Shown: in pieces, positions 1 through 64,000 of the stretch | How positions within the stretch are numbered: the first letter of the stretch is position 1 | Layout of the letters: every line of letters starts with the position of its first letter | Assembly (NCBI GenBank): GCA_902780935.1 | Contig: CACZHP010000004.1 | Span: 1-64,000, forward strand | DNA: 64,000 nt | Direction: 5' to 3' | Source: an uncultured Bacteroidia bacterium | Lineage (GTDB): Bacteria; Bacteroidota; Bacteroidia; Bacteroidales; UBA932 | Position numbers and translations under genes: made by a program | The notes under the pieces: generated by a model | Database searches by the model: none | What the model was told of the DNA's origin: nothing | What the model saw: the letters and a program-made list of their open reading frames with translations, nothing else

Positions 1-9
1 ATTAAAATA

Positions 10-330
10 ATGGAGCGGTCAGGAAATTTCTATAAGGCAATACGGTTGGGATATATACTTATCTCCATTCTTATCGGATGTATGGCATATAATAGCCTCG
101 CAATAATTGTCTATTATTCTGTTAGTACACTTGATGAACTCAAAGAATTTCGCAATCAATATTCCGATGACTATATATTTATATCTGAATTAATGTCTGA
201 TTATTCCCCATTTAAGATAAAGTATGGTGTACAGTCCACTCCGACATGTTTTGTTATAGACAGAAGTGGAACGGTTGTACTCAAAACTATAGGATTTAAT
301 GCTTCGCAAGTCAAAACTACAATAAACTAA
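10..330 (+). CDS. Thioredoxin-fold protein, possibly 5' truncated
   Basis: The 106-residue product has a hydrophobic N-terminal segment (about residues 12-36). The second half resembles the end of a thioredoxin domain, with a VQSTPTCFVID stretch carrying the cis-proline (TPT) followed by a beta hairpin. No CxxC active site is present. The frame is open to the window edge (no stop in positions 1-9), so the ATG at 10 may be internal and the catalytic half may lie outside. It is AT-rich like the next gene, which is also thioredoxin-like, so the two probably form a redox pair at the envelope. The exact function is not recognised. Confidence 0.6.
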   Translation: MERSGNFYKAIRLGYILISILIGCMAYNSLAIIVYYSVSTLDELKEFRNQYSDDYIFISELMSDYSPFKIKYGVQSTPTCFVIDRSGTVVLKTIGFNASQVKTTIN

Positions 331-342
331 TATGAATCTAAC

Positions 343-375
343 AATGGCGACCGCTTATTACGAGTGGTCGCCATT
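343..375 (+). terminator. Perfect 10-bp hairpin after the first gene
   Basis: AATGGCGACC (343-352) is the exact reverse complement of GGTCGCCATT (366-375), with a 13-nt loop. It lies 12 nt after the stop at 330. There is no long T run, so it is terminator-like rather than a textbook intrinsic terminator. Confidence 0.55.
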
Positions 376-436
376 ACTGTATATCGCAAAAACGTACTTT
401 TACGGCTGTGTAAAGGCGTATTTGGGAGAATTCCAT

Positions 437-444
437 TAACTTTG
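437..444 (+). promoter_or_regulatory. Candidate -7 promoter element for the TlpA-like gene
   Basis: TAACTTTG matches the Bacteroidetes -7 consensus TAnnTTTG and lies 62 nt before the ATG at 507. The nearest upstream TTTG (421-424) is only 12 nt away instead of about 20, so the -33 element is poor. Confidence 0.4.
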
Positions 445-506
445 CAGAAAAATTAAAGCGAAGTTATATGAATCAATATATAATATTTATTTGGCAATGA
501 ATTAAT

Positions 507-1943
507 ATGAAAATAATCTCTTTTATACACTTTATTATCATTACATTATTTTTATGTTCGTGTAATCACCCAAGTTCTCCCCAAGAGGTGAATTCAAATA
601 TCGTTGTTATATTCCAAAATACGCCCAAACACGAAACAACAAATAGAGGCATCGGACATTCAACGACGCTACCATCAACGATATTTAATTTTGTAAATGA
701 GCAAGGTGAACTGCAATACTATTTACCTAAAATGCATGGATGTGACACCCTCATCATCCCATCACACTATGGTTATGCCGAAGTAATGCATCGCAACCAA
801 TCCATTGAGGATAACTACTACCTAATAGAAGCGGGTGATACAATTTTGTTCACTTATACTGATAATCTTAGACCACAGCTCCAGAGTCTTCAATCTGAAG
901 AAAGAACTTGGCTTTACACCATACCTGAACATGACTCGCGATTAATTCATAAGCAGACGGGATATAGTATTAAGACTTTATGCACATCACGACTTTACGG
1001 CGCAATGTGGTTTGCTCTCAATAATCCCCAATATAGATCTGACAAGAGTAAGCAACAAATGCTAAATAGATACCGCAATATTTGTCCCAATATAGATTCT
1101 TTACAAGTAATCTTATCTGAATACCAAATAGCTCAAACAAGATATATTGATTCATTGGAGTCGTGTGGTAAGATTTCTAGTCTATATGCTGATTTCTATC
1201 GAAAAGGAGCAGACAGGCATTGTGTTGAGCAAATTCTACTCTCTGATTCACTCTTGTTTTACCCATCATCACATAGCGCAATCAAGGGACTCTTGATATC
1301 AAAAAATCCTTCAGAAATTCTAGTATTTAGCCAAGATTCTACCATCACACCAAAGGCTCGGCTGTCAGTAGTTGACTACATGCTAAGAATCAATAAAGAA
1401 AATGGGTCAGCCTTTTCATCAAGTATTGTAGATGCTCTTAATGAGGCCTATGAACAACTAACAGGCAACACATTTGCCCCCCAAAAGAAACATATTGTCG
1501 CAGATACTCAAGCGGGAAGTATGATTATTGCTGATTTAGAAGGTAATACTACAACATTTGACAAACTACTAAAAGAGCATATTGGCAAGGTAATTTATGT
1601 AGATCTATGGGCTTCATGGTGTGCCCCTTGTCGGGCAACAATGCCAGATGCTGAAAAGTTACGTAAAACATATAAGAATAAAAATGTTGTATTCATTTAT
1701 CTCGCCGTAAACGATAATGAAGAGGCTTGGAAACGTGCAGTTGAGCAATATCACACTTCAACATACGATGATATAAACTATATTGTGTTAAATCCGAAAG
1801 AAGCAGTGTTTCTCAAGGAGATTGATAATAGACATATTCCACAATATTTACTATATGATAAATTCGGTAAGCTAGTAGACACCAATGCATCAAAACCCGG
1901 GACACAAGAAATAAGAGAAATTATTAATGAACTTATGGAATAA
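507..1943 (+). CDS. TlpA-family thiol-disulfide lipoprotein
   Basis: The 478-residue protein starts with a lipoprotein signal (hydrophobic run ending LFLCSC, lipobox cysteine about residue 19). It has a long N-terminal region of about 320 residues of unrecognised fold and a C-terminal TlpA/ResA-like thioredoxin domain (about 340-478). The active site is WASWCAPC and the cis-Pro region is RHIPQYLLYD. Many Bacteroidetes secreted thioredoxins have this layout and reduce periplasmic disulfides. The gene is AT-rich and sits just outside the tra operon. It may be ICE cargo or host DNA; the ICE left end is not visible. Confidence 0.85.
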   Translation: MKIISFIHFIIITLFLCSCNHPSSPQEVNSNIVVIFQNTPKHETTNRGIGHSTTLPSTIFNFVNEQGELQYYLPKMHGCDTLIIPSHYGYAEVMHRNQSIEDNYYLIEAGDTILFTYTDNLRPQLQSLQSEERTWLYTIPEHDSRLIHKQTGYSIKTLCTSRLYGAMWFALNNPQYRSDKSKQQMLNRYRNICPNIDSLQVILSEYQIAQTRYIDSLESCGKISSLYADFYRKGADRHCVEQILLSDSLLFYPSSHSAIKGLLISKNPSEILVFSQDSTITPKARLSVVDYMLRINKENGSAFSSSIVDALNEAYEQLTGNTFAPQKKHIVADTQAGSMIIADLEGNTTTFDKLLKEHIGKVIYVDLWASWCAPCRATMPDAEKLRKTYKNKNVVFIYLAVNDNEEAWKRAVEQYHTSTYDDINYIVLNPKEAVFLKEIDNRHIPQYLLYDKFGKLVDTNASKPGTQEIREIINELME

Positions 1944-1990
1944 ACCATATTCAATACAATAAGCCTCAAGACTGAATAAATAATAATACC

Positions 1991-2022
1991 AATGGCGACT
2001 ACTCAACCAAGCAGCCGCCATT
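1991..2022. terminator. Hairpin between convergent genes
   Basis: AATGGCGACT (1991-2000) pairs with AGCCGCCATT (2013-2022) with one mismatch. It sits between the ends of the TlpA-like gene (+) and the lysozyme gene (-). It resembles the hairpin at 343-375 (shared AATGGCG/CGCCATT arms), so it probably ends transcription from both sides. Confidence 0.5.
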
Positions 2023-2027
2023 TACGT

Positions 2028-2549
2028 TTAAGGTATATACAGCAATTGAAACTCTCTTTTTCTGCGGCGTTCGATGCTGGGGATAGGCTTGCCCTTGTAG
2101 CAACGGTACGAGATATACTCTTCGTAAATATCCCTGTCGCCGGACTCGATTTTCTTGATAAGGTTACTCTTCGGGCGTTTGCCATAGCCAAGCAATCTGC
2201 TGTGACCGACATTGTAAGCCAACACTGTTAGTAGCAGAGCATCTTTCCCATATCGTCGGAAATATTTGTATCGCTCCAATAGGTCGGCTCTGAGCAACGA
2301 ATCGGCCTGTGCTTCGGTAATATCGGCTGTCAGGTTTTCGTGTGGGAGCAGTTTATGCCCATAACCGATGTATGGATAGTGTTTTGCCGAATGCCACCCC
2401 TCAAACTCCTTGATGAGTGCTACCGCCTTATCGAACAGTTCCGCTGAAATCTCCTTTGGCAGCGGTGGCGAAGAGTCGCCGCCTCGTGTCTGTGCCTTGG
2501 CATATCCGCAAAGCAATGTCAGACAAATAATCATCAACTTTATTCTCAT
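2028..2549 (-). CDS. Lysozyme-like muramidase of the tra operon
   Basis: The 173-residue protein has an N-terminal signal peptide ending near AKAQ. A phage-lysozyme type (GH24) domain follows: the catalytic-Glu motif is IKEFEGWHSAKH, followed by YIGYGHKL. This is the usual last gene of CTnDOT-type transfer operons. There it is thought to open the peptidoglycan locally so the type IV secretion channel can assemble. It is 65 nt downstream of traQ and in the same direction. Confidence 0.85.
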   Translation of the reverse strand: MRIKLMIICLTLLCGYAKAQTRGGDSSPPLPKEISAELFDKAVALIKEFEGWHSAKHYPYIGYGHKLLPHENLTADITEAQADSLLRADLLERYKYFRRYGKDALLLTVLAYNVGHSRLLGYGKRPKSNLIKKIESGDRDIYEEYISYRCYKGKPIPSIERRRKREFQLLYIP

Positions 2550-2614
2550 AGATTCTCTTTTAGTGATTGGTTATGGCGGCAGACACCCGACAAGCGAGTG
2601 CCTGCCACCGTTGG

Positions 2615-3115
2615 TTAAGGATTGATGTTGATTGGAGAGACGATAGTTCCTATGGGAGTAATCGTGTTACCCTCTGTGGTATCCTCTTCCTCCTTTACCT
2701 CGTTATTGAAAGTGAATGTAAGCTGATGGAGCTGATCGTGATTGTCCTCGAAATATACATCTATCGTCTGCTGATCTTCACACTCCGAAGTATAGTACAG
2801 ACGGAACACATCTCTGTCAAGCGGATAGCGGTCATTCGGTAATAACACCATACCGTCATCCATTCTCAATGTACCCTCGCCATCGGGCTGGAAGTAACGA
2901 ATCGTGTAGCGAGTATCGGAGAAATACCCCTCACGCACAATCTCGCAGCGTATCTCCGCTGTCTCGCCCTGTACCAATCGCTTGGGTACAGGCATTGTCT
3001 CAACTGTAAAAGGATAGGCTTGCTGAACATCGAGGTCATCCTCGCAAGATGTGAAGCCCAATACTGCGGTCATCATGGCACCGCAAACCATCATATAGGA
3101 AAATAACTTTTTCAT
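2615..3115 (-). CDS. traQ: Conjugative transposon protein TraQ (DUF3872)
   Basis: The 166-residue lipoprotein has signal MKKLFSYMMVCGAMMTAVLGFTSC with the lipobox cysteine about residue 24. The body is an all-beta, DUF3872-type domain typical of TraQ in Bacteroides conjugative elements. The role within the transfer apparatus is not established; envelope location is inferred from the signal. It follows traO directly: the TraP DNA primase gene found between O and Q in CTnDOT is absent here. Confidence 0.85.
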   Translation of the reverse strand: MKKLFSYMMVCGAMMTAVLGFTSCEDDLDVQQAYPFTVETMPVPKRLVQGETAEIRCEIVREGYFSDTRYTIRYFQPDGEGTLRMDDGMVLLPNDRYPLDRDVFRLYYTSECEDQQTIDVYFEDNHDQLHQLTFTFNNEVKEEEDTTEGNTITPIGTIVSPININP

Positions 3116-3128
3116 AACGCTTTTAATT

Positions 3129-3701
3129 TTAATTGATAATAAACTTGATACCTAAACCGAACTGAGTGCTGAACTTACCGAGTGAGCCTCCCCAAAGAAC
3201 ACGCTCACGCACATTGGCAAGTAGGACTATACGGTCTGTTATATAACTCTCCAATTCAAGGGTAATGGCACCGCCATAGATGAAAGCATCCTTGGCAAGC
3301 AGCGTAGAGCCGTCGTGTAGTAGTCTATCACCCCAATTCACCGTTTCGTAGCCTGCCAATGCAGAGCCACCGATGGAGAGGAAGAAGGTCTTTGTAGGAT
3401 CGGACAGGAACTTCAGGTAGTAACCGCCCTCGGCAGTGAACTGGGCTCGCGGAATGGATGTACCACGATAGTCGTAGTTCTTGAGCAGATATTCTGCACC
3501 CACCACCCAGCGGTTAGCCTTCTTGGTATATCCCGACATCGCTATTCCCGTGTAGTAGTTAAGCGGAGATTTCGAGCCGTTGACAAAGCCACCTCTGAGT
3601 TCCACACCCTTCATCTTCGGGAGATAACGCTGGGCGTATGCCTGCCCTGATGAAAGGGCAAGCGATACGACTGCAACAAGTAGAAACAGATACTTCTTCA
3701 T
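3129..3701 (-). CDS. traO: Conjugative transposon protein TraO
   Basis: The 190-residue product has a signal peptide (cleavage near AYAQ) and a small beta-barrel-like body (alternating hydrophobic strands, C-terminal aromatic-rich strand ending FIIN). This matches TraO of Bacteroides elements. It is probably an outer-membrane component of the mating channel. Only 2 nt separate it from traN, so the two are likely translated from one message. Confidence 0.85.
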   Translation of the reverse strand: MKKYLFLLVAVVSLALSSGQAYAQRYLPKMKGVELRGGFVNGSKSPLNYYTGIAMSGYTKKANRWVVGAEYLLKNYDYRGTSIPRAQFTAEGGYYLKFLSDPTKTFFLSIGGSALAGYETVNWGDRLLHDGSTLLAKDAFIYGGAITLELESYITDRIVLLANVRERVLWGGSLGKFSTQFGLGIKFIIN

Positions 3702-3703
3702 GA

Positions 3704-4690
3704 TTACTTCACTTTAAGTTCGTTGATTACCTTTGCTCTCACGATGTCCTCACTCTCCACGGTGAAGGTCTGGTGTCTGCCACCGCTCTTCTCATGCATC
3801 TCCACCACAAGCACCTTGTCGGCAGGGATGGTGAACTTATCGAAAACAAATACGGTACGCTCGTCCTTGTTGCCCGCAACGGTTGTGGCATAATCGTATG
3901 CACGCAGTGGGAAGATGACCTGTTCCTGAATGGCTGTACGCTTCATCACCTGCTTATCCACAATATTGAAAGTCACAAAGTCCACCTCGTATGGTACATT
4001 CGATGTGTTCTTCACCTGCGTATGGAAGTAGAGCAAGCCATTGTGGGTGTAGAGTCCACGCAACAGATACTGGATGCCGAACGCCTTGCTGCCGATGTGC
4101 TTGATGTGGCGTTTGTTGTCCTTGTGGATAGCCTTGCTGATAAGGTGTACCAACTTAGGCGACTCACTGCCAAGCTCCTGCAAATAGATGTCGAGAGCAT
4201 TATTAGGACGGTTTACCTCACTGCCATCGTGAATAAAGTCCTTCATCTCGATATTCAGGAGCAGAGGCTCATCCGAGTACTTCACATTGAAGGTGTAGAA
4301 ACTGCCACTCTCGGTAATCACCGACATATTGGTCTCATCGCGGAAGTTCTTTACCGTAGCCTTCACACGAATCACATTCTCCGAGCCATCGGCCTTACCT
4401 GCAATAAGGTTAGGCGAGCCGAGATCGACATAGCGTACTGCCGCAGGGAAGATGATGTGAGTGGTCTTGTCATATGTCACCTCCAAGCCGTAAGGAGGTA
4501 TCATACGGTCAAAGGTCAGCTTCTTTGTCAGACCGTGATAGATGTCGCCATCCTCCTGCTGCGGATAGATGTCTGTAGTGAGGATAACATCACCGGCTAC
4601 TGTGTTAGTTACTGCTGTTGAATCAACCGACTGTGCATTGGCACTTACAACGCCCATCGTGAGGGCAAGCATTACAAAAATCTTTTTCAT
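3704..4690 (-). CDS. traN: Conjugative transposon protein TraN (DUF4138)
   Basis: The 328-residue secreted protein has signal MKKIFVMLALTMGVVSANAQ. The DUF4138 body contains the family-typical GLTKKLTFDRMIPPYGLEVTYDKTTHIIFP region (about residues 53-83). TraN is the VirB9-like outer-membrane-complex subunit of Bacteroidetes type IV secretion systems and is expected to work with TraM (VirB10-like) and TraO. The length is normal for the family. Confidence 0.9.
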   Translation of the reverse strand: MKKIFVMLALTMGVVSANAQSVDSTAVTNTVAGDVILTTDIYPQQEDGDIYHGLTKKLTFDRMIPPYGLEVTYDKTTHIIFPAAVRYVDLGSPNLIAGKADGSENVIRVKATVKNFRDETNMSVITESGSFYTFNVKYSDEPLLLNIEMKDFIHDGSEVNRPNNALDIYLQELGSESPKLVHLISKAIHKDNKRHIKHIGSKAFGIQYLLRGLYTHNGLLYFHTQVKNTSNVPYEVDFVTFNIVDKQVMKRTAIQEQVIFPLRAYDYATTVAGNKDERTVFVFDKFTIPADKVLVVEMHEKSGGRHQTFTVESEDIVRAKVINELKVK

Positions 4691-4710
4691 GTCTTTAATG
4701 TTTTAATAGG

Positions 4711-6003
4711 TTATTGATTGTTTTGATAAAGCATCAGGGTATATCCTGATTTGAGGTGTACCTTCTCTTCACGCATCTTCTTGGAGATATACTGCGACAC
4801 GCCCTGTATGGCACCGCGACCTACTTCGGATAGCAGTTGGTCTCCGGCAGACTGGTTGGTGATGGATATGCTCGTTCCGAGGTTCTGCCCCAGATTTGCC
4901 GCCATCTCCTTTGCCGCACTTGCCTCCATGGAGCCGGGTATGAAGATTCCCGCCTGTCCGTCATTGTCGTGGACGGTAAGTTCTACGGGAATGATCGTTC
5001 CGTTATGCTCCACCTGAAGAATCTCGATGTCGAGCCTTTCACCTTTGATGCTGCCTTCACCCGTGATGAGGGTGTTTCGTGGCAGTACATACTTTCCGAC
5101 ACGCATCGCCTCCAAGAGTCTGAGCCGCACACTCTGACCGCTCGTTATGGTCTGGTCGCCATGCACACACGCCTTGATGGTATTCCGTGCTGTCTGCTGT
5201 GGTGCTTCTCCTACCGCAGTGTGAAAGCCACCGCCTACGGATTGCGACAAGCGTGCTATCATCACCGAGTCGCTCACAGGCTGAGCCAATGCCGATACTA
5301 CGGGAGTCGTTACATGACCTACGGGCTGTGCCTTCGCCTTGCCGCTTCGTGTGGTAGTCTCCACCTCCTCGGCTGCGCCCTCGGAAGTAGCGGCTGTATT
5401 GCCGGGCATATACTTCGCTGCAAGCTCGTATGACTTCTCCAAGAGTGCTACCTGGTCGGCATATGTCGGTTGGCTGTTCTGTTGTTGTGCCATCGACTGC
5501 TTCAACTCTTCAAGCTCCGCTTTCAGAGCCTCCTTTTCGGGATCCTCACGCGGCTGCTCGTAGAAACTGCCGAGCGTGGCGTTGATATCGTTGTAGGCAG
5601 AAGTGGATGTAGAGAACGAGTTGCTCCGACTGCTACTGCCACTTCGATAGGACGAGCCACCGCCACCTGTGTATCTCGGTTCCTCGGGTATCTCGACCAC
5701 CTCTTCCTCCTCGTCATCGGTGGTCATTGCCGTGAAGTCCTCAAGGGTACGCATCTTCTGCTCCTGCTTAACACGCATATCCTCCAGTTCGTAGGCTGCA
5801 ATCTTATCCGCCTCGATGCCTGCACCTCGCGGATCGGGAAGTTCAGCGTTGAAGCCCACCTTCTGCTGCTCTGCCTGTACTTGCTCCTTCGATGGCTTGA
5901 AGATGAAGTAGAATGACACAAGGCATAGCATAACCATTCCGCCATACACAAGAATTTTCTTGATTTGCTCCTTTCTTTTCAGAGCGTTTGCATCGTTACT
6001 CAT
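4711..6003 (-). CDS. traM: Conjugative transposon protein TraM (VirB10-like)
   Basis: The 430-residue protein has one N-terminal membrane helix (about residues 15-32). A low-complexity linker rich in E, S and G follows (about 85-200). The C-terminal TraM domain (about 260-430) contains CVHGDQTITSGQSVRLRLLE and the GSIKGERLDIEI strand. This layout, a membrane anchor plus flexible periplasmic linker plus beta domain, fits a VirB10/TrbI-like channel scaffold. Its start overlaps the end of traL by 8 nt. Confidence 0.9.
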   Translation of the reverse strand: MSNDANALKRKEQIKKILVYGGMVMLCLVSFYFIFKPSKEQVQAEQQKVGFNAELPDPRGAGIEADKIAAYELEDMRVKQEQKMRTLEDFTAMTTDDEEEEVVEIPEEPRYTGGGGSSYRSGSSSRSNSFSTSTSAYNDINATLGSFYEQPREDPEKEALKAELEELKQSMAQQQNSQPTYADQVALLEKSYELAAKYMPGNTAATSEGAAEEVETTTRSGKAKAQPVGHVTTPVVSALAQPVSDSVMIARLSQSVGGGFHTAVGEAPQQTARNTIKACVHGDQTITSGQSVRLRLLEAMRVGKYVLPRNTLITGEGSIKGERLDIEILQVEHNGTIIPVELTVHDNDGQAGIFIPGSMEASAAKEMAANLGQNLGTSISITNQSAGDQLLSEVGRGAIQGVSQYISKKMREEKVHLKSGYTLMLYQNNQ

Positions 6004-6292
6004 AGCTCTCTGAATTAAATTGGTTAAAGAACTCTTCCATCTCCCTTATCTTCTCATCCGAGAGGCTGTCGGCAGGAGCTGCCTCCTCCTCGAGAATCAG
6101 GTTGGTGGCAGGCGGCTCACTTCTGACATACTCCTCATACCCGTAATCGGGAGTTGGGGAAAAGATCACATAGAGGGCAAATCCCGAATATGCCAGCAGG
6201 AGGCCGTAGATGATAAGGCGTTTGGTCTTAGATGTCTTGTTGTTCCAAGACTTGTTGATTGAATCCTTGATTCTCTGAATGTACTTTTTCAT
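5996..6292 (-). CDS. traL: Small membrane protein TraL (DUF3989)
   Basis: The 98-residue protein has a basic N-terminus (KRIKDSINKSWNNKTSKTKR), one membrane helix (about 27-46) and an acidic C-terminal tail (EEEAAPADSLSDEKIREMEEFFNQF). This is the DUF3989 pattern found between traK and traM. The stop overlaps the traM start by 8 nt, suggesting translational coupling. Confidence 0.8.
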   Translation of the reverse strand: MKKYIQRIKDSINKSWNNKTSKTKRLIIYGLLLAYSGFALYVIFSPTPDYGYEEYVRSEPPATNLILEEEAAPADSLSDEKIREMEEFFNQFNSESYE

Positions 6293-6322
6293 CGCTGTAA
6301 ATGTTAATGGTGAATAATTGGG

Positions 6323-6946
6323 TTATCTGTCATAGACTCTCAGGTCCTTGTTCTCCACCACACGGAACGCCTCGAAGATGAATCCGTGAGGATTGTTGTC
6401 GCTGCGTGTGGAGTTGAGCAATCGCCCTTTGGTCACAAGGCTGCGCTCGGTGATACTCTTCTCGCGGATGATGGATAGCCTTGCGTATGTCACCACCTCG
6501 TAGGGATAGTGGTTGAAGTTGCAGTTTATGCTATCCACCTCGATACGCTGCGATACATTGCCCGAGATGATACGATTGTAATATCCCTGCTCCGCAAGGT
6601 CGCTGTAGTGCTCGTATGCCGAGCGGTCGCTGAGGAACATTGCCCTCTGGATATTACCCTCGATGGCACTCTTATCGGGGGCAAGCGTGAAGAAGAGTTC
6701 GTGGAAACGCTTCACATGCTCCCTTGCCTCCACAGGACGGTTCTGCTCCAAGTCCTGAGATAGAGCCAGCATCAGCGACTTGCCCTCGTCAAGGACATAT
6801 ATCTTCTGTCGTTGTGCCTCGGCAAAGCTGTATGCCTTCCAAAGCGAGAAACCTACAAGCGAAGCACAGACAAAGAGGTAGGCAATGCCGAAGAAGCGTA
6901 TCTGCCTGAAGCCGGTCTCAATGTTTTTAAGTGATTTGAATTCCAT
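6323..6946 (-). CDS. traK: Conjugative transposon protein TraK (VirB8-like)
   Basis: The product is 207 residues starting MEFKSLKNIETGFRQIR, the conserved start of TraK. An upstream in-frame ATG at 7018 would overlap the end of traJ by 53 nt and is less likely. One membrane helix (about 20-40) precedes a periplasmic domain with the NFNHYPYEVVTYARLSIIR motif. TraK is the VirB8-like inner-membrane subunit of the channel. It is 19 nt downstream of traJ. Confidence 0.9.
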   Translation of the reverse strand: MEFKSLKNIETGFRQIRFFGIAYLFVCASLVGFSLWKAYSFAEAQRQKIYVLDEGKSLMLALSQDLEQNRPVEAREHVKRFHELFFTLAPDKSAIEGNIQRAMFLSDRSAYEHYSDLAEQGYYNRIISGNVSQRIEVDSINCNFNHYPYEVVTYARLSIIREKSITERSLVTKGRLLNSTRSDNNPHGFIFEAFRVVENKDLRVYDR

Positions 6947-6965
6947 TTGAATACTGTTTAATAGG

Positions 6966-7973
6966 TTATCGTTTAAGTAATCTTCCTGCGATGTTGCCGA
7001 TGGCGGCACCTGTCGCACCTGCTGCTATCGATCCCGTGCGGCTCGCTGTCTGGGCTACGTTCCTACCGTAGTTACCTGCACCGCCGCCTGCCTGGATTAT
7101 CCAGTTGGCCACTGTCGGAATGGTGAAGTATCCGATGATGCCGATAATGAGGAAGGTGATATAGACCGCATTCGACCCGTCAGGGATGAAGTTGGGATCG
7201 GACAACTGCTCTATGTCCTTCTGTAGCATCAGTACCTGTATGCGTACAAGCACGCTGCTGAAAAGGTCGCTCACGGGCAGCCATAGATAGATGCTGATAT
7301 ATCGGACAAACCACTGCGTGAGTGAGGCGTGGAAGCCGTCCCAACAGGCTATCGCAAAGGATATGGGTCCGAGTATCGAGAGGACGATGAGGAAGAATGT
7401 TCTCAGCGTGTCTATGACAAGGGCTGCGGCATTGAACATCAGTTCCAACAGTTCACGGAAGAAGTTCTGAACAGCCTTTTTCATATTGTACATCGCACGG
7501 TCCACATACATTCCGCAAGCCTCAATCGCATCCAACGCTCCCAGCTCATCGAGCTTGTTGTCAAAGGACTCCTTATCCACAAGGTAGGCTGTTTCGGGAT
7601 TGCGTTTCATCGCCTCAAACTCCAGCTTGTCCTTCTGTCTGCGATACTCGTTCATATCGAAGGTCTGCGTTTCAAGGATTCTGTGCGTTCCCGTTACGAT
7701 GGGCGACATTACGCTGTTGAGTGTACCCAACACCAAGGTCGGGAAGAACATGATACACAATCCGAGAGCAAAGGGACGCAGGAGCGGAAAGACATCTATA
7801 GGCTCGGCTCTTGCCAACGACTGCCAGACACGATAGGCGACATAGAAGAGAGCACCCAATCCGGCAAGTCCTTTGGCGACACCCGTCATCTGCGAACAGA
7901 GGGGCATCATATCCACATACAGATTCTGGAGTATCTGATGCAGATTGTCAAAGTTTACTGCTAATAGTACCAT
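6966..7973 (-). CDS. traJ: Conjugative transposon protein TraJ (VirB6-like)
   Basis: The 335-residue polytopic inner-membrane protein has hydrophobic segments near residues 30-50, 65-90, 180-215, 220-245 and 270-295. A glycine/alanine-rich tail (GAGNYGRNVAQTASRTGS) follows. Topology and position match TraJ, the VirB6-like membrane-pore component. The N-terminus MVLLAVNFDNLHQILQNLY is typical, supporting the start at 7973. Confidence 0.9.
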   Translation of the reverse strand: MVLLAVNFDNLHQILQNLYVDMMPLCSQMTGVAKGLAGLGALFYVAYRVWQSLARAEPIDVFPLLRPFALGLCIMFFPTLVLGTLNSVMSPIVTGTHRILETQTFDMNEYRRQKDKLEFEAMKRNPETAYLVDKESFDNKLDELGALDAIEACGMYVDRAMYNMKKAVQNFFRELLELMFNAAALVIDTLRTFFLIVLSILGPISFAIACWDGFHASLTQWFVRYISIYLWLPVSDLFSSVLVRIQVLMLQKDIEQLSDPNFIPDGSNAVYITFLIIGIIGYFTIPTVANWIIQAGGGAGNYGRNVAQTASRTGSIAAGATGAAIGNIAGRLLKR

Positions 7974-7991
7974 AGTCGTAGGATTACAGGT

Positions 7992-8621
7992 TTACCAATA
8001 GCGTTCACTTGGTGAGCCGTAGAGGGACATCACACGGTCAACATCGTTCTGCTTCTTCGCTCTGAGGTAGGACACTCCGATATTCTTGTTGGTGTAGTAC
8101 TGCACAAGCCCACGGTACTGGAGCATCTCGCTATAACACTTGTCGATGATATCCATACGGTCCTTGTCGCTCATCGAGAGCCCGTTCTCATTGACCACCG
8201 ATTTAAGGTCATTCAAGAGGTGGGCACTCTCTTCGAGCAGTTTTGTATATCCCAGAGCAATGGCACTGAGTTCCTCCACCGTGAAGTAGGGGTCGTTGAG
8301 CATACGTTCAAAGCTGTTCACATAGATGTCGGTGATGTCGCCTACAAGCAGGATGGTTTGCTGTACCTTGCGTGCATCGCGGACAAGGTTCTTCACCTTC
8401 TTCAGAGCATCGTAGTACTCCTTGCCCTGCTTGTAGATCTTTACTGTTTCCTGGAAGTTCTGAATCATCGTACTTGCCGTAGAGGATGTATGCACGATGT
8501 TCTTCGTGGCATTGATGATGCCTTGTGCGAGGTTGCCGGGGTCTGTCACCACCCACTGCGCCCTCGATGTCTGGCTGACAAAGAGAGCCACCAGACAGAG
8601 CATAAAAATTTTCAATCTCAT
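7992..8621 (-). CDS. traI: Conjugative transposon protein TraI (DUF4141)
   Basis: The 209-residue secreted protein has a signal peptide (MRLKIFMLCLVALFVSQTSRAQ) and an alpha-helical DUF4141 body typical of TraI, with VVTDPGNLAQGIINA right after the signal. This fold is VirB5-like; such subunits sit at the periplasmic or pilus tip. It is followed 18 nt later by traJ. Confidence 0.85.
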   Translation of the reverse strand: MRLKIFMLCLVALFVSQTSRAQWVVTDPGNLAQGIINATKNIVHTSSTASTMIQNFQETVKIYKQGKEYYDALKKVKNLVRDARKVQQTILLVGDITDIYVNSFERMLNDPYFTVEELSAIALGYTKLLEESAHLLNDLKSVVNENGLSMSDKDRMDIIDKCYSEMLQYRGLVQYYTNKNIGVSYLRAKKQNDVDRVMSLYGSPSERYW

Positions 8622-8658
8622 ACTGTTACGAATTAAAGGGTGAATACTTAATCATAAA

Positions 8659-9273
8659 TCATAGTCCCATCTTGCGACCTCTTGATTTGGGCTTCTGTCG
8701 GATATGCTGCTTTCGGGACGGTCTCTCCTCGGAAGACTCGCTCTGCCTCTTCTTCATTCCGTTGAAAAGCTCATCTGCATAAGGTCTTCTGCCAGTCATC
8801 CTGACAAAGCGGGCATCGAGTTCCCGATATGCCTTTTCAGCCTTGGCGGAACACTCCTCCGAAGAAGCCCTCCTGTCAATACCATATTTGGCAAGGAAAT
8901 CGGGACGGATGTGGATAGTGTCGTGAACATTGTCGGGGGAATGTGCAATCTGCCCCAGTTTCTCCAACTCCTCGTTCAGTTTATTGAGATAAGGCACGGG
9001 AGGTCGTTCACAGATACTCTCGAAGATCTTCTCCACGGCTCGTGTCAGCCTTGCATCCACCTCAAGCACATCGGGTATCTCTCCCGCAGCTCTTTTCTGC
9101 CTATAGATTGCAGGATCCATATCCTCCAACTGATGATACAGACGGTAATCTTCCGTAAGTCCGAAGTAATCCTGCATAGATTGCGGAATGTTCCAATTCT
9201 GCATCAGTGACCAATAGAGGCACGAGATGACCTCCTGGCGTCTCTTTTCGTCTGATTTTAAGTTACTGTACAT
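8659..9273 (-). CDS. Conserved protein in the traH position
   Basis: The 204-residue, mostly helical, charged protein has no signal peptide or membrane helix. The C-terminus is strongly basic (SEERPSRKQHIRQKPKSRGRKMGL). It lies between traG and traI, the place held by traH in CTnDOT, but I do not recognise the family from sequence. The basic tail suggests nucleic-acid or membrane contact (inference only). It is co-oriented with the operon with gaps of about 30 nt. Confidence 0.6.
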   Translation of the reverse strand: MYSNLKSDEKRRQEVISCLYWSLMQNWNIPQSMQDYFGLTEDYRLYHQLEDMDPAIYRQKRAAGEIPDVLEVDARLTRAVEKIFESICERPPVPYLNKLNEELEKLGQIAHSPDNVHDTIHIRPDFLAKYGIDRRASSEECSAKAEKAYRELDARFVRMTGRRPYADELFNGMKKRQSESSEERPSRKQHIRQKPKSRGRKMGL

Positions 9274-9304
9274 ACTTCAAATGTTTAATGGTTGATAAAA
9301 AGGG

Positions 9305-11803
9305 TTACTTGCTTCGCTTGCTCTCGGCAAGCTGCTTGATGGCGAGTTCGATGTTGCCGTCCAACTTCTCGGTGAGCCGCTGCAACTCCAGCTTCTCGGT
9401 CTCCTCAGTGGTATAGCAGTAGTACTCTTCGGGAGATACCTCCGTGGCATAGACTGCCGACTGTGCTCCGCCAAGACCTATCCACACCTCCTTGTACTTC
9501 CTGCCGGGAGCATTGGAGAGGTTGATGGAGAGAATCTGTGCACGCTCCTTGTCGGTGAGCCCGAGCAGAGCCTGTATCTCATCGAACTTGTTCACATACT
9601 TACGCTGGTCGAGGAGAATCTTGCAGTCGCTGTTGTTGATGATGGTACCCTTGACGATAGAGGAAGAGATAATATCCTCGACCTCCTGCGTCACCACAAC
9701 TGCCTCACCGAAGAACTTACGTACCGTCTTGAAGAGGTACTTCAGGTACTCGGCCATGCCCTCCTTGCTGATGGCTTTCCAAGCCTCCTCCAAGAGAATC
9801 ATCTTGCGGATGCCCTTCAGCCTACGCATCTTGTTGATGAAGGTCTCCATAATGATGATGGTCACTATCGGAAAAAGTACCTTGTTGTCCTTGATGTTAT
9901 CCAACTCGAAGACGATAAACCGCTTGTTGAGCAAGTCCAGCTGCTTGTCGGAGTTCAGGAGGAAATCATACTCGCCACCCTTGTAATATGGTTCCAAGAC
10001 ATTGAGGAATCCCCACACATCGAAGTCCTTCTCGCGTGTACGCTTCTCCTTGAGAATATCCTGATACTCATCACGGATAAACTCATAGAAGGTATTGAAC
10101 GAGGGCTTGATGCTCTTGTCGGTGCGAATACGCTCCAAGAAGAGGTTCACGGCATTGGAGAGTGCCACCTCTTCGGCTCTCGTCGGTGGCTCATCATCCC
10201 TTTTCCACAGCGTGAGGATAAGTGTCTTGATGGACTCCTTCTTCTCAATGTCGAACACACCATCCTCGACATAGAAAGGATTGAAGGCTATCGGATCACT
10301 CTCCTCATAGGTGAAGTAGATACCGTCCTCGCCACCTGTACGGGCATTGATAAGGTTACACAATCCCTGATAAGAGTTACCCGTATCGACAAGCAGCACG
10401 TGCGTACCTTGTTCATAATACTGTCTTACCATATGGTTGGTGAAGAAGGACTTTCCACTGCCCGAAGGACCGAGGATGAACTTGTTGCGGTTGGTGATGA
10501 TACCACGTTTCATAGGCAAATCCGAAATATCCAGATGGATAGGCTTGCCCGTCAAGCGGTCCACCATACGCATACCGAACGGAGAGAGTGAATCCTGTCC
10601 TGTGGTCTCCTCAATGAAGAGGCATAGTGCCTGCTCGATAAAGGTGTAGAAGGACTCCTCGGCTGGAAAATCGCCAGCATTGCCGGGGATAGCAGCCCAG
10701 AATAGTGTCGGTGTATCCACCGTATTGTGTCGGGGCTTGGCCTCCATCAAGGCGAGCTGACTGCCTACATCGTTCTTCACACGCTTGAGTTTCTCTCTGT
10801 CATCGCTCCACGCGAAGACATTGCAGTGGGCACGGATAGCCGTGAGTCCCTGACTGTGTGCCTCGTTCAGGTACTCCTCAATCCACTCGCGGTTAATTTG
10901 GTTGGAGCGGCTGTAACGCGATAGCGAGTGCATATTGCGTGCTGTCTGCTCGAACTTACGCAGCATCTCCGCAGAGTCATCTATGAAGAGATACTGGTTC
11001 ACGATGTGGTTGCAGGTGAGCAACACTCCGATTGGTGCGGCAAACGAGAGGCGGCAATCGCTACGGTCTGTTGAGAGACGCTCGTAACGGCTGTCGGTGG
11101 CTACGCTTGTCGGCAGGTCTTCGGGATCGGAGAGCGTATGCAGGCAGAGGTAGTTATCACCAATCTTCATCTCGCCAGCTCCGAGGGTGATGTCCTGCAA
11201 GCAGGTGGTATCCTCCTGCGAGAGCGAGAAGTATTTCTCGATGATGCCCGCAGTTGACTCCGTGCCTGTAATCTCATCGCCCGTAAGACGTGTGAGCGTG
11301 ATGAATCCGCTGTCGTTGATGATGCGCTCGAACTGCTCGCAGCACTCCAGGAATCGGCTTACCGCCTCCTTGTCCTGCATCTCCTTCGGGATGATGAAGC
11401 CACGGGTAAGGGCATTGAAACTGCTGGTCGTGCGGCTATGCTCCTTGGTGGTCTTGGTGAGGAACAGATAACAAGTGTGCTTCAGGTAAGGACGCTCGTT
11501 GAAGTGTCGCTCGAAGGAACGAGAGAGGAAACTGAGGTCTTCCTTCTGAAGTTCCGGGGTGTAGCTCTCCTCAATGAAGAAGTCCTGCTTATGCACGATA
11601 CTATAGTTCGGCAAGACCTTGACCGCCTTGGCCCACGCCGAGTGTATCGCCTCATACTCCGCCTGTGTGACGGTGAAGAGTTCGGGAAGCTCCACGCGAT
11701 AGCAGACCGTGATGTCGGCATCCTTGCTGATGATGCAGTCGTGCTCAACCGACAGAATCGGGAACTTGCTTTCGAGGGTAGCTGCTTTCATTACATTTCT
11801 CAT
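9305..11803 (-). CDS. traG: Conjugation ATPase TraG (VirB4 family)
   Basis: The 832-residue cytoplasmic ATPase powers the transfer channel. An N-terminal VirB4-type domain (about 1-420) is followed by a RecA-like ATPase core: Walker A GPSGSGKSFFTNHM near residue 446, Walker B region MILLEEAWKAI, and the VVTQEVEDI motif. The length is normal for TraG in Bacteroides elements. The ATG at 11803 overlaps the traF stop by 4 nt. A second ATG four codons in is possible. Confidence 0.95.
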   Translation of the reverse strand: MRNVMKAATLESKFPILSVEHDCIISKDADITVCYRVELPELFTVTQAEYEAIHSAWAKAVKVLPNYSIVHKQDFFIEESYTPELQKEDLSFLSRSFERHFNERPYLKHTCYLFLTKTTKEHSRTTSSFNALTRGFIIPKEMQDKEAVSRFLECCEQFERIINDSGFITLTRLTGDEITGTESTAGIIEKYFSLSQEDTTCLQDITLGAGEMKIGDNYLCLHTLSDPEDLPTSVATDSRYERLSTDRSDCRLSFAAPIGVLLTCNHIVNQYLFIDDSAEMLRKFEQTARNMHSLSRYSRSNQINREWIEEYLNEAHSQGLTAIRAHCNVFAWSDDREKLKRVKNDVGSQLALMEAKPRHNTVDTPTLFWAAIPGNAGDFPAEESFYTFIEQALCLFIEETTGQDSLSPFGMRMVDRLTGKPIHLDISDLPMKRGIITNRNKFILGPSGSGKSFFTNHMVRQYYEQGTHVLLVDTGNSYQGLCNLINARTGGEDGIYFTYEESDPIAFNPFYVEDGVFDIEKKESIKTLILTLWKRDDEPPTRAEEVALSNAVNLFLERIRTDKSIKPSFNTFYEFIRDEYQDILKEKRTREKDFDVWGFLNVLEPYYKGGEYDFLLNSDKQLDLLNKRFIVFELDNIKDNKVLFPIVTIIIMETFINKMRRLKGIRKMILLEEAWKAISKEGMAEYLKYLFKTVRKFFGEAVVVTQEVEDIISSSIVKGTIINNSDCKILLDQRKYVNKFDEIQALLGLTDKERAQILSINLSNAPGRKYKEVWIGLGGAQSAVYATEVSPEEYYCYTTEETEKLELQRLTEKLDGNIELAIKQLAESKRSK

Positions 11804-12132
11804 GACTTTCTGTTTTTGAGGTTAGGAATAATCAATCGCAAGAATCGCTTGCGGCTGATGATGTAGCGGGGATGGTTTCGTACAGCCTGTATCTTCATCA
11901 AACCCCACTCGCCATACTTGGCATTGAGGTGGAAGGTCGCCCAGACAAGTACCGAAGCGGAGATGATTCCCAGTGCGATACATATCCATTGGTTCACGCC
12001 TGCCATATACAGCACCATAAAGGCAATGAGTATGGAGAGCAGACCGCCGGCGAAGATGAAGAGGTATTGGCTGCGTAGCCCCTTGAACTCGGGGCTACGA
12101 CCAATCCCTTTGTTGATTTGATAGACCGCCAT
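11800..12132 (-). CDS. traF: Conjugative transposon protein TraF (DUF4133)
   Basis: The 110-residue protein starts MAVYQINKGIGRSPEFKGLRSQYL, the DUF4133 signature. Two membrane helices (about 27-45 and 50-68) are followed by a basic C-terminus. It corresponds to a VirB3-like inner-membrane subunit acting with the VirB4-like TraG, whose gene it overlaps by 4 nt. Confidence 0.9.
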   Translation of the reverse strand: MAVYQINKGIGRSPEFKGLRSQYLFIFAGGLLSILIAFMVLYMAGVNQWICIALGIISASVLVWATFHLNAKYGEWGLMKIQAVRNHPRYIISRKRFLRLIIPNLKNRKS

Positions 12133-12133
12133 A

Positions 12134-12430
12134 TTAGAGAAAGAATGAACGTAAGATGGTGGCGGCTACAATCAGGAAGATACAGGCACCGAACCAAGAG
12201 GCTGCGGTCTTCGAGGTGTCGGGGTCGCCCGAAGAGAACTTCGAATAGACCTTCACGCCACCGATGAGACCAACTACGGCTCCCACTGCGTAAATCAACT
12301 TGGTACCGGGGTCGAAATACGATGTTACCATGTTGGTAGCCTCGGTGATACCTGCGATACCGTTACCCTGTGCGTAAGCACCTACTGTTGCAAGCATAAA
12401 TGCTGCTGCGAATAATACTTTTTTCTTCAT
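12134..12430 (-). CDS. traE: Conjugative transposon protein TraE (DUF4134)
   Basis: The 98-residue protein has a signal peptide (AAAFMLATVGAYAQ) and two hydrophobic helices (about 45-62 and 78-96), the DUF4134/TraE pattern and VirB2 (pilin)-like in size and topology. It is the first gene of the traE-traQ block here, because an ATPase gene on the other strand separates it from traD. A triple-hexamer operator lies 90-115 nt upstream. Confidence 0.9.
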   Translation of the reverse strand: MKKKVLFAAAFMLATVGAYAQGNGIAGITEATNMVTSYFDPGTKLIYAVGAVVGLIGGVKVYSKFSSGDPDTSKTAASWFGACIFLIVAATILRSFFL

Positions 12431-12473
12431 ACGTCGAAATGTTTTTTAGTTATACAAAAAGTGATTTCGACTG

Positions 12474-12481
12474 CGAATATA
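12474..12481 (-). promoter_or_regulatory. Possible -7 element of traE operon
   Basis: On the minus strand the 8-mer reads TATATTCG, one mismatch from TAnnTTTG, 44 nt upstream of the traE ATG. It lies 38 nt from the triple-hexamer operator at 12520-12545. The assignment rests on the short consensus only. Confidence 0.3.
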
Positions 12482-12519
12482 TAGCACTTAATCCATTGAT
12501 TTTCAAATCGGTCTATACA

Positions 12520-12545
12520 TGTCATAACGTGTCATCAGATGTCAT
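12520..12545 (-). promoter_or_regulatory. Triple TGTCAT operator upstream of traE
   Basis: TGTCAT occurs at 12520, 12530 and 12540 on the plus strand, an exact 10-bp period. The surrounding bases closely match the reverse complement of the site at 25258-25283 (shared CTATACA arm, TCATAA, GTGTCATCA). Relative to traE the hexamers read ATGACA. They probably bind an activator or excisionase-type protein of the ICE. Confidence 0.65.
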
Positions 12546-12613
12546 AGTTGGGGTGTTTTGAAGGGTGGATTTTGGGGTGAAAAGAGGTCGTGAGGAGTTA
12601 TAAATGATGTGCC

Positions 12614-12756
12614 AAATTTGAAATAGATTTTGTACCGAAGAGTGAATTTATGGAAATAGAAAATGATAATTTGCACTATTTATGGAAATAGAAATAAGTA
12701 AATCGCATTATTTATGGAAATAGATTACAGAAAATTTGCTGTTTTATGGAAATAGA
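12614..12756 (+). repeat. Array of 14-bp repeats with exact 32-bp period
   Basis: TTTATGGAAATAGA occurs perfectly at 12647, 12679, 12711 and 12743 (steps of exactly 32). A partial fifth copy (GAAATAGA) ends at 12627. The last copy lies between the -33 and -7 promoter elements of the ATPase gene at 12786. A 32-bp period is about three helical turns, so all copies face the same side of the DNA. This is best read as an operator array for that gene. Confidence 0.8.
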
Positions 12757-12766
12757 ATTATTTTTG
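12735..12766 (+). promoter_or_regulatory. Promoter of the DUF4143 ATPase gene
   Basis: TTTG (12735-12738) and TATTTTTG (12759-12766) are separated by 20 nt, close to the Bacteroidetes -33/-7 consensus. The ATG at 12786 is about 20 nt downstream. The fourth copy of the 14-bp repeat fills the spacer. Confidence 0.65.
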
Positions 12767-12785
12767 CAGTAAAATAATATGAATT

Positions 12786-14054
12786 ATGAATACTCAGACA
12801 TTACTATCAATAGTAGCAGACCAGCGTGAGGAGTTGCTAGCGAATGATTACTCGGAGTTGTGCCCACGTCCTGAAGAATCACAACTTGACTTAAAGAGCA
12901 ATCGAGCTCAGGTTGTGATAGGTGTCAGACGATGTGGAAAATCAACATTATGCGAAATGTTCCTTAAGCAAAAGGGGATTGACTTTGCCTATGTAAACTT
13001 TGATGATGACCGAATGGAGGATATGAAGGCAAGTGATTTAGACCATTTGCTTGAAGCATTATATATGACCTATGGAGAGTTCAAATATCTGTTCCTTGAT
13101 GAGATACAGAATATAGAAGGCTGGCCATTGTTTGTCAATCGATTGCTTCGCCAGAAAATGCATCTATTTATTACAGGTTCTAATTCTAAATTACTCAGTA
13201 AGGAATTAAGTACACATCTGACAGGAAGAAATAATAAGGTGGAACTCTATCCTTTCTCATACTCCGAGTATTGTGCAATGAAAAAGATAGATACCACTTC
13301 GCTATCAACAAAAGCAAAGGGTATTCGCAAAAGTACCCTACATGAATATCTTCTACAAGGTGGATTCCCAGAATTGTTCAATGAGAGTAATCGTAGAGGT
13401 TATATTAACGGATTATTGGATGCCATCATCAAGAATGATATAGCAAAACGTTTCAAAGTTCGCAATGTGGAAGCATTACGAAGAATCGCAGCTTATCTTG
13501 CCGATAATTATTGTCAGGAATTTGTCGCAAAAACGGTAGGAGAATTATTCGGAGTATCAAATCATACGGCTGAGAACTATTATTCCTACCTTAAAGAGGC
13601 TTTTCTATTGGTAGGAGTAAATCGTTTCTCATATAAAAGTAAAGATCGTGTAAGAAACGAAAAGGTTTATGTAGTGGATACTGCATTTGTCACTGAACGC
13701 GAGGATAATTTCTCATTGGAAAATCTCGGCTGGAAGTTGGAGAATATAGTATGCATTGAGCTGATGCGTCGCTATAAGCCACTCTTTTGTGATGTTTTCT
13801 ACTATAAGGAAACATCTTCGCAAGTTGATTTTGTTATAGCAAAAGATGGCAATGTACAAGAGTTGATACAGGTATCATACGATATCTCTACTGAAAAGAC
13901 ACGCAATAGAGAGATTAGAGGTTTGAAGAATGCAGCCAAGAAACTAAAGTGCAATAATCTTACGCTTGTAACATTTGAAGAACAAGAAACAATTGAGGAG
14001 GATGGTTACACCATAAATGTTGTTCCTGCTACAGAGTGGTTGCTTAACAAATAA
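12786..14054 (+). CDS. DUF4143-type AAA ATPase
   Basis: The 422-residue protein has Walker A GVRRCGKST (about 46-54) and Walker B YLFLDEIQNI. A winged-helix region lies around 230-275 (VGELFGVSNHTAENYYSYLKEA), and the C-terminal DUF4143 domain has a nuclease-fold-like VDFVIAKDG...LIQVSYD stretch. Such ATPases are common in Bacteroidetes and archaea; their role is unclear. The gene is AT-rich, points against the tra operon and separates traE from traD, so it looks inserted. The winged helix and the upstream repeat array suggest it may bind its own promoter (inference). Confidence 0.85.
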   Translation: MNTQTLLSIVADQREELLANDYSELCPRPEESQLDLKSNRAQVVIGVRRCGKSTLCEMFLKQKGIDFAYVNFDDDRMEDMKASDLDHLLEALYMTYGEFKYLFLDEIQNIEGWPLFVNRLLRQKMHLFITGSNSKLLSKELSTHLTGRNNKVELYPFSYSEYCAMKKIDTTSLSTKAKGIRKSTLHEYLLQGGFPELFNESNRRGYINGLLDAIIKNDIAKRFKVRNVEALRRIAAYLADNYCQEFVAKTVGELFGVSNHTAENYYSYLKEAFLLVGVNRFSYKSKDRVRNEKVYVVDTAFVTEREDNFSLENLGWKLENIVCIELMRRYKPLFCDVFYYKETSSQVDFVIAKDGNVQELIQVSYDISTEKTRNREIRGLKNAAKKLKCNNLTLVTFEEQETIEEDGYTINVVPATEWLLNK

Positions 14055-14077
14055 ATCTTATTTAATTTACTAATAGC

Positions 14078-14120
14078 AAGGCAAGAATCATAATGCACAA
14101 GGCATTACGATACTTGCCTT
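14078..14120. terminator. Long hairpin after the DUF4143 ATPase
   Basis: AAGGCAAG...TAATGC (from 14078) pairs with GCATTA...CTTGCCTT (to 14120) over about 19 bp with two mismatches. It begins 24 nt after the ATPase stop and can act in both directions, since traD ends 111 nt further on. Confidence 0.6.
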
Positions 14121-14159
14121 ACTTGTTAATTGGAGTAGCTGAATACACATATAAACACT

Positions 14160-14185
14160 GACACCCCGATTCACATCGGAGTGCC
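14160..14185. terminator. Second hairpin before the traD stop
   Basis: GACACCCCGAT (14160-14170) pairs with ATCGGAGTGCC (14175-14185) at 9 of 11 positions around the loop TCAC. It lies 46 nt downstream of the traD stop on the minus strand. It may end or attenuate the traA-traD transcript before the ATPase insertion. Confidence 0.45.
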
Positions 14186-14230
14186 AGCCTAGTTAACCAA
14201 ATATATAAACAATGAAAAAAAGAATGTTTA

Positions 14231-15115
14231 TTACATAAATTTATTCCAATCAATCTCGGTACGCTCTAGTTGCTTACCATTCAACCGACGACCTGCACCA
14301 TCAAGATTATCTCTTAGCAATCTATCCACTTGCTTTTCCGTACTGATAGATGTAGTGTAAAAATGATAGATGTCGGAATCTTGAAGTTTATATAAGGTCT
14401 CTGCGGCATCCATAATCTTTTTCTTATCTGTAGTCCTATTCAATAAGACATCTGCCACATTACCCAACTCTTCAAAAGTACAGGCTCCCGAAAATTCCGG
14501 ATCAGGAATAGACTCGGAAGACATCAATTCTTTCATATCCTCTTGCGACAATCTTTTCTGCGGTACAAAATTATCCTCTACATCTTCCGGATTGACATCC
14601 TCATCAATAGGTAACTCAACCTGCTTCAACTCTATTGAGCGTGTCGGAGTCTTGCGAGCGACTTCAGGGTCTTCATAATAGATAATATTGGACTTACCCA
14701 TAACCTCATTCGGGTCATCAAAAACCACAGGCTTAATTTTAGGCTTAGGCTTTTCTTCTACGGGTGACTTCAATGTTTCATCTTGTGAAGTGTCTTCAAA
14801 TCTCTTGGCAAGTTCCTCCACTATTGCTTGAGCTTCCAAATCAGAATAAGATGAAGGTTGAAATGCTTGCTCTTCAGACTGTACCTTCTGCAACATAGGT
14901 CTTTGCATTCTGGCTTTTCGCCTGTCCTTCCTCGCTTTCTCTTCCATCCGTTTCTTTCGATACTTCCACAATCTGATACGGGCAATACGAGCCCAATTGT
15001 GTAACATATTCCAGAAGTCATACATTCGCTGACTGAAAATCATATTCCATACTTTGTATAATATATAGGTTGCTGATACTGCCTTAACTGATAAATAAAA
15101 AATGGTTGTTGTCAT
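14231..15115 (-). CDS. traD: Conjugal transfer protein TraD-like
   Basis: The 294-residue protein has an N-terminal hydrophobic segment (about 4-25) and a very basic stretch (about 45-75: KYRKKRMEEKARKDRRKARMQR). An acidic region follows, and the C-terminal half contains LKQVELPIDEDVNPEDVEDNF. Position and layout match the protein called TraD between traB/C and traE in CTnDOT-like elements; the function is unknown. No signal for cleavage is seen, so a membrane-anchored cytoplasmic protein is likely. Confidence 0.65.
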   Translation of the reverse strand: MTTTIFYLSVKAVSATYILYKVWNMIFSQRMYDFWNMLHNWARIARIRLWKYRKKRMEEKARKDRRKARMQRPMLQKVQSEEQAFQPSSYSDLEAQAIVEELAKRFEDTSQDETLKSPVEEKPKPKIKPVVFDDPNEVMGKSNIIYYEDPEVARKTPTRSIELKQVELPIDEDVNPEDVEDNFVPQKRLSQEDMKELMSSESIPDPEFSGACTFEELGNVADVLLNRTTDKKKIMDAAETLYKLQDSDIYHFYTTSISTEKQVDRLLRDNLDGAGRRLNGKQLERTEIDWNKFM

Positions 15116-15120
15116 AGTTG

Positions 15121-15534
15121 TTAAATTTTAGGTGGTGAAAATCGTTCTTTATAAAGTTGAGTTATCTCCTCAATATTAAGTTCTATATGCTCTGCTATAA
15201 TGTTACTGAGATAGCTTGCAATGCTGGTCTCTGGAGCAATCACGGGTAAAAAGTTCTTGATTTGCTCGTATAGCTGACGATTCAGATACACTTGAACACG
15301 CCCCGACATAGGTGTATTCATCAAATACTTCTGTCTATAGTTGCTCTCTTCCTTTCTTTTGCGAGGCTTGGGCTTTTCTTGCACCACCTCTTCAACAGGT
15401 TCGTCCTCGGTGGTTATGGCTTCATTTAGAATCTCCTGTACAGAAGTTTCATTCTTAGAAACATTATCAGGTTCCCGCCCTGCCATATACCCCCTTATAA
15501 GATCCTCATCGACTTTTACGCTCTTCTTTGCCAT
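15121..15534 (-). CDS. traB: Conjugal transfer protein TraB (DUF3408)
   Basis: The 137-residue product has a disordered, charged N-terminus and a C-terminal DUF3408-like region (about 75-135). That region starts YLMNTPMSGRVQVYLNRQLYEQIKNFLPVI and has the look of a ribbon-helix-helix fold. Its place right after the ParA-like TraA suggests a ParB-like DNA-binding partner. The start is 2 nt after the traA stop. Confidence 0.75.
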   Translation of the reverse strand: MAKKSVKVDEDLIRGYMAGREPDNVSKNETSVQEILNEAITTEDEPVEEVVQEKPKPRKRKEESNYRQKYLMNTPMSGRVQVYLNRQLYEQIKNFLPVIAPETSIASYLSNIIAEHIELNIEEITQLYKERFSPPKI

Positions 15535-15536
15535 AG

Positions 15537-16292
15537 TTATTTCAGTTTAAGTATTTCAAGAAGTTCATTGGCAAGTTCCTGTAATCCGCTTCCTTTGAGT
15601 TGCCCCGCAGGAGGAGGCAACAGCGAACATCGGAAATAGGTACGAGATGACATCGACAACTCCTTCTCGTATCGACAAAGTTCTGGGATACTTGATTTCA
15701 GTACTTTTAATCCTGTCTTCTCCATCAACTCCGAATAGTTCTTGAGTACCTCCACATTGCTCCTGCGCTTTACCTTCGTCCAGAACATATAGATGTCCTT
15801 AAGCGGAATGCCTTTCTTTTCTGCCAAGAATCTCACCACACTGCTTGCGAAGCTGAAACTGCTATCCATTACAAAGTTGTCGGCAGCAATGGGAGTCAAT
15901 ACATAATCCACATTGAAAATGGTCTGTAAAACTCCGGGGACATCCATAGAACCTGGGAGGTCAATAAAAATGATGTCATACTCTCCAGTTTCTGCAAACT
16001 CTCCCGCTGTGGCGCGGGCCTCTTCGGGCCTTACCCTTTTGATAGGATAAATCTTACAACCTCGAAGTCTTTGCTCTTCAAGAAGCGTCATATACCTCTT
16101 GTTTTTCTCCACCATCTCCTTGTCTCGTTCACGGAGATTATAAAGGCTACGCTGGGTAGCATCACAATCCACGATGGCTACACTCTTATCCATCGTATAG
16201 TTCAGGAGGCTGGCAAGGGCTACCAACATTGTACTTTTACCAACTCCACCTTTCTGGTTGCTTACTGCAACAAATACTGGCTTTTTCTTCAT
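15537..16292 (-). CDS. traA: ParA-family ATPase TraA
   Basis: The 251-residue ParA/MinD-type ATPase has a deviant Walker A (SNQKGGVGKSTMLVAL, about 11-20). It also has IVDCDATQRS (about 39-48) and Walker B region IIFIDLPGSMDVP. In CTnDOT-type ICEs this is the first gene of the transfer region and may position the element or the transfer machinery. It is followed by traB with a 2-nt gap. The long AT-rich leader upstream contains the shared operator at 16582-16607. Confidence 0.9.
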   Translation of the reverse strand: MKKKPVFVAVSNQKGGVGKSTMLVALASLLNYTMDKSVAIVDCDATQRSLYNLRERDKEMVEKNKRYMTLLEEQRLRGCKIYPIKRVRPEEARATAGEFAETGEYDIIFIDLPGSMDVPGVLQTIFNVDYVLTPIAADNFVMDSSFSFASSVVRFLAEKKGIPLKDIYMFWTKVKRRSNVEVLKNYSELMEKTGLKVLKSSIPELCRYEKELSMSSRTYFRCSLLPPPAGQLKGSGLQELANELLEILKLK

Positions 16293-16524
16293 AACTGTAA
16301 ATTTTTTAATGGTTAATTACTTATTACATTATTTGTCTATTACTTGGTTTGTTGGTTACTTGGTGATATGGTGACATTGTGCTCACCAACCAATAAGTCA
16401 ACCTTTGTTTGTTGCAACGCCCCAATAATGCAATAATTATTTGCTTGCTTACTCTCACAATTTCACCAATCCTTAATCACTTAATCAAGCAATCAATTAT
16501 TGGTTTGTTGCACCATTTCTGACG

Positions 16525-16532
16525 CAAAGAAA
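16525..16532 (-). promoter_or_regulatory. Possible -7 element of traA
   Basis: The minus strand reads TTTCTTTG followed by CG, a weak match to TAnnTTTG. It lies 49 nt from the operator at 16582, the same distance as between the operator and the -7 element of the exc operon (25283 to 25333). That spacing is the main support. It implies a leader of about 230 nt for traA. Confidence 0.3.
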
Positions 16533-16581
16533 TAGCGAAAAATTGGAATAATCACAATGTCGTCAAGCCTCTGACTACACA

Positions 16582-16607
16582 TGTCATCATATGTCATCAC
16601 ATTGCAT
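16582..16607. promoter_or_regulatory. Triple TGTCAT operator between traA and mobA
   Basis: TGTCAT at 16582 and 16592 and the variant TTGCAT at 16602 keep the exact 10-bp period of the sites at 12520-12545 and 25258-25283. The site lies between the divergent traA (minus) and mobA (plus) promoters and could control both. No gene lies within 16293-16897. Confidence 0.6.
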
Positions 16608-16641
16608 ATAACTCGCTATTTATCAATAGAATACACCTGTC

Positions 16642-16649
16642 TAACTTTG
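16642..16649 (+). promoter_or_regulatory. -7 promoter element for the mob operon
   Basis: TAACTTTG followed by C is a full match to TAnnTTTG. It lies 34 nt after the triple-hexamer operator and about 250 nt before mobA, so the mob transcript would include the hairpin cluster at 16743-16862. Confidence 0.5.
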
Positions 16650-16742
16650 CACCCGAAAGGTCTATGGACGCACGACGAACGGAGTTTTCGGATGCTTCTC
16701 TCTGAGAGGAACGGCGATAGCCAATTTTACGAAGGAAAATTC

Positions 16743-16862
16743 ATGTTCAAGCGAACATAGCAAGTTGTGTTTTGGGCAGCCCGAAACGATTCGGGCAACC
16801 CCAAAACAACTTGCCACTCGCCTGACGGCTCGGGGAGGGATTCACTCCAAAGTCGTGAATCC
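16743..16862 (+). other. Candidate oriT: three adjacent hairpins before mobA
   Basis: Hairpin 1 is ATGTTC/GAACAT (16743-16758). Hairpin 2 is long: GCAAGTTG at 16760 pairs with CAACTTGC ending at 16814, enclosing TTTTGGG/CCCAAAA and a tip CCCGAA/TTCGGG. Hairpin 3 is GGATTCAC/GTGAATCC (16838-16862). Clusters of inverted repeats directly upstream of the relaxase genes are typical of origins of transfer. The nick site cannot be placed from sequence. A role as mRNA leader is the alternative. Confidence 0.55.
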
Positions 16863-16897
16863 ATAGCGGAAGTTAGTAACCAATTAAATGTAAAGTT

Positions 16898-17344
16898 ATG
16901 GCAAATGACAAGAGACAAACAAGAAGAGATGTAACAGGAAGGCGACCTAAAAAGGATCCCGCTGTTTATCGTTACGGCATCAAACTGAATGCTGAAGAGA
17001 ACGGACAATTTGAATTGCGGTTTGCAAAGTCTGGTCTTAAATACAAGGCAAGATTTATAAAGGCAATGATTCTTGACCGTGAAATGAAGGTAGTAAAACT
17101 CGACAAGGCGGCTATAGATTATTACATACGCCTAACGAATTTCTACCATCAGTTTCAAGCCATCGGCAACAACTACAACCAGACGGTGCGAGCCGTGAAA
17201 GCCAACTTCGGGGACAAGCGGGCATTTGCCCTTGTCGCCAAATTGGAGAAAGCCACACTGGAGTTGGTAGTGCTGAGCAAGCAGATTATCGCCCTCACAC
17301 GCGAGTTTGAGGAGAGACATTTAAACCGTAAAAACGGAGGTTGA
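16898..17344 (+). CDS. mobA: Relaxosome accessory protein MobA
   Basis: The 148-residue basic protein has the MobA/MobC (ribbon-helix-helix) look. An N-terminal DNA-binding part (RYGIKLNAEENGQFELRFAKSG, about 26-47) is followed by the helical LTNFYHQFQAIGNNYNQTVRAVK motif shared by plasmid mobilisation accessory proteins. It should bind oriT and load the relaxase. It is 1 nt upstream of mobB, so the two are coupled. Confidence 0.85.
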   Translation: MANDKRQTRRDVTGRRPKKDPAVYRYGIKLNAEENGQFELRFAKSGLKYKARFIKAMILDREMKVVKLDKAAIDYYIRLTNFYHQFQAIGNNYNQTVRAVKANFGDKRAFALVAKLEKATLELVVLSKQIIALTREFEERHLNRKNGG

Positions 17345-17345
17345 T

Positions 17346-18602
17346 ATGGTGGCTAAGATCAACAGAGGAGCTTCACTCTACGGAGCAGTCATCTACAACC
17401 AACAGAAGGTAAACGAGGATACGGCACGCATCATAGCGGGCAACCGCATGATTACCGATTCTCTATACGACCCTGACAGGATTGTACGGCAGACGATGTT
17501 CGCTTTTGAGAGTTATCTCGCAGCCAACCGCAACACCGAGAAGCCTATCCTGCATATATCGCTCAATCCGACATTGGACGACAATCTTACCGATAGTCAG
17601 TTTGCGGATTTGGCAAGAGCCTATATGCAGAAGATGGGCTATGGCAACCAACCCTACATTGTCTATCTCCACGAGGACATTGACCGCAGACATATACATA
17701 TTGTATCTACCTGCGTGAATGAGAATGGTGAGAAGATAGACGATGCCTACGAATGGAACCGCTCGATGAAAGCATGTAGAGAATTGGAGCAGATGTTCGG
17801 ACTCAAGCAGATTGCCGACAAACGCAGGGAGTTGTTGGAGCCTTATCTGAAGAAAGCGGACTACACCCATGGCGATGTCAAGCAGCAGGTATCCAACATT
17901 CTCAAGAGTGTTTTCACCTCGTATCGCTTCCAGTCCTTCGGCGAGTACAGTGCCATGCTCTTGTGCTTCAACATTGAGGCAAAGCAGGTCAAGGGCGAGT
18001 TCGATGGCAAGCCCTATTCGGGTATCATCTACACGATGACAGATGACAACGGAAAGCCTATCTGTACGCCCATCAAGTCCTCGCTTATAGGCAAGCGTTT
18101 CGGCTACGAGGGTGTGGAGAAGCGTATCGCCTACAATGCTCAGGAGTTCCGAGCGAAGAGGTGGCAACCCAAAATCCGCAATGATGTGGCTTTGGCAATG
18201 CACGGCTGTCGTGGCAACCGCGAGGAGTTCGTGCGTCTGCTTGGCAGCAAGGGCATTGATGTGGTGTTCCGCGAGAACGATGCAGGGCGTATCTACGGTG
18301 TCACATTCATCGACCACCACAATCGTGAGGTATATAACGGTTCCCGTCTGGGGAAGGAGTTCTCGGCAAACAACCTCGAGAAGCTATTCAACTCGCAAGG
18401 CGACATTCCTTGGGACGATATGCCTCAAGGTTTCTCCGAGAGCCACAGCCTCTCATCGGCAGACCTTGAATCGGGCATAGAGCAAGCCTTCGGAATCTTC
18501 TCGTTTGACGCTCCTGCAAATGATCCGCAGGAGGAGATGCTCGCCAAGCAGTACCAGAAGAAAAAGAAGAAGAAAAAACGCCGTTCACGTGGCATATCGT
18601 AA
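17346..18602 (+). CDS. mobB: Relaxase MobB (MOBP type)
   Basis: The 418-residue relaxase/mobilisation nuclease cuts one strand at oriT and stays covalently attached. The N-terminal domain (about 1-170) carries LHISLNP (His70) and the metal-binding HEDIDRRHIHIVST motif (His116, His118). The catalytic tyrosine is probably in the N-terminal LYGAVIYNQQ stretch (Tyr12 or Tyr17). The C-terminus is a lysine-rich tail (KKKKKKKRRSRG). The gene is followed by the coupling protein MobC. Confidence 0.9.
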   Translation: MVAKINRGASLYGAVIYNQQKVNEDTARIIAGNRMITDSLYDPDRIVRQTMFAFESYLAANRNTEKPILHISLNPTLDDNLTDSQFADLARAYMQKMGYGNQPYIVYLHEDIDRRHIHIVSTCVNENGEKIDDAYEWNRSMKACRELEQMFGLKQIADKRRELLEPYLKKADYTHGDVKQQVSNILKSVFTSYRFQSFGEYSAMLLCFNIEAKQVKGEFDGKPYSGIIYTMTDDNGKPICTPIKSSLIGKRFGYEGVEKRIAYNAQEFRAKRWQPKIRNDVALAMHGCRGNREEFVRLLGSKGIDVVFRENDAGRIYGVTFIDHHNREVYNGSRLGKEFSANNLEKLFNSQGDIPWDDMPQGFSESHSLSSADLESGIEQAFGIFSFDAPANDPQEEMLAKQYQKKKKKKKRRSRGIS

Positions 18603-18635
18603 ACTAATTTCACTAACCATTAAAACGAATTTATT

Positions 18636-20666
18636 ATGCAACAGGAAGATGATTTGAGAGGATTGGCAAAGGTCATGGAGTTTATGCGTGCCATATCCAT
18701 AATATTTATTGTAGTACATATCTACTGGTTCTGCTATCAGGCTATCGTGGATATGGGTATCAACATCGGAGTGGTAGATAAGATTCTGCTCAACTTTCAG
18801 AATACGGCAGGGCTGTTCAGCAACCTGCTTGTGACAAAGGTATTCGCCATCATATTCTTGGCTCTCTCGTGCCTCGGCACAAAGGGAGTCAAGAATCAGA
18901 AGATGACCTGGCAGAAGATTTATGCTACCTTCCTCGGAGGTCTTGTTCTCTTCTTTATGAACTGGTGGATGCTCGACCTGCCGTTCTCGCCAATCGTGAA
19001 TATGGTAATCTATACCATTACAATAACAGCCGGATATATCCTCCTTCTGATGTCGGGAGTATGGATTAGCCGTATGTTCAAGCATAACCTTATGGAAGAT
19101 GTCTTCAATGTGGCCAACGAGAGTTTTATGCAGGAGACACGCCTAATGGAGAACGAGTATTCGGTAAATCTGCCTACGAAGTTCATCTATCAAGGCAAGG
19201 TATGGGACGGTTGGATAAATGTCGTGAATCCGTTCCGAGCAACCATTGTATTGGGAACACCGGGTAGCGGTAAGTCGTATGCCGTAGTCAATAACTACAT
19301 CAAGCAGACCATAGCCAAAGGTTTTGCAACATACATCTACGACTACAAGTTTGATGACCTATCGGTAATTGCCTATAATGAGCTGTTGAAAAATATCGAC
19401 AAGTACAAGGTAAAGCCGAGTTTCTATGTCATCAACTTTGACGACCCACGACGCTCACACCGCTGTAATCCCATCAATCCGAAGTTTATGGTTGATATCA
19501 GCGATGCCTATGAATCTGCATATACTATTATGCTTAACTTGAATAAAACATGGATTCAGAAGCAGGGCGACTTCTTCGTAGAGTCACCGATAATTCTTTT
19601 GGCGGCTATCATCTGGTATCTGAGAATCTACAAGGACGGTAAGTATTGTACCTTCCCTCATACTATTGAGTTCTTGAACAAGCCGTATGCTGATATCTTT
19701 ACGATTTTGACCTCATATCCTTCGTTGGAAAACTACCTATCTCCATTTATGGACGCATGGAAAGGTGGAGCTCAAGATCAGCTCCAAGGCCAGATAGCAA
19801 GTGCAAAGATTCCGCTTTCGAGAATGATTTCTCCGCAGCTCTATTGGGTGATGACGGGCGATGATTTTACCCTCGACTTGAACAATCCAAATGAGCCGAA
19901 GATACTCTGCGTTGGCAATAATCCCGACCGCCAGAATATCTACTCTGCGGCACTCGGACTATACAACAGCCGTATCGTAAAGTTGGTGAACAAGAAAGGT
20001 CAGTTGAAGAGTTCCATCATCATTGATGAGTTGCCAACCATCTATTTCCGTGGCATCGACAACCTCATTGCCACAGCACGAAGCAACAAGGTGGCGGTTT
20101 GTCTCGGTTTTCAGGATTACTCGCAGTTGGCTCGTGACTATGGCGACAAGGAGGCGAAGGTTATCCAAAATACGGTGGGTAATATCTTCAGCGGACAGGT
20201 GGTAGGTGAAACAGCCAAAAACCTTTCGGAGCGTTTCGGCAAGATACTCCAGCAGCGTCAGTCGGTATCTATCAACCGTCAGGACACATCAACATCTATC
20301 AACACGCAGCTGGACTTCCTTATACCTGCCTCGAAGATTTCCAACCTCTCACAAGGTACATTCGTGGGTAGTGTGGCGGATAACTTCGGAGAAGAGATTG
20401 ACCAGAAAATTTTCCACTCACGCATCATCGTGGATAGTGCAAAGGTAAGTGCCGAGACAAAGGCATACAAGAAGATTCCTATCGTCAATGAGTTCAAGGA
20501 CGAGAACGGCAACGACATTATGCAGGAACAGATAGAGCGTAACTACTCCCGTATCAAGGACGAAGTCGAGCAGATAGTTCAAGATGAGATGGAGCGTATA
20601 AAGGCTGATCCTGAGTTGCGTAAACGATTGTTGCCAGACGAGAAGGACGAAGAGGATAACGATTAG
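18636..20666 (+). CDS. mobC: Type IV coupling protein MobC (VirD4/TraG family)
   Basis: The 676-residue inner-membrane ATPase hands the relaxase-DNA complex to the TraG-driven channel. N-terminal membrane helices occur around 14-35, 62-82, 95-115 and 120-142. A VirD4-like ATPase follows, with Walker A LGTPGSGKSYAVV (about 207-214) and Walker B region SIIIDELPTIYFRGID. The C-terminal tail is strongly acidic (PDEKDEEDND), as is common for coupling proteins. The transcript then runs into pseudoknot motif copy A. Confidence 0.9.
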   Translation: MQQEDDLRGLAKVMEFMRAISIIFIVVHIYWFCYQAIVDMGINIGVVDKILLNFQNTAGLFSNLLVTKVFAIIFLALSCLGTKGVKNQKMTWQKIYATFLGGLVLFFMNWWMLDLPFSPIVNMVIYTITITAGYILLLMSGVWISRMFKHNLMEDVFNVANESFMQETRLMENEYSVNLPTKFIYQGKVWDGWINVVNPFRATIVLGTPGSGKSYAVVNNYIKQTIAKGFATYIYDYKFDDLSVIAYNELLKNIDKYKVKPSFYVINFDDPRRSHRCNPINPKFMVDISDAYESAYTIMLNLNKTWIQKQGDFFVESPIILLAAIIWYLRIYKDGKYCTFPHTIEFLNKPYADIFTILTSYPSLENYLSPFMDAWKGGAQDQLQGQIASAKIPLSRMISPQLYWVMTGDDFTLDLNNPNEPKILCVGNNPDRQNIYSAALGLYNSRIVKLVNKKGQLKSSIIIDELPTIYFRGIDNLIATARSNKVAVCLGFQDYSQLARDYGDKEAKVIQNTVGNIFSGQVVGETAKNLSERFGKILQQRQSVSINRQDTSTSINTQLDFLIPASKISNLSQGTFVGSVADNFGEEIDQKIFHSRIIVDSAKVSAETKAYKKIPIVNEFKDENGNDIMQEQIERNYSRIKDEVEQIVQDEMERIKADPELRKRLLPDEKDEEDND

Positions 20667-20717
20667 AATCTGTATCCTATTTCTTACCGCAAAGGTTGTC
20701 CCGTCCTTTCGGATTGA

Positions 20718-20796
20718 GCAAGGTCAAGCCCTGTGGGTGTCGTGGAAAAATCATCCTCGCCCACGGGGCTTGCGGTATTTTTCCCGCCAACCTTGC
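20718..20796 (+). ncRNA. Pseudoknot motif, copy A
   Basis: GCAAGGT (20718) and ACCTTGC (20790-20796) close the element. Stem P1 pairs CAAGCCCTGTGGG (20725-20737) with CCCACGGGGCTTG (20760-20772). Stem P2 pairs GGAAAAAT (20744-20751), in the P1 loop, with ATTTTTCC (20777-20784), outside it, giving a pseudoknot order 1-2-1'-2'. The loop contains AAAATCATCCTCGC, identical in copies B and C. The end lies 80 nt before the ATG at 20877. Confidence 0.65.
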
Positions 20797-20876
20797 ACAA
20801 TCCTGCACGGAACAGTCAAGGCGGTAAAGAAATAGAATACAGTGCTTCGCCTGTAATATGTATAACTAAAATAATA

Positions 20877-21137
20877 ATGAGTATGGCTGACAATAAGAAG
20901 CAATCGAAAGTATGGGACAATATCCCCTCGTGGGCTGTCTATGCTCTTGAATATGGCATAGAAGAAGATCCTCTTTTGGAAACTGATGAAGAGAATATGA
21001 TTATCAAATTCCTTGAAGAGAATTTCCCTGAAGGGTGCATTATGACCGTAGATTGGGATTCTCGAAGAGAGTTTAATCCATTTCCGGCATTTGGAAAACC
21101 TTGTGCAACTTATAAAGTAACCTTTAATACATTATAG
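20877..21137 (+). CDS. Small acidic protein of unknown function
   Basis: The 86-residue protein starts MSMADNKKQSKVWDNIPSWAVYALEYG. I chose the ATG at 20877 because the longer frame from 20733 would translate through pseudoknot motif A. The product is acidic, with no signal or membrane helix. The motif IPSWAVYALEYG...LEENFPEGC recurs in small proteins of Bacteroides mobile elements, but I know no function. The next gene starts 2 nt after its stop. Confidence 0.7.
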   Translation: MSMADNKKQSKVWDNIPSWAVYALEYGIEEDPLLETDEENMIIKFLEENFPEGCIMTVDWDSRREFNPFPAFGKPCATYKVTFNTL

Positions 21138-21139
21138 AT

Positions 21140-21631
21140 ATGATTAGAATGACATTGTCAGAGTATCTCCGCAAACCAAAGGATTATCGCGGAGAATGGA
21201 CTACCGAAAGATGGGATATTCCCAACTGGGAAGAAGAACGAGAGAAGTATATGGGAAAGCGTACACTAATGACAAACATTGATGGTGCTACCTGCTTGGT
21301 TATCGAAGGCATGAGCCTTGAGATTATTGATGACTCCGATTGTAAGAAACCCGATGCTGTCAAGAAGGAAATCAGCCGTCAATGCTTGAAGTTCTTTACA
21401 GAGCGAGGCATCGAGCCTCATTATGCCGATTGTCTTATCCGCTATAAGGACAACTACGATACAGTTGAAGTGCGTATCGCCATTGGTATGGATTCCGATA
21501 CCGAAAAGGATGATGACATTTTCTTCTATTGCGATACGCTGGAAGATATGAAGTCACTTGCAGAAATCGGCAGTGAGGACTTTTACATTGCCGACTGCTA
21601 CAGCTTCGGAGTATATGAAGATTTATTATAA
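21140..21631 (+). CDS. Hypothetical protein, mob-region cargo
   Basis: The 163-residue, soluble, acidic protein is rich in D, E, Y and W. No known motif is recognised. It has an open alpha/beta pattern (CLVIEGMSLEIIDDSD; YDTVEVRIAIGMDSDTEKDD). It lies 2 nt after the preceding gene and 19 nt before the next, so the three form one operon behind pseudoknot motif A. Confidence 0.65.
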   Translation: MIRMTLSEYLRKPKDYRGEWTTERWDIPNWEEEREKYMGKRTLMTNIDGATCLVIEGMSLEIIDDSDCKKPDAVKKEISRQCLKFFTERGIEPHYADCLIRYKDNYDTVEVRIAIGMDSDTEKDDDIFFYCDTLEDMKSLAEIGSEDFYIADCYSFGVYEDLL

Positions 21632-21650
21632 ACCTTAAAAAATATCGAGT

Positions 21651-21941
21651 ATGAAGATTTTATGTCAAGAGCGTTATGAAAAGGCTGTTGCCTACGCAAA
21701 GGAAATCAAGAATGAAACATTGCAGAAATGTATTGACCGTTTGAAACAATGGGAAGAAAATCCAAACTGCCCGTGTGAGATTGAACTCTACTATGACTCT
21801 GCGCCTCACTCATTCGGATTCCGACAGGTATATCCCGATGGCAGAACGGGTATTGTCGGAGGATTGCTCTATCACGGACAGCCCGACCAATCGTTTGCTG
21901 TATTGCTGAATCCTATTCACGGGTGGACTATACACACATAG
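21651..21941 (+). CDS. Hypothetical small protein
   Basis: The 96-residue protein starts MKILCQERYEKAVAYAKEIKNETLQKCIDRLKQWEENP. An N-terminal helical half precedes a beta half (IELYYDSAPHSFGFRQVYPDG). There is no signal or membrane segment, and the function is not recognised. It is the last gene of the three-gene group. A strong hairpin begins 1 nt after its stop. Confidence 0.65.
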   Translation: MKILCQERYEKAVAYAKEIKNETLQKCIDRLKQWEENPNCPCEIELYYDSAPHSFGFRQVYPDGRTGIVGGLLYHGQPDQSFAVLLNPIHGWTIHT

Positions 21942-21983
21942 GCTAATAGAAAAGTCTTTTTATAAAAAGGTTTTTCTATTAGC
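21942..21983. terminator. Bidirectional hairpin terminator
   Basis: GCTAATAGAAAA (21942-) pairs with TTTTCTATTAGC (to 21983), with A- and T-runs on both arms. It lies directly after the stop at 21941. Confidence 0.75.
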
Positions 21984-22003
21984 ACCATTTTACTCAATAG
22001 TAG

Positions 22004-22046
22004 AGCCAACTTACACTTCAAAAAAATGGAGTTTAAGTTGGCTTTT
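22004..22046 (+). terminator. Second terminator hairpin
   Basis: AGCCAACTTA (22004-22013) pairs with TAAGTTGGCT (22034-22043), followed by TTT. It lies between the small-gene operon (+) and rloB (-). The A-run in the loop side is less suited to the minus strand. Confidence 0.7.
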
Positions 22047-22136
22047 CTGATGTAGATAAATATTTGCTTAATTCTTTATTTGTAGATTTAATGTGTAAAT
22101 TTTGCGAAAAATTCGCAGAAATAAAGAATTAAATCT

Positions 22137-23231
22137 CTAAAATTCAAATTTAGGTAGTAGCAATATCTCTTTGTTTGGGACTGCTCCTATCACTACAACT
22201 TCATTTGGCATAAGTTCACACGGTATTACTTCTGTACAGTTATTGTCTAACAACAATGGCTTTTCAATCAAATCTTTTTTTGTATTATTCTCCCAATCAT
22301 ATATTGAAAACATTCCTTTTCTAAATAATTCCCGTCCTTCCTTATGATTCGTTATACGCAAGCCATCATTACTTAATTGTACAGACCAATTGCTACCATG
22401 TTCATTATAATTATATGGAGTGTCATAGCAAATGGTCATTTTTCCAATTAATCTACCAACAAGAACATCTACATTTGTATATGGATTTCTACAATACATT
22501 GGTTCTTCAGTATTGGCATCGCTTTCTGCTCTTAATCTACACGCATTGATTATTCCTTTAATCAACTTATCCTTAACTATAGGGAAAGTAGAATCCGATG
22601 ATTTTGTTTGCAGCCAATAACCTTTAGATCTTGCGTATCCATTAATACATATTCTTCCACCACAATCTTTATCTGGATTTTTACCTGTACCACATTCAAA
22701 AATGTGTTTATTCCCATTTATTCTTTCACCGCATTCCGTTTCATCAAATGGGTAATAAATGTATTCGAAATGCAACAGTAAGTAGTATTCAAAACTTCTT
22801 GAAGAGAATGCAATATTGACCTTCTTGCCTTCAATTTCTTTGTTGGCTTCGGCTAAAGCCTCTTCATGCTTCGGGTGTTCATCTTTGTCGTATACAGCCC
22901 ATGATTCATCTACACCTTCTGATAAAATCTGTCGTGCATATTGAACCCATTTTAATGGTGGTGTACCGGTAATTACAACATCCTCTACAGGATTCTCTTC
23001 ATGAGTTTTTGTCTTACGCTTCTTGCCTTTATAGTTTCCTCTAGAATAATTCTCAGCCTCTTCATCTTGTGGAATATTAGGCTGAGGTATTGTACGCACA
23101 TCCATATCTTCACAATCTTTAAAGTATAAATCACAAAGACTGGTGAAGAATAATGGCTCAGTCTTTTCTCCCTCGCACACTATCCTTATGACATATTTAC
23201 TATGACGCGTATTCTCGTTATTTCTTGCCAT
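22137..23231 (-). CDS. rloB: RloB-family protein (AbiLii-like)
   Basis: The 364-residue protein's N-terminal half is RloB/Toprim-like: glutamate motif RIVCEGEKTEPLFF (about 17-29) and acidic WAVYDKDEHP (about 110-119), with SRSFEYYLLLHFE. RloB with an RloA-type ATPase makes up AbiL-like abortive-infection systems; the Toprim-like part is predicted to act on nucleic acid. A further C-terminal stretch of about 100 residues (from about 265) is unfamiliar and longer than usual RloB. The start overlaps the rloA end by 14 nt, so the two are co-translated. Confidence 0.8.
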   Translation of the reverse strand: MARNNENTRHSKYVIRIVCEGEKTEPLFFTSLCDLYFKDCEDMDVRTIPQPNIPQDEEAENYSRGNYKGKKRKTKTHEENPVEDVVITGTPPLKWVQYARQILSEGVDESWAVYDKDEHPKHEEALAEANKEIEGKKVNIAFSSRSFEYYLLLHFEYIYYPFDETECGERINGNKHIFECGTGKNPDKDCGGRICINGYARSKGYWLQTKSSDSTFPIVKDKLIKGIINACRLRAESDANTEEPMYCRNPYTNVDVLVGRLIGKMTICYDTPYNYNEHGSNWSVQLSNDGLRITNHKEGRELFRKGMFSIYDWENNTKKDLIEKPLLLDNNCTEVIPCELMPNEVVVIGAVPNKEILLLPKFEF

Positions 23232-24459
23232 CCTCTACAAAGAGTTTTTCTAATGATTGCAATGATGGAACTCCTCCAAATTTATTGTTCATATACCACT
23301 TAGCAAATAATGTTTCTTCTCTTACATCTTCAAAGTCCGAAAGTGTAAACATCTCAGAAACTCCATATTTATCTTTTTCTGTAAACCATATTTGGTCTTT
23401 GCGGATAGAATTTTGATCAAGGAGATTCACATCGTGAGTAGTAAAAATCAATTGAGCATTGTTTTTATTGATTCTCTCATTTCTAAAAATATCAACTATT
23501 AATCTAGTGATGTATGAATGGAGTCCTGAGTCCATTTCATCTATAAAGAATGGACTTCCATTCTGCAATGCTTGCAAAATATGACAGCCAATAATAAACA
23601 AGGCTCTTGTTCCAAAAGACTCTTCTTTCAGCGGTAGATCAGTTTTACCTATACCTTCTCCATCTTTATACAATCCATGCAAACTAGTCACTTCAACACC
23701 ATCACTTCGTTTCTCCAACTGAAAATCAGTCAATCCAGTATCGGCGAATGTAAGAAATTCTGCTAACATCTTTTTATAGTCAGGATGTGAATATAACCAT
23801 CTTAGCATCTCTTTATCTTCTCCAAGTATCGTGTCTTCGTGAAAACCATTTGAGATTACCATATCAACTAAATATTTCGCTGCATTGGTAATTGGTTCAC
23901 ATGGGGTGTCTTTTAAGAATTTTGACATCAGCAACTGATTCTTAAATACATTAAAGGCTTTGAACGAAGAAAGACTGGAGCCAAACTTTATAGTGTCAGA
24001 CTCTTTATTATCTGGCAATAATATACGTTCATATAATTGAGTCTGCTTTCCATTTGGATATGATATTAAAGATTCCAATATAATTTGTTGCCTTACAAAA
24101 TGCACCTCATATTTATAACGTACCTTTTGTGCAATAAACTCCATCGTGAATTCTGTAGGAGCATCGGCGGTTGCGCTATCAAATTTGAAGGGTTGATATA
24201 AAGCGATATCCTCACCAACACGATTATCTATATTTAATAACCATCTTCTAAAGCCATACAAAAATTTTATGATATTAGTCTTACCAGATGCATTTGCACC
24301 AAATATTAGAGATATCTTTAAAGCTTTCTTGTTTCCTTCAGCATTAGTTTCTACCTCACACAGATTTTCAACCTTTGCTTTAGATGAGGTTGGTTCTGTA
24401 GTAAAAGAGCAAGTGCCCTTAAAGGAACGATAATTCTTAAATTCTAAATTTAATATCAT
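23218..24459 (-). CDS. rloA: RloA-type AAA/ABC ATPase (AbiLi-like)
   Basis: The product is 413 residues from the ATG at 24459 (MILNLEFKNYRSF). A longer TTG start at 24480 overlaps the -7 element and is unlikely. It is an SMC/OLD-like ATPase: Walker A GANASGKTN (near residue 54), Walker B FFIDEMDSGLHSY, and H-loop FTTHDVNLLD. It is the ATPase half of an AbiL-like phage-defence pair with rloB. Its low GC compared with the tra and mob genes marks it as separately acquired cargo. Confidence 0.85.
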   Translation of the reverse strand: MILNLEFKNYRSFKGTCSFTTEPTSSKAKVENLCEVETNAEGNKKALKISLIFGANASGKTNIIKFLYGFRRWLLNIDNRVGEDIALYQPFKFDSATADAPTEFTMEFIAQKVRYKYEVHFVRQQIILESLISYPNGKQTQLYERILLPDNKESDTIKFGSSLSSFKAFNVFKNQLLMSKFLKDTPCEPITNAAKYLVDMVISNGFHEDTILGEDKEMLRWLYSHPDYKKMLAEFLTFADTGLTDFQLEKRSDGVEVTSLHGLYKDGEGIGKTDLPLKEESFGTRALFIIGCHILQALQNGSPFFIDEMDSGLHSYITRLIVDIFRNERINKNNAQLIFTTHDVNLLDQNSIRKDQIWFTEKDKYGVSEMFTLSDFEDVREETLFAKWYMNNKFGGVPSLQSLEKLFVEDGKK

Positions 24460-24477
24460 AATTCTGTTAGTTTTCTG

Positions 24478-24485
24478 CAAAAATA
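24478..24485 (-). promoter_or_regulatory. -7 element of rloAB
   Basis: The minus strand reads TATTTTTG followed by CAG, a full match to TAnnTTTG. The ATG at 24459 is about 18 nt downstream, which argues against the longer TTG start. Confidence 0.5.
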
Positions 24486-24783
24486 GCGATTTAATTTATT
24501 ACAAACAAATTTATTTCTCTATTTCTGCGGAAATACTACAATTTTCTTTCCTTAATTCATTTCGTGTTCAATAAATACTACTTATTCAATCGTATTGAAC
24601 AGAGGTCTTTTATTGAACAACGTCTTCTTATTGCCATTTTGCTCCGCTAATATACCTAATATAATAATGTCTTGAGTTGATTCTGATTGAGAATTTCACC
24701 CTCATAGTACCTTATTCTATATTCTTCTACAAACAGCATAGCGTAAAAATCCCGCTTCACTCGCAAAGTCCCTTCAAGAAGTT

Positions 24784-24890
24784 AACTCGGAGGGACAATA
24801 CCTCCACGTTCGAGCCGAGGGTTTTCGGGCAAAAAATTCTCTGCGATAATTTTTCACCCGAAAAAACGCTCCGGTATCGCCGTCCGAGTT
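24784..24890 (+). other. 107-nt imperfect hairpin in the 0.9-kb gene-free region
   Basis: The outer stem is AACTCGGA (24784-24791) with TCCGAGTT (24883-24890). Inside are GAGC/GCTC (24812-24815/24868-24871), TTTTCGGG/CCCGAAAA (24822-24829/24857-24864) and AAAAATT/AATTTTT (24832-24838/24848-24854). The inner part resembles stem P2 of the pseudoknot motif. The rest of 24486-25250 shows no convincing gene; short frames there lack coding character. Confidence 0.55.
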
Positions 24891-25257
24891 GAGACAGAGG
24901 TTGGGACTTAGCAAGCGAAGCGACCTACGACGCATAGTACAACAGGTCAAAAATCCATTGCGGTAAGATATGCCGCATCTCTATTCTCAACCTGACTGCC
25001 ATATCTATATTTCATTATAAGGTCTATCAACCACCGCCACCTTTTTAGTGCCTGATTTTTTAAGTGGGGACAAAAGCAGCTCAGCTCTCAACTCTGCATA
25101 TTACAAAAGTTATTTCTTTTCGGTCATACCACAGCTTTTTCTCGCACATTTTTTTGCCTTTGTTTTTCGCTCCTTCCGACCCCGTTTCGGTATGGAGCGT
25201 TTTCCCTCTTTTCACCCTTGTTTTGCCCCTTTTTGTGCCTTTGCTTTCCTACCTGCT

Positions 25258-25283
25258 ATGACAAGTGATGACACCTTATGACT
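25258..25283 (+). promoter_or_regulatory. Triple ATGACA operator upstream of the exc operon
   Basis: ATGACA at 25258 and 25268 and ATGACT at 25278 keep an exact 10-bp period. The site is nearly the reverse complement of the one at 12520-12545. It ends 49 nt before the -7 element at 25333. Relative to the gene, the orientation is the same as at traE. Confidence 0.65.
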
Positions 25284-25332
25284 TGTATAGTCTAATGACT
25301 TAAATGTCAATGTTTTATCAAATTTTGCTATA

Positions 25333-25340
25333 TATATTTG
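25333..25340 (+). promoter_or_regulatory. -7 element of the exc operon
   Basis: TATATTTG is a full TAnnTTTG match 40 nt before the ATG at 25381. No TTTG is found at the expected -33 position (about 25309), which fits a promoter that needs an activator bound at 25258-25283. Confidence 0.55.
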
Positions 25341-25380
25341 CGGTGACAACATTAGTTATTAACGCTAAAAACTCACAGTT

Positions 25381-27132
25381 ATGGCAAAGAAAAATGTAAG
25401 GGATGACCCTTCAAAAACACAAGTCACCGAGAACCCGCAGATGAGCGACATCGTGCTGGTTTTAGACAAAATGGAACTGCTCATTCAGGCGGTATCCGAA
25501 ATCAACAAGAACGGCAAGTATTCCACCGTGCCGGCAGACAAGGAGCATCAGAACTCCTTTCTCAAGATTGACCGTTATGCGACCTTCTTCGAGAACTTCC
25601 TCAAGAACTTCTGGAGTCAGCTGAAAGACCCTACACACTTCGGTCTCTTCACGATGAAGGAGGAGGAGTTCGACAAGCCCGAAGTCAAGCAGGCCATCGA
25701 AGACCTTGCCGAAGGTAAGAAAACAAAAGCAGTGGAAGAGTTTCTCAAAAAGTATGAGATAACCCCCAAAAACCAAACAGAACAGAGTATTAACAATCAA
25801 AATTCAGAAGAAATGGCAAAGAAAAATCAAACCCAGCAGCCCGTCGTTGAAGCTAACGACCAGCAGCAGAACAATCAGTATCGTTACAACGAGTCTATGA
25901 TCAACTGGGACCAGTTGAAGAACTTCGGACTCTCACGTGAGTATCTTCAGGAGCGAGGACTCCTTGATTCAATGCTCAAAGGCTACAAGACCAACCAGCT
26001 TGTACCTATCAACCTTAACTTCGGCTCTGCCGTACTGCGTACCGATGCACGCCTATCGTTGCAGCAGTCCAACACCGGTGAGGTGGTACTCGCCATCCAC
26101 GGTATCCGCAAGCAACCCGAATTGGAGCGTCCTTACTTCGGACACATCTTTTCGGAAGAGGACAAGAAGAACCTCCTCGAAACAGGTAATATGGGCCGAG
26201 TGGTGGAACTCAAAGGTCGCAACGGGGAATATATCCCATCGTTCATCAGCCTTGACAAGATGACCAACGAGGTGGTGGCCATGCGTGCCGAGAATGTCTA
26301 TATCCCTAACGAGATTAAGGGTGTTCAACTCACCGACCAGGAGAAGAACGACCTGCGTGAGGGCAAGAAGGTCTATATCGAGGGTATGACCGCCAAGTCG
26401 GGCAACGAGTTCAACGCCCACATTCAGGTGAGTGCCGAGCGCAGAGGTATCGACTTCATCTTCGAGAACGACCGCATCTTCAACCGCACCGCCCTCGGTG
26501 GTGTGGAGCTTACCAAGCAGCAGATTGAAGACCTCAATGCAGGCAAGGCAATCTTCGTGGAAGATATGCAGCGTAAGGATGGAGAACTCTTCTCATCGTA
26601 TGTGAAACTCGATGAGGCGACAGGACGACCCAACTACACACGCTACAACCCCGACTCGCCCGAAGGTGCAAGAGAAATCTACATTCCGAAGGAGATCGGT
26701 GGCGTGAAACTTACCGCTGAGGAGCAGAAAGATCTGCGTGAGGGACGAGCCATCTTCCTCAATGATATGGTGAACAACCGTGGTGAGGAGTTCTCTTCGT
26801 TCATCAAGGCAGACCTTGAGACGGGACGACTGATGTACTCACGCACTCCCGATGGCTTTGAGGAGCGTGCCAAGTTCGAGATTCCGAAGGAAATCTTCGG
26901 TGCCAAGCTCTCCGGTCAGCAGCGTGCCGACCTTCAGAGCGGCAAGTCGGTACTCGTGGAGGGCATGAAGGGCTTCGATGGCAAGAGCATTTCGCAGTAT
27001 GTCAAGCTGAACTCCAACCAAAACAAGCTCGACTTCTATAACGAGAATCCCGACCGAAACCGCAACGCATCACAGCGTAATGTGGTAGCCGAGAAACAGG
27101 AGAAGCGTCAGTCAAAGGGACAGAGCATCTAA
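25381..27132 (+). CDS. DUF3945/DUF4099 repeat protein of the exc operon
   Basis: The 583-residue protein has an N-terminal domain (about 1-115), a low-complexity Q/N linker (about 125-160) and a DUF4099-like domain (about 165-245). About five DUF3945-type repeats of roughly 57 residues follow (IPKEIGGVKL, LREGRAIFLNDM, GEEFSSFIK pattern), ending near 560. Such proteins accompany topoisomerase III in CTnDOT-like elements; the function is unknown. An internal ATG at 25813 repeats the first 15 nt of the gene exactly, so a shorter second product or an old gene fusion is likely. Confidence 0.8.
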   Translation: MAKKNVRDDPSKTQVTENPQMSDIVLVLDKMELLIQAVSEINKNGKYSTVPADKEHQNSFLKIDRYATFFENFLKNFWSQLKDPTHFGLFTMKEEEFDKPEVKQAIEDLAEGKKTKAVEEFLKKYEITPKNQTEQSINNQNSEEMAKKNQTQQPVVEANDQQQNNQYRYNESMINWDQLKNFGLSREYLQERGLLDSMLKGYKTNQLVPINLNFGSAVLRTDARLSLQQSNTGEVVLAIHGIRKQPELERPYFGHIFSEEDKKNLLETGNMGRVVELKGRNGEYIPSFISLDKMTNEVVAMRAENVYIPNEIKGVQLTDQEKNDLREGKKVYIEGMTAKSGNEFNAHIQVSAERRGIDFIFENDRIFNRTALGGVELTKQQIEDLNAGKAIFVEDMQRKDGELFSSYVKLDEATGRPNYTRYNPDSPEGAREIYIPKEIGGVKLTAEEQKDLREGRAIFLNDMVNNRGEEFSSFIKADLETGRLMYSRTPDGFEERAKFEIPKEIFGAKLSGQQRADLQSGKSVLVEGMKGFDGKSISQYVKLNSNQNKLDFYNENPDRNRNASQRNVVAEKQEKRQSKGQSI

Positions 27133-27184
27133 TCCATAACTCGGACAACTCAAATCAATGTATAACTCTAAAACGAATTTTAAG

Positions 27185-27439
27185 ATGAACGATAAGAATA
27201 AAGCACCTTTCAAGGTGGAAGATGTAAATTGGGACGAACTATCAGGTATAGGTATCCTCAAGGATGAACTCGAACAGGCAGGCGAGCTTGAGACGCTGCT
27301 CCGAGGCGAGAAGACGGGTGTCGTATCGCTGAGCCTCGTACTCCTCGGTGTAGATGTGGTGATGGATGCCACTTTGCAGCTTGTACGCAAGAACGACTCT
27401 CCGCTGCTCGAAATCATCGGTATCAACCCCACGCAGTAA
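27185..27439 (+). CDS. Stand-alone DUF4099-like protein
   Basis: The product is 84 residues from the ATG at 27185. An upstream ATG at 27158 lies in a leader motif (ATGTATAACT) that also precedes two other ICE genes, so it is probably not the start. The sequence VEDVNWDELSGIGILKDELEQAGELETLLRGEKTGVV closely resembles the DUF4099-like region of the preceding protein. It is likely a partner or duplicate of that domain, placed between it and topB. Confidence 0.7.
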   Translation: MNDKNKAPFKVEDVNWDELSGIGILKDELEQAGELETLLRGEKTGVVSLSLVLLGVDVVMDATLQLVRKNDSPLLEIIGINPTQ

Positions 27440-27463
27440 CACGATTCCATTACTAACCTGACA

Positions 27464-27499
27464 GCCGTTTCCCGCACCGTAATCGGGACGGGAGACGGC
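27464..27499 (+). terminator. Hairpin between DUF4099 gene and topB
   Basis: GCCGTTTCCCG (27464-27474) pairs with CGGGAGACGGC (27489-27499) with one wobble, then TTCTTT. It sits 22 nt before the topB ATG, so it may attenuate topB or lower its translation. Confidence 0.55.
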
Positions 27500-27520
27500 T
27501 TCTTTAATTCCCGAATAATT

Positions 27521-29617
27521 ATGATAGCAATTATAGCAGAAAAACCGAGCGTAGGTCAGGACATCGCCCGCGTCATCGGTGCAACAGAGAAGAAGGACGG
27601 TTATATGGCAGGCAACGGGTATCTTGTAACCTGGGCATTGGGACACCTCGTTTCCCTCGCCATGCCATCGGCATACGGATACGGTAAGGCTTCGCATGAG
27701 GATTTGCCTATGCTTCCTGAACCGTTCCAGCTTGTGGTAAGACAGATCAAGACCGACAGAGGTATGGTAACGGACATCGGTGCCGCCAAGCAGCTCAAGG
27801 TCATTGACGAGGTATTCAGCAAATGTGACAGCATCATCGTGGCAACGGATGCAGGTCGTGAGGGTGAGCTTATCTTCCGATACATCTACCACTACCTCGG
27901 ATATACCAAGCCCTTCAAGCGTCTTTGGATCTCCTCACTCACGGACGAGGCTATCCGTGCAGGTATGAGCAATCTCAAGGATGGCGAGGCTTACGATGCA
28001 CTCTACCACGCTGCCGATTGTCGTGCTAAGGCTGATTGGCTCGTGGGTATGAACGCCAGCCGTGCATTGGCTTTGGCTTCGGGTATGCCGAACAACTCCC
28101 TCGGACGAGTGCAGACACCCACGCTGGCGATGATATGCAACCGTTACAAGGAGAACCGCGACTTCGTTTCCACACCTTATTGGCAACTGCACATTACCCT
28201 TGAGCGTCTGGGCGAGTTCCGTCAGTTCGCACATATCGAGGACTTCAAGAGCAAGGAGCAGGCAGAGGCGGCACACGCACGATTCTCGCCCGACTCAACG
28301 GCACTCATCACGAAGGTGGAGCGTAAACGTACCTACCAGCAGGCACCGCTACTGTACGACCTTACCACATTGCAGAAGGAGTGCAATACCTATCACGATA
28401 TGAGTGCGGAGAAGACTCTTTCTGTGGCACAGGCTCTCTATGAGAAGAAGTATATCTCATATCCGAGAACGGGCAGCAGATATATCTCGCACGACCTGAT
28501 GGAGCAGGTCTATGATTCCCTATGGAAGATTGCCACCATGCCTGAGTTCAAGGAGTATGGCAAGCGTTTCGACTTCGATCATCTGAATATGCGTAGTGTA
28601 GATGATGACAAGGTAACGGATCACCACGCACTCATCATCACAGGCGTAGAGCCCGAGGAGTTGAACGCCCACGAGCAGATTGTCTATACGATGATTGCAG
28701 GGCGTATGCTTGAAGCGTTCTCGCCACGCTGCGAGAAGGAATCATTGGTAATGGAGGCGACAGCAGAGGATATGAAGTTCCGTTCACGCTCTACTACCAT
28801 CGTCAATCCGGGCTGGCGTGCTGTCTTTGCCCGTAAGGAGGATGCCGAGAAGGACGAGACCGAAGCCAACAAGGGTACGGCACGCTTTGCCGAGGGTGAA
28901 CAGATACCCGTTACGGGCTATGGCACGGCACAGCGTAAGACAATGCCGAAACCTCTCTACACCGAAGCGACACTCCTTGCCGCTATGGAGACTTGTGGCA
29001 GGAACATCACCGATGAGAAGGCAAAAGAGGCAATGAAGGAGCTGGGTATCGGAACACCTGCCACACGAGCCGCCATCATCACGACACTCTTCAAGCGAGA
29101 CTATATCGAGCGTTCGGGCAAAGCGCTTGTACCTACTGAGAAGGGACTCTATATCTACGAGGCAGTCAAGGATATGCAGGTTGCCAATGTGGAGCTGACA
29201 GGCAGTTGGGAGAAGACGCTCCTTCAAATAGAGCAACATACTTTGGAAACACGCTCCTTTATGCACTCCATCGAGAGTTTCACATCGCAGGTTACACGGG
29301 AGGTCCTCGGACTGAAGTTCCCTGCACCAAAACAGCGTTCCTTTCCTTGCCCCAAATGCGGTACAGGCAAAGTGATGATACGCCCCAAGGTCGCCAAGTG
29401 CGACAATCCTGATTGCGGTCTGCTTGTATTCCGCAAGGTGCTGAACAAGGAGCTTAACGAGCAGCATCTGGAGCAGTTGCTCTCATCGGGAGCAACCAAG
29501 CTGATCAAGGGATTCAAAGGCAAGAAAGGCAACTCCTTCGATGCCGCCGTAGCCTTTGACGATGAGTTCAATGTAACGCTGGCATTTCCCGACAAGAAGA
29601 GAGGTAAGAAAAGATGA
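27521..29617 (+). CDS. topB: DNA topoisomerase III (Exc-like)
   Basis: The 698-residue type IA topoisomerase has a Toprim domain with AIIAEKPSVGQDIARVIG (start) and VATDAGREGELIFRYIY. The catalytic Tyr314 is in YISYPRTGSRYIS, and a C-terminal zinc-binding region (about 610-635, CPKC...CDNPDC) follows. In CTnDOT the exc gene of the excision operon encodes this enzyme. The length and all key residues look intact. Pseudoknot motif copy B begins 55 nt after the stop. Confidence 0.95.
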   Translation: MIAIIAEKPSVGQDIARVIGATEKKDGYMAGNGYLVTWALGHLVSLAMPSAYGYGKASHEDLPMLPEPFQLVVRQIKTDRGMVTDIGAAKQLKVIDEVFSKCDSIIVATDAGREGELIFRYIYHYLGYTKPFKRLWISSLTDEAIRAGMSNLKDGEAYDALYHAADCRAKADWLVGMNASRALALASGMPNNSLGRVQTPTLAMICNRYKENRDFVSTPYWQLHITLERLGEFRQFAHIEDFKSKEQAEAAHARFSPDSTALITKVERKRTYQQAPLLYDLTTLQKECNTYHDMSAEKTLSVAQALYEKKYISYPRTGSRYISHDLMEQVYDSLWKIATMPEFKEYGKRFDFDHLNMRSVDDDKVTDHHALIITGVEPEELNAHEQIVYTMIAGRMLEAFSPRCEKESLVMEATAEDMKFRSRSTTIVNPGWRAVFARKEDAEKDETEANKGTARFAEGEQIPVTGYGTAQRKTMPKPLYTEATLLAAMETCGRNITDEKAKEAMKELGIGTPATRAAIITTLFKRDYIERSGKALVPTEKGLYIYEAVKDMQVANVELTGSWEKTLLQIEQHTLETRSFMHSIESFTSQVTREVLGLKFPAPKQRSFPCPKCGTGKVMIRPKVAKCDNPDCGLLVFRKVLNKELNEQHLEQLLSSGATKLIKGFKGKKGNSFDAAVAFDDEFNVTLAFPDKKRGKKR

Positions 29618-29671
29618 TGTCAGTCATCCCGATTCGTAGGCAAAGGTAGTGAACCGCCCTCATTCCACCCC

Positions 29672-29745
29672 GCAAGGTCGTGCCGCAGGCGGTTTCGGCA
29701 AAAATCATCCTCGCTCGGCTGCGGTATTTTTACCGAAAACCTTGC
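29672..29745 (+). ncRNA. Pseudoknot motif, copy B (RteR-like location)
   Basis: GCAAGGT (29672) and ACCTTGC (29739-29745) close the element. P1 is TGCCGCAG (29681-29688) with CTGCGGTA (29719-29726). P2 is TTTCGGCAAAAAT (29693-29705) with ATTTTTACCGAAA (29726-29738), again in 1-2-1'-2' order. It lies just downstream of the exc-like topB gene, the place where the CTnDOT regulatory RNA RteR is reported, and 69 nt upstream of the next ATG. Confidence 0.65.
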
Positions 29746-29813
29746 AGGTGGAGGCGTTTCACATCCAGGCCCACGAAATCGGGAACGACTGTTCCCACTA
29801 AATAATATAGGAT

Positions 29814-30047
29814 ATGAAAACAAATGACCCGACCGTAAGAAAGAGAATGAAGTGGATAGGTATGATACTATTAGCCGTAGTAGCAGCATTAGGTTTCAGC
29901 TATCTCTATACACGAGGTGTATCACCCGTATGGGCTGCGGTAGCCATCGTATGCTTCCCTGGCTTCTTCCGATTCATATACAAGATTGCCTGCATCGTAA
30001 TGGCAGCATTGATACTCTTTGCTATCCTCAGTTTCTTGGTCTTCTAA
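29814..30047 (+). CDS. Small membrane protein
   Basis: The 77-residue product has a basic, soluble N-terminus (MKTNDPTVRKRMKW) and two or three hydrophobic segments (about 15-30, 36-50, 55-77). The family is not recognised. It stands alone behind pseudoknot copy B and before a strong terminator at 30121. Confidence 0.6.
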   Translation: MKTNDPTVRKRMKWIGMILLAVVAALGFSYLYTRGVSPVWAAVAIVCFPGFFRFIYKIACIVMAALILFAILSFLVF

Positions 30048-30120
30048 CTCTTAAAGCAATGAAAAGGTCTTGTCATCGACATACAACATATAAGCAGATA
30101 TATTGCGATATGGGTTATGG

Positions 30121-30147
30121 GAGCTGTCCTTCTCGGACGGCTCTTTT
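30121..30147 (+). terminator. Intrinsic terminator
   Basis: GAGCTGTCC (30121-30129) and GGACGGCTC (30135-30143) form a 9-bp stem with a short loop, followed by TTTTT. It ends the transcript of the small membrane protein gene. The 375-nt gene-free stretch 30048-30423 contains this and pseudoknot copy C. Confidence 0.8.
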
Positions 30148-30263
30148 TGTAGGTGGACGATTCAAGAATGAGGATATGAATGAAGAAAGGGATAGAGAAA
30201 ATACCAGCCATTGGCAAGCCGATGAACTACAGGGCAAAGTTGGCCAATGCTTCTTGTCGGACA

Positions 30264-30337
30264 GCAAGGTCAGGCCACAGGTGGTTTCGGAGAAAATCAT
30301 CCTCGCCGTGCTGCGGTATTTTCCCCGAAAACCTTGC
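30264..30337 (+). ncRNA. Pseudoknot motif, copy C
   Basis: GCAAGGT (30264) and ACCTTGC (30331-30337) close the element. P2 pairs TTTCGGAGAAAAT (30285-30297) with ATTTTCCCCGAAA (30318-30330). The A-T pair of copy B is G-C here, a compensatory change. P1 is weaker (GCCACAG with CTGCGGT, one mismatch). AAAATCATCCTCGC is conserved. It ends 86 nt before the ATG at 30424. Confidence 0.65.
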
Positions 30338-30423
30338 CTTACCGGAAGCATTAGCCTTAACGCCCTCGTAGTTCAACGGACTGCCAAAGTCCGAGTATTA
30401 ACCATATAATAAAAGATAAAGCT

Positions 30424-30636
30424 ATGAATCAAGCAATCATCGCAAGTGTACCGATGGCACCGATGCAGATGCCTGTGGTACGTAGAAGAAGAGTAAAGGT
30501 CGCAGAACCTGAAATCAAGTTGCCGCCAAGAGGCTCACGAGGTCCGGTACATATATCGGAGTTGCTCAATCCCATTCTGGAGATAAGCAAGCATCCTGAC
30601 CGTAACAGACTGCTTGCAGAGTTCTTCAACCAGTGA
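30424..30636 (+). CDS. Small hypothetical protein upstream of PRTRC genes
   Basis: The 70-residue, proline- and basic-rich product (MPMQMPVVRRRRVKVAEPEIKLPPRGSRGPVHISELLNPILEISKHPDRNRLLAEFFNQ) has no signal or membrane helix. The C-terminal half looks helical. The function is not recognised. It is the first gene after pseudoknot copy C and is followed 45 nt later by the PRTRC cassette, so it probably belongs to that operon. Confidence 0.6.
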   Translation: MNQAIIASVPMAPMQMPVVRRRRVKVAEPEIKLPPRGSRGPVHISELLNPILEISKHPDRNRLLAEFFNQ

Positions 30637-30681
30637 ACATCACAAGAAAATAATTCAGTATTAACATTAAATCATAAAGTT

Positions 30682-31641
30682 ATGTTTTTTACATCAATTT
30701 CACAGATGATGACCGAGAGCGTAGATCTGACTCTGGTCATCCGCAAAGCGAACGGACAACTTACTGTATCAACATTGCCGAAGGCTAATGGGCTGAAAGA
30801 TGAAGCCCAGAACCACATCGTTCCGCTGACACTAACGGGCACTCCCGAAGAGATGGATGCAGAGTTCCTGCAACACATCATGCAGCCTATACGCAAAGCT
30901 ACGGGACTTATCTCCAATTTGATGGAGTTCGAGAAGCAGGCAGATAAGGCTGCTGCCAACAGCAAGGCGGCAAAGGATGCCAAAGCCAAGGAAACCAAAG
31001 AGGAGAAGGAGAAGCGTGAGAAGTACGAGAAGCATATGAAGAAGGCTGAGGAACTTATCACAGCCAAGAATCATAAGGATGCCATCACCGCACTCCAACA
31101 GGCTCGTATGTATGCCACTGCCGACAAGCAGAAGGAGGTAGATGAGAAGATTGCCGCACAGAAGAAGGCGATGAACCAAGGATCGCTCTTCGAGATGATG
31201 GAAGAGACTCCTGCACCGGCTCCACAAGTGGCACAACCGCAGAATGTGGCACCGCAACCTGCACAGCAGACTATCCAGCCGCAGGCAGCACCACGACAGA
31301 TGCCGCCACAGCCACAACAGACGGTAATGCGTCCCGTGCAACAGCCGATACAGCGACCTGTTCAGCAACCTCCACAGCCTCAGTATGGCGGGCAGCCTAT
31401 GTTCTCCGCACCACAAGGCGGTTATCCACCTCAAAATGCAGGACAGCAGCATCCTCACTATCCACAGGGTGAGATTCCGATGTTCCCACATCATGAGGAG
31501 CCTCCTATGCCTGAAGAGTTACAGCAGGTATATATGCACGAAGGCCCTGCATATCGCCCCGAGGATTATGAGGAATATCCCGACTTCCCTCAGTCAATGT
31601 TAGAAAATCATTATTCACAGGCATACGCCCAAACAGTTTAA
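30682..31641 (+). CDS. PRTRC system protein E
   Basis: The 319-residue protein's N-terminal domain (about 1-80) has the PRTRC-E pattern FTSISQMMTESVDLTLVIRKANGQLTVS. A long coiled coil rich in K and E follows (about 85-165), then a proline/glutamine-rich tail (about 175-319). PRTRC (ParB-related, ThiF-related cassette) genes occur on plasmids and ICEs with unknown collective function. It is first of the cassette, 4 nt before protein C. Confidence 0.75.
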   Translation: MFFTSISQMMTESVDLTLVIRKANGQLTVSTLPKANGLKDEAQNHIVPLTLTGTPEEMDAEFLQHIMQPIRKATGLISNLMEFEKQADKAAANSKAAKDAKAKETKEEKEKREKYEKHMKKAEELITAKNHKDAITALQQARMYATADKQKEVDEKIAAQKKAMNQGSLFEMMEETPAPAPQVAQPQNVAPQPAQQTIQPQAAPRQMPPQPQQTVMRPVQQPIQRPVQQPPQPQYGGQPMFSAPQGGYPPQNAGQQHPHYPQGEIPMFPHHEEPPMPEELQQVYMHEGPAYRPEDYEEYPDFPQSMLENHYSQAYAQTV

Positions 31642-31645
31642 GACT

Positions 31646-31867
31646 ATGGCACTTTTAAGAAACGAAATGCAGCGATCATTCACCTTCAAGAAAGGTACAG
31701 AGATGATTACACTTCCTGATCCCAATCCGAACGACTCTCCGGAGAGCGTTATGAGTTACTATTCAAACATCTATCCGGAACTCACAACAGCAACCGTACA
31801 CGGCCCGACCATCAAGGATGACAGGGCTGTATATGAGTTCAAGACAACCATCGGAACAAAAGGATGA
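31646..31867 (+). CDS. PRTRC system protein C
   Basis: The 73-residue product MALLRNEMQRSFTFKKGTEMITLPDPNPNDSPESVMSYYSNIYPELTTATVHGP... matches the small PRTRC-C protein in length and in the LPDPNP...YPELTTA motif. It is soluble, with no signal. It is tightly spaced with protein E (4 nt) and the following small gene (5 nt). Confidence 0.8.
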   Translation: MALLRNEMQRSFTFKKGTEMITLPDPNPNDSPESVMSYYSNIYPELTTATVHGPTIKDDRAVYEFKTTIGTKG

Positions 31868-31872
31868 GAACT

Positions 31873-32037
31873 ATGAGTAAGGACACTAAAAAGAAGAAGT
31901 CATGCAGACCATTGGACGAACATCAGTCGGAACAGCTCGCGAGGATGATAATCGCATCGACCAAGCGGGAGGTACGATACGGTGTGACAAGAGTAGAGAG
32001 AGTTACGGCGCCAACGGGTGCCGTAATTCTTTTCTAA
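31873..32037 (+). CDS. 54-residue basic protein within the PRTRC operon
   Basis: The frame starts at the ATG at 31873 and reads MSKDTKKKKSCRPLDEHQ, then SEQLARMIIASTKREVRYGV, then TRVERVTAPTGAVILF, and ends in TAA at 32035. It starts 5 nt after PRTRC-C and fills the gap to PRTRC-F, so it fits the operon better than a long N-terminal extension of F in another frame. Its last codons form a perfect hairpin with a T tract. The function is unknown; a basic, small regulator is possible. Confidence 0.6.
   Translation: MSKDTKKKKSCRPLDEHQSEQLARMIIASTKREVRYGVTRVERVTAPTGAVILF
32003..32034 (+). terminator. Terminator-like hairpin inside the PRTRC operon
   Basis: TTACGGCGCC (32003-32012) pairs with GGTGCCGTAA (32017-32026) around the loop AACG, followed by TTCTTTTC. 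It overlaps the end of the 54-residue gene and precedes PRTRC-F, so transcription of F, B and ThiF may be attenuated here. Confidence 0.65.
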
Positions 32038-32072
32038 AGACACCAATTCTTCCCATAGCACCACAGACTATT

Positions 32073-32993
32073 ATGAGGGAGAGCTATAGCGGAAACAGTT
32101 ATAACCTAATCACGCAGGAGAATTACGAATACCTGCGTGATTCTTATTTCCGCTATGCCGAACTTATGAATGTAAAGGCGGAGCATACGCCAGGCAGAAC
32201 TATTGGTGAAGGTATTGTCAATCTCTACAATGAGATGAACGACCTCGTAAATAAAAGCGGCATGTATCTCAACCTTGAGGATGACAATGGCTGTCTATAC
32301 TTCAATGTGTGGAACACACATACTTGGGGTGAATACACACTGTATTACTTCCCTGTAAAGTTTGTGGAGGAACTGAATCCCACACTCAGACGCATTGTCA
32401 TCACATTCTATCATGATTTCATGAAAGAGAACGGTATAACCACCATCAACGATGAGTCAGATATGGACTGGGCTATTGATATGCTGACTGAAGGCTGCTA
32501 TGAGGATGAAGATGCCAAAGAGAGGCGAGCGAGGGAAAAGCTCGTGAAATCATACAAGGATGGTAGAGCATATAAACTCCTCGACAGGGTGTGGCGAAAG
32601 TCCTACTACAAGAACCTGCCGAAAGCCATAGAAGAATATGAGTGTAAGAATGGCTTTGAACAAGGTCTTATCGAACTGCTGAGAAGAGGACTTGAGTTCA
32701 TAAAGACGGAGAAAGCCATCATGTACTATGGCTATGACCCGTTCTACGATGAGGAGCCCGATTATCTGCCGATGACACTCGAACAGCAGATAAGGGTTGT
32801 CTATGATAGCGATGATATAATGACGGAACACCTTATCGACTTCTATAATTCCTCCCGTCAGGAGTCATACGATATTATTCCTGCATCAACCTTTGCCGTC
32901 TCTCCAACGACCGACAAGGTTTTTACACTTGAAGATACCTACCCCGAAAGGTTTTTCAAGTGGGCAGATGATTTTATTCACTACATACGATAA
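32073..32993 (+). CDS. PRTRC system protein F
   Basis: The product is 306 residues from the ATG at 32073 (MRESYSGNSYNLITQENYEYL). The frame is open upstream to an ATG at 31902, but that stretch is occupied by the 54-residue gene and a hairpin. The body is soluble, acidic and aromatic-rich, and the order E-C-F-B-ThiF matches known PRTRC cassettes. The molecular role is unknown. It is 5 nt before protein B. Confidence 0.75.
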   Translation: MRESYSGNSYNLITQENYEYLRDSYFRYAELMNVKAEHTPGRTIGEGIVNLYNEMNDLVNKSGMYLNLEDDNGCLYFNVWNTHTWGEYTLYYFPVKFVEELNPTLRRIVITFYHDFMKENGITTINDESDMDWAIDMLTEGCYEDEDAKERRAREKLVKSYKDGRAYKLLDRVWRKSYYKNLPKAIEEYECKNGFEQGLIELLRRGLEFIKTEKAIMYYGYDPFYDEEPDYLPMTLEQQIRVVYDSDDIMTEHLIDFYNSSRQESYDIIPASTFAVSPTTDKVFTLEDTYPERFFKWADDFIHYIR

Positions 32994-32998
32994 TCACT

Positions 32999-33697
32999 AT
33001 GGATACCAACAAACTTACCAAGCAGATAAATACGATGCTGCGCCCCCGTGCGGCATTGATAGCATACTCCACAGATGGAGGAGATACATACTTCCTTGAA
33101 GTACGGGACATAGATAATGAGGGTGTTATGAGCGAAGGCCGTCCCGTAACGGTGGACTTCATCAACGAACTGATAAAGGGGTATTCCGAAAGGCACAGCA
33201 GCACACCGCATGGTCGCATCCCAACAAATATGCTATGGAGTGATACACGCAAGGGCTACGAGAAATATATCTGGTACAACCCGCCACAAAAGCGTATGAT
33301 GTTCTTCAAGGAGTCGCTACATATTGAAAATGCCGAGTACAACCTGCCCGGTGTCATCTATGAGGTGAGTGATGAGCGTATGAATATCTACGCATACATA
33401 GACAAGGAGCTGAAACCCGAAACGGAACTCTACGCTGCTCCGTTCTTCAATGTCACGGGGGCAAGCGTCTGTCTTGGATCGGCAAAGATTGACAAACCGA
33501 CAGAGATTACCTACGACAAATTACTTGAGTACTGGGAGAAGAAGTTCTGGCTCACGGAGTTCTCACACCTCGGAGGTAACGGAAATCCCACAAAGAGCAA
33601 CCTTGTACTGGTAACAAAGGCAGCAAAGGATGCTCCCTTCAACATTGAAGAGTTAAAGCCTCTAAAGAATTTGAAACTTAAAGATATACTACGATGA
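32999..33697 (+). CDS. PRTRC system protein B
   Basis: The 232-residue protein is identified by the PRTRC-B pattern: MLWSDTRKGYEKYIWYNPPQKRMMFFKE and LPGVIYEVSDERMNIYAY, followed by APFFNVTGASVCLGSA. It is soluble. Its stop overlaps the ThiF gene by 4 nt (ATGA), so the two are translated together. Confidence 0.85.
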   Translation: MDTNKLTKQINTMLRPRAALIAYSTDGGDTYFLEVRDIDNEGVMSEGRPVTVDFINELIKGYSERHSSTPHGRIPTNMLWSDTRKGYEKYIWYNPPQKRMMFFKESLHIENAEYNLPGVIYEVSDERMNIYAYIDKELKPETELYAAPFFNVTGASVCLGSAKIDKPTEITYDKLLEYWEKKFWLTEFSHLGGNGNPTKSNLVLVTKAAKDAPFNIEELKPLKNLKLKDILR

Positions 33698-34482
33698 AAA
33701 GAGTACATTATACCGACAGCTATCTGCTCAATCCACAACACCCCGTAACGGTAAACCTTATAGGTGGTGGAGGTACAGGCTCACAAGTATTGACAAACCT
33801 TGCACGATTGGATGTAACACTTCGTGCCCTCGGACATCCGGGACTATTCGTAACACTATATGATCCCGACATTGTTACCGAAGCCAATATCGGAAGGCAG
33901 CTCTTCGGATATTCCGATTTGGGACTGAATAAGGCGAATTGTCTGATAACACGCATCAACAACTTCTTCGGGAATGACTGGAAGGCCATGCCGGCACTCT
34001 ATCCCTCCAATATGAAAGATGCTCGACAGGAACATCTTGCCAATATCACTATCACCTGTACGGACAATATAAAGTCGAGAATAGACCTCTGGAATGTACT
34101 CAAAGCATTGCCGCAGTACAATTATACAAACTATCAGACACCTCTGTATTGGCTTGACTTCGGCAACACGCAAACATCGGGACAGGTCGTATTGGGCAGT
34201 ATCCCAAAGAAGATAAAGCAACCTACCTCACAAATTTATCAGACCGTACCGTCATTAAAGGTTATTACCAAACTTGTGAAGTATGCCCGAATCAAGGAGG
34301 AGGACTCCGGTCCGAGTTGCTCGCTTGCCGAGGCTTTGGAGAAGCAGGACTTGTTCATCAACTCCACATTGGCACAGCTTGGCTGCAATATCCTCTGGAA
34401 GATGTTCCGACACGGTATGATAGAGCATCACGGACTCTATCTCAACCTTACGACAATGAAGGTCAATCCCATAATGGTATAA
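33694..34482 (+). CDS. PRTRC system ThiF-family protein
   Basis: The 262-residue protein is a ThiF/E1-like adenylating-enzyme fold. It has the nucleotide-binding loop VNLIGGGGTGSQVLTNLARLD (about 18-38), LYDPDIVTEANIGRQLF (about 57-73) and the ITCTDNIKSR motif. Such enzymes adenylate the C-terminus of a partner protein; the PRTRC partner is unknown. This is the last gene of the cassette; PRTRC-A and the ParB-like protein are not present nearby. Confidence 0.85.
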   Translation: MKRVHYTDSYLLNPQHPVTVNLIGGGGTGSQVLTNLARLDVTLRALGHPGLFVTLYDPDIVTEANIGRQLFGYSDLGLNKANCLITRINNFFGNDWKAMPALYPSNMKDARQEHLANITITCTDNIKSRIDLWNVLKALPQYNYTNYQTPLYWLDFGNTQTSGQVVLGSIPKKIKQPTSQIYQTVPSLKVITKLVKYARIKEEDSGPSCSLAEALEKQDLFINSTLAQLGCNILWKMFRHGMIEHHGLYLNLTTMKVNPIMV

Positions 34483-34494
34483 CCGTAATAGACC

Positions 34495-34530
34495 GCTGTC
34501 ATATTCTTAACGAGTATGATGGCTTTTTTT
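34495..34530 (+). terminator. Terminator of the PRTRC operon
   Basis: GCTGTCATA (34495-34503) pairs with TATGATGGC (34515-34523) with two G-T wobbles, followed by seven T. It lies 12 nt after the ThiF stop. Confidence 0.8.
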
Positions 34531-34646
34531 ATGCTATCGCCCCATATTTATTACAATATCTTCATCATTTATAGCGTTTTATATTAAAAATGCCTTGAAA
34601 TGCTATTAAAAAATGATAAAGCAACCTAATTTTTTTGCTTTATTAG

Positions 34647-34654
34647 TAATTTTG
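34647..34654 (+). promoter_or_regulatory. -7 element of rteAB
   Basis: TAATTTTG followed by C matches TAnnTTTG, about 57 nt before the rteA ATG. No TTTG is seen at -33. Confidence 0.5.
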
Positions 34655-34711
34655 CACATTAGGCATATATGATAAACAGTTCGGACTAACCCGACTTAAA
34701 TATAGGACGCA

Positions 34712-37021
34712 ATGAAAATAGAAAGGAAGATAGCCATTGGCTATACTATTATTGTCGCCCTAATTGGTGGTATCGTATATACGTACCTGCACGAATGGCG
34801 ACAAATGAACAGATTGGAGCGTGAAGTGAAAGAGATTCACCGTCTCCGGCAAAATGTGCATGAGGCATATGTACATATGCTCGACCTTACGATGTTCGGT
34901 GAAACCATTCTCGAATGGGAAAGAGCCGACACAACTCTCTATCGTGCCAAACGCCTCAAGGTGGATAGCATCCTTTGTGAGTTCAAGGATTACTATTCCG
35001 GTGAACGGATAGATAGCCTACGGGTGTTGATGGCAGAGAAAGAAATCCAACTATTCAATATCTCCAAGCTGTTTGAAAAGCAGGTAGAACTCGGCGAAGA
35101 ACTTGCCGAGCGTGTTCCCGTAATCGCTTATGAGAGTACGCAGGAGCCCCCGAAGAAGAAAGGTGGTTTCTTGGGACTATTCAAGAAAAAGGAGAAGACT
35201 CCGCCTCAATCCACAACTTCTACAAAACTTTACACCCTCAATAGGGATGTCATCAGGAAACAATCCGAGCAGAGCCGGAGATTATCGGAAACGGCAGACA
35301 GTCTGGCACAGCGTAATCTCAACATCAACCTGAAACTGAAAAATTTCATCACGGTATTGGATGAGCGTGTTACAGCCGACCTTCAGGAGCGTGAAGAACA
35401 GATCATCAAAACCCGTGAACGGACAAAAGTATTGCTGGGTGGCATAACGGCCTTCATCTTCCTTGCTCTGCTGCTCTCATACATCGTCATTATGCGTGAC
35501 TACGGGCGTAAAGAGCGTGGTCGCCGCAAATTGGAGGCAAGTAACCGCAAGAATACCGAGTTGCTTGAAATGCGTAACAAGATCATCATGACCATATCGC
35601 ACGATATTCGTGGCCCGCTCAACGGTATCAGCGGTAACGCAGAGCTGGCTATGGATATGAGGGACAAGAAGAGACGCAACCACAAGCTCAGGAACATTAC
35701 CATTCTATGCAAGCATGTCCTGCACCTTGTAAATAACCTCCTTGATGTCTATCGTCTGGATGAAGCCAAGGAGACGCCGAATCCCGTCCCGTTCCACCTG
35801 TCCGAGTCGTTGGAGAGAATTGCCGATAGTGTATCACACATGATAAAGGAGAAAGGTCTGCAATTCAAACATCGCTACACCAATACAAATGTTACGGTAA
35901 AGGGCGATAAGGACAAAATGGGGCGTATAATCAACAATCTCATTACCAATGCCGTCAAATTCACATCCGAGGGAAATGTATGTTTCAAGGCTTCGTATGA
36001 TAATGGCTGGCTGACAATGAAGGTAAGCGATACGGGAGTCGGCATCTCCGAAGATATGATGAAACGCATATATGTACCCTTCGAGCGTACTACAAATGAG
36101 AATAATGCCGATGGTTACGGTCTTGGTCTGCCTATTACCAAAGGTCTTGTCACTCTGCTTGGTGGAACGATTGAGGTGGAGAGCAAGCAAGGTGCAGGAA
36201 CGATCTTCACTGTTAAATTGCCTCTGCCTGTAACCGATGAGAGTGTGGAAGAGGAAACGGTAGTGGCTGATATCTCGCATCACCTGCCTGGTTGCGTAAT
36301 CGCCATTGACGATGATGCTTTGCAGTTGGAGGTAATCAAGGAGATGCTGGAGCGTAACGGGGTCTCGTGCAAGACCTGCATCAATGCCAAAGAACTCTTT
36401 GAGGAGATAAGAAATAAGGACTTCGACCTTGTGCTGACCGACATTCAGATGCCCGACACCAATGGTTACAGAGTCTTGGAATTGTTGCGTAAATCACGCA
36501 TAGGCAATTCCCGAACCGTACCGGTGGTGGCGATGACCGCCAGAGAGGATGGCGACAGACAGGCTCTGCTGGATGCTGGCTTTGACGGTTGTATCTTCAA
36601 GCCGTTCTCCATGGTAGATCTGCTGCAACACCTCGCCTCCGTAGTCATGGAGAGGGAACAGAACGAAAGTGCTGATTTCTCCGGACTGCTTGCTGAGGTT
36701 ACAGACAAAAGGAAGGTATTGAGATTACTGCTTGAGAGCTGTGAGAAGGATATGACGGATTTGAAGATTGCGATGACAACAGAGAAGGTGGAGTCCATGC
36801 GTAATGTCGTACATCGTATGATGCCAATGTGGGAGATGCTCTCAATGGAGAACACACTCCTTGCATACCGCAAGGCATTGAAGGAACAGGATAATGATAT
36901 TCATGCATTATTGGTACATACAGGACAGATTATAACCCACATAGAGCGTCTAATGGAGGATGCCCGTAAAGAGATAGAGAGAATAGCCGATGAAGAAACG
37001 AATACTGATAGTAGAGGATAA
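34712..37021 (+). CDS. rteA: Hybrid sensor histidine kinase RteA
   Basis: The 769-residue membrane kinase has TM helices about 8-25 and 243-265 flanking a helical sensor region with a basic insert (KKKGGFLGLFKKKEK). The HisKA box is IMTISHDIRGPLNG (His297). HATPase motifs are NNLITNAVKF, DTGVGIS and GYGLGLPI. A receiver domain (CVIAIDDDALQ, LVLTDIQMPD) and a C-terminal Hpt-like helix bundle (VVHRMMPMW) follow. In CTnDOT RteA with RteB controls excision and transfer after tetracycline; no tetQ precedes it here. It overlaps rteB by 32 nt. Confidence 0.9.
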   Translation: MKIERKIAIGYTIIVALIGGIVYTYLHEWRQMNRLEREVKEIHRLRQNVHEAYVHMLDLTMFGETILEWERADTTLYRAKRLKVDSILCEFKDYYSGERIDSLRVLMAEKEIQLFNISKLFEKQVELGEELAERVPVIAYESTQEPPKKKGGFLGLFKKKEKTPPQSTTSTKLYTLNRDVIRKQSEQSRRLSETADSLAQRNLNINLKLKNFITVLDERVTADLQEREEQIIKTRERTKVLLGGITAFIFLALLLSYIVIMRDYGRKERGRRKLEASNRKNTELLEMRNKIIMTISHDIRGPLNGISGNAELAMDMRDKKRRNHKLRNITILCKHVLHLVNNLLDVYRLDEAKETPNPVPFHLSESLERIADSVSHMIKEKGLQFKHRYTNTNVTVKGDKDKMGRIINNLITNAVKFTSEGNVCFKASYDNGWLTMKVSDTGVGISEDMMKRIYVPFERTTNENNADGYGLGLPITKGLVTLLGGTIEVESKQGAGTIFTVKLPLPVTDESVEEETVVADISHHLPGCVIAIDDDALQLEVIKEMLERNGVSCKTCINAKELFEEIRNKDFDLVLTDIQMPDTNGYRVLELLRKSRIGNSRTVPVVAMTAREDGDRQALLDAGFDGCIFKPFSMVDLLQHLASVVMEREQNESADFSGLLAEVTDKRKVLRLLLESCEKDMTDLKIAMTTEKVESMRNVVHRMMPMWEMLSMENTLLAYRKALKEQDNDIHALLVHTGQIITHIERLMEDARKEIERIADEETNTDSRG

Positions 37022-38300
37022 TATAGCCCTCTCTCATATACAGAAAGACTGGCTGGAGCGTGAAGGATATTCAGTGACTACGGCTATGAATGAGCCCTTT
37101 GCCCATAAGTTACTACGCAAGGAACGGTTCGACCTGATACTCTCCGATGTGCGTCTGCCACAAGGCGACGGCATACACCTCCTTGAATGGATTGGCAAGG
37201 AGAAGATGGATATCCCATTTGTGATAATGACCGAGTATGCCTCCATTACCGATGCTGTCAAGGCTATCAAGATGGGTGCAAAAGATTATCTCTCCAAGCC
37301 TGTATATCACGAGCAATTGGTGGAGATGGTCAAGGAACTGCTGAAGCCCATAGCAACGATGCGCAGCAAGGAGAAGGAACTATTCAAGCGTATAAGTCCA
37401 AAGGCAAGGGAGGCAGAGCATCTTGCCGAAATCGTTGCCACATCGGACATAACGGTATTGATACTCGGAGCCAATGGTACGGGTAAGGAGTCCATCGCCC
37501 GAAGCATACACTTCCACAGCACACGCAAGGATATGCCCTTCGTGGCGGTGAACTGCGGAGCGATACCTCGCGAACTTGCCGCCTCGATGTTCTTCGGACA
37601 TACGAAAGGAGCATTTACGGGTGCAGACACTGATAAGGGAGGTTACTTCGATGCCGCCAAAGGTGGTACGCTATTCCTTGATGAGATAGGCACTTTGCCA
37701 TTTGATATGCAATCCTCATTGCTTCGTGTATTGCAGGAGGGAACATTCATGCCTGTCGGCTCAAGCAGGGAACGTGTGGCGGATGTGCGTATCGTTGCCG
37801 CCACCAACGAGAATATGGAGAAGGCTATTTCAGACGGTCGTTTCCGTGAGGACCTGTATCACCGTTTAGGTGAGTTTGAGATACACCAACCGTCACTATG
37901 TGAGTGCCCCGAAGATATACTCCCGCTTGCCAACTTCTTCCGCGAGAAATATTCTGCGGAGCTTCATAGGAAAAGAACGGGCTTCACAGCTGAAGCGGAA
38001 CGGTTGTTGCTCTCACACTCCTGGTCAGGTAACATCAGGGAGTTGCAGAACAAGATTAGACGAGCGGTATTGATGGCTAAAGATACGCTCATTGACTATA
38101 CGGATTTGAACATCACTCCTGCAATGCAAACAGATGCTTCGGAGGCTCCTCTGCTTCCGTTAAAGGATGAGGAACTGGAGAAACAGAGCATCATCAGAGC
38201 CTTGCAGTCATGTGGTGGCATCAAGACAAAAGCGGCTCAAATGCTCAATGTTGACTCATCTACACTATACCGTAAGATGAAAAAGTACGGCATAAAATGA
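36990..38300 (+). CDS. rteB: Sigma-54-type response regulator RteB
   Basis: The 436-residue protein has a receiver domain with Asp53 in LILSDVRLP. The AAA+ core has Walker A GANGTGKES, the GAFTGA loop (HTKGAFTGADTDKG) and Walker B GGTLFLDEIG. A Fis-type HTH at the C-terminus (KTKAAQMLNVDSSTLYRKMKKYG) follows. It is the partner of RteA and the likely activator of ICE operons. The presence of GAFTGA suggests sigma-54 contact, though the promoters seen here are of the housekeeping type. Confidence 0.9.
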   Translation: MKKRILIVEDNIALSHIQKDWLEREGYSVTTAMNEPFAHKLLRKERFDLILSDVRLPQGDGIHLLEWIGKEKMDIPFVIMTEYASITDAVKAIKMGAKDYLSKPVYHEQLVEMVKELLKPIATMRSKEKELFKRISPKAREAEHLAEIVATSDITVLILGANGTGKESIARSIHFHSTRKDMPFVAVNCGAIPRELAASMFFGHTKGAFTGADTDKGGYFDAAKGGTLFLDEIGTLPFDMQSSLLRVLQEGTFMPVGSSRERVADVRIVAATNENMEKAISDGRFREDLYHRLGEFEIHQPSLCECPEDILPLANFFREKYSAELHRKRTGFTAEAERLLLSHSWSGNIRELQNKIRRAVLMAKDTLIDYTDLNITPAMQTDASEAPLLPLKDEELEKQSIIRALQSCGGIKTKAAQMLNVDSSTLYRKMKKYGIK

Positions 38301-38342
38301 TGATTGTGGGGGCAATATGAACCGCGTATCGGCAAAAAGTTG

Positions 38343-38350
38343 TATCTTTG
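38343..38350 (+). promoter_or_regulatory. Candidate -7 element before the RibD-like gene
   Basis: TATCTTTG matches TAnnTTTG. A transcript from here would carry the 119-nt hairpin (38426-38544) in its leader before the ATG at 38587. Confidence 0.4.
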
Positions 38351-38425
38351 AGCCGTAAAATTGAAATATCGTGACAGAACATTAGTGGTCTCTGTCCGTT
38401 TACATAACATAAGTTCGCAAGAATC

Positions 38426-38544
38426 CCGAACAGAAATCTGGCAGTTGATGTAATGGTGATAAATTGCGTATGCTTATGCTATGCCCATGGCATAGCGTGG
38501 CATTGCGTATATCACCATAGGCCCATGCCAGAGCCTCTGTTCGG
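38426..38544 (+). other. 119-nt nested four-stem hairpin
   Basis: The stems, outside in, are CCGAACAGA/TCTGTTCGG (38426-38434/38536-38544), CTGGCA/TGCCAG (38438-38443/38526-38531), ATGGTGATA/TATCACCAT (38453-38461/38510-38518) and GCTATGCC/GGCATAGC (38478-38485/38489-38496) with a 3-nt loop. All four are perfect. It could be a structured leader, a MITE-like insertion or a recombination or replication site. Confidence 0.7.
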
Positions 38545-38586
38545 ATGCGTGATGACCACGCTTCTTTTTTGAACGGAGGTAACGAT

Positions 38587-39012
38587 ATGGCAAAGATTCA
38601 GATCATAGCAGCGATGACAATGGACGGCTTTCTTCCGAAAGCTGACGAGAGCTTAATGCAGTGGGTAATGAATGATGCCAAAGGCTTTCCATATTGGCAC
38701 GAGCATAGCGTCTATCGCCTGATGCCACACTATCCTTTGCTCGACCTGCTTGCCGAGAAACACTCCGACAAGAACCAATCCGATACATACATCGCTGAAA
38801 TATCCGACAAGGATAGCATAGAGCTTCTGCGAGGATTATCCCGTTACAACCTTATTGACGAGATGGTTGTCTATATCCTGCCAACCATTGCAGGTAAGGG
38901 AACTCCCGTATTCGATGACCTTACCCCAAGTCGTTGGAACATTCATAAAACCACCTCATTCTCCAACGGGATAACACGCATCATCTATCGCAACTCTTGC
39001 ATTTTGCAATAG
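38587..39012 (+). CDS. RibD C-terminal/DHFR-like protein
   Basis: The product is 141 residues from the ATG at 38587, which follows GGAGGT by 6 nt, a rare Shine-Dalgarno-like site for this order. The frame from 38545 is less likely. AKIQIIAAMTMDGFLP at the start and IDEMVVYILPTIAGKGTPVFDDL near the end are typical of the RibD C-terminal domain of the dihydrofolate-reductase fold. At 141 residues it is shorter than most such reductases (about 170-180), and the NADPH-binding middle looks reduced. This family often lies next to rteAB in Bacteroides ICEs. The substrate is unknown. Confidence 0.75.
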   Translation: MAKIQIIAAMTMDGFLPKADESLMQWVMNDAKGFPYWHEHSVYRLMPHYPLLDLLAEKHSDKNQSDTYIAEISDKDSIELLRGLSRYNLIDEMVVYILPTIAGKGTPVFDDLTPSRWNIHKTTSFSNGITRIIYRNSCILQ

Positions 39013-39044
39013 CAGGTTGCGAAAAAGTGTTGCATTTTGCAATA
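38997..39044 (+). repeat. 33-bp-spaced direct repeat with palindromic core
   Basis: TTGCATTTTGCAATA occurs at 38997-39011 and 39030-39044. Each copy is itself near-palindromic. The first copy overlaps the end of the RibD-like gene, including its stop. Confidence 0.65.
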
Positions 39045-39084
39045 CTCTAAAAAGTCCCAATTTTTACGCTGAAAATTTTTATTT

Positions 39085-39117
39085 CACTGATACACAATGA
39101 TGTATCGGTGTCTTTTT
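39085..39117 (+). terminator. Terminator after the RibD-like gene
   Basis: CACTGATACA (39085-39094) pairs with TGTATCGGTG (39101-39110) with one wobble, followed by TCTTTTT. Confidence 0.75.
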
Positions 39118-39167
39118 GTGCCTTTTCATGTCATTGGCACGCAGGATGCCATTTAATAAGTATAACC

Positions 39168-39179
39168 TGTTGCGCAACA
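39168..39179. promoter_or_regulatory. 12-bp perfect palindrome before the xis-like genes
   Basis: TGTTGCGCAACA is a perfect palindrome 43 nt before the first of three small DNA-binding protein genes. It is a plausible operator. A further inverted repeat GTGCC/GGCAC flanks it at 39119-39140. Confidence 0.45.
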
Positions 39180-39221
39180 CGGTGTAGTAACCCGATTATT
39201 TACACTTAAACAGATTATACA

Positions 39222-39527
39222 ATGTTACAGATAAATAGTGAAACCGCCCACAAGATGTTCATCCAACTGATGGAACGCTTCGATAAGATTGAGAAGATGC
39301 TGGAGCGACAGAACAAGATGAAGGAGTGTCTCGATGGCGACACATTGCTGGATAACTACGACCTGAGCAAACTGCTTGGCGTGACTCACCGTACCCTTGC
39401 TCGCTACCGCCAGAAGAAACTTATCCGCTACTATATGATTGACGGACGAACATACTACAAGGCTTCCGAGGTCAAGGACTTCTTTGAACAAAAGGGCTTG
39501 CCACTTCCGGCAAGTATGAGAAACTAA
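39222..39527 (+). CDS. Excisionase-like HTH protein 1
   Basis: The 101-residue protein has an N-terminal helix (IQLMERFDKIEKMLERQNKMKE) and a winged HTH of the HTH_17/MerR-like kind: DNYDLSKLLGVTHRTLARYRQKKLIRYYMIDGRTYYKASEVKDFF. CTnDOT carries similar small basic proteins (Xis2c, Xis2d) that aid excision and switch on transfer operons. It is first of three such genes next to the integrases. Confidence 0.8.
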   Translation: MLQINSETAHKMFIQLMERFDKIEKMLERQNKMKECLDGDTLLDNYDLSKLLGVTHRTLARYRQKKLIRYYMIDGRTYYKASEVKDFFEQKGLPLPASMRN

Positions 39528-39557
39528 TCAATGTATAACTTAAAAAAATGACAAAAA

Positions 39558-39851
39558 ATGGAAATGGTACTTATTGAAAAGAGAGCCTTTGACGAGATTT
39601 GTAATCATCTGTTGGCACTCGAAGAGAAAGTGAGCAAATTTTGTTGTCCTCATGAGGACCTGGCTCTGAAAAAGTGGCTGGACAACCAGCAGGTATGCGA
39701 CATTATGCGTATCTCGAAACGCACCCTTCAGGTGTATCGAGATAAGGGGCTTATACCTTTCAGCCGAATCAAACACAAGATTTTCTACAAGCCTGAAGAT
39801 GTAGAGAAACTGATGCAATCAAATTATTATCCACTAAAACCCCAATTGTAA
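39558..39851 (+). CDS. Excisionase-like HTH protein 2
   Basis: The 97-residue product has HTH NQQVCDIMRISKRTLQVYRDKGLIPFSRIKHKIFYKPEDVEKLM in the same layout as its neighbours. It is preceded by the leader motif ATGTATAACT (39531-39540). The stop is 2 nt before the next gene, so the two are coupled. It is a probable Xis-type accessory or transcription factor. Confidence 0.8.
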   Translation: MEMVLIEKRAFDEICNHLLALEEKVSKFCCPHEDLALKKWLDNQQVCDIMRISKRTLQVYRDKGLIPFSRIKHKIFYKPEDVEKLMQSNYYPLKPQL

Positions 39852-39853
39852 TT

Positions 39854-40159
39854 ATGTATTTCCTTGATAAGAAAGATCCGCAGATAGCGGAAATCCTTCA
39901 ACGATTGAAGAAGATGAATGAACTGCTCGACAAGAACGGTTCAAGACCACAACCGATGTTTAAGAGCGATTACTTCATGACAGACGAAGAGCTTGCAAAA
40001 GTATTGAAAGTGAGTCGAAGGACATTGCAGGAGTATCGCTCGGCGAGAATGATTCCTTACTATATCGTACAGGGTAAGGCTCTGTATAAAGAGTCTGAAA
40101 TCAGAAAAATTCTTGAAGACTCCCACAAACGGTGTGTCGAAGAACAACGATGGGTATAA
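39854..40159 (+). CDS. Excisionase-like HTH protein 3
   Basis: The 101-residue product has HTH MTDEELAKVLKVSRRTLQEYRSARMIPYYIVQGKALYKESEIRKIL. It is clearly paralogous to the two preceding proteins (shared SRRTLQ.YR...IP.....K..YK pattern). It ends 18 nt before a strong bidirectional terminator. Like its neighbours, it is a candidate binder of the ICE ends or of the triple-hexamer operators. Confidence 0.8.
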   Translation: MYFLDKKDPQIAEILQRLKKMNELLDKNGSRPQPMFKSDYFMTDEELAKVLKVSRRTLQEYRSARMIPYYIVQGKALYKESEIRKILEDSHKRCVEEQRWV

Positions 40160-40176
40160 CTCAATCTGCCTAAATA

Positions 40177-40210
40177 GAGAAACGACCTCGCAAAATCGGG
40201 GTCGTTTCTC
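40177..40210. terminator. Bidirectional terminator between xis-like genes and integrase
   Basis: GAGAAACGACCTCG (40177-40190) pairs with CGGGGTCGTTTCTC (40197-40210), 14 bp with one wobble, with TTTCTC following. It separates convergent genes. Confidence 0.8.
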
Positions 40211-40214
40211 ACAT

Positions 40215-41516
40215 TCATACGGAGGCTGCTTTTCTTCTACGCTTGGGTAGGTTGCTCAAATCCTCCTCATAGATATTAATCTTCTGTCCTGCCGTTACCT
40301 CCTTAAGTCGCTTCATGTCCTCATCAACCTTTTTATCTGTTACTTGTGCGTAAATTTGAGTGGTCGTAATGTTCGTATGTCCCATCATCTTGCTTACCGT
40401 TTCAAGTGGTACTCCAAGCGAGAGAGTCATATGGGTACCGAAATTATGACGGGCTTTGTGGAAGGTAAGGGAGAAGCCATACTCTTCACCTAATTCCCTT
40501 GTCAATCTGATTAGGTACTCACGGGTATATAGGTTGAAAACCTTATCTCCCTGTCGCTCGTGCTTGTACTTTTCAATGATACGCAATGGGACATCAAGTA
40601 GTTTTATAACTGATGGAGTGTCGGTCTTCTGTCGCTTGATGTGTATCCACCAGCTACCATCCTCGGCTTGAGTAATGTCATTTACGGATAGTCGCTTCAA
40701 GTCTGCATAAGCTAATCCTGTAAAGGTCGAGAAGATGAACCAGTCACGTACCCGTTGCAGGTTAGGCTTGTCAATCTGCGTTGACATCAATGTTTTAAGG
40801 TCTTCCAACTTCAGATGACGACTCTTTCGCTTAGGTAGTTCAGGATGCAGTCTGCAATATGGATCACGCCTTAGTGTACCTTGGCTGACGGCTCGCATTG
40901 TCATTTTCTTCAGTCTATACAGATGCTCATGAACAGTCTTGGGCTTCATTTTACAGTCCGTCTGCAAGAAAATTTCAAAGTCGTCGTAGAATACCTTGTC
41001 AAGGCTACGCAAAGTTATATCTTCAACACCTTTCTTTTCCTGAATAAAGGCTGCAAGATGCTTATAGGAACGCTGATAGCTGTCGTATGTCTCTTTGATT
41101 CTATCCACTCCAATGCGTTTCTTGAACTCCTCATTGTGTTCACGAAAAAGGGCGAGCAATGTTACAGGCTTTTGCCCGATACCTTTAACGGCATTCTTTA
41201 CAAGTTCAGCGGTAACAAAGCCTAAGCTCTTCTTTATATGGTTATAGTGGTTGGTAATCTCTCTGGTGAGTTCGTCGATGGCTCGGTTTACCGTTACGGC
41301 ATTTTCACTGCGACCATCGGCACGCCCCGTTTCTGGATTCCAGATGTCAGGGTTTACGGAAGCCTTAGTGCCGATTTGTTCCCATTCGGCATCTATACTT
41401 ACCTTGCACAAGAGTTGGCATGTGCCATCCTTGCGTATTTTCGTGCGGTTAATGTAAAACAATATGGCAAAGGTACTTCTGCGCTTTGTATCTTGGTTAT
41501 CTCTATTATTTCTCAT
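40215..41516 (-). CDS. Tyrosine recombinase (integrase) 1
   Basis: The 433-residue protein has an N-terminal Arm/SAM-like binding region (about 1-210) and a catalytic domain with HKARH (HxxR), LETVSKMMGHTNITTTQIYAQVT (second H/R-type box and nucleophile Tyr). The usual first catalytic Arg position (FTGLAYADLKRL) has Ala, a deviation also reported for IntDOT-type recombinases, which carry Ser there. The C-terminus is basic (PKRRRKAASV). It is 20 nt downstream of the second integrase and transcribed with it. Confidence 0.9.
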   Translation of the reverse strand: MRNNRDNQDTKRRSTFAILFYINRTKIRKDGTCQLLCKVSIDAEWEQIGTKASVNPDIWNPETGRADGRSENAVTVNRAIDELTREITNHYNHIKKSLGFVTAELVKNAVKGIGQKPVTLLALFREHNEEFKKRIGVDRIKETYDSYQRSYKHLAAFIQEKKGVEDITLRSLDKVFYDDFEIFLQTDCKMKPKTVHEHLYRLKKMTMRAVSQGTLRRDPYCRLHPELPKRKSRHLKLEDLKTLMSTQIDKPNLQRVRDWFIFSTFTGLAYADLKRLSVNDITQAEDGSWWIHIKRQKTDTPSVIKLLDVPLRIIEKYKHERQGDKVFNLYTREYLIRLTRELGEEYGFSLTFHKARHNFGTHMTLSLGVPLETVSKMMGHTNITTTQIYAQVTDKKVDEDMKRLKEVTAGQKINIYEEDLSNLPKRRRKAASV

Positions 41517-41536
41517 AAGCAGTCATTTTATGGTTA

Positions 41537-42760
41537 TTAAATGGCTACTGAAAAACGTTCACTGATTTTACTATCAAGCACTTTTGTGTCGGCATCAATC
41601 TTATCATCGGTGACTTTTGCATAAATCTGGGTAGTAGTAATCTCAGCATGTCCCAACATCTTACTGACCGTTTCCAAAGGCACGCCGTGTGAGAGGGTAA
41701 TCTCCGTAGCGTATGTGTGCCTTCCTGCATGAAAGACGATTCTACGCTCTATACCGCACATCTTGGCAATCACCTTCAACTGACGATTCATTTCCGAATT
41801 GCTATACATCGGAAGAAGTTTGCCGTCAGAATCCACATCGCGATACTTGTCTATTATGTAGATAGGAATATCCAGCAAAGGCACCTCATAATCTATCTTG
41901 GTCTTCTTACGAGAGGTCTTTATCCATAGCGTGCCATCTTCATCTGTTGCTAAATCCTCCTTGGTCAGCATACACATATCACCGTAAGGGATACCTGTAT
42001 AGCAAGAGAATAAGAAGAGGTCTCGTATGTGGTACAACTTGGCATTATGAAGTGGAGTGGTCATCATCAGTTGCAGTTCCTCTGTGGTCAGATATTTCTG
42101 CTCTCTCTTCGGACGCTCCGCCTCATAGCCCCAGAATGGATTGGTAGTAAGAATGCCATCGGCAATAGCTTCACCGATAATAGTCTTGAAGTTCGTTGTC
42201 AATTGCTTGATGGTACCCAATGCCAAATGGCACTCGGTACGCAAGTGGAGGTCGTACTTGTCGATAAACGAGCGATCCAATGCCGTAAAGGGAATATCTG
42301 TTAACTTGTACTTCTCATTCAAGAACTTTTCGATATGTTGGTATGCGTACTTGTAGGCACGCAGAGTTCCTGCAACACGATTTACGCCCACACGCTTTTC
42401 AAAATTCTTGATGAAGGCACGAAAATAACTCATCAAGGTCTCTTGACCTGATGCCATACCCAATAGAAGGCATTTCACATCTTTTGCCGTTACAATATCG
42501 TGTATGGCTATCTGCTCCTGAAAGATGGAGAGTGCCGTGGCACGAATCTCATCCAACTGACGATTGATCTCTCGGGCAGCTACACTCTTACCTGTAGCAC
42601 GACCTGAGTGCCACATCGTATGAGGCACCGACATCTTCAAACTGAATGCCGCTTCGGAGTATTTTCCGACGGTCAATCTCGCCATCACAGGGCAATTGCC
42701 TTTGGCATCCGCTTCGCTCTTTTTGAGGTAGAACGCCACCTTTACATTTACTTGATTCAT
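41537..42760 (-). CDS. Tyrosine recombinase (integrase) 2
   Basis: The 407-residue protein has the same family architecture: N-terminal Arm-binding part (MNQVNVKVAFYLKKSEADAKGNCPVMARLTVGKYSEA), core-binding domain and catalytic FHAGRHTYATEI / LETVSKMLGHAEITTTQIYAKV with nucleophile Tyr. The first Arg position reads CYTGIPYGDM (Pro instead of Arg). It lies at the end of the ICE with a -7 element just upstream. Which of the two enzymes is the main integrase is not clear. Confidence 0.9.
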   Translation of the reverse strand: MNQVNVKVAFYLKKSEADAKGNCPVMARLTVGKYSEAAFSLKMSVPHTMWHSGRATGKSVAAREINRQLDEIRATALSIFQEQIAIHDIVTAKDVKCLLLGMASGQETLMSYFRAFIKNFEKRVGVNRVAGTLRAYKYAYQHIEKFLNEKYKLTDIPFTALDRSFIDKYDLHLRTECHLALGTIKQLTTNFKTIIGEAIADGILTTNPFWGYEAERPKREQKYLTTEELQLMMTTPLHNAKLYHIRDLFLFSCYTGIPYGDMCMLTKEDLATDEDGTLWIKTSRKKTKIDYEVPLLDIPIYIIDKYRDVDSDGKLLPMYSNSEMNRQLKVIAKMCGIERRIVFHAGRHTYATEITLSHGVPLETVSKMLGHAEITTTQIYAKVTDDKIDADTKVLDSKISERFSVAI

Positions 42761-42778
42761 AACTCTTTACTTTGGTTG

Positions 42779-42786
42779 CAAAATTA
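42779..42786 (-). promoter_or_regulatory. -7 element for the integrase operon
   Basis: The minus strand reads TAATTTTG followed by C, 18 nt upstream of the integrase ATG at 42760. It is flanked by TACTTT/AAAGTA inverted arms (42769-42792). Confidence 0.5.
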
Positions 42787-43155
42787 AAGTATAAAGAGCA
42801 AATGAAAGGCATGAATAATATAGCGGAATATAGAATAAAGTACTATGCCCCAATATCTGAGCCTATATTTTTTCTCACCTCAAGAAAAAATGCTTACCTT
42901 TGTCATAGCAAAGATTGGAAAATACGCGTTCTTTGAGGCGGTTATTGGGATGCCGATGGAGATTAAGAACCATTTTTCTGACCGATTTTTGCCCTCAAAA
43001 AAGGCAACGGATTAGTAGCAAATCTACATATTAACTCATCTATATACGGTCTTTCAGGACCGCATTACAACCACGGAAGCCCGTTGCGTATTAAACAATC
43101 TACCAACGAATTGCATTATTTCCCAATTTCCTGCCTTTTTCTCGCGAGTTCTTCT
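42787..43155. other. Gene-free ICE/chromosome junction region
   Basis: No gene is seen. The stretch holds a plus-strand TACCTTTG (42895-42902), close to the GTANNTTTGC core used by IntDOT-type recombinases and also to a promoter -7 box, and a short CGGTC/GACCG hairpin near 43047-43062. Composition changes to GC-rich host DNA after about 43140. The exact attachment site cannot be fixed without the other end. Confidence 0.4.
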
Positions 43156-43163
43156 TATATTTG
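43156..43163 (+). promoter_or_regulatory. -7 element directly before the beta-galactosidase ATG
   Basis: TATATTTG ends only 3 nt before the ATG at 43167, so the predicted start of transcription falls at or just after that ATG. Either the mRNA is leaderless or translation starts at the ATG at 43194. Confidence 0.45.
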
Positions 43164-43166
43164 AAT

Positions 43167-45605
43167 ATGTTTAAACTTCATCGACTGACCATAATGGCCG
43201 CCCTGTTGGCGGCGATATCGCTCCCCTCATCCGCCCAACCGGCCGGAAGAGTATCCTTCAACGAAGGTTGGACCTTTACCAAAGACGGCAAGTCAAGGAC
43301 TGTGGACCTTCCCCACGACTGGGGTGTGGACGGACCGTTCAATATCAGTTACCCCGGTGAGACCGGCAAACTCGAATGGTGGGGCAAGGCGGAATACACC
43401 AAGACCCTAACTGCCCCGGCGGCGACCGACCCGTCATCCCCGGCCACGACCGGGGATCTCTACCTTCTGGACATCGACGGCGCGATGTCGTGGGCGAAGG
43501 TATTCTGCAACGGCAATCTTGTGACAGAATGGCCTTACGGCTACGCCTCATTCAGGGCCGACCTGACCCCATATATTAAAGAAGGAGACAACGAGATCAA
43601 GATAACCCTCGACAATCCCGAAGAGTCGAGCCGTTGGTATCCTGGCGGAGGAATATACCGCAACGTCTGGTTGACAGTAGCCCCGGCCGTCGGGGTCGCC
43701 CATTGGGGGACTTATATGACCACCAAGGGGGACAAGGCCTCTTTACGGATCAGCCTTCGCAATCCCGGAGAACCAGCGGAAGGAATTGTCCGTACGGAAA
43801 TATTTGAATATGACGGAAATACCGTTATCGCATCCGCAGAGACTCCCGTCAAATCCATAACCGACTCCACGGTCGTCACCCAGGAATTCGACCTCCCCGG
43901 TGCCGCCCGCTGGAGCCCCGACCATCCGAACCTCTACCGCGCCGTCACCACAGTCATCCCTATGGAAGCCGGAGCGGCTGCCGAGGCCTACATCACCGTC
44001 TTCGGACTGAGGGATCTGGAGTACCGGGAAGACGGGCTGTACATCGACGGAGTCAAGACCTTCCTCAAGGGAGTGTGTCTCCACCACGACGCCGGAGCCC
44101 TCGGAGCAGTCTGGAACAACACGGCATGGGAGAGACGCCTCAAGATGCTCAAGGAAATGGGCTGCAACGCCATCCGTACCTCCCACAATCCCCCTGCCCC
44201 CGAACTGCTCGACCTCTGCGACCGCATGGGATTCGTCGTGATGGACGAGCTGACGGACACCTGGACCGTCCCGAAGAAGCCCAACGGCTACGCCCTCCTG
44301 TTCAACGACTGGGCTGAGAAAGACCTTAAGGCCATGATCCACCGGGACCGCAACCATCCTTCCGTGATCCTTTGGAGCATCGGCAACGAAACCGGGGAGC
44401 AAGGCTATCCCAACCTTTACCATATTCCGGCCCGCCTTACGGAAATATGTCATACTGAGGATCCCACGAGACTTACCACCTTCGGCTCCGACAACCCATG
44501 GGCCTCCGAGCAGGAGTTCCGCAACACGATGGATGTCTATGGTTTCAACTACAAGCCCCACCTCTACCATAAATTCCACGAGGCCAATCCAGGGAAGCTC
44601 TATCTCGGCAGCGAGACCGCCTCGACCATCAGCACGAGGGGCAAATATTTCTTCCCCATTGAAGAAGATCCCCGAGGCAAAGAACACAGCGAGATAGACT
44701 TCCAAGTCAGCTCATACGACCTTCACACAGTTCCGTGGGGCCAAATCCCGGAGCAGGAATGGAAACTCGAGGACGAGAATCCATCCTGTCTCGGAGAGTT
44801 CGTCTGGACTGGTTACGACTATCTCGGCGAACCCACTCCCTACAACCGTGATCTGACCATCCTGACCAACTTCCACGACCCTGAGGCAAAGGCCAAGGCT
44901 GAGAAGGAACTTGCTGAAAAAGGCTCTGTCAAGACGCCCTCCAGAAGCTCGTATTTCGGAATAATAGACCTGGCCGGATTCCCGAAGGACCGCTACTGGC
45001 TGTACCAGGCAAGGTGGTCTGAAAAGACTGTCCTTCACTTGCTTCCGCATTGGAACTGGCCCGGACGCGAGGGTGAGGTTACCCCGGTTCATGTCTATAC
45101 CAACTGCGACAAAGTGGAGCTGTTCGTCAACGGCCAGTCCAAAGGAATACTCGAAAGGGCCGACAAGCAGTACCGCCTCCGCTGGGACGACGTGGTTTAC
45201 CAGCCCGGTAAGATTGAGGCCGTCGGCTGGAAAGACGGTAAGAAGGTGACCAGGGAGACAATAAAGACTTCCGGACCGGCGGCCAAGATCAAGACCCGCC
45301 TTGAGAAAGGCTTCGGGGAAGGCGACCTGTATTACATTGACGTCAAGCTGACTGACAAGAAGGGCAACTTCGTCCCAACCGCTTGCGACGAGCTGAAATT
45401 CAGCGTGACAGGCCCAGGAGAAATCCTGGCCGTGGACGCCGGTGACCCGACTTGCCTAACGCCTTTCCATTCCGACACGATAAAGGCCTTTGGCGGACTC
45501 GCCTCGGTGATAATCAAAGCCAAGCCCGACGCGAAAGGCAAGATCGTGGTGACAGCCACCTCTGAAAACCTCAAAAAATCCAGAATCAAAATCAAAACCA
45601 AATGA
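43167..45605 (+). CDS. GH2 beta-galactosidase-type glycosidase
   Basis: The product is 812 residues from the ATG at 43167, with a signal peptide (LTIMAALLAAISLPSSAQ). A GH2 sugar-binding domain (about 25-175) is followed by an Ig-like domain and TIM barrel. The acid/base Glu is in WSIGNETGEQGYP and the nucleophile Glu in LYLGSETAST. C-terminal beta domains of the DUF4982 kind follow (from about 620). It releases terminal beta-linked sugars in the periplasm. An in-frame palindromic insert lies at 43436-43457. It overlaps the next gene by 4 nt. Confidence 0.9.
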   Translation: MFKLHRLTIMAALLAAISLPSSAQPAGRVSFNEGWTFTKDGKSRTVDLPHDWGVDGPFNISYPGETGKLEWWGKAEYTKTLTAPAATDPSSPATTGDLYLLDIDGAMSWAKVFCNGNLVTEWPYGYASFRADLTPYIKEGDNEIKITLDNPEESSRWYPGGGIYRNVWLTVAPAVGVAHWGTYMTTKGDKASLRISLRNPGEPAEGIVRTEIFEYDGNTVIASAETPVKSITDSTVVTQEFDLPGAARWSPDHPNLYRAVTTVIPMEAGAAAEAYITVFGLRDLEYREDGLYIDGVKTFLKGVCLHHDAGALGAVWNNTAWERRLKMLKEMGCNAIRTSHNPPAPELLDLCDRMGFVVMDELTDTWTVPKKPNGYALLFNDWAEKDLKAMIHRDRNHPSVILWSIGNETGEQGYPNLYHIPARLTEICHTEDPTRLTTFGSDNPWASEQEFRNTMDVYGFNYKPHLYHKFHEANPGKLYLGSETASTISTRGKYFFPIEEDPRGKEHSEIDFQVSSYDLHTVPWGQIPEQEWKLEDENPSCLGEFVWTGYDYLGEPTPYNRDLTILTNFHDPEAKAKAEKELAEKGSVKTPSRSSYFGIIDLAGFPKDRYWLYQARWSEKTVLHLLPHWNWPGREGEVTPVHVYTNCDKVELFVNGQSKGILERADKQYRLRWDDVVYQPGKIEAVGWKDGKKVTRETIKTSGPAAKIKTRLEKGFGEGDLYYIDVKLTDKKGNFVPTACDELKFSVTGPGEILAVDAGDPTCLTPFHSDTIKAFGGLASVIIKAKPDAKGKIVVTATSENLKKSRIKIKTK
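43436..43457 (+). repeat. REP-like palindrome inside the GH2 gene
   Basis: ATCCCCGG (43436-43443) and CCGGGGAT (43450-43457) form a perfect 8-bp stem. It encodes part of ATDPSSPATTGDLY, a loop in the sugar-binding domain. Sequences of the type GTCATCCCCGG...CCGGGGATCTC are common interspersed repeats in Bacteroidetes and other genomes. Confidence 0.55.
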
Positions 45606-48109
45606 ATATGAAACGAGCTTTATTGATTGGAGCGACATTGCTGCTCAGCCTAGCAGCTCTCGGACAGGAGAAGGTGACGAAAGCCAATTACGCCCTCGCC
45701 GAGAGGTTCTCCGCCAAGAGGGTGAACAACATGGTATTCTCGACAAGGGTCCAGCCACGTTGGTTCAAGGACGGGGACCGGTTCTGGTACGAGTGGCAGT
45801 CGCCCCAAGGGACCAATTATTACATCGTGGATCCAGTCAAGGGGACTAAGACAGAAGTATTTGACCTTGAGAGGCTTGCTATGGATTTGACTGAGATTGT
45901 CAAGGATCCGTTCGACGCCCAGCATATTCCTATTACCGGACTGAAACTCAAGGACGACAAGGTGTTCACTTTCGACATCCGCAGCACCCAGGACAAGGTC
46001 GAGAAACCCGATACCACCAAGGCCAAGAAAGGCGGACTGGAAAGACGGGAAGGCGGCCCCGGAAGGCCGGGAGCAGGTCCGGGAAGACCTGAGAAGAAAG
46101 TCTTCCACTTCGAATATGACTTCGCCTCAAGGACTCTTAAGGACGTGACTGAGGAAAAGGAAAATGAGGAGCAGAAGTATCCCATGTGGGCTTCCGTCTC
46201 CCCTGACGGAACCATGGGAGTCTATGCCAAGAACTCAAATCTCTGGATCATGGACTCCACGAACCTGCGGAAGGCCGCAAAGGATCCCAAGGACAGCACG
46301 ATCGTTGAGTACCAGCTCACAAAGGACGGGATCAAGCAATTCGGTTTCGGCTACGGGAACTATTCCGGCGACACGGAAACCGACACCACCCGGCGCTCCA
46401 ATCCGGGAGAGCTGCTTTGGTCTCCCGACTCTAAGAGATTTGCGACGAGTAAGTGGGACACCAGGAAACTGGACGACCTCTGGGTAATCAACTCTGTCAG
46501 TTCCAAGCGTCCGAAACTGGAGACTTACAAGTACCAGATGCCTGGAGAGCCGGGGCCGAAAGGGTATCTTTATGTGTTCACCCTCAATGGCTTGGAAGCA
46601 ACCTGCAAACAAATCAAGGTTGATGCCTTCAAGGACCAGGACTTCAGCATCCAGAGGGGCCGCAGGCTGGCCAAAGACAGCTACAACGACTACTATTCAA
46701 GCAAATGGCTGGGCGATGAGACCGGTTTTTACCTTCTCAGGCAGAGCCGTGACATAAAACGGATAGACCTCTGCTGGGTTGGTGTCGGAGCCGACTCGGC
46801 CAAAGTGATTATCCCCGAGCGTTCCAACACCTACATCGAGACACGTACCCCCTACCTCCTCAAAGGTGGCAAGGAGATGATCTGGTGGTCCGAGCGCAAC
46901 GGCTGGGCAAACCTCTATCTCTACAAGAGCGACGGAACGCTCGTGAGGAAGATCACCGACGGAGCCTTCCATGTCGAGAACGTGCTGGGAGTCAATGAGA
47001 AGGAAGGATATGTCCTGCTCAGCGCCTGTGGCGTGCAGAAGGATGAGAACCCTTACCAGATGCACACCTACAGGGTTCCCCTCACCGGTGGAGCGCTCCA
47101 GAAACTGGACATGGACGACATGGATGTGCTCTCCACCGCCAGCGACGATGCCAAATATTTCGTGGCCAACTATTCAAGGGTTGACTACACTCCCGGAGTA
47201 GCGCTCTATGGAGCGGCCGGAAAGAAGATTCTCGACCTTGAGACCGCTGACCTGAGCCTGTTGTTCGAGGCCGGCTACAAATTCCCGGAGCGGTTCAAAG
47301 TCAAGGCCGCAGACGGGGTGACCGACCTTTACGGAGCCATGTACAAACCCTACGACTTCGACTCCACAAAGGTCTATCCGATCTGCGACTATGTCTATCC
47401 CGGACCGCAGGTCGAAGCCAACAATATCTCCTGGAGCAAGGGATTCACGAGGACAGACCGTCTGGCCCAGCTTGGAATTATCGTGATCACCGTGGGTAAC
47501 CGCGGCGGCCACCCCAACCGATCGAAATGGTACCACAACTACGGCTACGGCAACCTTCGTGACTATGGCCTCGAGGATCAGAAATACGCCATCCAGCAGA
47601 TCGGAGCCCGCTGCCCCTTCGTCGATCTTGAGCGTGTCGGAATACACGGCCACTCCGGCGGCGGATTCATGAGCACAGCGGCGATCCTGAAATATCCCGA
47701 CTTCTTCAAGGCGGCCGTCTCCTGCGCCGGCAACCACGACAACAGCATCTACAACCGCTGGTGGAGCGAGCAGCACCACGGCATTTTGGAGAAAGTGGAT
47801 AAAGGCGACACCACCTTCGTTTATCACATCGACACCAACCAGGAACTGGCCAAGAACCTCAAGGGCCACCTGATGCTGGTCCACGGAGACGTGGACAACA
47901 ACGTCCACCCGGCCAACACGATCCGCGTCGTCAACGCCCTGATCAAGGCCAACAAGCGTTTCGACATGCTCCTCCTTCCGGGCCAGAGGCACGGTTTCGG
48001 CGACATGAATGAATATTTCTTCTGGAGGATGGCCGACTACTACTCTGAGTGGCTAATCGGTGACTCCGAACGATCTAAAGTGGACATAGTCCAGCTGAAT
48101 AATGACTAA
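45602..48109 (+). CDS. Prolyl oligopeptidase family S9 (DPP IV-like)
   Basis: The 835-residue secreted peptidase has a signal peptide (LLIGATLLLSLAALGQ) and an N-terminal DPP IV beta-propeller (about 60-560). The C-terminal alpha/beta-hydrolase has Ser685 in HGHSGGGFMS, Asp in LVHGDVDNNVHPAN and His in PGQRHGFGD. It removes dipeptides, often Xaa-Pro, in the periplasm. A Gly/Pro/Arg-rich insert (about 140-165, GGPGRPGAGPGRPEKK) is unusual for the family. The start overlaps the GH2 stop; an ATG at 45608 is also possible. Confidence 0.9.
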   Translation: MNMKRALLIGATLLLSLAALGQEKVTKANYALAERFSAKRVNNMVFSTRVQPRWFKDGDRFWYEWQSPQGTNYYIVDPVKGTKTEVFDLERLAMDLTEIVKDPFDAQHIPITGLKLKDDKVFTFDIRSTQDKVEKPDTTKAKKGGLERREGGPGRPGAGPGRPEKKVFHFEYDFASRTLKDVTEEKENEEQKYPMWASVSPDGTMGVYAKNSNLWIMDSTNLRKAAKDPKDSTIVEYQLTKDGIKQFGFGYGNYSGDTETDTTRRSNPGELLWSPDSKRFATSKWDTRKLDDLWVINSVSSKRPKLETYKYQMPGEPGPKGYLYVFTLNGLEATCKQIKVDAFKDQDFSIQRGRRLAKDSYNDYYSSKWLGDETGFYLLRQSRDIKRIDLCWVGVGADSAKVIIPERSNTYIETRTPYLLKGGKEMIWWSERNGWANLYLYKSDGTLVRKITDGAFHVENVLGVNEKEGYVLLSACGVQKDENPYQMHTYRVPLTGGALQKLDMDDMDVLSTASDDAKYFVANYSRVDYTPGVALYGAAGKKILDLETADLSLLFEAGYKFPERFKVKAADGVTDLYGAMYKPYDFDSTKVYPICDYVYPGPQVEANNISWSKGFTRTDRLAQLGIIVITVGNRGGHPNRSKWYHNYGYGNLRDYGLEDQKYAIQQIGARCPFVDLERVGIHGHSGGGFMSTAAILKYPDFFKAAVSCAGNHDNSIYNRWWSEQHHGILEKVDKGDTTFVYHIDTNQELAKNLKGHLMLVHGDVDNNVHPANTIRVVNALIKANKRFDMLLLPGQRHGFGDMNEYFFWRMADYYSEWLIGDSERSKVDIVQLNND

Positions 48110-48165
48110 CCTTTTTCATCCTCAACGAAGCTAAGGGTCTAAATATCGCACAGAAGGACATTCAG

Positions 48166-48214
48166 CCAGCCCTTTTTTGGCAATCAAAAGCCGAAAAGGG
48201 CTGGTTGTTTTTTA
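48166..48214 (+). terminator. Intrinsic terminator after the peptidase
   Basis: CCAGCCCTTTT (48166-48176) and AAAAGGGCTGG (48194-48204) form an 11-bp stem, followed by TTGTTTTTT. Confidence 0.85.
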
Positions 48215-48256
48215 ACTTTCGGCAGTATTTCGCATCCTTTAAGTGAAGAGGTGATT

Positions 48257-48757
48257 ATGACAAGAGACGAATTTGAACATACCTGCTCGACTATCCAAGG
48301 CGATCTTATCGCATTGGCAAGGCGGTTCAGACGCGCCGTCGGAGGACCGGAGGAGGCGGAAGACATCGTCCAGGAGGCCTTGATCGTTCTTTGGAAACTC
48401 TCAGAGAGAGGATATCCGGTCAGAGACTGCAAAGCGCTCGCCATCAAAATCACCAAGAATATCTGCCTCGCGAGACTCAGGAAAAGAAATGCTGAGATCC
48501 TGCCGATAGATGGACTTCAGATTGAAGGAGGATTATCAGCCGAAGAGAGAGTGGAAACAACTGACAATCAGCGAATCAAAGAGTCTGTTTATGGGCAGTT
48601 GAGCAAAAGCCAGGCCGAGTATTTGACCCTCCGCAGCGAGGATGGGCTTTCGCTTGACCAGATCGCCGAAAAAACCGGGAAACCAAAATCCAGTATAAAA
48701 GTCTTAATGTCAATCGCAAGAAAAAAGATTTGGGAGCAATTAAAAAAGAAGTTGTGA
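48257..48757 (+). CDS. ECF-type sigma-70 factor, module 1
   Basis: The product is 166 residues from the ATG at 48257 (MTRDEFEHTC), chosen by comparison with the paralogue at 53998. Region 2 is AEDIVQEALIVLWKLSERGYPV and region 4 is LTLRSEDGLSLDQIAEKTGKPKSSIKVLMSIARKKI. It directs RNA polymerase to envelope-related promoters, probably held by the next gene product. It is 2 nt upstream of the anti-sigma-like gene. Confidence 0.9.
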   Translation: MTRDEFEHTCSTIQGDLIALARRFRRAVGGPEEAEDIVQEALIVLWKLSERGYPVRDCKALAIKITKNICLARLRKRNAEILPIDGLQIEGGLSAEERVETTDNQRIKESVYGQLSKSQAEYLTLRSEDGLSLDQIAEKTGKPKSSIKVLMSIARKKIWEQLKKKL

Positions 48758-48759
48758 AT

Positions 48760-49158
48760 ATGAATACAGAGATAACAACAGAAGATATTGAGAGACAATA
48801 TCTTTCAGATGAAGCCGCCGCCGAGTTCGACAGGATTGTCGGGCGACACGAAAAGAGACTCCGAAGGAAAAGACTTTCCCTCTTGGCCGGAGGAATCGCC
48901 GCCGCAATGATAATCTCCCTTATGGTGACACGGCCATGGGTGTCAAATAATAAAAGACAAATCAACCCGATGGTTATCGCCAATGGGATCGAACGCCTCA
49001 TGGACCTTTCTCCTGAAGAAATAGTTTCGGTACAAGCTATTCCAAAGGGGAATCAAGTTTTCCTCACAGCCAGCATGAAAGATGGCAGCAAATGCTCTTT
49101 CATAATGACAACTGACAAGGATGATTCATCTATTCACTTGATAGCAAACTCCTTATAA
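48760..49158 (+). CDS. Membrane anti-sigma-like protein, module 1
   Basis: The 132-residue product has a short cytoplasmic N-terminus (EDIERQYLSDEAAAEFDRIV), basic region and one membrane helix (about 45-62, LLAGGIAAAMIISLMV). A periplasmic domain (GIERLMDLSPEEIVSVQAIPKGNQVFLTASMKDGSKCSFIM) follows. It resembles FecR-less anti-sigma factors and is clearly paralogous to 54495-55028. The start at 48760 avoids a 28-nt overlap with the sigma gene. Confidence 0.75.
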   Translation: MNTEITTEDIERQYLSDEAAAEFDRIVGRHEKRLRRKRLSLLAGGIAAAMIISLMVTRPWVSNNKRQINPMVIANGIERLMDLSPEEIVSVQAIPKGNQVFLTASMKDGSKCSFIMTTDKDDSSIHLIANSL

Positions 49159-49161
49159 ATT

Positions 49162-49614
49162 ATGATTATGGGACTGTCTCTTCTTACGACCATCGTCTCC
49201 CTGACCTTGATCTCCGGCGCTGTCACAGCACCCCCGGACACTATTCATCAATATGTCATAGACAGAAGTTATGTGCCCGATTTCGACGGAACGCAATTGG
49301 TTGGGAAATCCATCGTCTCTTATCAAATTGTCACCGCACCGTCTGATAAGAATAACTCAATTATCAAGATGCATGTCATCAACACCTCCAGCATTGAGAA
49401 ACCGCTAATCTTTGTTGACAATATTGGTTATACCCCTGAAGAGTACGACAAAATTAAAGCCTCGCTAGCAGGCAAAATAAAAAGCATTTCCGTGTATAGA
49501 GGTGTCAAGGAAGGTATAGACATGCCTGTATCGGCCAAGAACATAGAATTAATAAAAAAGAATCTGGACAATTCAAGAAGCATAATTGTAATTGAGACCA
49601 AAAACAATAAATGA
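49162..49614 (+). CDS. Secreted plug-like protein, module 1
   Basis: The 150-residue exported protein has a signal near residues 5-24. The mature part contains DTIHQYVIDRSYVPDFDGTQLVGKSIVSYQIVTA and IFVDNIGYTPEEYDKIKASLAGKIKSISVYRG, similar in pattern to a TonB plug (name-a-residue, then ...I.SI.V). It is paralogous to 55053-55574. It may pass a signal to the anti-sigma-like neighbour (inference). It overlaps the GLPGLI gene by 4 nt. Confidence 0.65.
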   Translation: MIMGLSLLTTIVSLTLISGAVTAPPDTIHQYVIDRSYVPDFDGTQLVGKSIVSYQIVTAPSDKNNSIIKMHVINTSSIEKPLIFVDNIGYTPEEYDKIKASLAGKIKSISVYRGVKEGIDMPVSAKNIELIKKNLDNSRSIIVIETKNNK

Positions 49615-50531
49615 TGAGATGCGTATTCACTTTATCAGCTCTTCTGATGGCTTCAATCTTCGCCGACGCTCAGCACACAATTGTGACTTCTGAATCCGCA
49701 TTCGGCAAACACACGCTCTTCGAAGACAGCAAATCCCCGAGAAAGACCTTGAAAAGCGCCGACGGGAGAACAGTTGAAATCGAAGGAGAACCTGGTTACT
49801 CTTACAGCATAATCGACGAATGCAGGATCCAAGTCAAATACAAGATCTTCCTCGCATACACCGATACTCCCGAAAAAGGAATCGAAGATGACATGTTGCT
49901 CCAGATCGGAACAAACAAAACAAAGTATTATTCCACCCTTTTACATTCCTTTGACTCTCTGATGCAAGCACAGGCGAGTCCCGATGTCCACATTCTTCTC
50001 GCTCACGCCAATCCGGTCTATTTCCACAATGCCCTCTACACAGATATGGTCACTGGCAAGACCAACTTCGTCTGCCGTTTTGCGACAGAAGATTTCGAAT
50101 ACACCGAAATACCTCCAACTATCGATTGGACACTCTCCGAAGAGACAAAAGATATTTTAGGATACACTTGCACTAAAGCTACGGGCGGTTTCAGGGGAAG
50201 GACTTATGAGGCGTGGTTCACGGAAGAGATTCCGGTCTCCACCGGACCTTGGAAACTAAGGGGATTACCAGGGACTATTCTTTCAGCAAAAGACTCCGAA
50301 GGGCTCTGCGGCTTTGAAGCCGTTTCTGTCAAAAAAGGAGAAGGGGTTATCGAAAGACCTGAATACTTGTATTTCAGAATCAGCCGCGACAAATACTATT
50401 CGATGCTGAAACAGTTTTTCAATGCTCCATTGAGGTTTACCAGCATGCACATGAGCAGGGCTCCCGGGATAGTGATCACTCCTCCTGCAAAAGAGACCCC
50501 TCTTAGAAGTGTCGTACAGTTAGAGCGATAA
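49611..50531 (+). CDS. GLPGLI family protein
   Basis: The 306-residue secreted protein has signal MASIFADAQ. The family motif is present as KLRGLPGTILSAKDSEG, preceded by KDILGYTCTKATGGFRGRTYEAWFTEEIPVSTGPW. GLPGLI proteins are periplasmic or surface proteins of unknown function in Bacteroidetes, often beside a carboxypeptidase-like outer-membrane barrel as here. Start codons at 49611 and 49614 are both possible. Confidence 0.9.
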   Translation: MMRCVFTLSALLMASIFADAQHTIVTSESAFGKHTLFEDSKSPRKTLKSADGRTVEIEGEPGYSYSIIDECRIQVKYKIFLAYTDTPEKGIEDDMLLQIGTNKTKYYSTLLHSFDSLMQAQASPDVHILLAHANPVYFHNALYTDMVTGKTNFVCRFATEDFEYTEIPPTIDWTLSEETKDILGYTCTKATGGFRGRTYEAWFTEEIPVSTGPWKLRGLPGTILSAKDSEGLCGFEAVSVKKGEGVIERPEYLYFRISRDKYYSMLKQFFNAPLRFTSMHMSRAPGIVITPPAKETPLRSVVQLER

Positions 50532-50554
50532 CCTCCTGACAAACAGTTTATTAT

Positions 50555-53125
50555 ATGTCCTCTATCCGCATAGGAATAATTGAGGTCATAGCTTTGCTAT
50601 CCTTGCTGTCTTCACCACTGTCCGCCCAAGAGGTCAGCGGGAGGGTCACTGACGCGAAGAGCGGGGAGGCGCTAGTCGGGGCGATAGTGAGGTCCTTGAA
50701 TGGCGAGGGGGAGACGGTCGGTTACGTCATGACCGGCAAGGACGGGCGGTTCGCTATCCAGGCCGGCAAGGACGTGAGCGCCATCAAGATCGCCCTTCTC
50801 GGCTACAAGGAGAAGACCCTCACCCCTCCATTCGAGAAAAGCCTGATGATCAGCCTTGAGTCTGAGGATCTTAGAATCAAAGAGTCCGTGGTCCAAGCCC
50901 GAAAAGTCCAGATGGCCGGTGACACAACGACCTATAATGTCAAGGCCTTAACCACCAGGGATGACCTGGTGTTGGGAGATGTGTTGAAAAGAATTCCGGG
51001 AATAGAGGTTACATCCTCGGGGCATCTCAAAGTGGACGGGAGGGACCTGGGGAAGTTCTATGTCAACGGCAAGGATGTCCTTGAAGGCAACTACAACCTC
51101 GCCACCAGAAAGCTCTCGGTTGACGCCGTGAAAAAGGTGGAGGTGATGCGGAACCACCAATACATCAAGATGTTGCGTGGGATGCAGGAGTCCGATCAGG
51201 CGGCCGTGAACATCGTTCTGGACGAGAAGGCCAAGGGCAGGGTCAACGCCATAGGGGCCTTCGGCGGGGGCTATCAGGCCGGGAGACCGTATGTCCCCAA
51301 CTCTGAGAGCGCCACGGCGTTTTATCTTGGGGACGGCCTGTCCTCCGTCCTGGACGCCGGGTTCGACGCCAGCGGCAAACCGTCCAGGGGGATCACTTAC
51401 TACAGGCTCCCCCTCTCGGACAACCGTTACTCCATCCAGAGCGAGTTGAACATGGCCTCAGCCAAGGCCCCGCTGAGCGACTCCAGATCGCTTTTCAACA
51501 GATCTTTTGACTCACGGACGGTTAATACCTTGACCCCATCGGAGGATGTCAAACTGGGAGCCACATTCTCATATTCATGGGACGAGAGAAACTCCTCTGA
51601 CTCAAGGATATCCGTGTATCACTTCGAAGACAGGCCCGACAAGACTATAACCAGGATTGAGGATCGGATAGAGAGGAATGCCAAGATGACGGGCAAGATC
51701 AGCTATTCCGACAACTCCCCAAAACACTATATTTCTGATGCGTTATTCGCCGACATGGGAAAAGGGCTTGGGAATGCCGCAGTGTCCGGCGACTATAATC
51801 TAGGCCAGCGGGGGGAGAGAAAGTCCTGGGACATAAACAACAACCTGGGCGCCCTTTTCAAGACGGGATCCGGCAGGGCGCTCGGGGTGAAAAGCTACAC
51901 GCAGCTGTCCGGCTTCGCCGAGGGTCTTGACATCCTGACCGGGCCGCAAACGCAGGACATCAGCTCCTCCGCCATATTCGAGGACCTGTCGCTGAGCGAC
52001 ATCAGCCGCGTGAGGGGCGACTTCTCCTTCTCTCTCCAGCCGGTATTGAAGTGGACCCTATTCGAGAGGTCATCCTCCCTCAGGGGTATGACGGAAGATG
52101 AGATCCCAGGGCGAAAGGAGGACAAGTCCAGGGCGTCTTACATGACAGGGGGTCTGGACTGGAGCGTTTTCTACAGGAAAGGCCGGTTCAGCGCCAGCGT
52201 CCGGGGGAATCTCCATTATGACCGGGCGAGTTACGGATCCTACAAGACGGGCAGGTTCCTTTCCGACGAGTCGGTGGGGCTCAAATACGAGACGGGTAGG
52301 GTGATGGCGTCGGCCGGCGGAGGGGTCTCGACCAGCCGTCCTGACATCCAGGATCTCGGCTCTGTCCTCATCCTTTACGATTACGACGGCCTCCGGAGAG
52401 GGCAGGAGTCGCTCTCGTTCCTTCCCGAACGATATGTCCAAGGGGAACTGGTCCTCAGGGAGCCCGTGAGCGGCTGGTACCTCAGGACGAACTCAAGATT
52501 CAATAAGACCGAGAGCCTACTGGGCGGCAGGGACGTGCTTGAGAATTACATCTTAAGCTACAACACGGATGAGACTGTGGGACACGGGACATGGGTCAGC
52601 TCGGCGGAGATTACCAAGGGGCTATATTCCATCAACGGGAAAATCTCCGCAAGGGTGGTTTACAACCGCTCCTCCTCAACCCTAATGCAGAACGGGGTCT
52701 CGACCGGTTATGTGTCGAAACTCCTGTCCCCTTCAGTGGAGTTGTCAACCTCTCCCTTAAATTTCTGGAATATAACAGGTTCCGCCGCAATGAGCTTCTT
52801 CCTGACCGAGGCGGGTGGAGGCCATGTTGGGAAGACCATGAGCGCGACCGCGTCAGTGACAAACTCCTTCTATCTCAGCGAGAGGATCTCATCCGGAGTT
52901 GTCACAGACATCTTCCACAATTCAACCATCAACAAGACAACGGTTTTCTCAGATGCTTTCGTCACCTGGAAAGGCCCAAAAAAAATCCGGTTGAGACTTC
53001 AGGCAAGCAATCTGTTGAATATGAGGGAATACTCTTACGTCTCGATAAGTCCCCTGATGGAGACGACTTACAGTTACAGTATCCGCCCTTTATCGGTTAA
53101 GATCTCCGCAGACTGGACATTCTGA
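50555..53125 (+). CDS. Carboxypeptidase-regulatory-like outer-membrane beta-barrel
   Basis: The 856-residue protein has a signal peptide (VIALLSLLSSPLSAQ) and an N-terminal CarboxypepD_reg-like domain (about 26-105, VSGRVTDAKSGEALVGAIVRSL). A TonB plug-like region (about 120-230, LKRIPGIEVTSSGHLKVDGRDLGKFYVNGKDVLEG) and a long TonB-dependent-receptor-type barrel end in ADWTF. It probably transports or processes a substrate with the GLPGLI protein encoded 23 nt upstream. Confidence 0.85.
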   Translation: MSSIRIGIIEVIALLSLLSSPLSAQEVSGRVTDAKSGEALVGAIVRSLNGEGETVGYVMTGKDGRFAIQAGKDVSAIKIALLGYKEKTLTPPFEKSLMISLESEDLRIKESVVQARKVQMAGDTTTYNVKALTTRDDLVLGDVLKRIPGIEVTSSGHLKVDGRDLGKFYVNGKDVLEGNYNLATRKLSVDAVKKVEVMRNHQYIKMLRGMQESDQAAVNIVLDEKAKGRVNAIGAFGGGYQAGRPYVPNSESATAFYLGDGLSSVLDAGFDASGKPSRGITYYRLPLSDNRYSIQSELNMASAKAPLSDSRSLFNRSFDSRTVNTLTPSEDVKLGATFSYSWDERNSSDSRISVYHFEDRPDKTITRIEDRIERNAKMTGKISYSDNSPKHYISDALFADMGKGLGNAAVSGDYNLGQRGERKSWDINNNLGALFKTGSGRALGVKSYTQLSGFAEGLDILTGPQTQDISSSAIFEDLSLSDISRVRGDFSFSLQPVLKWTLFERSSSLRGMTEDEIPGRKEDKSRASYMTGGLDWSVFYRKGRFSASVRGNLHYDRASYGSYKTGRFLSDESVGLKYETGRVMASAGGGVSTSRPDIQDLGSVLILYDYDGLRRGQESLSFLPERYVQGELVLREPVSGWYLRTNSRFNKTESLLGGRDVLENYILSYNTDETVGHGTWVSSAEITKGLYSINGKISARVVYNRSSSTLMQNGVSTGYVSKLLSPSVELSTSPLNFWNITGSAAMSFFLTEAGGGHVGKTMSATASVTNSFYLSERISSGVVTDIFHNSTINKTTVFSDAFVTWKGPKKIRLRLQASNLLNMREYSYVSISPLMETTYSYSIRPLSVKISADWTF

Positions 53126-53221
53126 GTCCTTCGGCGGCAACAACACGCCCTGCTGCGGGGGTGCTGCCATAGTACGATTCTGTAATAAGTTGATTACCAA
53201 TTATCTACCAATAACCGTTGT

Positions 53222-53258
53222 GGCAGGCTCCCTGTCGTTTGGGTAGGCCTGCCAAACG
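53222..53258. terminator. Two mutually exclusive hairpins between convergent genes
   Basis: GGCAGGC/GCCTGCC (53222-53228/53247-53253) and CGTTTGG/CCAAACG (53236-53242/53252-53258) overlap, so only one can form at a time. It sits between the barrel gene (+) and the alkyltransferase gene (-). The rest of 53126-53320 shows nothing clear. Confidence 0.45.
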
Positions 53259-53320
53259 ATATTTTACAAGTAATTGATAATCATCTGTTTCTACATGTGG
53301 CTATGCCTAGCCTTGCTGAT

Positions 53321-53902
53321 CTAACGGCTGTAGAGCTGGCGCTCGATGACGCGGCGCTTAAGATCGGAACCATATTCATACTCGCCGACCTCTATCGAAT
53401 TCAAAAGGTAGAGGTCGGTGCCTTTAAATATCGTTCCCTGAGCCACTTCCCTAATCGCGAGTATCTTGTCGATTGCTTCTTTCGGGACAATCAGATGGCA
53501 AGGGATTATGTAGGCGACCGGGTTGCAGGCCACGGCATGGGCCACGGCCCGGACTCCCTTGGGATTCTCGCAAAGGTCGGCCAACTGGCTGTAGCTTAGC
53601 AGCTTAATCCCCTCCTCCGGAAGAATCGGAGTGCCATCATCGTGATGGGTCAAAGAATACAGGCGGCGCCAGACATTGAGCTGGAAAGGAGTCCCGAAAA
53701 GCCTGAGGTCCTCCCACTTTGTCGTGGCGGACAGGTCCGCGATCTCGTCCATTCCGACCTTGCTGACGACAATCTCATTAACAGCCCCGTCAGGCAGGCG
53801 GCTCACCTGAGCGGCTATTCTCGGAAGATGCCTGAAATCGGCGCTGACGGAAGCGATCTTCCCGTCAATCCTCGTGACTACCCATCTGATGTCTTTTTTC
53901 AT
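53321..53902 (-). CDS. ogt: Methylated-DNA-protein cysteine methyltransferase, atypical active site
   Basis: The 193-residue protein's MGMT/Ogt domain (about 80-175) has FGTPFQLNVWRRL, the HTH region YSQLADLCENPKGVRAVAHAVACNP, and the active-site loop IIPCHLIV. The acceptor Cys and following His are present, but the usual Arg of PCHR is Leu. The loop after RRLYSL is longer than usual. The normal role is direct removal of alkyl groups from O6-guanine. Activity is likely but not certain. Confidence 0.8.
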   Translation of the reverse strand: MKKDIRWVVTRIDGKIASVSADFRHLPRIAAQVSRLPDGAVNEIVVSKVGMDEIADLSATTKWEDLRLFGTPFQLNVWRRLYSLTHHDDGTPILPEEGIKLLSYSQLADLCENPKGVRAVAHAVACNPVAYIIPCHLIVPKEAIDKILAIREVAQGTIFKGTDLYLLNSIEVGEYEYGSDLKRRVIERQLYSR

Positions 53903-53997
53903 ATTGTAAACCGTTGACCTTCAAATATAATCAAATATCCCGAAAAATCCGTTAACTTTAAGAAGGGTTTTGCGGCTTATTGGTAGAGACGCTGATA

Positions 53998-54498
53998 ATG
54001 ACAAGGGAAGAGTTCGATATATTTTCCGGCAAGGTGCGGGGAAAGTTGATCTCGGTCGCCGGGAGAATCAACCTCGGCGGCGGGCAGCCGGTCGAGGCTG
54101 AGGACATTGTCCAGGACGCCCTTGTGAGGCTATGGGAACTATCCGAGCGAGGCTACCCGGTCAATAACCCCAAAGCGCTTGCCATAAAGATCACAAAAAA
54201 CCTTTGCGTCTCGCGTTACAGGAAAAGTCAAAAGGATGCCATTCGCCTGGAAACGGCGGACAAGCCCGGTGGAGAGACTGCGGCTGACTTTGTGGAAGCA
54301 GCGGATAATCAGCGTATTAAAGAAAGTTTATACCACCGCCTGACTCCCGCCAGGCAAGAGTGCATTATCCTCCGCAATGACTTCGGTATGAGTCTGGACG
54401 AGATAGCCGAGACCACCGGTCGGCCGAAAGAGAGCGTGAAGGTGCTGATCTCGACAGCGAGAAAACAAATGCTTGAGCAAATAAAAGAATTGCTATGA
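53998..54498 (+). CDS. ECF-type sigma-70 factor, module 2
   Basis: The product is 166 residues from the ATG at 53998 (MTREEFDIFSGKVRGKL); a TTG at 53980 is rejected. Region 2 is AEDIVQDALVRLWELSERGYPVNNPKALAIKITKN and region 4 is DFGMSLDEIAETTGRPKESVKVLISTARKQM. It is very similar to the sigma factor at 48257-48757. It overlaps the anti-sigma-like gene by 4 nt. Confidence 0.9.
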   Translation: MTREEFDIFSGKVRGKLISVAGRINLGGGQPVEAEDIVQDALVRLWELSERGYPVNNPKALAIKITKNLCVSRYRKSQKDAIRLETADKPGGETAADFVEAADNQRIKESLYHRLTPARQECIILRNDFGMSLDEIAETTGRPKESVKVLISTARKQMLEQIKELL

Positions 54499-55028
54499 AC
54501 CTGGATGACAAGAATATTAGAAAGGCTCTCGCCGAAAAATACCTCTCCGCGGAGACCTCCGTGGAAGAGGAGAGGACGTTGGCCATTTACTATTCGGATC
54601 ACCAACCCGAAGAGGATGAGAAAGCCTTAGCCGCGATGGTCACCGCCACCGCTGGAGAGTGGCTTCTCTCAGACGAGGGTGCAAAAGAGTTCGACAGAAT
54701 AGCCTCCCCTAACGCAATCCTATTGAAAACGAATATCTTCCGCTGGGCCGCCGGCATAGCTGCCGTGGCCGCCGCGGTGGCATTGTTCTTCATCCTAAAC
54801 TCGAGAATTCCTCAGGAAAAACACATCAGCCCTGTGGAGATCGCGGAAGGAATCGACCAACTGATGAACTTGAAGCCAGATGACATCACATCCATAACAG
54901 CAATTCCCAAGGGATCCAGGGCGATTCTGACCGCAAAACTGAAGGACGGCAGTGAGTGTTCCTACATTATGACAATAGAAGAAGGTACAGGCAACCTGTC
55001 ACTTGTCGCCGTCAACATTGAAGATTAA
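54495..55028 (+). CDS. Membrane anti-sigma-like protein, module 2
   Basis: The 177-residue product has an N-terminal cytoplasmic part (KYLSAETSVEEERTLAIYYSDHQPEEDEKALAAMV) and a membrane helix about 80-97 (AAGIAAVAAAVALFFIL). The periplasmic IDQLMNLKPDDITSITAIPKGSRAILTAKLKDGSECSYIM matches module 1. The start overlaps the sigma stop (ATGA). It is 45 residues longer than its paralogue at the N-terminus. Confidence 0.8.
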   Translation: MNLDDKNIRKALAEKYLSAETSVEEERTLAIYYSDHQPEEDEKALAAMVTATAGEWLLSDEGAKEFDRIASPNAILLKTNIFRWAAGIAAVAAAVALFFILNSRIPQEKHISPVEIAEGIDQLMNLKPDDITSITAIPKGSRAILTAKLKDGSECSYIMTIEEGTGNLSLVAVNIED

Positions 55029-55052
55029 GATCATTAAATAATATCGTCAATT

Positions 55053-55574
55053 ATGAGAACCACTTTATTCACAACAATTTGCGCCATTTTGCTCGGAGCA
55101 GCCACCCTCTCCGCACAGCAAACGACCGACAAGTACGTCATCAACGGGAAAGAGATTCAAGAGGTATTCGACGGTTCCCAACTGGAGGGCCTCAAGGTGG
55201 AATCATACAAGATTGAGACTTCGACTGAAGGCGGCACAACTGTCCGTACCCACGTGATCACGACATCAGAGGTCGATCCTTCCGCCAAAGAATATAACGA
55301 CCCGATCTATGTCGTGGACGAGAAAGTCGTAAGCAGGGATGAATTTGATAAAGTCAACGCGATGGATATTGTCGCTATTGAAGTCATTAAAAACAGTAAA
55401 AACATTGAAAAGGGTAGAAGCGAGATGATAAAACAAATTGATCCTGAGGGAAGAGGCGTTATCGTTGTAACCCTCAAAAAAAAGAAATCAGATACCTACA
55501 AGCCTCTGAAAGAAAGTGTCTACATCGAGTCCGAAATGCCCAAGGAGGTGGTCGTCAAAGGGAAGAAGATGTGA
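55053..55574 (+). CDS. Secreted plug-like protein, module 2
   Basis: The 173-residue product has signal MRTTLFTTICAILLGAATLSAQ. The mature part (DKYVINGKEIQEVFDGSQLEGLKVESYKI; IYVVDEKVVSRDEFDKVNAMDIVAIEVIKN) has a TonB-plug-like pattern and is paralogous to 49162-49614. A basic C-terminal tail is extra. The stop abuts the convergent esterase gene with no gap. Confidence 0.7.
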   Translation: MRTTLFTTICAILLGAATLSAQQTTDKYVINGKEIQEVFDGSQLEGLKVESYKIETSTEGGTTVRTHVITTSEVDPSAKEYNDPIYVVDEKVVSRDEFDKVNAMDIVAIEVIKNSKNIEKGRSEMIKQIDPEGRGVIVVTLKKKKSDTYKPLKESVYIESEMPKEVVVKGKKM

Positions 55575-57731
55575 TCATTCGACCTGGCCGAGGAAGGTCG
55601 AGGCGGGGAGGCCGGCGGAGTTCACAAGGTTGGCCCTGGTGTATGGCTCCCAGGCGTAGCGGACATAGACCGGATTCTTCACCTCAGGAGAAGATAAGAC
55701 AACCCTGTCACCCTCAAGGTGGCAGGTTGCTTTATGATAGAGCATATCTTTCCCCGCAAGTTCAAAACCAACGACTTCCGTACCGCTTGAAGCTTTCAGG
55801 CCATCACCGTATTCAAAGGTCACTACCACTTCCTGAACGGAGGAAGGCGACGGCAAAGGTTCCGACCGCCGACCATTTGCCCGGATAGGGTCGCGAAGCG
55901 ACAGGGAGGTGGCGGGAGCCTTTGCCGTCGCAGACTTGAACATTGGACCTGATGGCACTATGTCAAAACCATATTCGTTGTGCAGAGCCTGCCTCGCCAG
56001 CCTCTCCCCAACCGGCTTCTTTTCTTTGTAATGCACATCGGAAGGGTCCCCGAGGTCACTTGTCACCACCATCCCGAGGTTCGGCCGGCTTTCAAGCAGC
56101 CTCCTCTGGCTGTCCCTGAACCATGGCCAGGAAGGACGGTTAAGGCTCGAAAGCTGGACATAGTAGAAAGGCATGTCAGGATCGGCAAACCAGCCCCGCC
56201 AACTATCGACCAACAAGGGGAAAAGATATTCATGAGCCTCAAAGTTATGGGCATTTGACTCACCTTGGTACCACAGGACTCCGGCGATGGCCGGATGGCC
56301 CAGCGGAAGTATCGCTGATTCAAATAGATAGCAAGGCTCGTAGGGATGACGGGCGAATTTATCACCCTGCTTGTAGGATATGTTCTTGGCCGCCCTTTCC
56401 CGGGCCCATCCCTGGATGAAATCGTTGTGGATCCAGTCCCGCAGGATCACCGGGAATTTCCACTCAAGAGTATTCCTGTCAACCCATGACTCGGCGGTAG
56501 CCCCGCCGACAGCGTTGTGAATGATCCCGACTGGAACTTTAAGACTATCCCTCAGGCTCTTGGCGAACCAATAGCCAACCGCGGACATCCTGGAAGAAGT
56601 CTCAGGAGAAGCGACTTTCCAAGTCGTCGGACGAAGATAAATCAAGTTCTTGACAGAATCTATGGCGGATTCAGGCCAGGTGACATCATTTGTCGGCCAA
56701 TAACAATCCTGGTCGAAAAAGCGGAGATCAGGATCATCTGACGAAGCCGCTGCGGCGGATCCACCCATGGCCTCTGACAGCCTGAACCGCATGTTCGACT
56801 GGCCCGAGCAAAGCCAAACCTCCCCCACAGCCACGTTTGAATATTCAAAAGCCTTATCTTTGGTGGAGATTGTCATTTTTAGTCCGGAGGCCGCTTCCAT
56901 CGGAGGAAACTCCACAGACCATTTCCCGTCTGTCCCAGTCACAGCCTTAAGGGATTTCTTCCCGAGCTTTACTGTCACCTTGTCTCCAGAGTTCGCCGTT
57001 CCACTGATTATGAGCGGCTTACGGCGTTGGAGAACCATATTGTCGCTAAAAAGTTCCGAAACGGCAAGTCCGCCGTAATCACCAGTCACCGCAGAATAAA
57101 CGGTCTTCGCCAGCATCCCGTAGCCGACCTCATCCGGATGGATCGCATCAGGAATATGCCATGGATAGGGATAAAGCGGAGTGTGGAAGTCAATAAGCTC
57201 ACAACCAGCGGTTTCCGCCACGACCTTAATGGCTTTCTGAATATCCTCGTGCCATTGTTTAGTCCCCGACATGAAACGATGGTGCCGATCGGCGAGCGGA
57301 CTCAACAAAGCGATCATTATCCTGGCCTTGGGATTCGCTTTCTTGCAGGAATCTATCAAAGCCAGATAATCGCCCACGAAATCGTCCCTATAGTTCGGCC
57401 AGGAGCGAGGATCGGTGTCGTTGACCCCGAGATGTATGACGCAAATGTCTCCGGCGAAAACCATCGCCTTTCGATATTCCTCTTGATCGAAATATGGCCT
57501 GAAAGAACGTTTGATGAGGGTCGCCCCGTTCTTGCCGAAATTGCCGACCTCGTATCCGTCCCCCAACAGAACCTGGAGTTGGGAGGGATATGAATACTTC
57601 TCCCTGTCCTCTATGGCGGCCCCATAGGTTATGCTGTCACCGATGCAGGCGACCTTTATCTTCCCTTGAGCGGAAGCAAAGACAGAAATAATTGACAGAC
57701 AAATAATTAAAGAAAGAGACGATTTTCTCAT
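55575..57731 (-). CDS. SGNH hydrolase fused to sialate O-acetylesterase
   Basis: The 718-residue secreted enzyme has a signal peptide (SLIICLSIISVFASAQ). Domain 1 (about 25-215) is a GDSL/SGNH hydrolase: IGDSITYG, HLGVNDTD and DAIHPDEVGYG. Domain 2 (about 220-715) is of the sialate O-acetylesterase kind: LCSGQSNMRF, NAVGGATAES and WYQGESNAH. It probably removes acetyl groups from sialic acids or other glycans. An 85-nt palindromic insert (55847-55931) adds about 30 residues in domain 2. It is downstream of the TPR regulator gene (10 nt). Confidence 0.85.
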   Translation of the reverse strand: MRKSSLSLIICLSIISVFASAQGKIKVACIGDSITYGAAIEDREKYSYPSQLQVLLGDGYEVGNFGKNGATLIKRSFRPYFDQEEYRKAMVFAGDICVIHLGVNDTDPRSWPNYRDDFVGDYLALIDSCKKANPKARIMIALLSPLADRHHRFMSGTKQWHEDIQKAIKVVAETAGCELIDFHTPLYPYPWHIPDAIHPDEVGYGMLAKTVYSAVTGDYGGLAVSELFSDNMVLQRRKPLIISGTANSGDKVTVKLGKKSLKAVTGTDGKWSVEFPPMEAASGLKMTISTKDKAFEYSNVAVGEVWLCSGQSNMRFRLSEAMGGSAAAASSDDPDLRFFDQDCYWPTNDVTWPESAIDSVKNLIYLRPTTWKVASPETSSRMSAVGYWFAKSLRDSLKVPVGIIHNAVGGATAESWVDRNTLEWKFPVILRDWIHNDFIQGWARERAAKNISYKQGDKFARHPYEPCYLFESAILPLGHPAIAGVLWYQGESNAHNFEAHEYLFPLLVDSWRGWFADPDMPFYYVQLSSLNRPSWPWFRDSQRRLLESRPNLGMVVTSDLGDPSDVHYKEKKPVGERLARQALHNEYGFDIVPSGPMFKSATAKAPATSLSLRDPIRANGRRSEPLPSPSSVQEVVVTFEYGDGLKASSGTEVVGFELAGKDMLYHKATCHLEGDRVVLSSPEVKNPVYVRYAWEPYTRANLVNSAGLPASTFLGQVE
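55847..55931. repeat. 85-bp inverted-repeat insertion inside the esterase gene
   Basis: GCGACGGCAAAGG (55847-55859) is the exact reverse complement of CCTTTGCCGTCGC (55919-55931). An inner GTCGC/GCGAC stem is at 55890-55902. The frame stays open across it and encodes KAPATSLSLRDPIRANGRRSEPLP, unlike family sequence around it. Confidence 0.7.
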
Positions 57732-57741
57732 ATCGGTATCG

Positions 57742-59295
57742 CTAATTATCCAGACAATTCAGGAAGTAATCTTTCTGCTCGGAAGCCGAGTTGGATATCC
57801 TGCCTTTTAGCCTCCACACCCGGTTGTAGATCACGCTTTTCTCTTTTTCCATCAGAGCCGAAATCGTGGTGCTCGAAAAGCCGGCGGCAGTGAAGGCATA
57901 AATCTGGAAATCCTCTTCTTTCCAAGAAGGAAATTCGGAGCGAAGCTTTGTCATCACACCATCCTTCCGGCTATCCAGCATGTCCTCAAGATTCTTGCGG
58001 ACTTTCCTGTCACTTCTCAGGCCCTCCACGATGGATTTCACTTCTTTCAGGATCCGCGGCTGGAGGTTGTCAGTGCCTTCATAGATATAATATTGCTCGC
58101 AAAGCCTTTCCAGCGCCTCGAATCCCGGTCCCTGAACATTCCTGTCATCCTGATCCGCCAACCGCCTCTGCAAATCCTCCGCTATCGACATGTACCTTTC
58201 CCTCTCCGCAATCTCCTCTGCCAGAATCCTTTCCTGCTTCGAACGATAATAATAATAAACCCCGATAAGCGCTCCGGCGGCCAGCAGGGCAGTCAGGGCA
58301 AGCAGCAATAGCCGGAGCCTCGCGGCCTGTAGTTTCTCCGCCTGGATGTCCGCCTGACCCTGAATATACTCCCGTTGACTGGCCGAGACGGCCTCCTGAA
58401 GAGATGAGGCTTGAGACTTGTTGCCATATTCAGTGACTCTTTCCAGGGCCTGCAAAGCCCTTGCGGCATCACCGGAGCGGGAAGCGATTTGATATTCCCG
58501 AAAGTCGATGTCCGCGGCATCATCTTCAGTCTCTATAGCCGCCTTAGCCTCTGATAGCCACCTCAAGGCTTCCTTCTGGTTCCCCGAAAGGGAATATGAA
58601 TAGGCCAATATTCCTTTATCTTCAGGAGACAAGGGATAATGAAGCTCGTTGGCGGCCCTTCCCAGCATGTCGATCGCAAGAGACGGATCCGGCTGATCTT
58701 TACTGACAGCAAGAGACGCATATGCTTCCAACGACCTAATTTCCAGAAGGGTATCCCTCATCTCGTGGGAATCAAACAGGACGCTTTTGAATATTTCCTC
58801 AGCGGTCCCGAACTGTCCCTGGGAAGCCTGTACTCTGCCTATCTCAAGGAGAGTCTCCTGGCTTTTCTCTTTCGCTCCGGAGGCCTTGAAAGCCTCGGAA
58901 GCCCTCGCAAGATAAAGGATCTCATCAGCTGAATTGCCTGACACTCCGCTGGTTCTGGACATATCCAGACAGATCAACCCCTCCCTGAGGGGATCCCTGG
59001 CTTTCTCAGCATACTCGAGAGCTTTGGTGTAGGAGATAATGGCGGAGGAATAATTATGGTCGTTGTACTGAGTCCTTCCCAGGCAATAAAGCGCCCTGGC
59101 CTTCTGACTGTCATCCCCACGCCTGACGAACCAGCCGGCCATCTTCGCCACATCGGACGCACCGAGGGTATTAACGTAACCAAGTTCGCCCTCGACCTGA
59201 TCCAGCACCGCGGCCATCTGGGTGTCAAGCCCCGTGGAGCAGGAGGTCATCACTAAAAGGAAGACAAGCAGTCTCTTTCCTCTTGTTTTCACCAT
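57742..59295 (-). CDS. TPR-membrane-HTH regulatory lipoprotein
   Basis: The product is 517 residues from the ATG at 59295 (MVKTRGKRLL); a TTG at 59307 is rejected. It has a lipoprotein-like signal (LLVFLLVMTSCSTG) and TPR helices (about 40-300). A membrane helix (about 324-345, LRLLLLALTALLAAGALIGVYYYY) and coiled coil precede a C-terminal HTH-like domain (FPSWKEEDFQIYAFTAAGFSSTTISALMEKEKSVIYNRVWRLKGRI). This type of Bacteroidetes protein is thought to link envelope sensing to transcription. It lies between the ThiL-like and esterase genes. Confidence 0.75.
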   Translation of the reverse strand: MVKTRGKRLLVFLLVMTSCSTGLDTQMAAVLDQVEGELGYVNTLGASDVAKMAGWFVRRGDDSQKARALYCLGRTQYNDHNYSSAIISYTKALEYAEKARDPLREGLICLDMSRTSGVSGNSADEILYLARASEAFKASGAKEKSQETLLEIGRVQASQGQFGTAEEIFKSVLFDSHEMRDTLLEIRSLEAYASLAVSKDQPDPSLAIDMLGRAANELHYPLSPEDKGILAYSYSLSGNQKEALRWLSEAKAAIETEDDAADIDFREYQIASRSGDAARALQALERVTEYGNKSQASSLQEAVSASQREYIQGQADIQAEKLQAARLRLLLLALTALLAAGALIGVYYYYRSKQERILAEEIAERERYMSIAEDLQRRLADQDDRNVQGPGFEALERLCEQYYIYEGTDNLQPRILKEVKSIVEGLRSDRKVRKNLEDMLDSRKDGVMTKLRSEFPSWKEEDFQIYAFTAAGFSSTTISALMEKEKSVIYNRVWRLKGRISNSASEQKDYFLNCLDN

Positions 59296-59315
59296 AGCTG
59301 TTTTCAAATCACGCG

Positions 59316-60326
59316 CTACTCGTTGTTCCAGCCCTGGGCCTTGACAGGGAGTTCCACGCCGTCGGGAGTGACAAGCACCGCCCCGACCTCCGGCTGGGCC
59401 AGATGGCCGATGATTTCGAAGGTCTGGAAATCCCTGCGGAACTTCTCCGCAGAGAGAATCGGGATCGTGAAAAGCAACCTGAAATCATCGCCCCCATTCA
59501 TAGCGGCTGAGATCGGGTCGATGTCCATTTCTTTGCCGAAGGCGAAACTGTTGCCTTCGAACGGGATCTTGTCCGCATAGACTTTCACCCCTAGCCCGGA
59601 GTCTCGGACAAGCCTCTTAAGCGTGTCTGAAAGTCCATGGGACACGAGGTAGCCATGGGAAGGATAGATGCCGGAGTCCTCAAGGCGGGACACGGCTGCT
59701 GCCGGAATCTCCGGCTTCAAATAGCTACCTATCAACATCTTATATTTCTCGAGATCAGGCTGGACTTTGTCGTCTTCCATTTTGTCAAAGTTCCTTTTCT
59801 CTCTCTCGAGGACCTGCTGGCCGAGATAAGCCGCCCCAAGGCTGCCGGACACGCAGACCAGATCCTTGCTTCTCGCTTTGACAGTACGCCCCTTGGTCAA
59901 CTTGAGCCTCTCGCCACCGGCAGAGACGCTAATCGTCAGCCCATTTGGAGACGGAACAAGATCGAGGTCAACAGTTTTGAAACCATGCTCCCGGGCCGCG
60001 GCGACCGCTCCTGACCATAGCTCGCGAATATGGCTGAAATCCAGCTTGGACGACACTCCGAGCCTCAACATCAGCGTCCGAGGATGGGCCATCGAAGCGT
60101 ATATCTCCCCAGCAGCGGCGCAGACGCATTTATAGCCCAGATGCTTCAGCGGAAAATAAATGAGGTCAAAATCAATGCCTTCCACAAACAAACGGCAGGA
60201 AGAGATGACCTCGCTACCGGGCGACGGTTCAAACGACGGATTCTCGGCCCTGACGAAGCCAGAACCCTCATAAAGCAGCGATATCGCCTCCTCTTTACCA
60301 TATTCCTTGAAAGATTCCTCAGCCAT
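59316..60326 (-). CDS. ThiL-like protein with degenerate active site
   Basis: The 336-residue protein has the overall layout of thiamine-monophosphate kinase (AIR synthase fold): VEGIDFDLIYFPLKHLGYK, LGAAYLGQQVLEREK, MNGGDDFRLLF. At least four usual acidic sites are changed: GDDAA absent (SPGSEVIS), SD.AA... is GEIYASMA, GDLGAAY is GSLGAAY, and SDGL is SHGL. Kinase activity is therefore doubtful. No other thiamine gene is nearby. It is the first gene of the operon with the TPR regulator. Confidence 0.75.
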   Translation of the reverse strand: MAEESFKEYGKEEAISLLYEGSGFVRAENPSFEPSPGSEVISSCRLFVEGIDFDLIYFPLKHLGYKCVCAAAGEIYASMAHPRTLMLRLGVSSKLDFSHIRELWSGAVAAAREHGFKTVDLDLVPSPNGLTISVSAGGERLKLTKGRTVKARSKDLVCVSGSLGAAYLGQQVLEREKRNFDKMEDDKVQPDLEKYKMLIGSYLKPEIPAAAVSRLEDSGIYPSHGYLVSHGLSDTLKRLVRDSGLGVKVYADKIPFEGNSFAFGKEMDIDPISAAMNGGDDFRLLFTIPILSAEKFRRDFQTFEIIGHLAQPEVGAVLVTPDGVELPVKAQGWNNE

Positions 60327-60354
60327 AGGTATTCATTTTTATAAGCGGATATCA

Positions 60355-60381
60355 CAAAATTAGCACATTTTGTTAAATTTG
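60355..60381. promoter_or_regulatory. Divergent -7 elements
   Basis: The minus strand TAATTTTG (60362-60355) serves the ThiL-like operon. The plus strand TAAATTTG (60374-60381) serves the EEP gene. Both match TAnnTTTG, and the 11-nt gap between them means the two promoters overlap. Confidence 0.55.
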
Positions 60382-60403
60382 TGGTATTGATAATCTATCT
60401 GTG

Positions 60404-61246
60404 ATGAAAAGAACTCTCCTTCTTTTGATGGCGGTGCTCATGATCCTGCCCGCCGGCATGTCCGCGAGGAAAAAAAGCTCGGACATAAAAGTAATATCCT
60501 ACAATATCCGTCTCGGAGTGGCGAAGGACGGTACAAACTCCTGGGAATATCGCTACCCTGCCTCTGCCATGATGATCAATGACCAGAAACCCGACATCTT
60601 CGGACTTCAGGAGGCCTATGACTTCCAGGTCAAGTACCTTGAGGAATATTGCGAGGACTACAAGAGTGTCGGAGTGGGCCGCGAGGACGGCAAGCACGAG
60701 GGAGAGCACATGTCGATCTTCTACAACAAGAAGACCACGAAGCTTCTGAAATGGGGAACCTTCTGGCTTTCAGAGACTCCCGATAAGCCTTCCATGGGAT
60801 GGGACGCCGCCTGCTTCCGCACGGCGACCTGGGCTCTTCTGAAAGACAAGGCCAGCGGCAAGAAGTATTATTACGTCAACACCCATCTCGACCATGTGGG
60901 ATGGGAGGCTCGCAAGAACGGCATGAAACTCATCGTCGACAGGATCGACAACATCAACCCGAAGGGTCTTCCGATGGTTGTCACCGGCGATTTCAACATG
61001 ACTTATGACCGTCCCGAGTTCGACGACATGAAGAAAATGATGAAGAATGCCCGCGAGGAGGCCGCGAAGACTGACCACCACCAGACTTTCAATGGTTGGG
61101 GAAAGGCCAATCCGAACAGTATCATCGATTTCATCTGGTACAAGGGCTTCAGCTCTTGCCCGGTCTATGAGACCATCACCAAGCCCTACATGGAGCGGAA
61201 ATTCATCTCAGATCATTATCCTATCTCCGCCACATTAGTTTTCTAA
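60404..61246 (+). CDS. Endonuclease/exonuclease/phosphatase family protein
   Basis: The product is 280 residues from the ATG at 60404, with a signal peptide (LLLMAVLMILPAGMSA). EEP-fold motifs are VISYNIRLG, FGLQEAYDFQV, YYVNTHLDHVGW, VVTGDFNMTYD and FISDHYPI, all in place with the catalytic Glu, Asp and His. It is a secreted metal-dependent phosphodiesterase or phosphatase. It overlaps the serine hydrolase gene by 1 nt (TAATG). Confidence 0.9.
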   Translation: MKRTLLLLMAVLMILPAGMSARKKSSDIKVISYNIRLGVAKDGTNSWEYRYPASAMMINDQKPDIFGLQEAYDFQVKYLEEYCEDYKSVGVGREDGKHEGEHMSIFYNKKTTKLLKWGTFWLSETPDKPSMGWDAACFRTATWALLKDKASGKKYYYVNTHLDHVGWEARKNGMKLIVDRIDNINPKGLPMVVTGDFNMTYDRPEFDDMKKMMKNAREEAAKTDHHQTFNGWGKANPNSIIDFIWYKGFSSCPVYETITKPYMERKFISDHYPISATLVF

Positions 61247-62430
61247 TGAGAAGATTATCATTAATATGGGCCGCTCTACTGGCTGCCTTTGTCGCCTACG
61301 GGCAGACTCCTTTAATAGACGAAGCCAAGCTTTCGCAGGTGGACAGGGTGATTGAGGAGGCGATCGCCGAGAAGACTATACCGGGGGCGGTTGTGTCGGT
61401 GGTGCGTGGAGACAAGATCGCTTACCTTAAGGCCTATGGCAACAAGTCCCTTGTTCCGGAAGTTGAGCCGATGACGGTCGAGACCATGTTCGACCTGGCA
61501 TCCCTGAGCAAATGCGTCGGGACAACTCTGTCTATTATGCAGTTGATAGAGAACGGGTTCGTCCGGCTGACGGATAGGGTGGACATGTATATTCCCGGAT
61601 TCAAACCCTGGACAGATCCAAAGACAGGGGAGACTGTGGACATCATCATCCGGGACCTTCTGACCCACTCTTCCGGCCTGGATGCGTACGCTGATGTCGA
61701 AGCTTATGTCTCCGAATTCGGGGAGAACACTCCGGACGAGTTCGAAAACTATCTGGCCACCCGCTCTGGACGGAATTTCCGCCCCGGAACCCAGTGCCTC
61801 TACAGCTGCCTTAACTTCATAACGCTCCAGAGGATTCTTGAGAGGGTGACCGGCGAGAGGCTTTGCGACTACGCCCGGGAGCATATATTCACTCCCTTGG
61901 GACTGAAGCACACCTATTACCTGCCTTCCGTCAAGGATAATATAGCCCCGACGGAGGTGCAAAAAGATGGAAAACCTCTTTTGGGAGAGGTGCATGACCC
62001 CATCGCACGCAGGATAATGGGCGGCAACTCCGGAAATGCAGGAGTGTTCTCGAACGCTGAGGACTTGTCGGTAATATGCGCGGCGATAATGAACGGCGGA
62101 GCCCTGCCGGGAGCCGCACAAGAAGCCCGTATTCTCGGCCCGCTTACCATTGACCTGATGTGCAAGGCCCCGATCCAGAACGACCCAGCCGTCGGCCGCG
62201 CCCTCGGATGGGACAAGGACGGCTGGAATCCAGGAACCCGGGGTGACATCTTCGACCCTGAGACCAGCATCTGGCACACCGGTTATACCGGCACCTCGAT
62301 TGTGATCGACATGAAGACCAAGACCGCCCTGATAATTCTCACCAACAGGGTCCACCCCGAAGACAAAGGCAGCCTGGCACGTATGAGGGCCCAGGTCGCC
62401 AATATCGTCGCTGGAGCGATAGTCAAATGA
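61246..62430 (+). CDS. Class C beta-lactamase-fold serine hydrolase
   Basis: The 394-residue protein has a signal peptide (LIWAALLAAFVAYGQ). The catalytic SxxK motif is in LASLSKCVGTT, the Tyr-x-Asn motif is CLYSCLNF and the third box is WHTGYTGTS. This is a serine hydrolase or transpeptidase-like esterase family rather than a proven beta-lactamase. The stop overlaps the convergent hemW gene by 8 nt. Confidence 0.85.
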   Translation: MRRLSLIWAALLAAFVAYGQTPLIDEAKLSQVDRVIEEAIAEKTIPGAVVSVVRGDKIAYLKAYGNKSLVPEVEPMTVETMFDLASLSKCVGTTLSIMQLIENGFVRLTDRVDMYIPGFKPWTDPKTGETVDIIIRDLLTHSSGLDAYADVEAYVSEFGENTPDEFENYLATRSGRNFRPGTQCLYSCLNFITLQRILERVTGERLCDYAREHIFTPLGLKHTYYLPSVKDNIAPTEVQKDGKPLLGEVHDPIARRIMGGNSGNAGVFSNAEDLSVICAAIMNGGALPGAAQEARILGPLTIDLMCKAPIQNDPAVGRALGWDKDGWNPGTRGDIFDPETSIWHTGYTGTSIVIDMKTKTALIILTNRVHPEDKGSLARMRAQVANIVAGAIVK

Positions 62431-63688
62431 GGTCGCGGATGATGTCGTCGGAGACGAAGAAGTGATCCTCCGGGATGCGGACAGATCCTTCGCTTCGCTC
62501 AGGATAAAATATTTCCAAGGCCCCTTCTGAAAGAAGCCGGTCAACGGGAGCGTCTCCCGCGAGGGAGCGCAGCTCAGACTCCGGAAGACCGGCGTCGGTC
62601 CTTAATGGGAGCATGATCCGCTCGACCTGGATGTCTTCCGGGGAGAGGATTTCCTCTTCCCTGGAATACGCATGAATGTCCTTACTATTCCAAGACCTCA
62701 CGGAACCAGCTGATAATGAATGAGCTCCAGGGCCAAGACCCACATAGGGGACCCGCCTCCAGTAGGCGCTGTTATGGACAGCCTCATAACCGGGAAGAGA
62801 AAAATTGGAGACTTCATAGTGATGGTAGCCAGCCTCACCAAGTCTTGCGCAAAGCAGGTCATACTGCTCCCGGCATTGGTCTTCAGTAGCCTCGGTGAAG
62901 TTGCTTTTGGCGATCAGCTTCTCCAGGGCGCTGCCCTCTTCAATAGACAATTGGTATGCGGAAATATGCTCTGGTCCCAACGCCAAGGCCTTATCAATCG
63001 TCTCTGCCCAAAGCGTCTTGGAAAGCTGCGGGAGGCCGAATATCAAGTCTATGCTGATATTCCCCACACCGCAACGACGCAGAATCCGGAAAGCTTCTTG
63101 GGCTGAGGTCGAATCGTGCCGGCGGTTCATCCACCTCAGGATCCCGTCATCAAAAGACTGCACCCCCATGCTGATCCGGTTCACCCCCAAAGCCAAGAGC
63201 CCCTTGACATATTCCTCCCCTTTCCGGACTATGTCCTCGGGATTCACCTCGACCGTGAACTCCGACCACTGTGGCATATCCTTACCGGAAGGGGCTATGC
63301 CGCCGAACCCTCCGCGCTTCGCGCTCCGTCCCGTCTCGCCTTCGGCGAGCCACCCGTTCATGAGGCCACGGGCGGCCACAGGTTCGGCTGGCATACCCCT
63401 TCCGGACGGATGGACAATTGCTTCTGACGGAGGAAGAAGGCTTTCAATGGTGCGAACTATTCGGGACAAAACATCAAGCGGAAGCACCGATGGGGTGCCT
63501 CCGCCAATGTATAAGGTATTGACTCCCTGCGTCTGGGCCATCTCGTCACGACGTGCGGCCACTTCAGCGCAAACCGCATCGGCATAAGCCTCGTGACAAA
63601 GATTCTTCGCATTGCCCGGAATGACATTCGAGTAGAAGCCGCAGTAGGTACAGCGGCTCTCACAGAAAGGAACGTGGAGATAAATCAC
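62423..63688 (-). CDS. hemW: HemW-like radical SAM protein with in-frame repeat inserts
   Basis: The product is 421 residues from a GTG at 63688 (next to LHVPFCESRCTYCGFYS, the CxxxCxxC cluster site). The HemW pattern is intact: LYIGGGTPSVL, FTVEVNPEDI, NRISMGVQSF and IPEDHFFVSD at the C-terminus. HemW homologues handle heme or related tetrapyrroles. The usual length is about 375-380; the excess comes from three palindromic-repeat-derived segments: NVIPGNAKNLCH, about 45 residues around PSGRGMPAEP...PSGKDMPQW, and YPERSEGS. Confidence 0.9.
   Translation of the reverse strand: MIYLHVPFCESRCTYCGFYSNVIPGNAKNLCHEAYADAVCAEVAARRDEMAQTQGVNTLYIGGGTPSVLPLDVLSRIVRTIESLLPPSEAIVHPSGRGMPAEPVAARGLMNGWLAEGETGRSAKRGGFGGIAPSGKDMPQWSEFTVEVNPEDIVRKGEEYVKGLLALGVNRISMGVQSFDDGILRWMNRRHDSTSAQEAFRILRRCGVGNISIDLIFGLPQLSKTLWAETIDKALALGPEHISAYQLSIEEGSALEKLIAKSNFTEATEDQCREQYDLLCARLGEAGYHHYEVSNFSLPGYEAVHNSAYWRRVPYVGLGPGAHSLSAGSVRSWNSKDIHAYSREEEILSPEDIQVERIMLPLRTDAGLPESELRSLAGDAPVDRLLSEGALEIFYPERSEGSVRIPEDHFFVSDDIIRDLI
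62485..62505. repeat. REP-like palindrome in hemW, C-terminal copy
   Basis: ATCCT and AGGAT flank CTTCGCTTCGCTC. It encodes YPERSEGS (minus strand) just before the conserved RIPEDHFF end. The same peptide type (PERSEGS, ILSEAKDL in the other frames) is a known signature of short interspersed repeats in Bacteroidetes. Confidence 0.65.
63272..63406. repeat. 135-bp insert in hemW flanked by 18-bp direct repeats
   Basis: TGGCATATCCTTACCGGA (63272-63289) and TGGCATACCCCTTCCGGA (63389-63406) match at 15 of 18 positions. Between them are palindromes such as CTCGCC/GGCGAG (63335-63349) and a GCGC-rich hairpin near 63313-63326. The reading frame stays open. Confidence 0.7.
63593..63626. repeat. REP-like palindrome in hemW, N-terminal copy
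   Basis: The plus strand reads GTGACAAAGATTCTTCGCAT then TGCCCGGAATGACA. On the minus strand it encodes NVIPGNAKNLCH within the region after the iron-sulfur site. GTCATTCCGGGCAATGCGAA is a typical interspersed repeat. Confidence 0.6.
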
Positions 63689-63691
63689 GCT

Positions 63692-64000
63692 TTAACGGAG
63701 CAGGAGCTCGGTCTTGCCGAGGAAAGCCTGCGTCGTGTAAGCCTCAATCGTGTAGATGCCGGCCTGATAGGACGGGATGTCGTTGAGATAGATGCTCAGG
63801 TCAACCTCCTTGCCCTGATAGTCAACCTCACGGGAAGCGGAGGCGACCAAGGTCTGGCCATTATAATTGAAGGAAGTCTGGACACTGTTCGTGAGAAGGA
63901 TGCCCTCCGGATCCTTGACGCGGAGATAAACCCTCACCGGACCCTTCGGAGCAAGGTCATTCTCAACCAGGCTCAATGAAGCAAGCAACCTGACAACCCT
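63692..64000 (-). CDS. C-terminal part of an unknown protein (start beyond window)
   Basis: The frame is open to the right window edge. The visible ~102 residues are beta-rich: LVENDLAPKGPVRVYLRVKD, PEGILLTNSVQTSFNYNGQT, YQGKEVDLSIYLNDIPSYQA, GIYTIEAYTTQAFLGKTELLLR. The pattern resembles the C-terminal beta domain of coiled-coil Bacteroidales proteins of unknown function, but I cannot name it. The stop is 3 nt before the hemW GTG, so the two are probably co-transcribed. Confidence 0.6.
   Translation of the reverse strand, partial: RVVRLLASLSLVENDLAPKGPVRVYLRVKDPEGILLTNSVQTSFNYNGQTLVASASREVDYQGKEVDLSIYLNDIPSYQAGIYTIEAYTTQAFLGKTELLLR

Follow-up and report, generated by a model that had tools for sequence, protein, structure and literature searches.

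Frpo/ssi elements leave bases unpaired around their -10/-7 element. Single-stranded DNA promoters of this type are described for the plasmids F and ColIb-P9 (PMC9849209, PMC11541004); those of plasmid F have been demonstrated, with Frpo2 lying upstream of ssb (PMC9849209). In a 2024 survey of leading regions, new candidates were defined through -35/-10 consensus boxes, and the word Bacteroid does not occur in that paper (PMC11541004). In the pLS20-family plasmids, the EGeRS1 sequences were judged unlikely to be single-stranded DNA promoters, as they are too long, show no promoter in the fold and have the non-template strand as the nicked one (PMC8708921). A paper on fragilis ArdA cites the ColIb-P9 work (PMC3969726), and no report of single-stranded DNA promoters in Bacteroidota was found in the open papers searched. 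The sigma-ABfr consensus has been published as TAnnTTTG at -7 and TTTG near -33 (PMC7366714).

The locus analysed here lies in a window (the whole stretch of DNA under study) of 64,000 nucleotides. Reading of the sequence confirmed the three plus-strand copies reported by the first-pass annotation, A at 20718-20796, B at 29672-29745 and C at 30264-30337, together with their outer arms GCAAGGT/ACCTTGC, their exact core AAAATCATCCTCGC, the change from AAAAAT/ATTTTT in copy B to GAAAAT/ATTTTC in copy C, and an ATG (20877, 29814 and 30424) located about 69-87 nt past each quoted copy end. The exact core has three matches in the window and three in the whole genome. The quoted motif forms the tip of a larger hairpin of about 170-180 nt; the quoted ends did not hold, since pairing runs approximately 50 nt beyond each of them. 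By analogy with Frpo/ssi, we propose, with a probability of roughly 0.78, that this tip belongs to a DNA hairpin acting as a single-stranded-DNA promoter for the Bacteroidota sigma factor. The features concerned are the following.

16723-16864, no strand assigned: candidate oriT, conserved upstream of mob genes in related ICEs
17346-18602, plus strand: relaxase gene (PF03432, 6.3e-26), the reference orientation of the ICE
20665-20846, minus strand (the folding strand): full hairpin of copy A, arms 20665-20723 and 20791-20846 from arm alignment
20690-20697, minus strand: -7-like box of copy A in the bubble, AACCTTTG on the minus strand, differing from the consensus TAnnTTTG in its first base
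20719-20723, minus strand: -33-like CCTTG arm of copy A (CAAGG on the plus strand), paired with 20791-20795
20747-20781, minus strand: apical core of copy A (AAAATCATCCTCGC ... GGTATTTT) with A-tract stem
20877-21137, plus strand: gene of 86 aa following copy A, DUF6926 (Pfam PF21977, 1.5e-12); predicted transcript start near 20828
29621-29791, minus strand: full hairpin of copy B, arms 29621-29677 and 29740-29791
29641-29648, minus strand: -7 box of copy B in the bubble, TACCTTTG, full consensus
29673-29677, minus strand: -33-like CCTTG arm of copy B, paired with 29740-29744
29701-29730, minus strand: apical core of copy B, A-tract stem AAAAAT/ATTTTT
29814-30047, plus strand: gene without Pfam match following copy B, 77 aa; predicted transcript start near 29775
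30209-30389, minus strand: full hairpin of copy C, arms 30209-30269 and 30332-30389
30235-30242, minus strand: -7-like box of copy C in the bubble, CAACTTTG on the minus strand, first base unlike that of TAnnTTTG
30265-30269, minus strand: -33-like CCTTG arm of copy C, paired with 30332-30336
30293-30322, minus strand: apical core of copy C, A-tract stem GAAAAT/ATTTTC
30424-30636, plus strand: gene without Pfam match following copy C, 70 aa; predicted transcript start near 30369

The DNA minimum free energy (MFE) was -48.1 for the minus and -45.6 for the plus strand in copy A (20665-20850), -50.9 and -45.8 in copy B (29620-29800), and -47.0 and -44.8 in copy C (30215-30395). A topoisomerase gene, which we take to be of the exc type, directly precedes copy B. 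In the alignment of candidate oriT regions from related ICEs, a second invariant block flanks the repeat on its opposite side, and the alignment did not single out either strand as the nicked one.

The three window copies are members of a large family, mostly from Bacteroidales ICEs, of which 155 armed copies were examined; the exact core pattern occurred in at least 118 stretches across genome contigs. P. vulgatus ATCC 8482 alone has 8 matches to the pattern. Removal of seven armless pattern matches and of copies too near a locus end gave a set of 146, which was thinned to 89. Among 78 of these (11 without CAAA at the expected place were excluded here, as in the stem-pairing, partner-conservation and box-excluded mismatch sets), arms scored 60.7 on average with their own partner vs. 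31.1 with an arm taken from a copy drawn at random, in agreement with the structured, covarying family proposed initially. The exact core is uncommon in random genome samples, since the pattern was present in 2 of 395 genomes of the phylum and 3 of 149 of the order, own genome included in both; one of the latter matches is short-looped and is counted on the core pattern alone. A blastn search against 72,556 plasmids returned two Bacteroidales records for copy B and one for copy A. A de novo scan of the window performed without the core recovered copies B and C, with A below threshold (shuffles yielded 0.33 hits per window).

None of 4227 Rfam families scored above its gathering threshold in the window, and for 29550-30500 alone none matched at E up to 10. 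The interleaved pseudoknot described by the first-pass annotation did not survive as a family feature: in a permutation of the 89 copies in three length classes, complementarity of the 5' segment was no higher with its own loop than with that of another copy (p 0.48-0.67). A local hairpin was found at the proposed 5' segment in 76 of the 89 copies.

The strand that folds was analysed through mismatches flanked by Watson-Crick pairs. Read on the plus strand, the 89 copies contained 130 A.C and 33 G.T mismatches. With longer arms these values were 150 and 45, 62 copies being richer in A.C and 7 in G.T, and in a set thinned to 31 copies they were 45 and 16 (21 copies A.C-richer vs. 3). When the box and the -33 arm were excluded, all four contrasts on the plus strand (A.C 103/G.T 25, A.A 39/T.T 3, C.C 14/G.G 8 and C.T 45/A.G 9) lay in the sense expected for minus-strand folding. 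The mismatch types show the minus (template) strand to be the one kept foldable. A skew in base composition was rejected as the cause of this bias: composition is nearly even, and the A.G vs. C.T contrast opposes an A/C-rich skew. DNA MFE was also lower for the minus strand in 76 of the 89 copies, and beyond the copy's own dinucleotide shuffles in 73, although this test is weaker than that of the mismatches because part of the difference stems from composition (-1.02 of the -2.91 being reproduced by shuffles). The inner stem showed a weak strand bias (A.C 45, G.T 33), a point against the single-stranded-DNA promoter.

These results bear on the cis-acting leader of the first-pass annotation. 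A structured element in cis before ICE genes was indeed found, but the minus-strand mismatches, the MFE and the pseudoknot permutation speak against an RNA leader on the plus strand. Such a leader (pseudoknotted, and acting as a riboswitch or in antitermination or translation) would account for the constant place before ORFs and the covarying stems. The lack of a conventional -7 box on the plus strand within 110 nt also stands on its side (0 of the 133 copies scanned out of 146), although shuffles gave only 2%. Nevertheless, we regard it as very improbable: 93 terminator-like hairpins from the same loci, used as a control, gave G.T 53 and A.C 18 on the RNA strand, opposite to the asymmetry found here (A.C 103, G.T 25), the pseudoknot is not conserved and there is no Rfam match.

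An unanchored alignment of the 89 copies gave the consensus gGCAAAggTagc. Within a conserved bubble, the 5' arm carries GCAAAnnT(A), which reads as the sigma-ABfr -7 box TAnnTTTG on the opposite strand. A loose AAA anchor located this box in 83 of the 89 copies, with CAAAnnT in 78 and CAAAnnTA in 53. It usually lies 22 nt from CCTTG, and the distance from box to AAGG was 31 nt in 51 of the 83 copies and 28-33 nt in 82, a distribution in which the anchor slightly favoured 31. In the 78-copy set, stem pairing from -24 to +34 amounted to 0.64-1.0 outside the box and the bulge, and dipped to 0.10-0.19 at AAA, to 0.22-0.59 over the remaining box positions and to 0.32-0.46 at positions 19-22, a one-sided bulge. 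The partners of box positions 1-7 held only 0.12-0.59 bit, while the flanking G and C were conserved on both arms. Against the promoter assignment stand the box itself, whose TA is complete in 53 of the 83 copies (window copies A and C lack the T), the weak match of CCTTG as the -33 element to the consensus TTTG, and the stem, which continues for about 20 bp beyond the predicted start and would require melting. As the box reads correctly on the minus strand, an ordinary double-stranded promoter (CCTTG-N22-TAnnTTTG) firing leftwards, with the hairpin incidental, was also considered; it would need neither a covarying partner arm, nor a bubble at the box, nor a narrow distance to the right-hand gene, and we hold it to be extremely improbable.

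With regard to the downstream genes, 13 of the 155 unthinned copies were excluded as being near a locus end. Of the remaining 142, 141 had an ORF whose ATG lies 45-150 nt downstream of where the 3' arm starts, and in 110 of those 141 the distance was 78-100 nt; these ORFs form 53 sequence clusters, and their narrow range of distances favours the proposed promoter. Family searches with 43 of the 53 cluster representatives and two more window genes gave no known function for most downstream genes and identified no anti-defence gene among those searched, a point against it. An anti-restriction identity is not claimed for one acidic family (pI 4.1), whose model was poor (pLDDT 43.5) and without PDB match.

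Orientation was compared with that of the nearest relaxase gene. No relaxase lay within 60 kb for 35 of 108 copies; of the 73 with one in that range on the contig, 70 shared its orientation and 3 were opposite, and 17 of 19 groups were wholly co-oriented. The common orientation favours the proposed promoter; the 3 opposite copies and the 35 lacking a relaxase in range weigh against it. Upstream of the relaxase lay 41 of the 73 copies and downstream 32, including all three window copies. These 32 copies, being downstream, fall outside the classical leading region, which counts against the proposed promoter. An ICE may contain several copies, up to seven near one relaxase and in both halves. Together with the minus-strand fold, this multiplicity would also fit a hairpin that serves only as an initiation site, priming second-strand synthesis through RNA polymerase or primase, with its place before genes secondary. 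Priming needs no narrow distance to the ATGs of unrelated ORFs, and we consider this restricted role unlikely. A priming role as such is compatible with the single-stranded-DNA promoter, the two not being exclusive; to judge by the title of Masai and Arai 1997, Frpo of plasmid F reportedly combines both roles, promoter and priming.

A structured minus-strand RNA, either antisense or an sRNA resembling RteR (a trans-acting RNA of CTnDOT), would produce the same mismatch pattern, with the stem under selection for reasons unrelated to single-stranded DNA. An A-run left of the stem in 36 of 146 copies might represent a minus-strand U-run, and copy B sits just after the exc-type topoisomerase gene, the place of RteR according to the first-pass annotation. 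On the other hand, 1 of 146 copies had a minus-strand -7 box in the 75 nt following the hairpin on its right, compared to 5.8% in shuffles, and such an RNA leaves unexplained the -7 box in the bubble, the narrow plus-strand ATG distance and the relaxase orientation. We judge it to be as unlikely as the initiation-only hairpin.

According to the single-stranded-DNA promoter that we favour, the ICE would enter the recipient as one strand, assumed here to be the minus strand, and the element would fold into the long hairpin. The 3' arm of the minus strand would then act as the non-template side of the promoter and the 5' arm as the template. On the 3' arm, the A-tract stem would occupy the place of an UP element and CCTTG that of the -33 element, followed by the spacer of usually 22 nt and by (T)AnnTTTGC as a sigma-ABfr -7 box kept open by the bubble. 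RNA polymerase would bind and start just past the box, with the gene ATG about 40-55 nt further in the window copies, so that the downstream gene might be transcribed ahead of second-strand synthesis, for which the transcript may also serve as primer. The promoter would be lost once the DNA becomes double-stranded.

More broadly, these elements could constitute a Bacteroidales class of single-stranded-DNA promoters with a sigma-ABfr box, several per ICE on the transferred strand, which would allow small genes on either side of the relaxase, most of them uncharacterised, to be expressed and the second strand to be primed while the DNA is single-stranded; we see the odds of this wider proposal as about even. 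If the promoter interpretation is right, it would explain how genes of Bacteroidales ICEs can be expressed on entry, it would make DUF4120, DUF4121, DUF6926 and the small window proteins candidates for early action, and mismatch type by strand would provide a simple sequence test for such promoters elsewhere. The RteR locus possibly lies on one of these hairpins.

Three stretches of plasmid F were folded for comparison. That upstream of ssb folded better as the minus strand (-84.2 vs. -76.7), and the predicted Frpo2 fold, read by eye, leaves ATCA unpaired beside a -10-like TGTATC. Counting against the parallel, the third stretch, with no known Frpo, folded weakly and had the lower value on the plus strand in its best window, and no -10-like ATTATA turned up in a plain search of the F stretches.

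Compared with known systems, the element resembles Rfam RNA leaders in being a structured element before genes, and differs in matching none of the 4227 families and in folding on the wrong strand. It shares with RteR of CTnDOT the location after exc, as given by the first-pass annotation, and a similar size, 90 nt for RteR (PMC7366714) vs. 74-79 nt for the quoted motif. Like the EGeRS of pLS20-family plasmids, it is a sequence before genes of a conjugative element, there establishment genes (PMC8708921); unlike them, it shows a box in the fold, and its transferred strand would be the template. The 2024 survey probably misses the Bacteroidales element because it uses -35/-10 boxes (PMC11541004). 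The differences from Frpo/ssi, to which the element is likened by its anatomy, are a sigma-ABfr-type TAnnTTTG instead of sigma-70 -10/-35 boxes, a different tip and the occurrence in Bacteroidales. In common with Frpo/ssi, it is a non-coding hairpin upstream of conjugative-element genes whose template strand folds better, with promoter boxes rebuilt in the stem and more than one copy per element.

The three motif copies A, B and C were present, upon sequence inspection of the window, as the first-pass annotation had described them (20718-20796, 29672-29745 and 30264-30337, plus strand). Their outer arms, GCAAGGT/ACCTTGC, were also found but did not mark the limit of the structure, as base pairing extended past them in an arm alignment of the window:

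20665-20723 with 20791-20846, paired arms of copy A
29621-29677 with 29740-29791, paired arms of copy B
30209-30269 with 30332-30389, paired arms of copy C

For the wider analysis, 146 armed copies with full flanks were thinned to 89. The Watson-Crick fraction was 0.64-1.0 at most stem positions (78 copies); at many of them all four pair types were represented and the sequence was poorly conserved, which indicates strong covariation. The mean arm score was 60.7 with the own partner vs. 31.1 with the arm of a random copy. The P1 pseudoknot, part of the plus-strand RNA leader proposed initially, was unsupported across the family.

An exact search of the source genome detected the core, i.e., the conserved apical sequence, only in copies A, B and C. 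In an exact pattern search, the core pattern occurred in at least 118 stretches (L numbers) among genome contigs, mostly in Bacteroidales-labelled records, and in 18 among viral contigs. Other labels among the matches listed were a Clostridium MAG (L007/L020/L057), Clostridiales (L054), Ignavibacterium (L039), Cytophagales (L056) and Alphaproteobacteria (L121); L039 and L056 carried the core pattern without arms. Core and arms were both present in L121, on a contig labelled as an alphaproteobacterial MAG, which could reflect mis-binning or a genuine outlier. Because several of the 18 IMG/VR stretches (L122-L139) continue into the same ORF clusters as genome copies, some of those filed as viral may be ICEs instead.

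In a stem maintained by folding of RNA or of single-stranded DNA, G.T mismatches are tolerated in preference to A.C on the strand that folds. Under a scoring that treats both alike, plus-strand mismatches comprised 130 A.C vs. 33 G.T (150 vs. 45 in a second count, 103 vs. 25 with boxes excluded, and 45 vs. 16 after thinning to 31 copies), and the remaining three mismatch classes leaned the same way. This bias was weak in the inner stem (45 vs. 33). Terminator-like hairpins of the same loci, used as a control, showed the reverse on their RNA strand (53 G.T, 18 A.C). Because of this plus-strand A.C excess, opposite to the terminator-like hairpins, selection for folding acts on the minus strand, which is the template for the gene downstream. 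DNA folding energy agreed in 76 of the 89 copies, with about one third of the strand difference attributable to composition, as judged from shuffles.

Orientation was surveyed in the window and 16 genomes chosen non-randomly among copy carriers, yielding 108 core pattern matches (arms unchecked). For 73 matches, the contig also carried a relaxase at a distance of up to 60 kb; 70 of these were co-oriented with the nearest one, as were 17 of 19 groups entirely. The three opposite-facing copies (genome:contig:position G398:C23:12895, G406:C13:8496 and 13012) may represent assembly breaks, nested elements or true exceptions. Copies A, B and C share the plus strand with the mob genes of the window; its TraG-type ATPase and ParA-type genes lie on the minus strand. 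One further feature lies upstream of the mob genes:

16723-16864, candidate oriT, large inverted repeat GCAAGTTGTG...CAACTTGC between the divergent ParA-type and mob genes

Since the relaxase is typically encoded in the last-entering part, according to PMC11541004, and oriT lies upstream of the mob genes, the transferred strand would be the minus strand. Of the 11 ICE regions compared with the window, 8 matched the candidate oriT over 128-142 nt and 3 over 27-30 nt. When the 12 candidates were aligned, sequence to the left of the repeat was almost invariant and a second invariant block (CTCCAAAGTCG) lay to its right; conservation therefore gives no nick side, and we still infer the transferred strand.

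The 5' arm contains the unanchored consensus GCAAAnnT(A), whose minus-strand reading, (T)AnnTTTGC, matches the -7 consensus of sigma-ABfr given in PMC7366714. The stem is open at positions 1-7 of this box (pairing 0.10-0.59, 78 copies); the other open place is a one-sided bulge in the spacer at 19-22. In an alignment anchored on CAAA, conservation of box positions 1-7 was one-armed, with 0.12-0.59 bit at partner positions, and the flanking G and C were conserved and paired in both arms. The commonest spacing from CCTTG to the box was 22 nt (51/83 copies), and the A-tract stem, which lies approximately 10 bp beyond CCTTG in the copies inspected, may be likened to an UP element. With a predicted start set six bases beyond the box, the median distance to the nearest following ATG, in any frame and no closer than 10 nt, was 38 nt (128 copies); in the window, gene starts followed at 39-55 nt.

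An ATG ORF began 45-150 nt after the start of the 3' arm in 141 of 142 copies distant from locus ends, 110 of them at 78-100 nt; these mechanical calls, part of which may be non-genes, formed 53 sequence clusters. Among 45 scanned, Pfam identified DUF4121 (4), DUF4120, DUF4326, YpsA and DUF6926 (1 each), plus five weaker matches close to the limit; NCBIfam contributed two further assignments, an ECF sigma factor and a hypothetical family, and PHROGs named a primase family for three. No anti-defence genes were identified among the downstream ORFs with these three databases. Downstream of the element in three loci (L089:5498-5989, L041:5269-5760 and L094:262-765) is a strongly acidic protein family (164-168 aa, pI 4.1, charge about -24 to -29), whose composition is DNA-mimic-like; a PDB search gave no match and the predicted model was poor. 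At 30682-38300 in the window, copies B and C are followed by PRTRC-type genes (PRTRC_E, Prok-E2_D, ThiF) and then by genes for a histidine kinase and for a sigma-54-type response regulator, resembling RteA/RteB.

By its anatomy, the motif probably represents (we estimate close to 0.8) a family of putative Frpo/ssi single-stranded promoters in which the sigma box has been swapped for a Bacteroidota one; no earlier report of such promoters in Bacteroidota was found in the open papers searched. In plasmid F, Frpo2 is located upstream of ssb (PMC9849209). This stretch showed the same strand preference in folding energy as the motif (minus -84.2 vs. plus -76.7), as did a second closer to oriT (-50.7 vs. 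-47.0), whereas preference was weak and mixed in a third with no known Frpo. A plain search found no ATTATA in the three stretches; in the predicted Frpo2 fold, read by eye, ATCA is unpaired beside a -10-like TGTATC.
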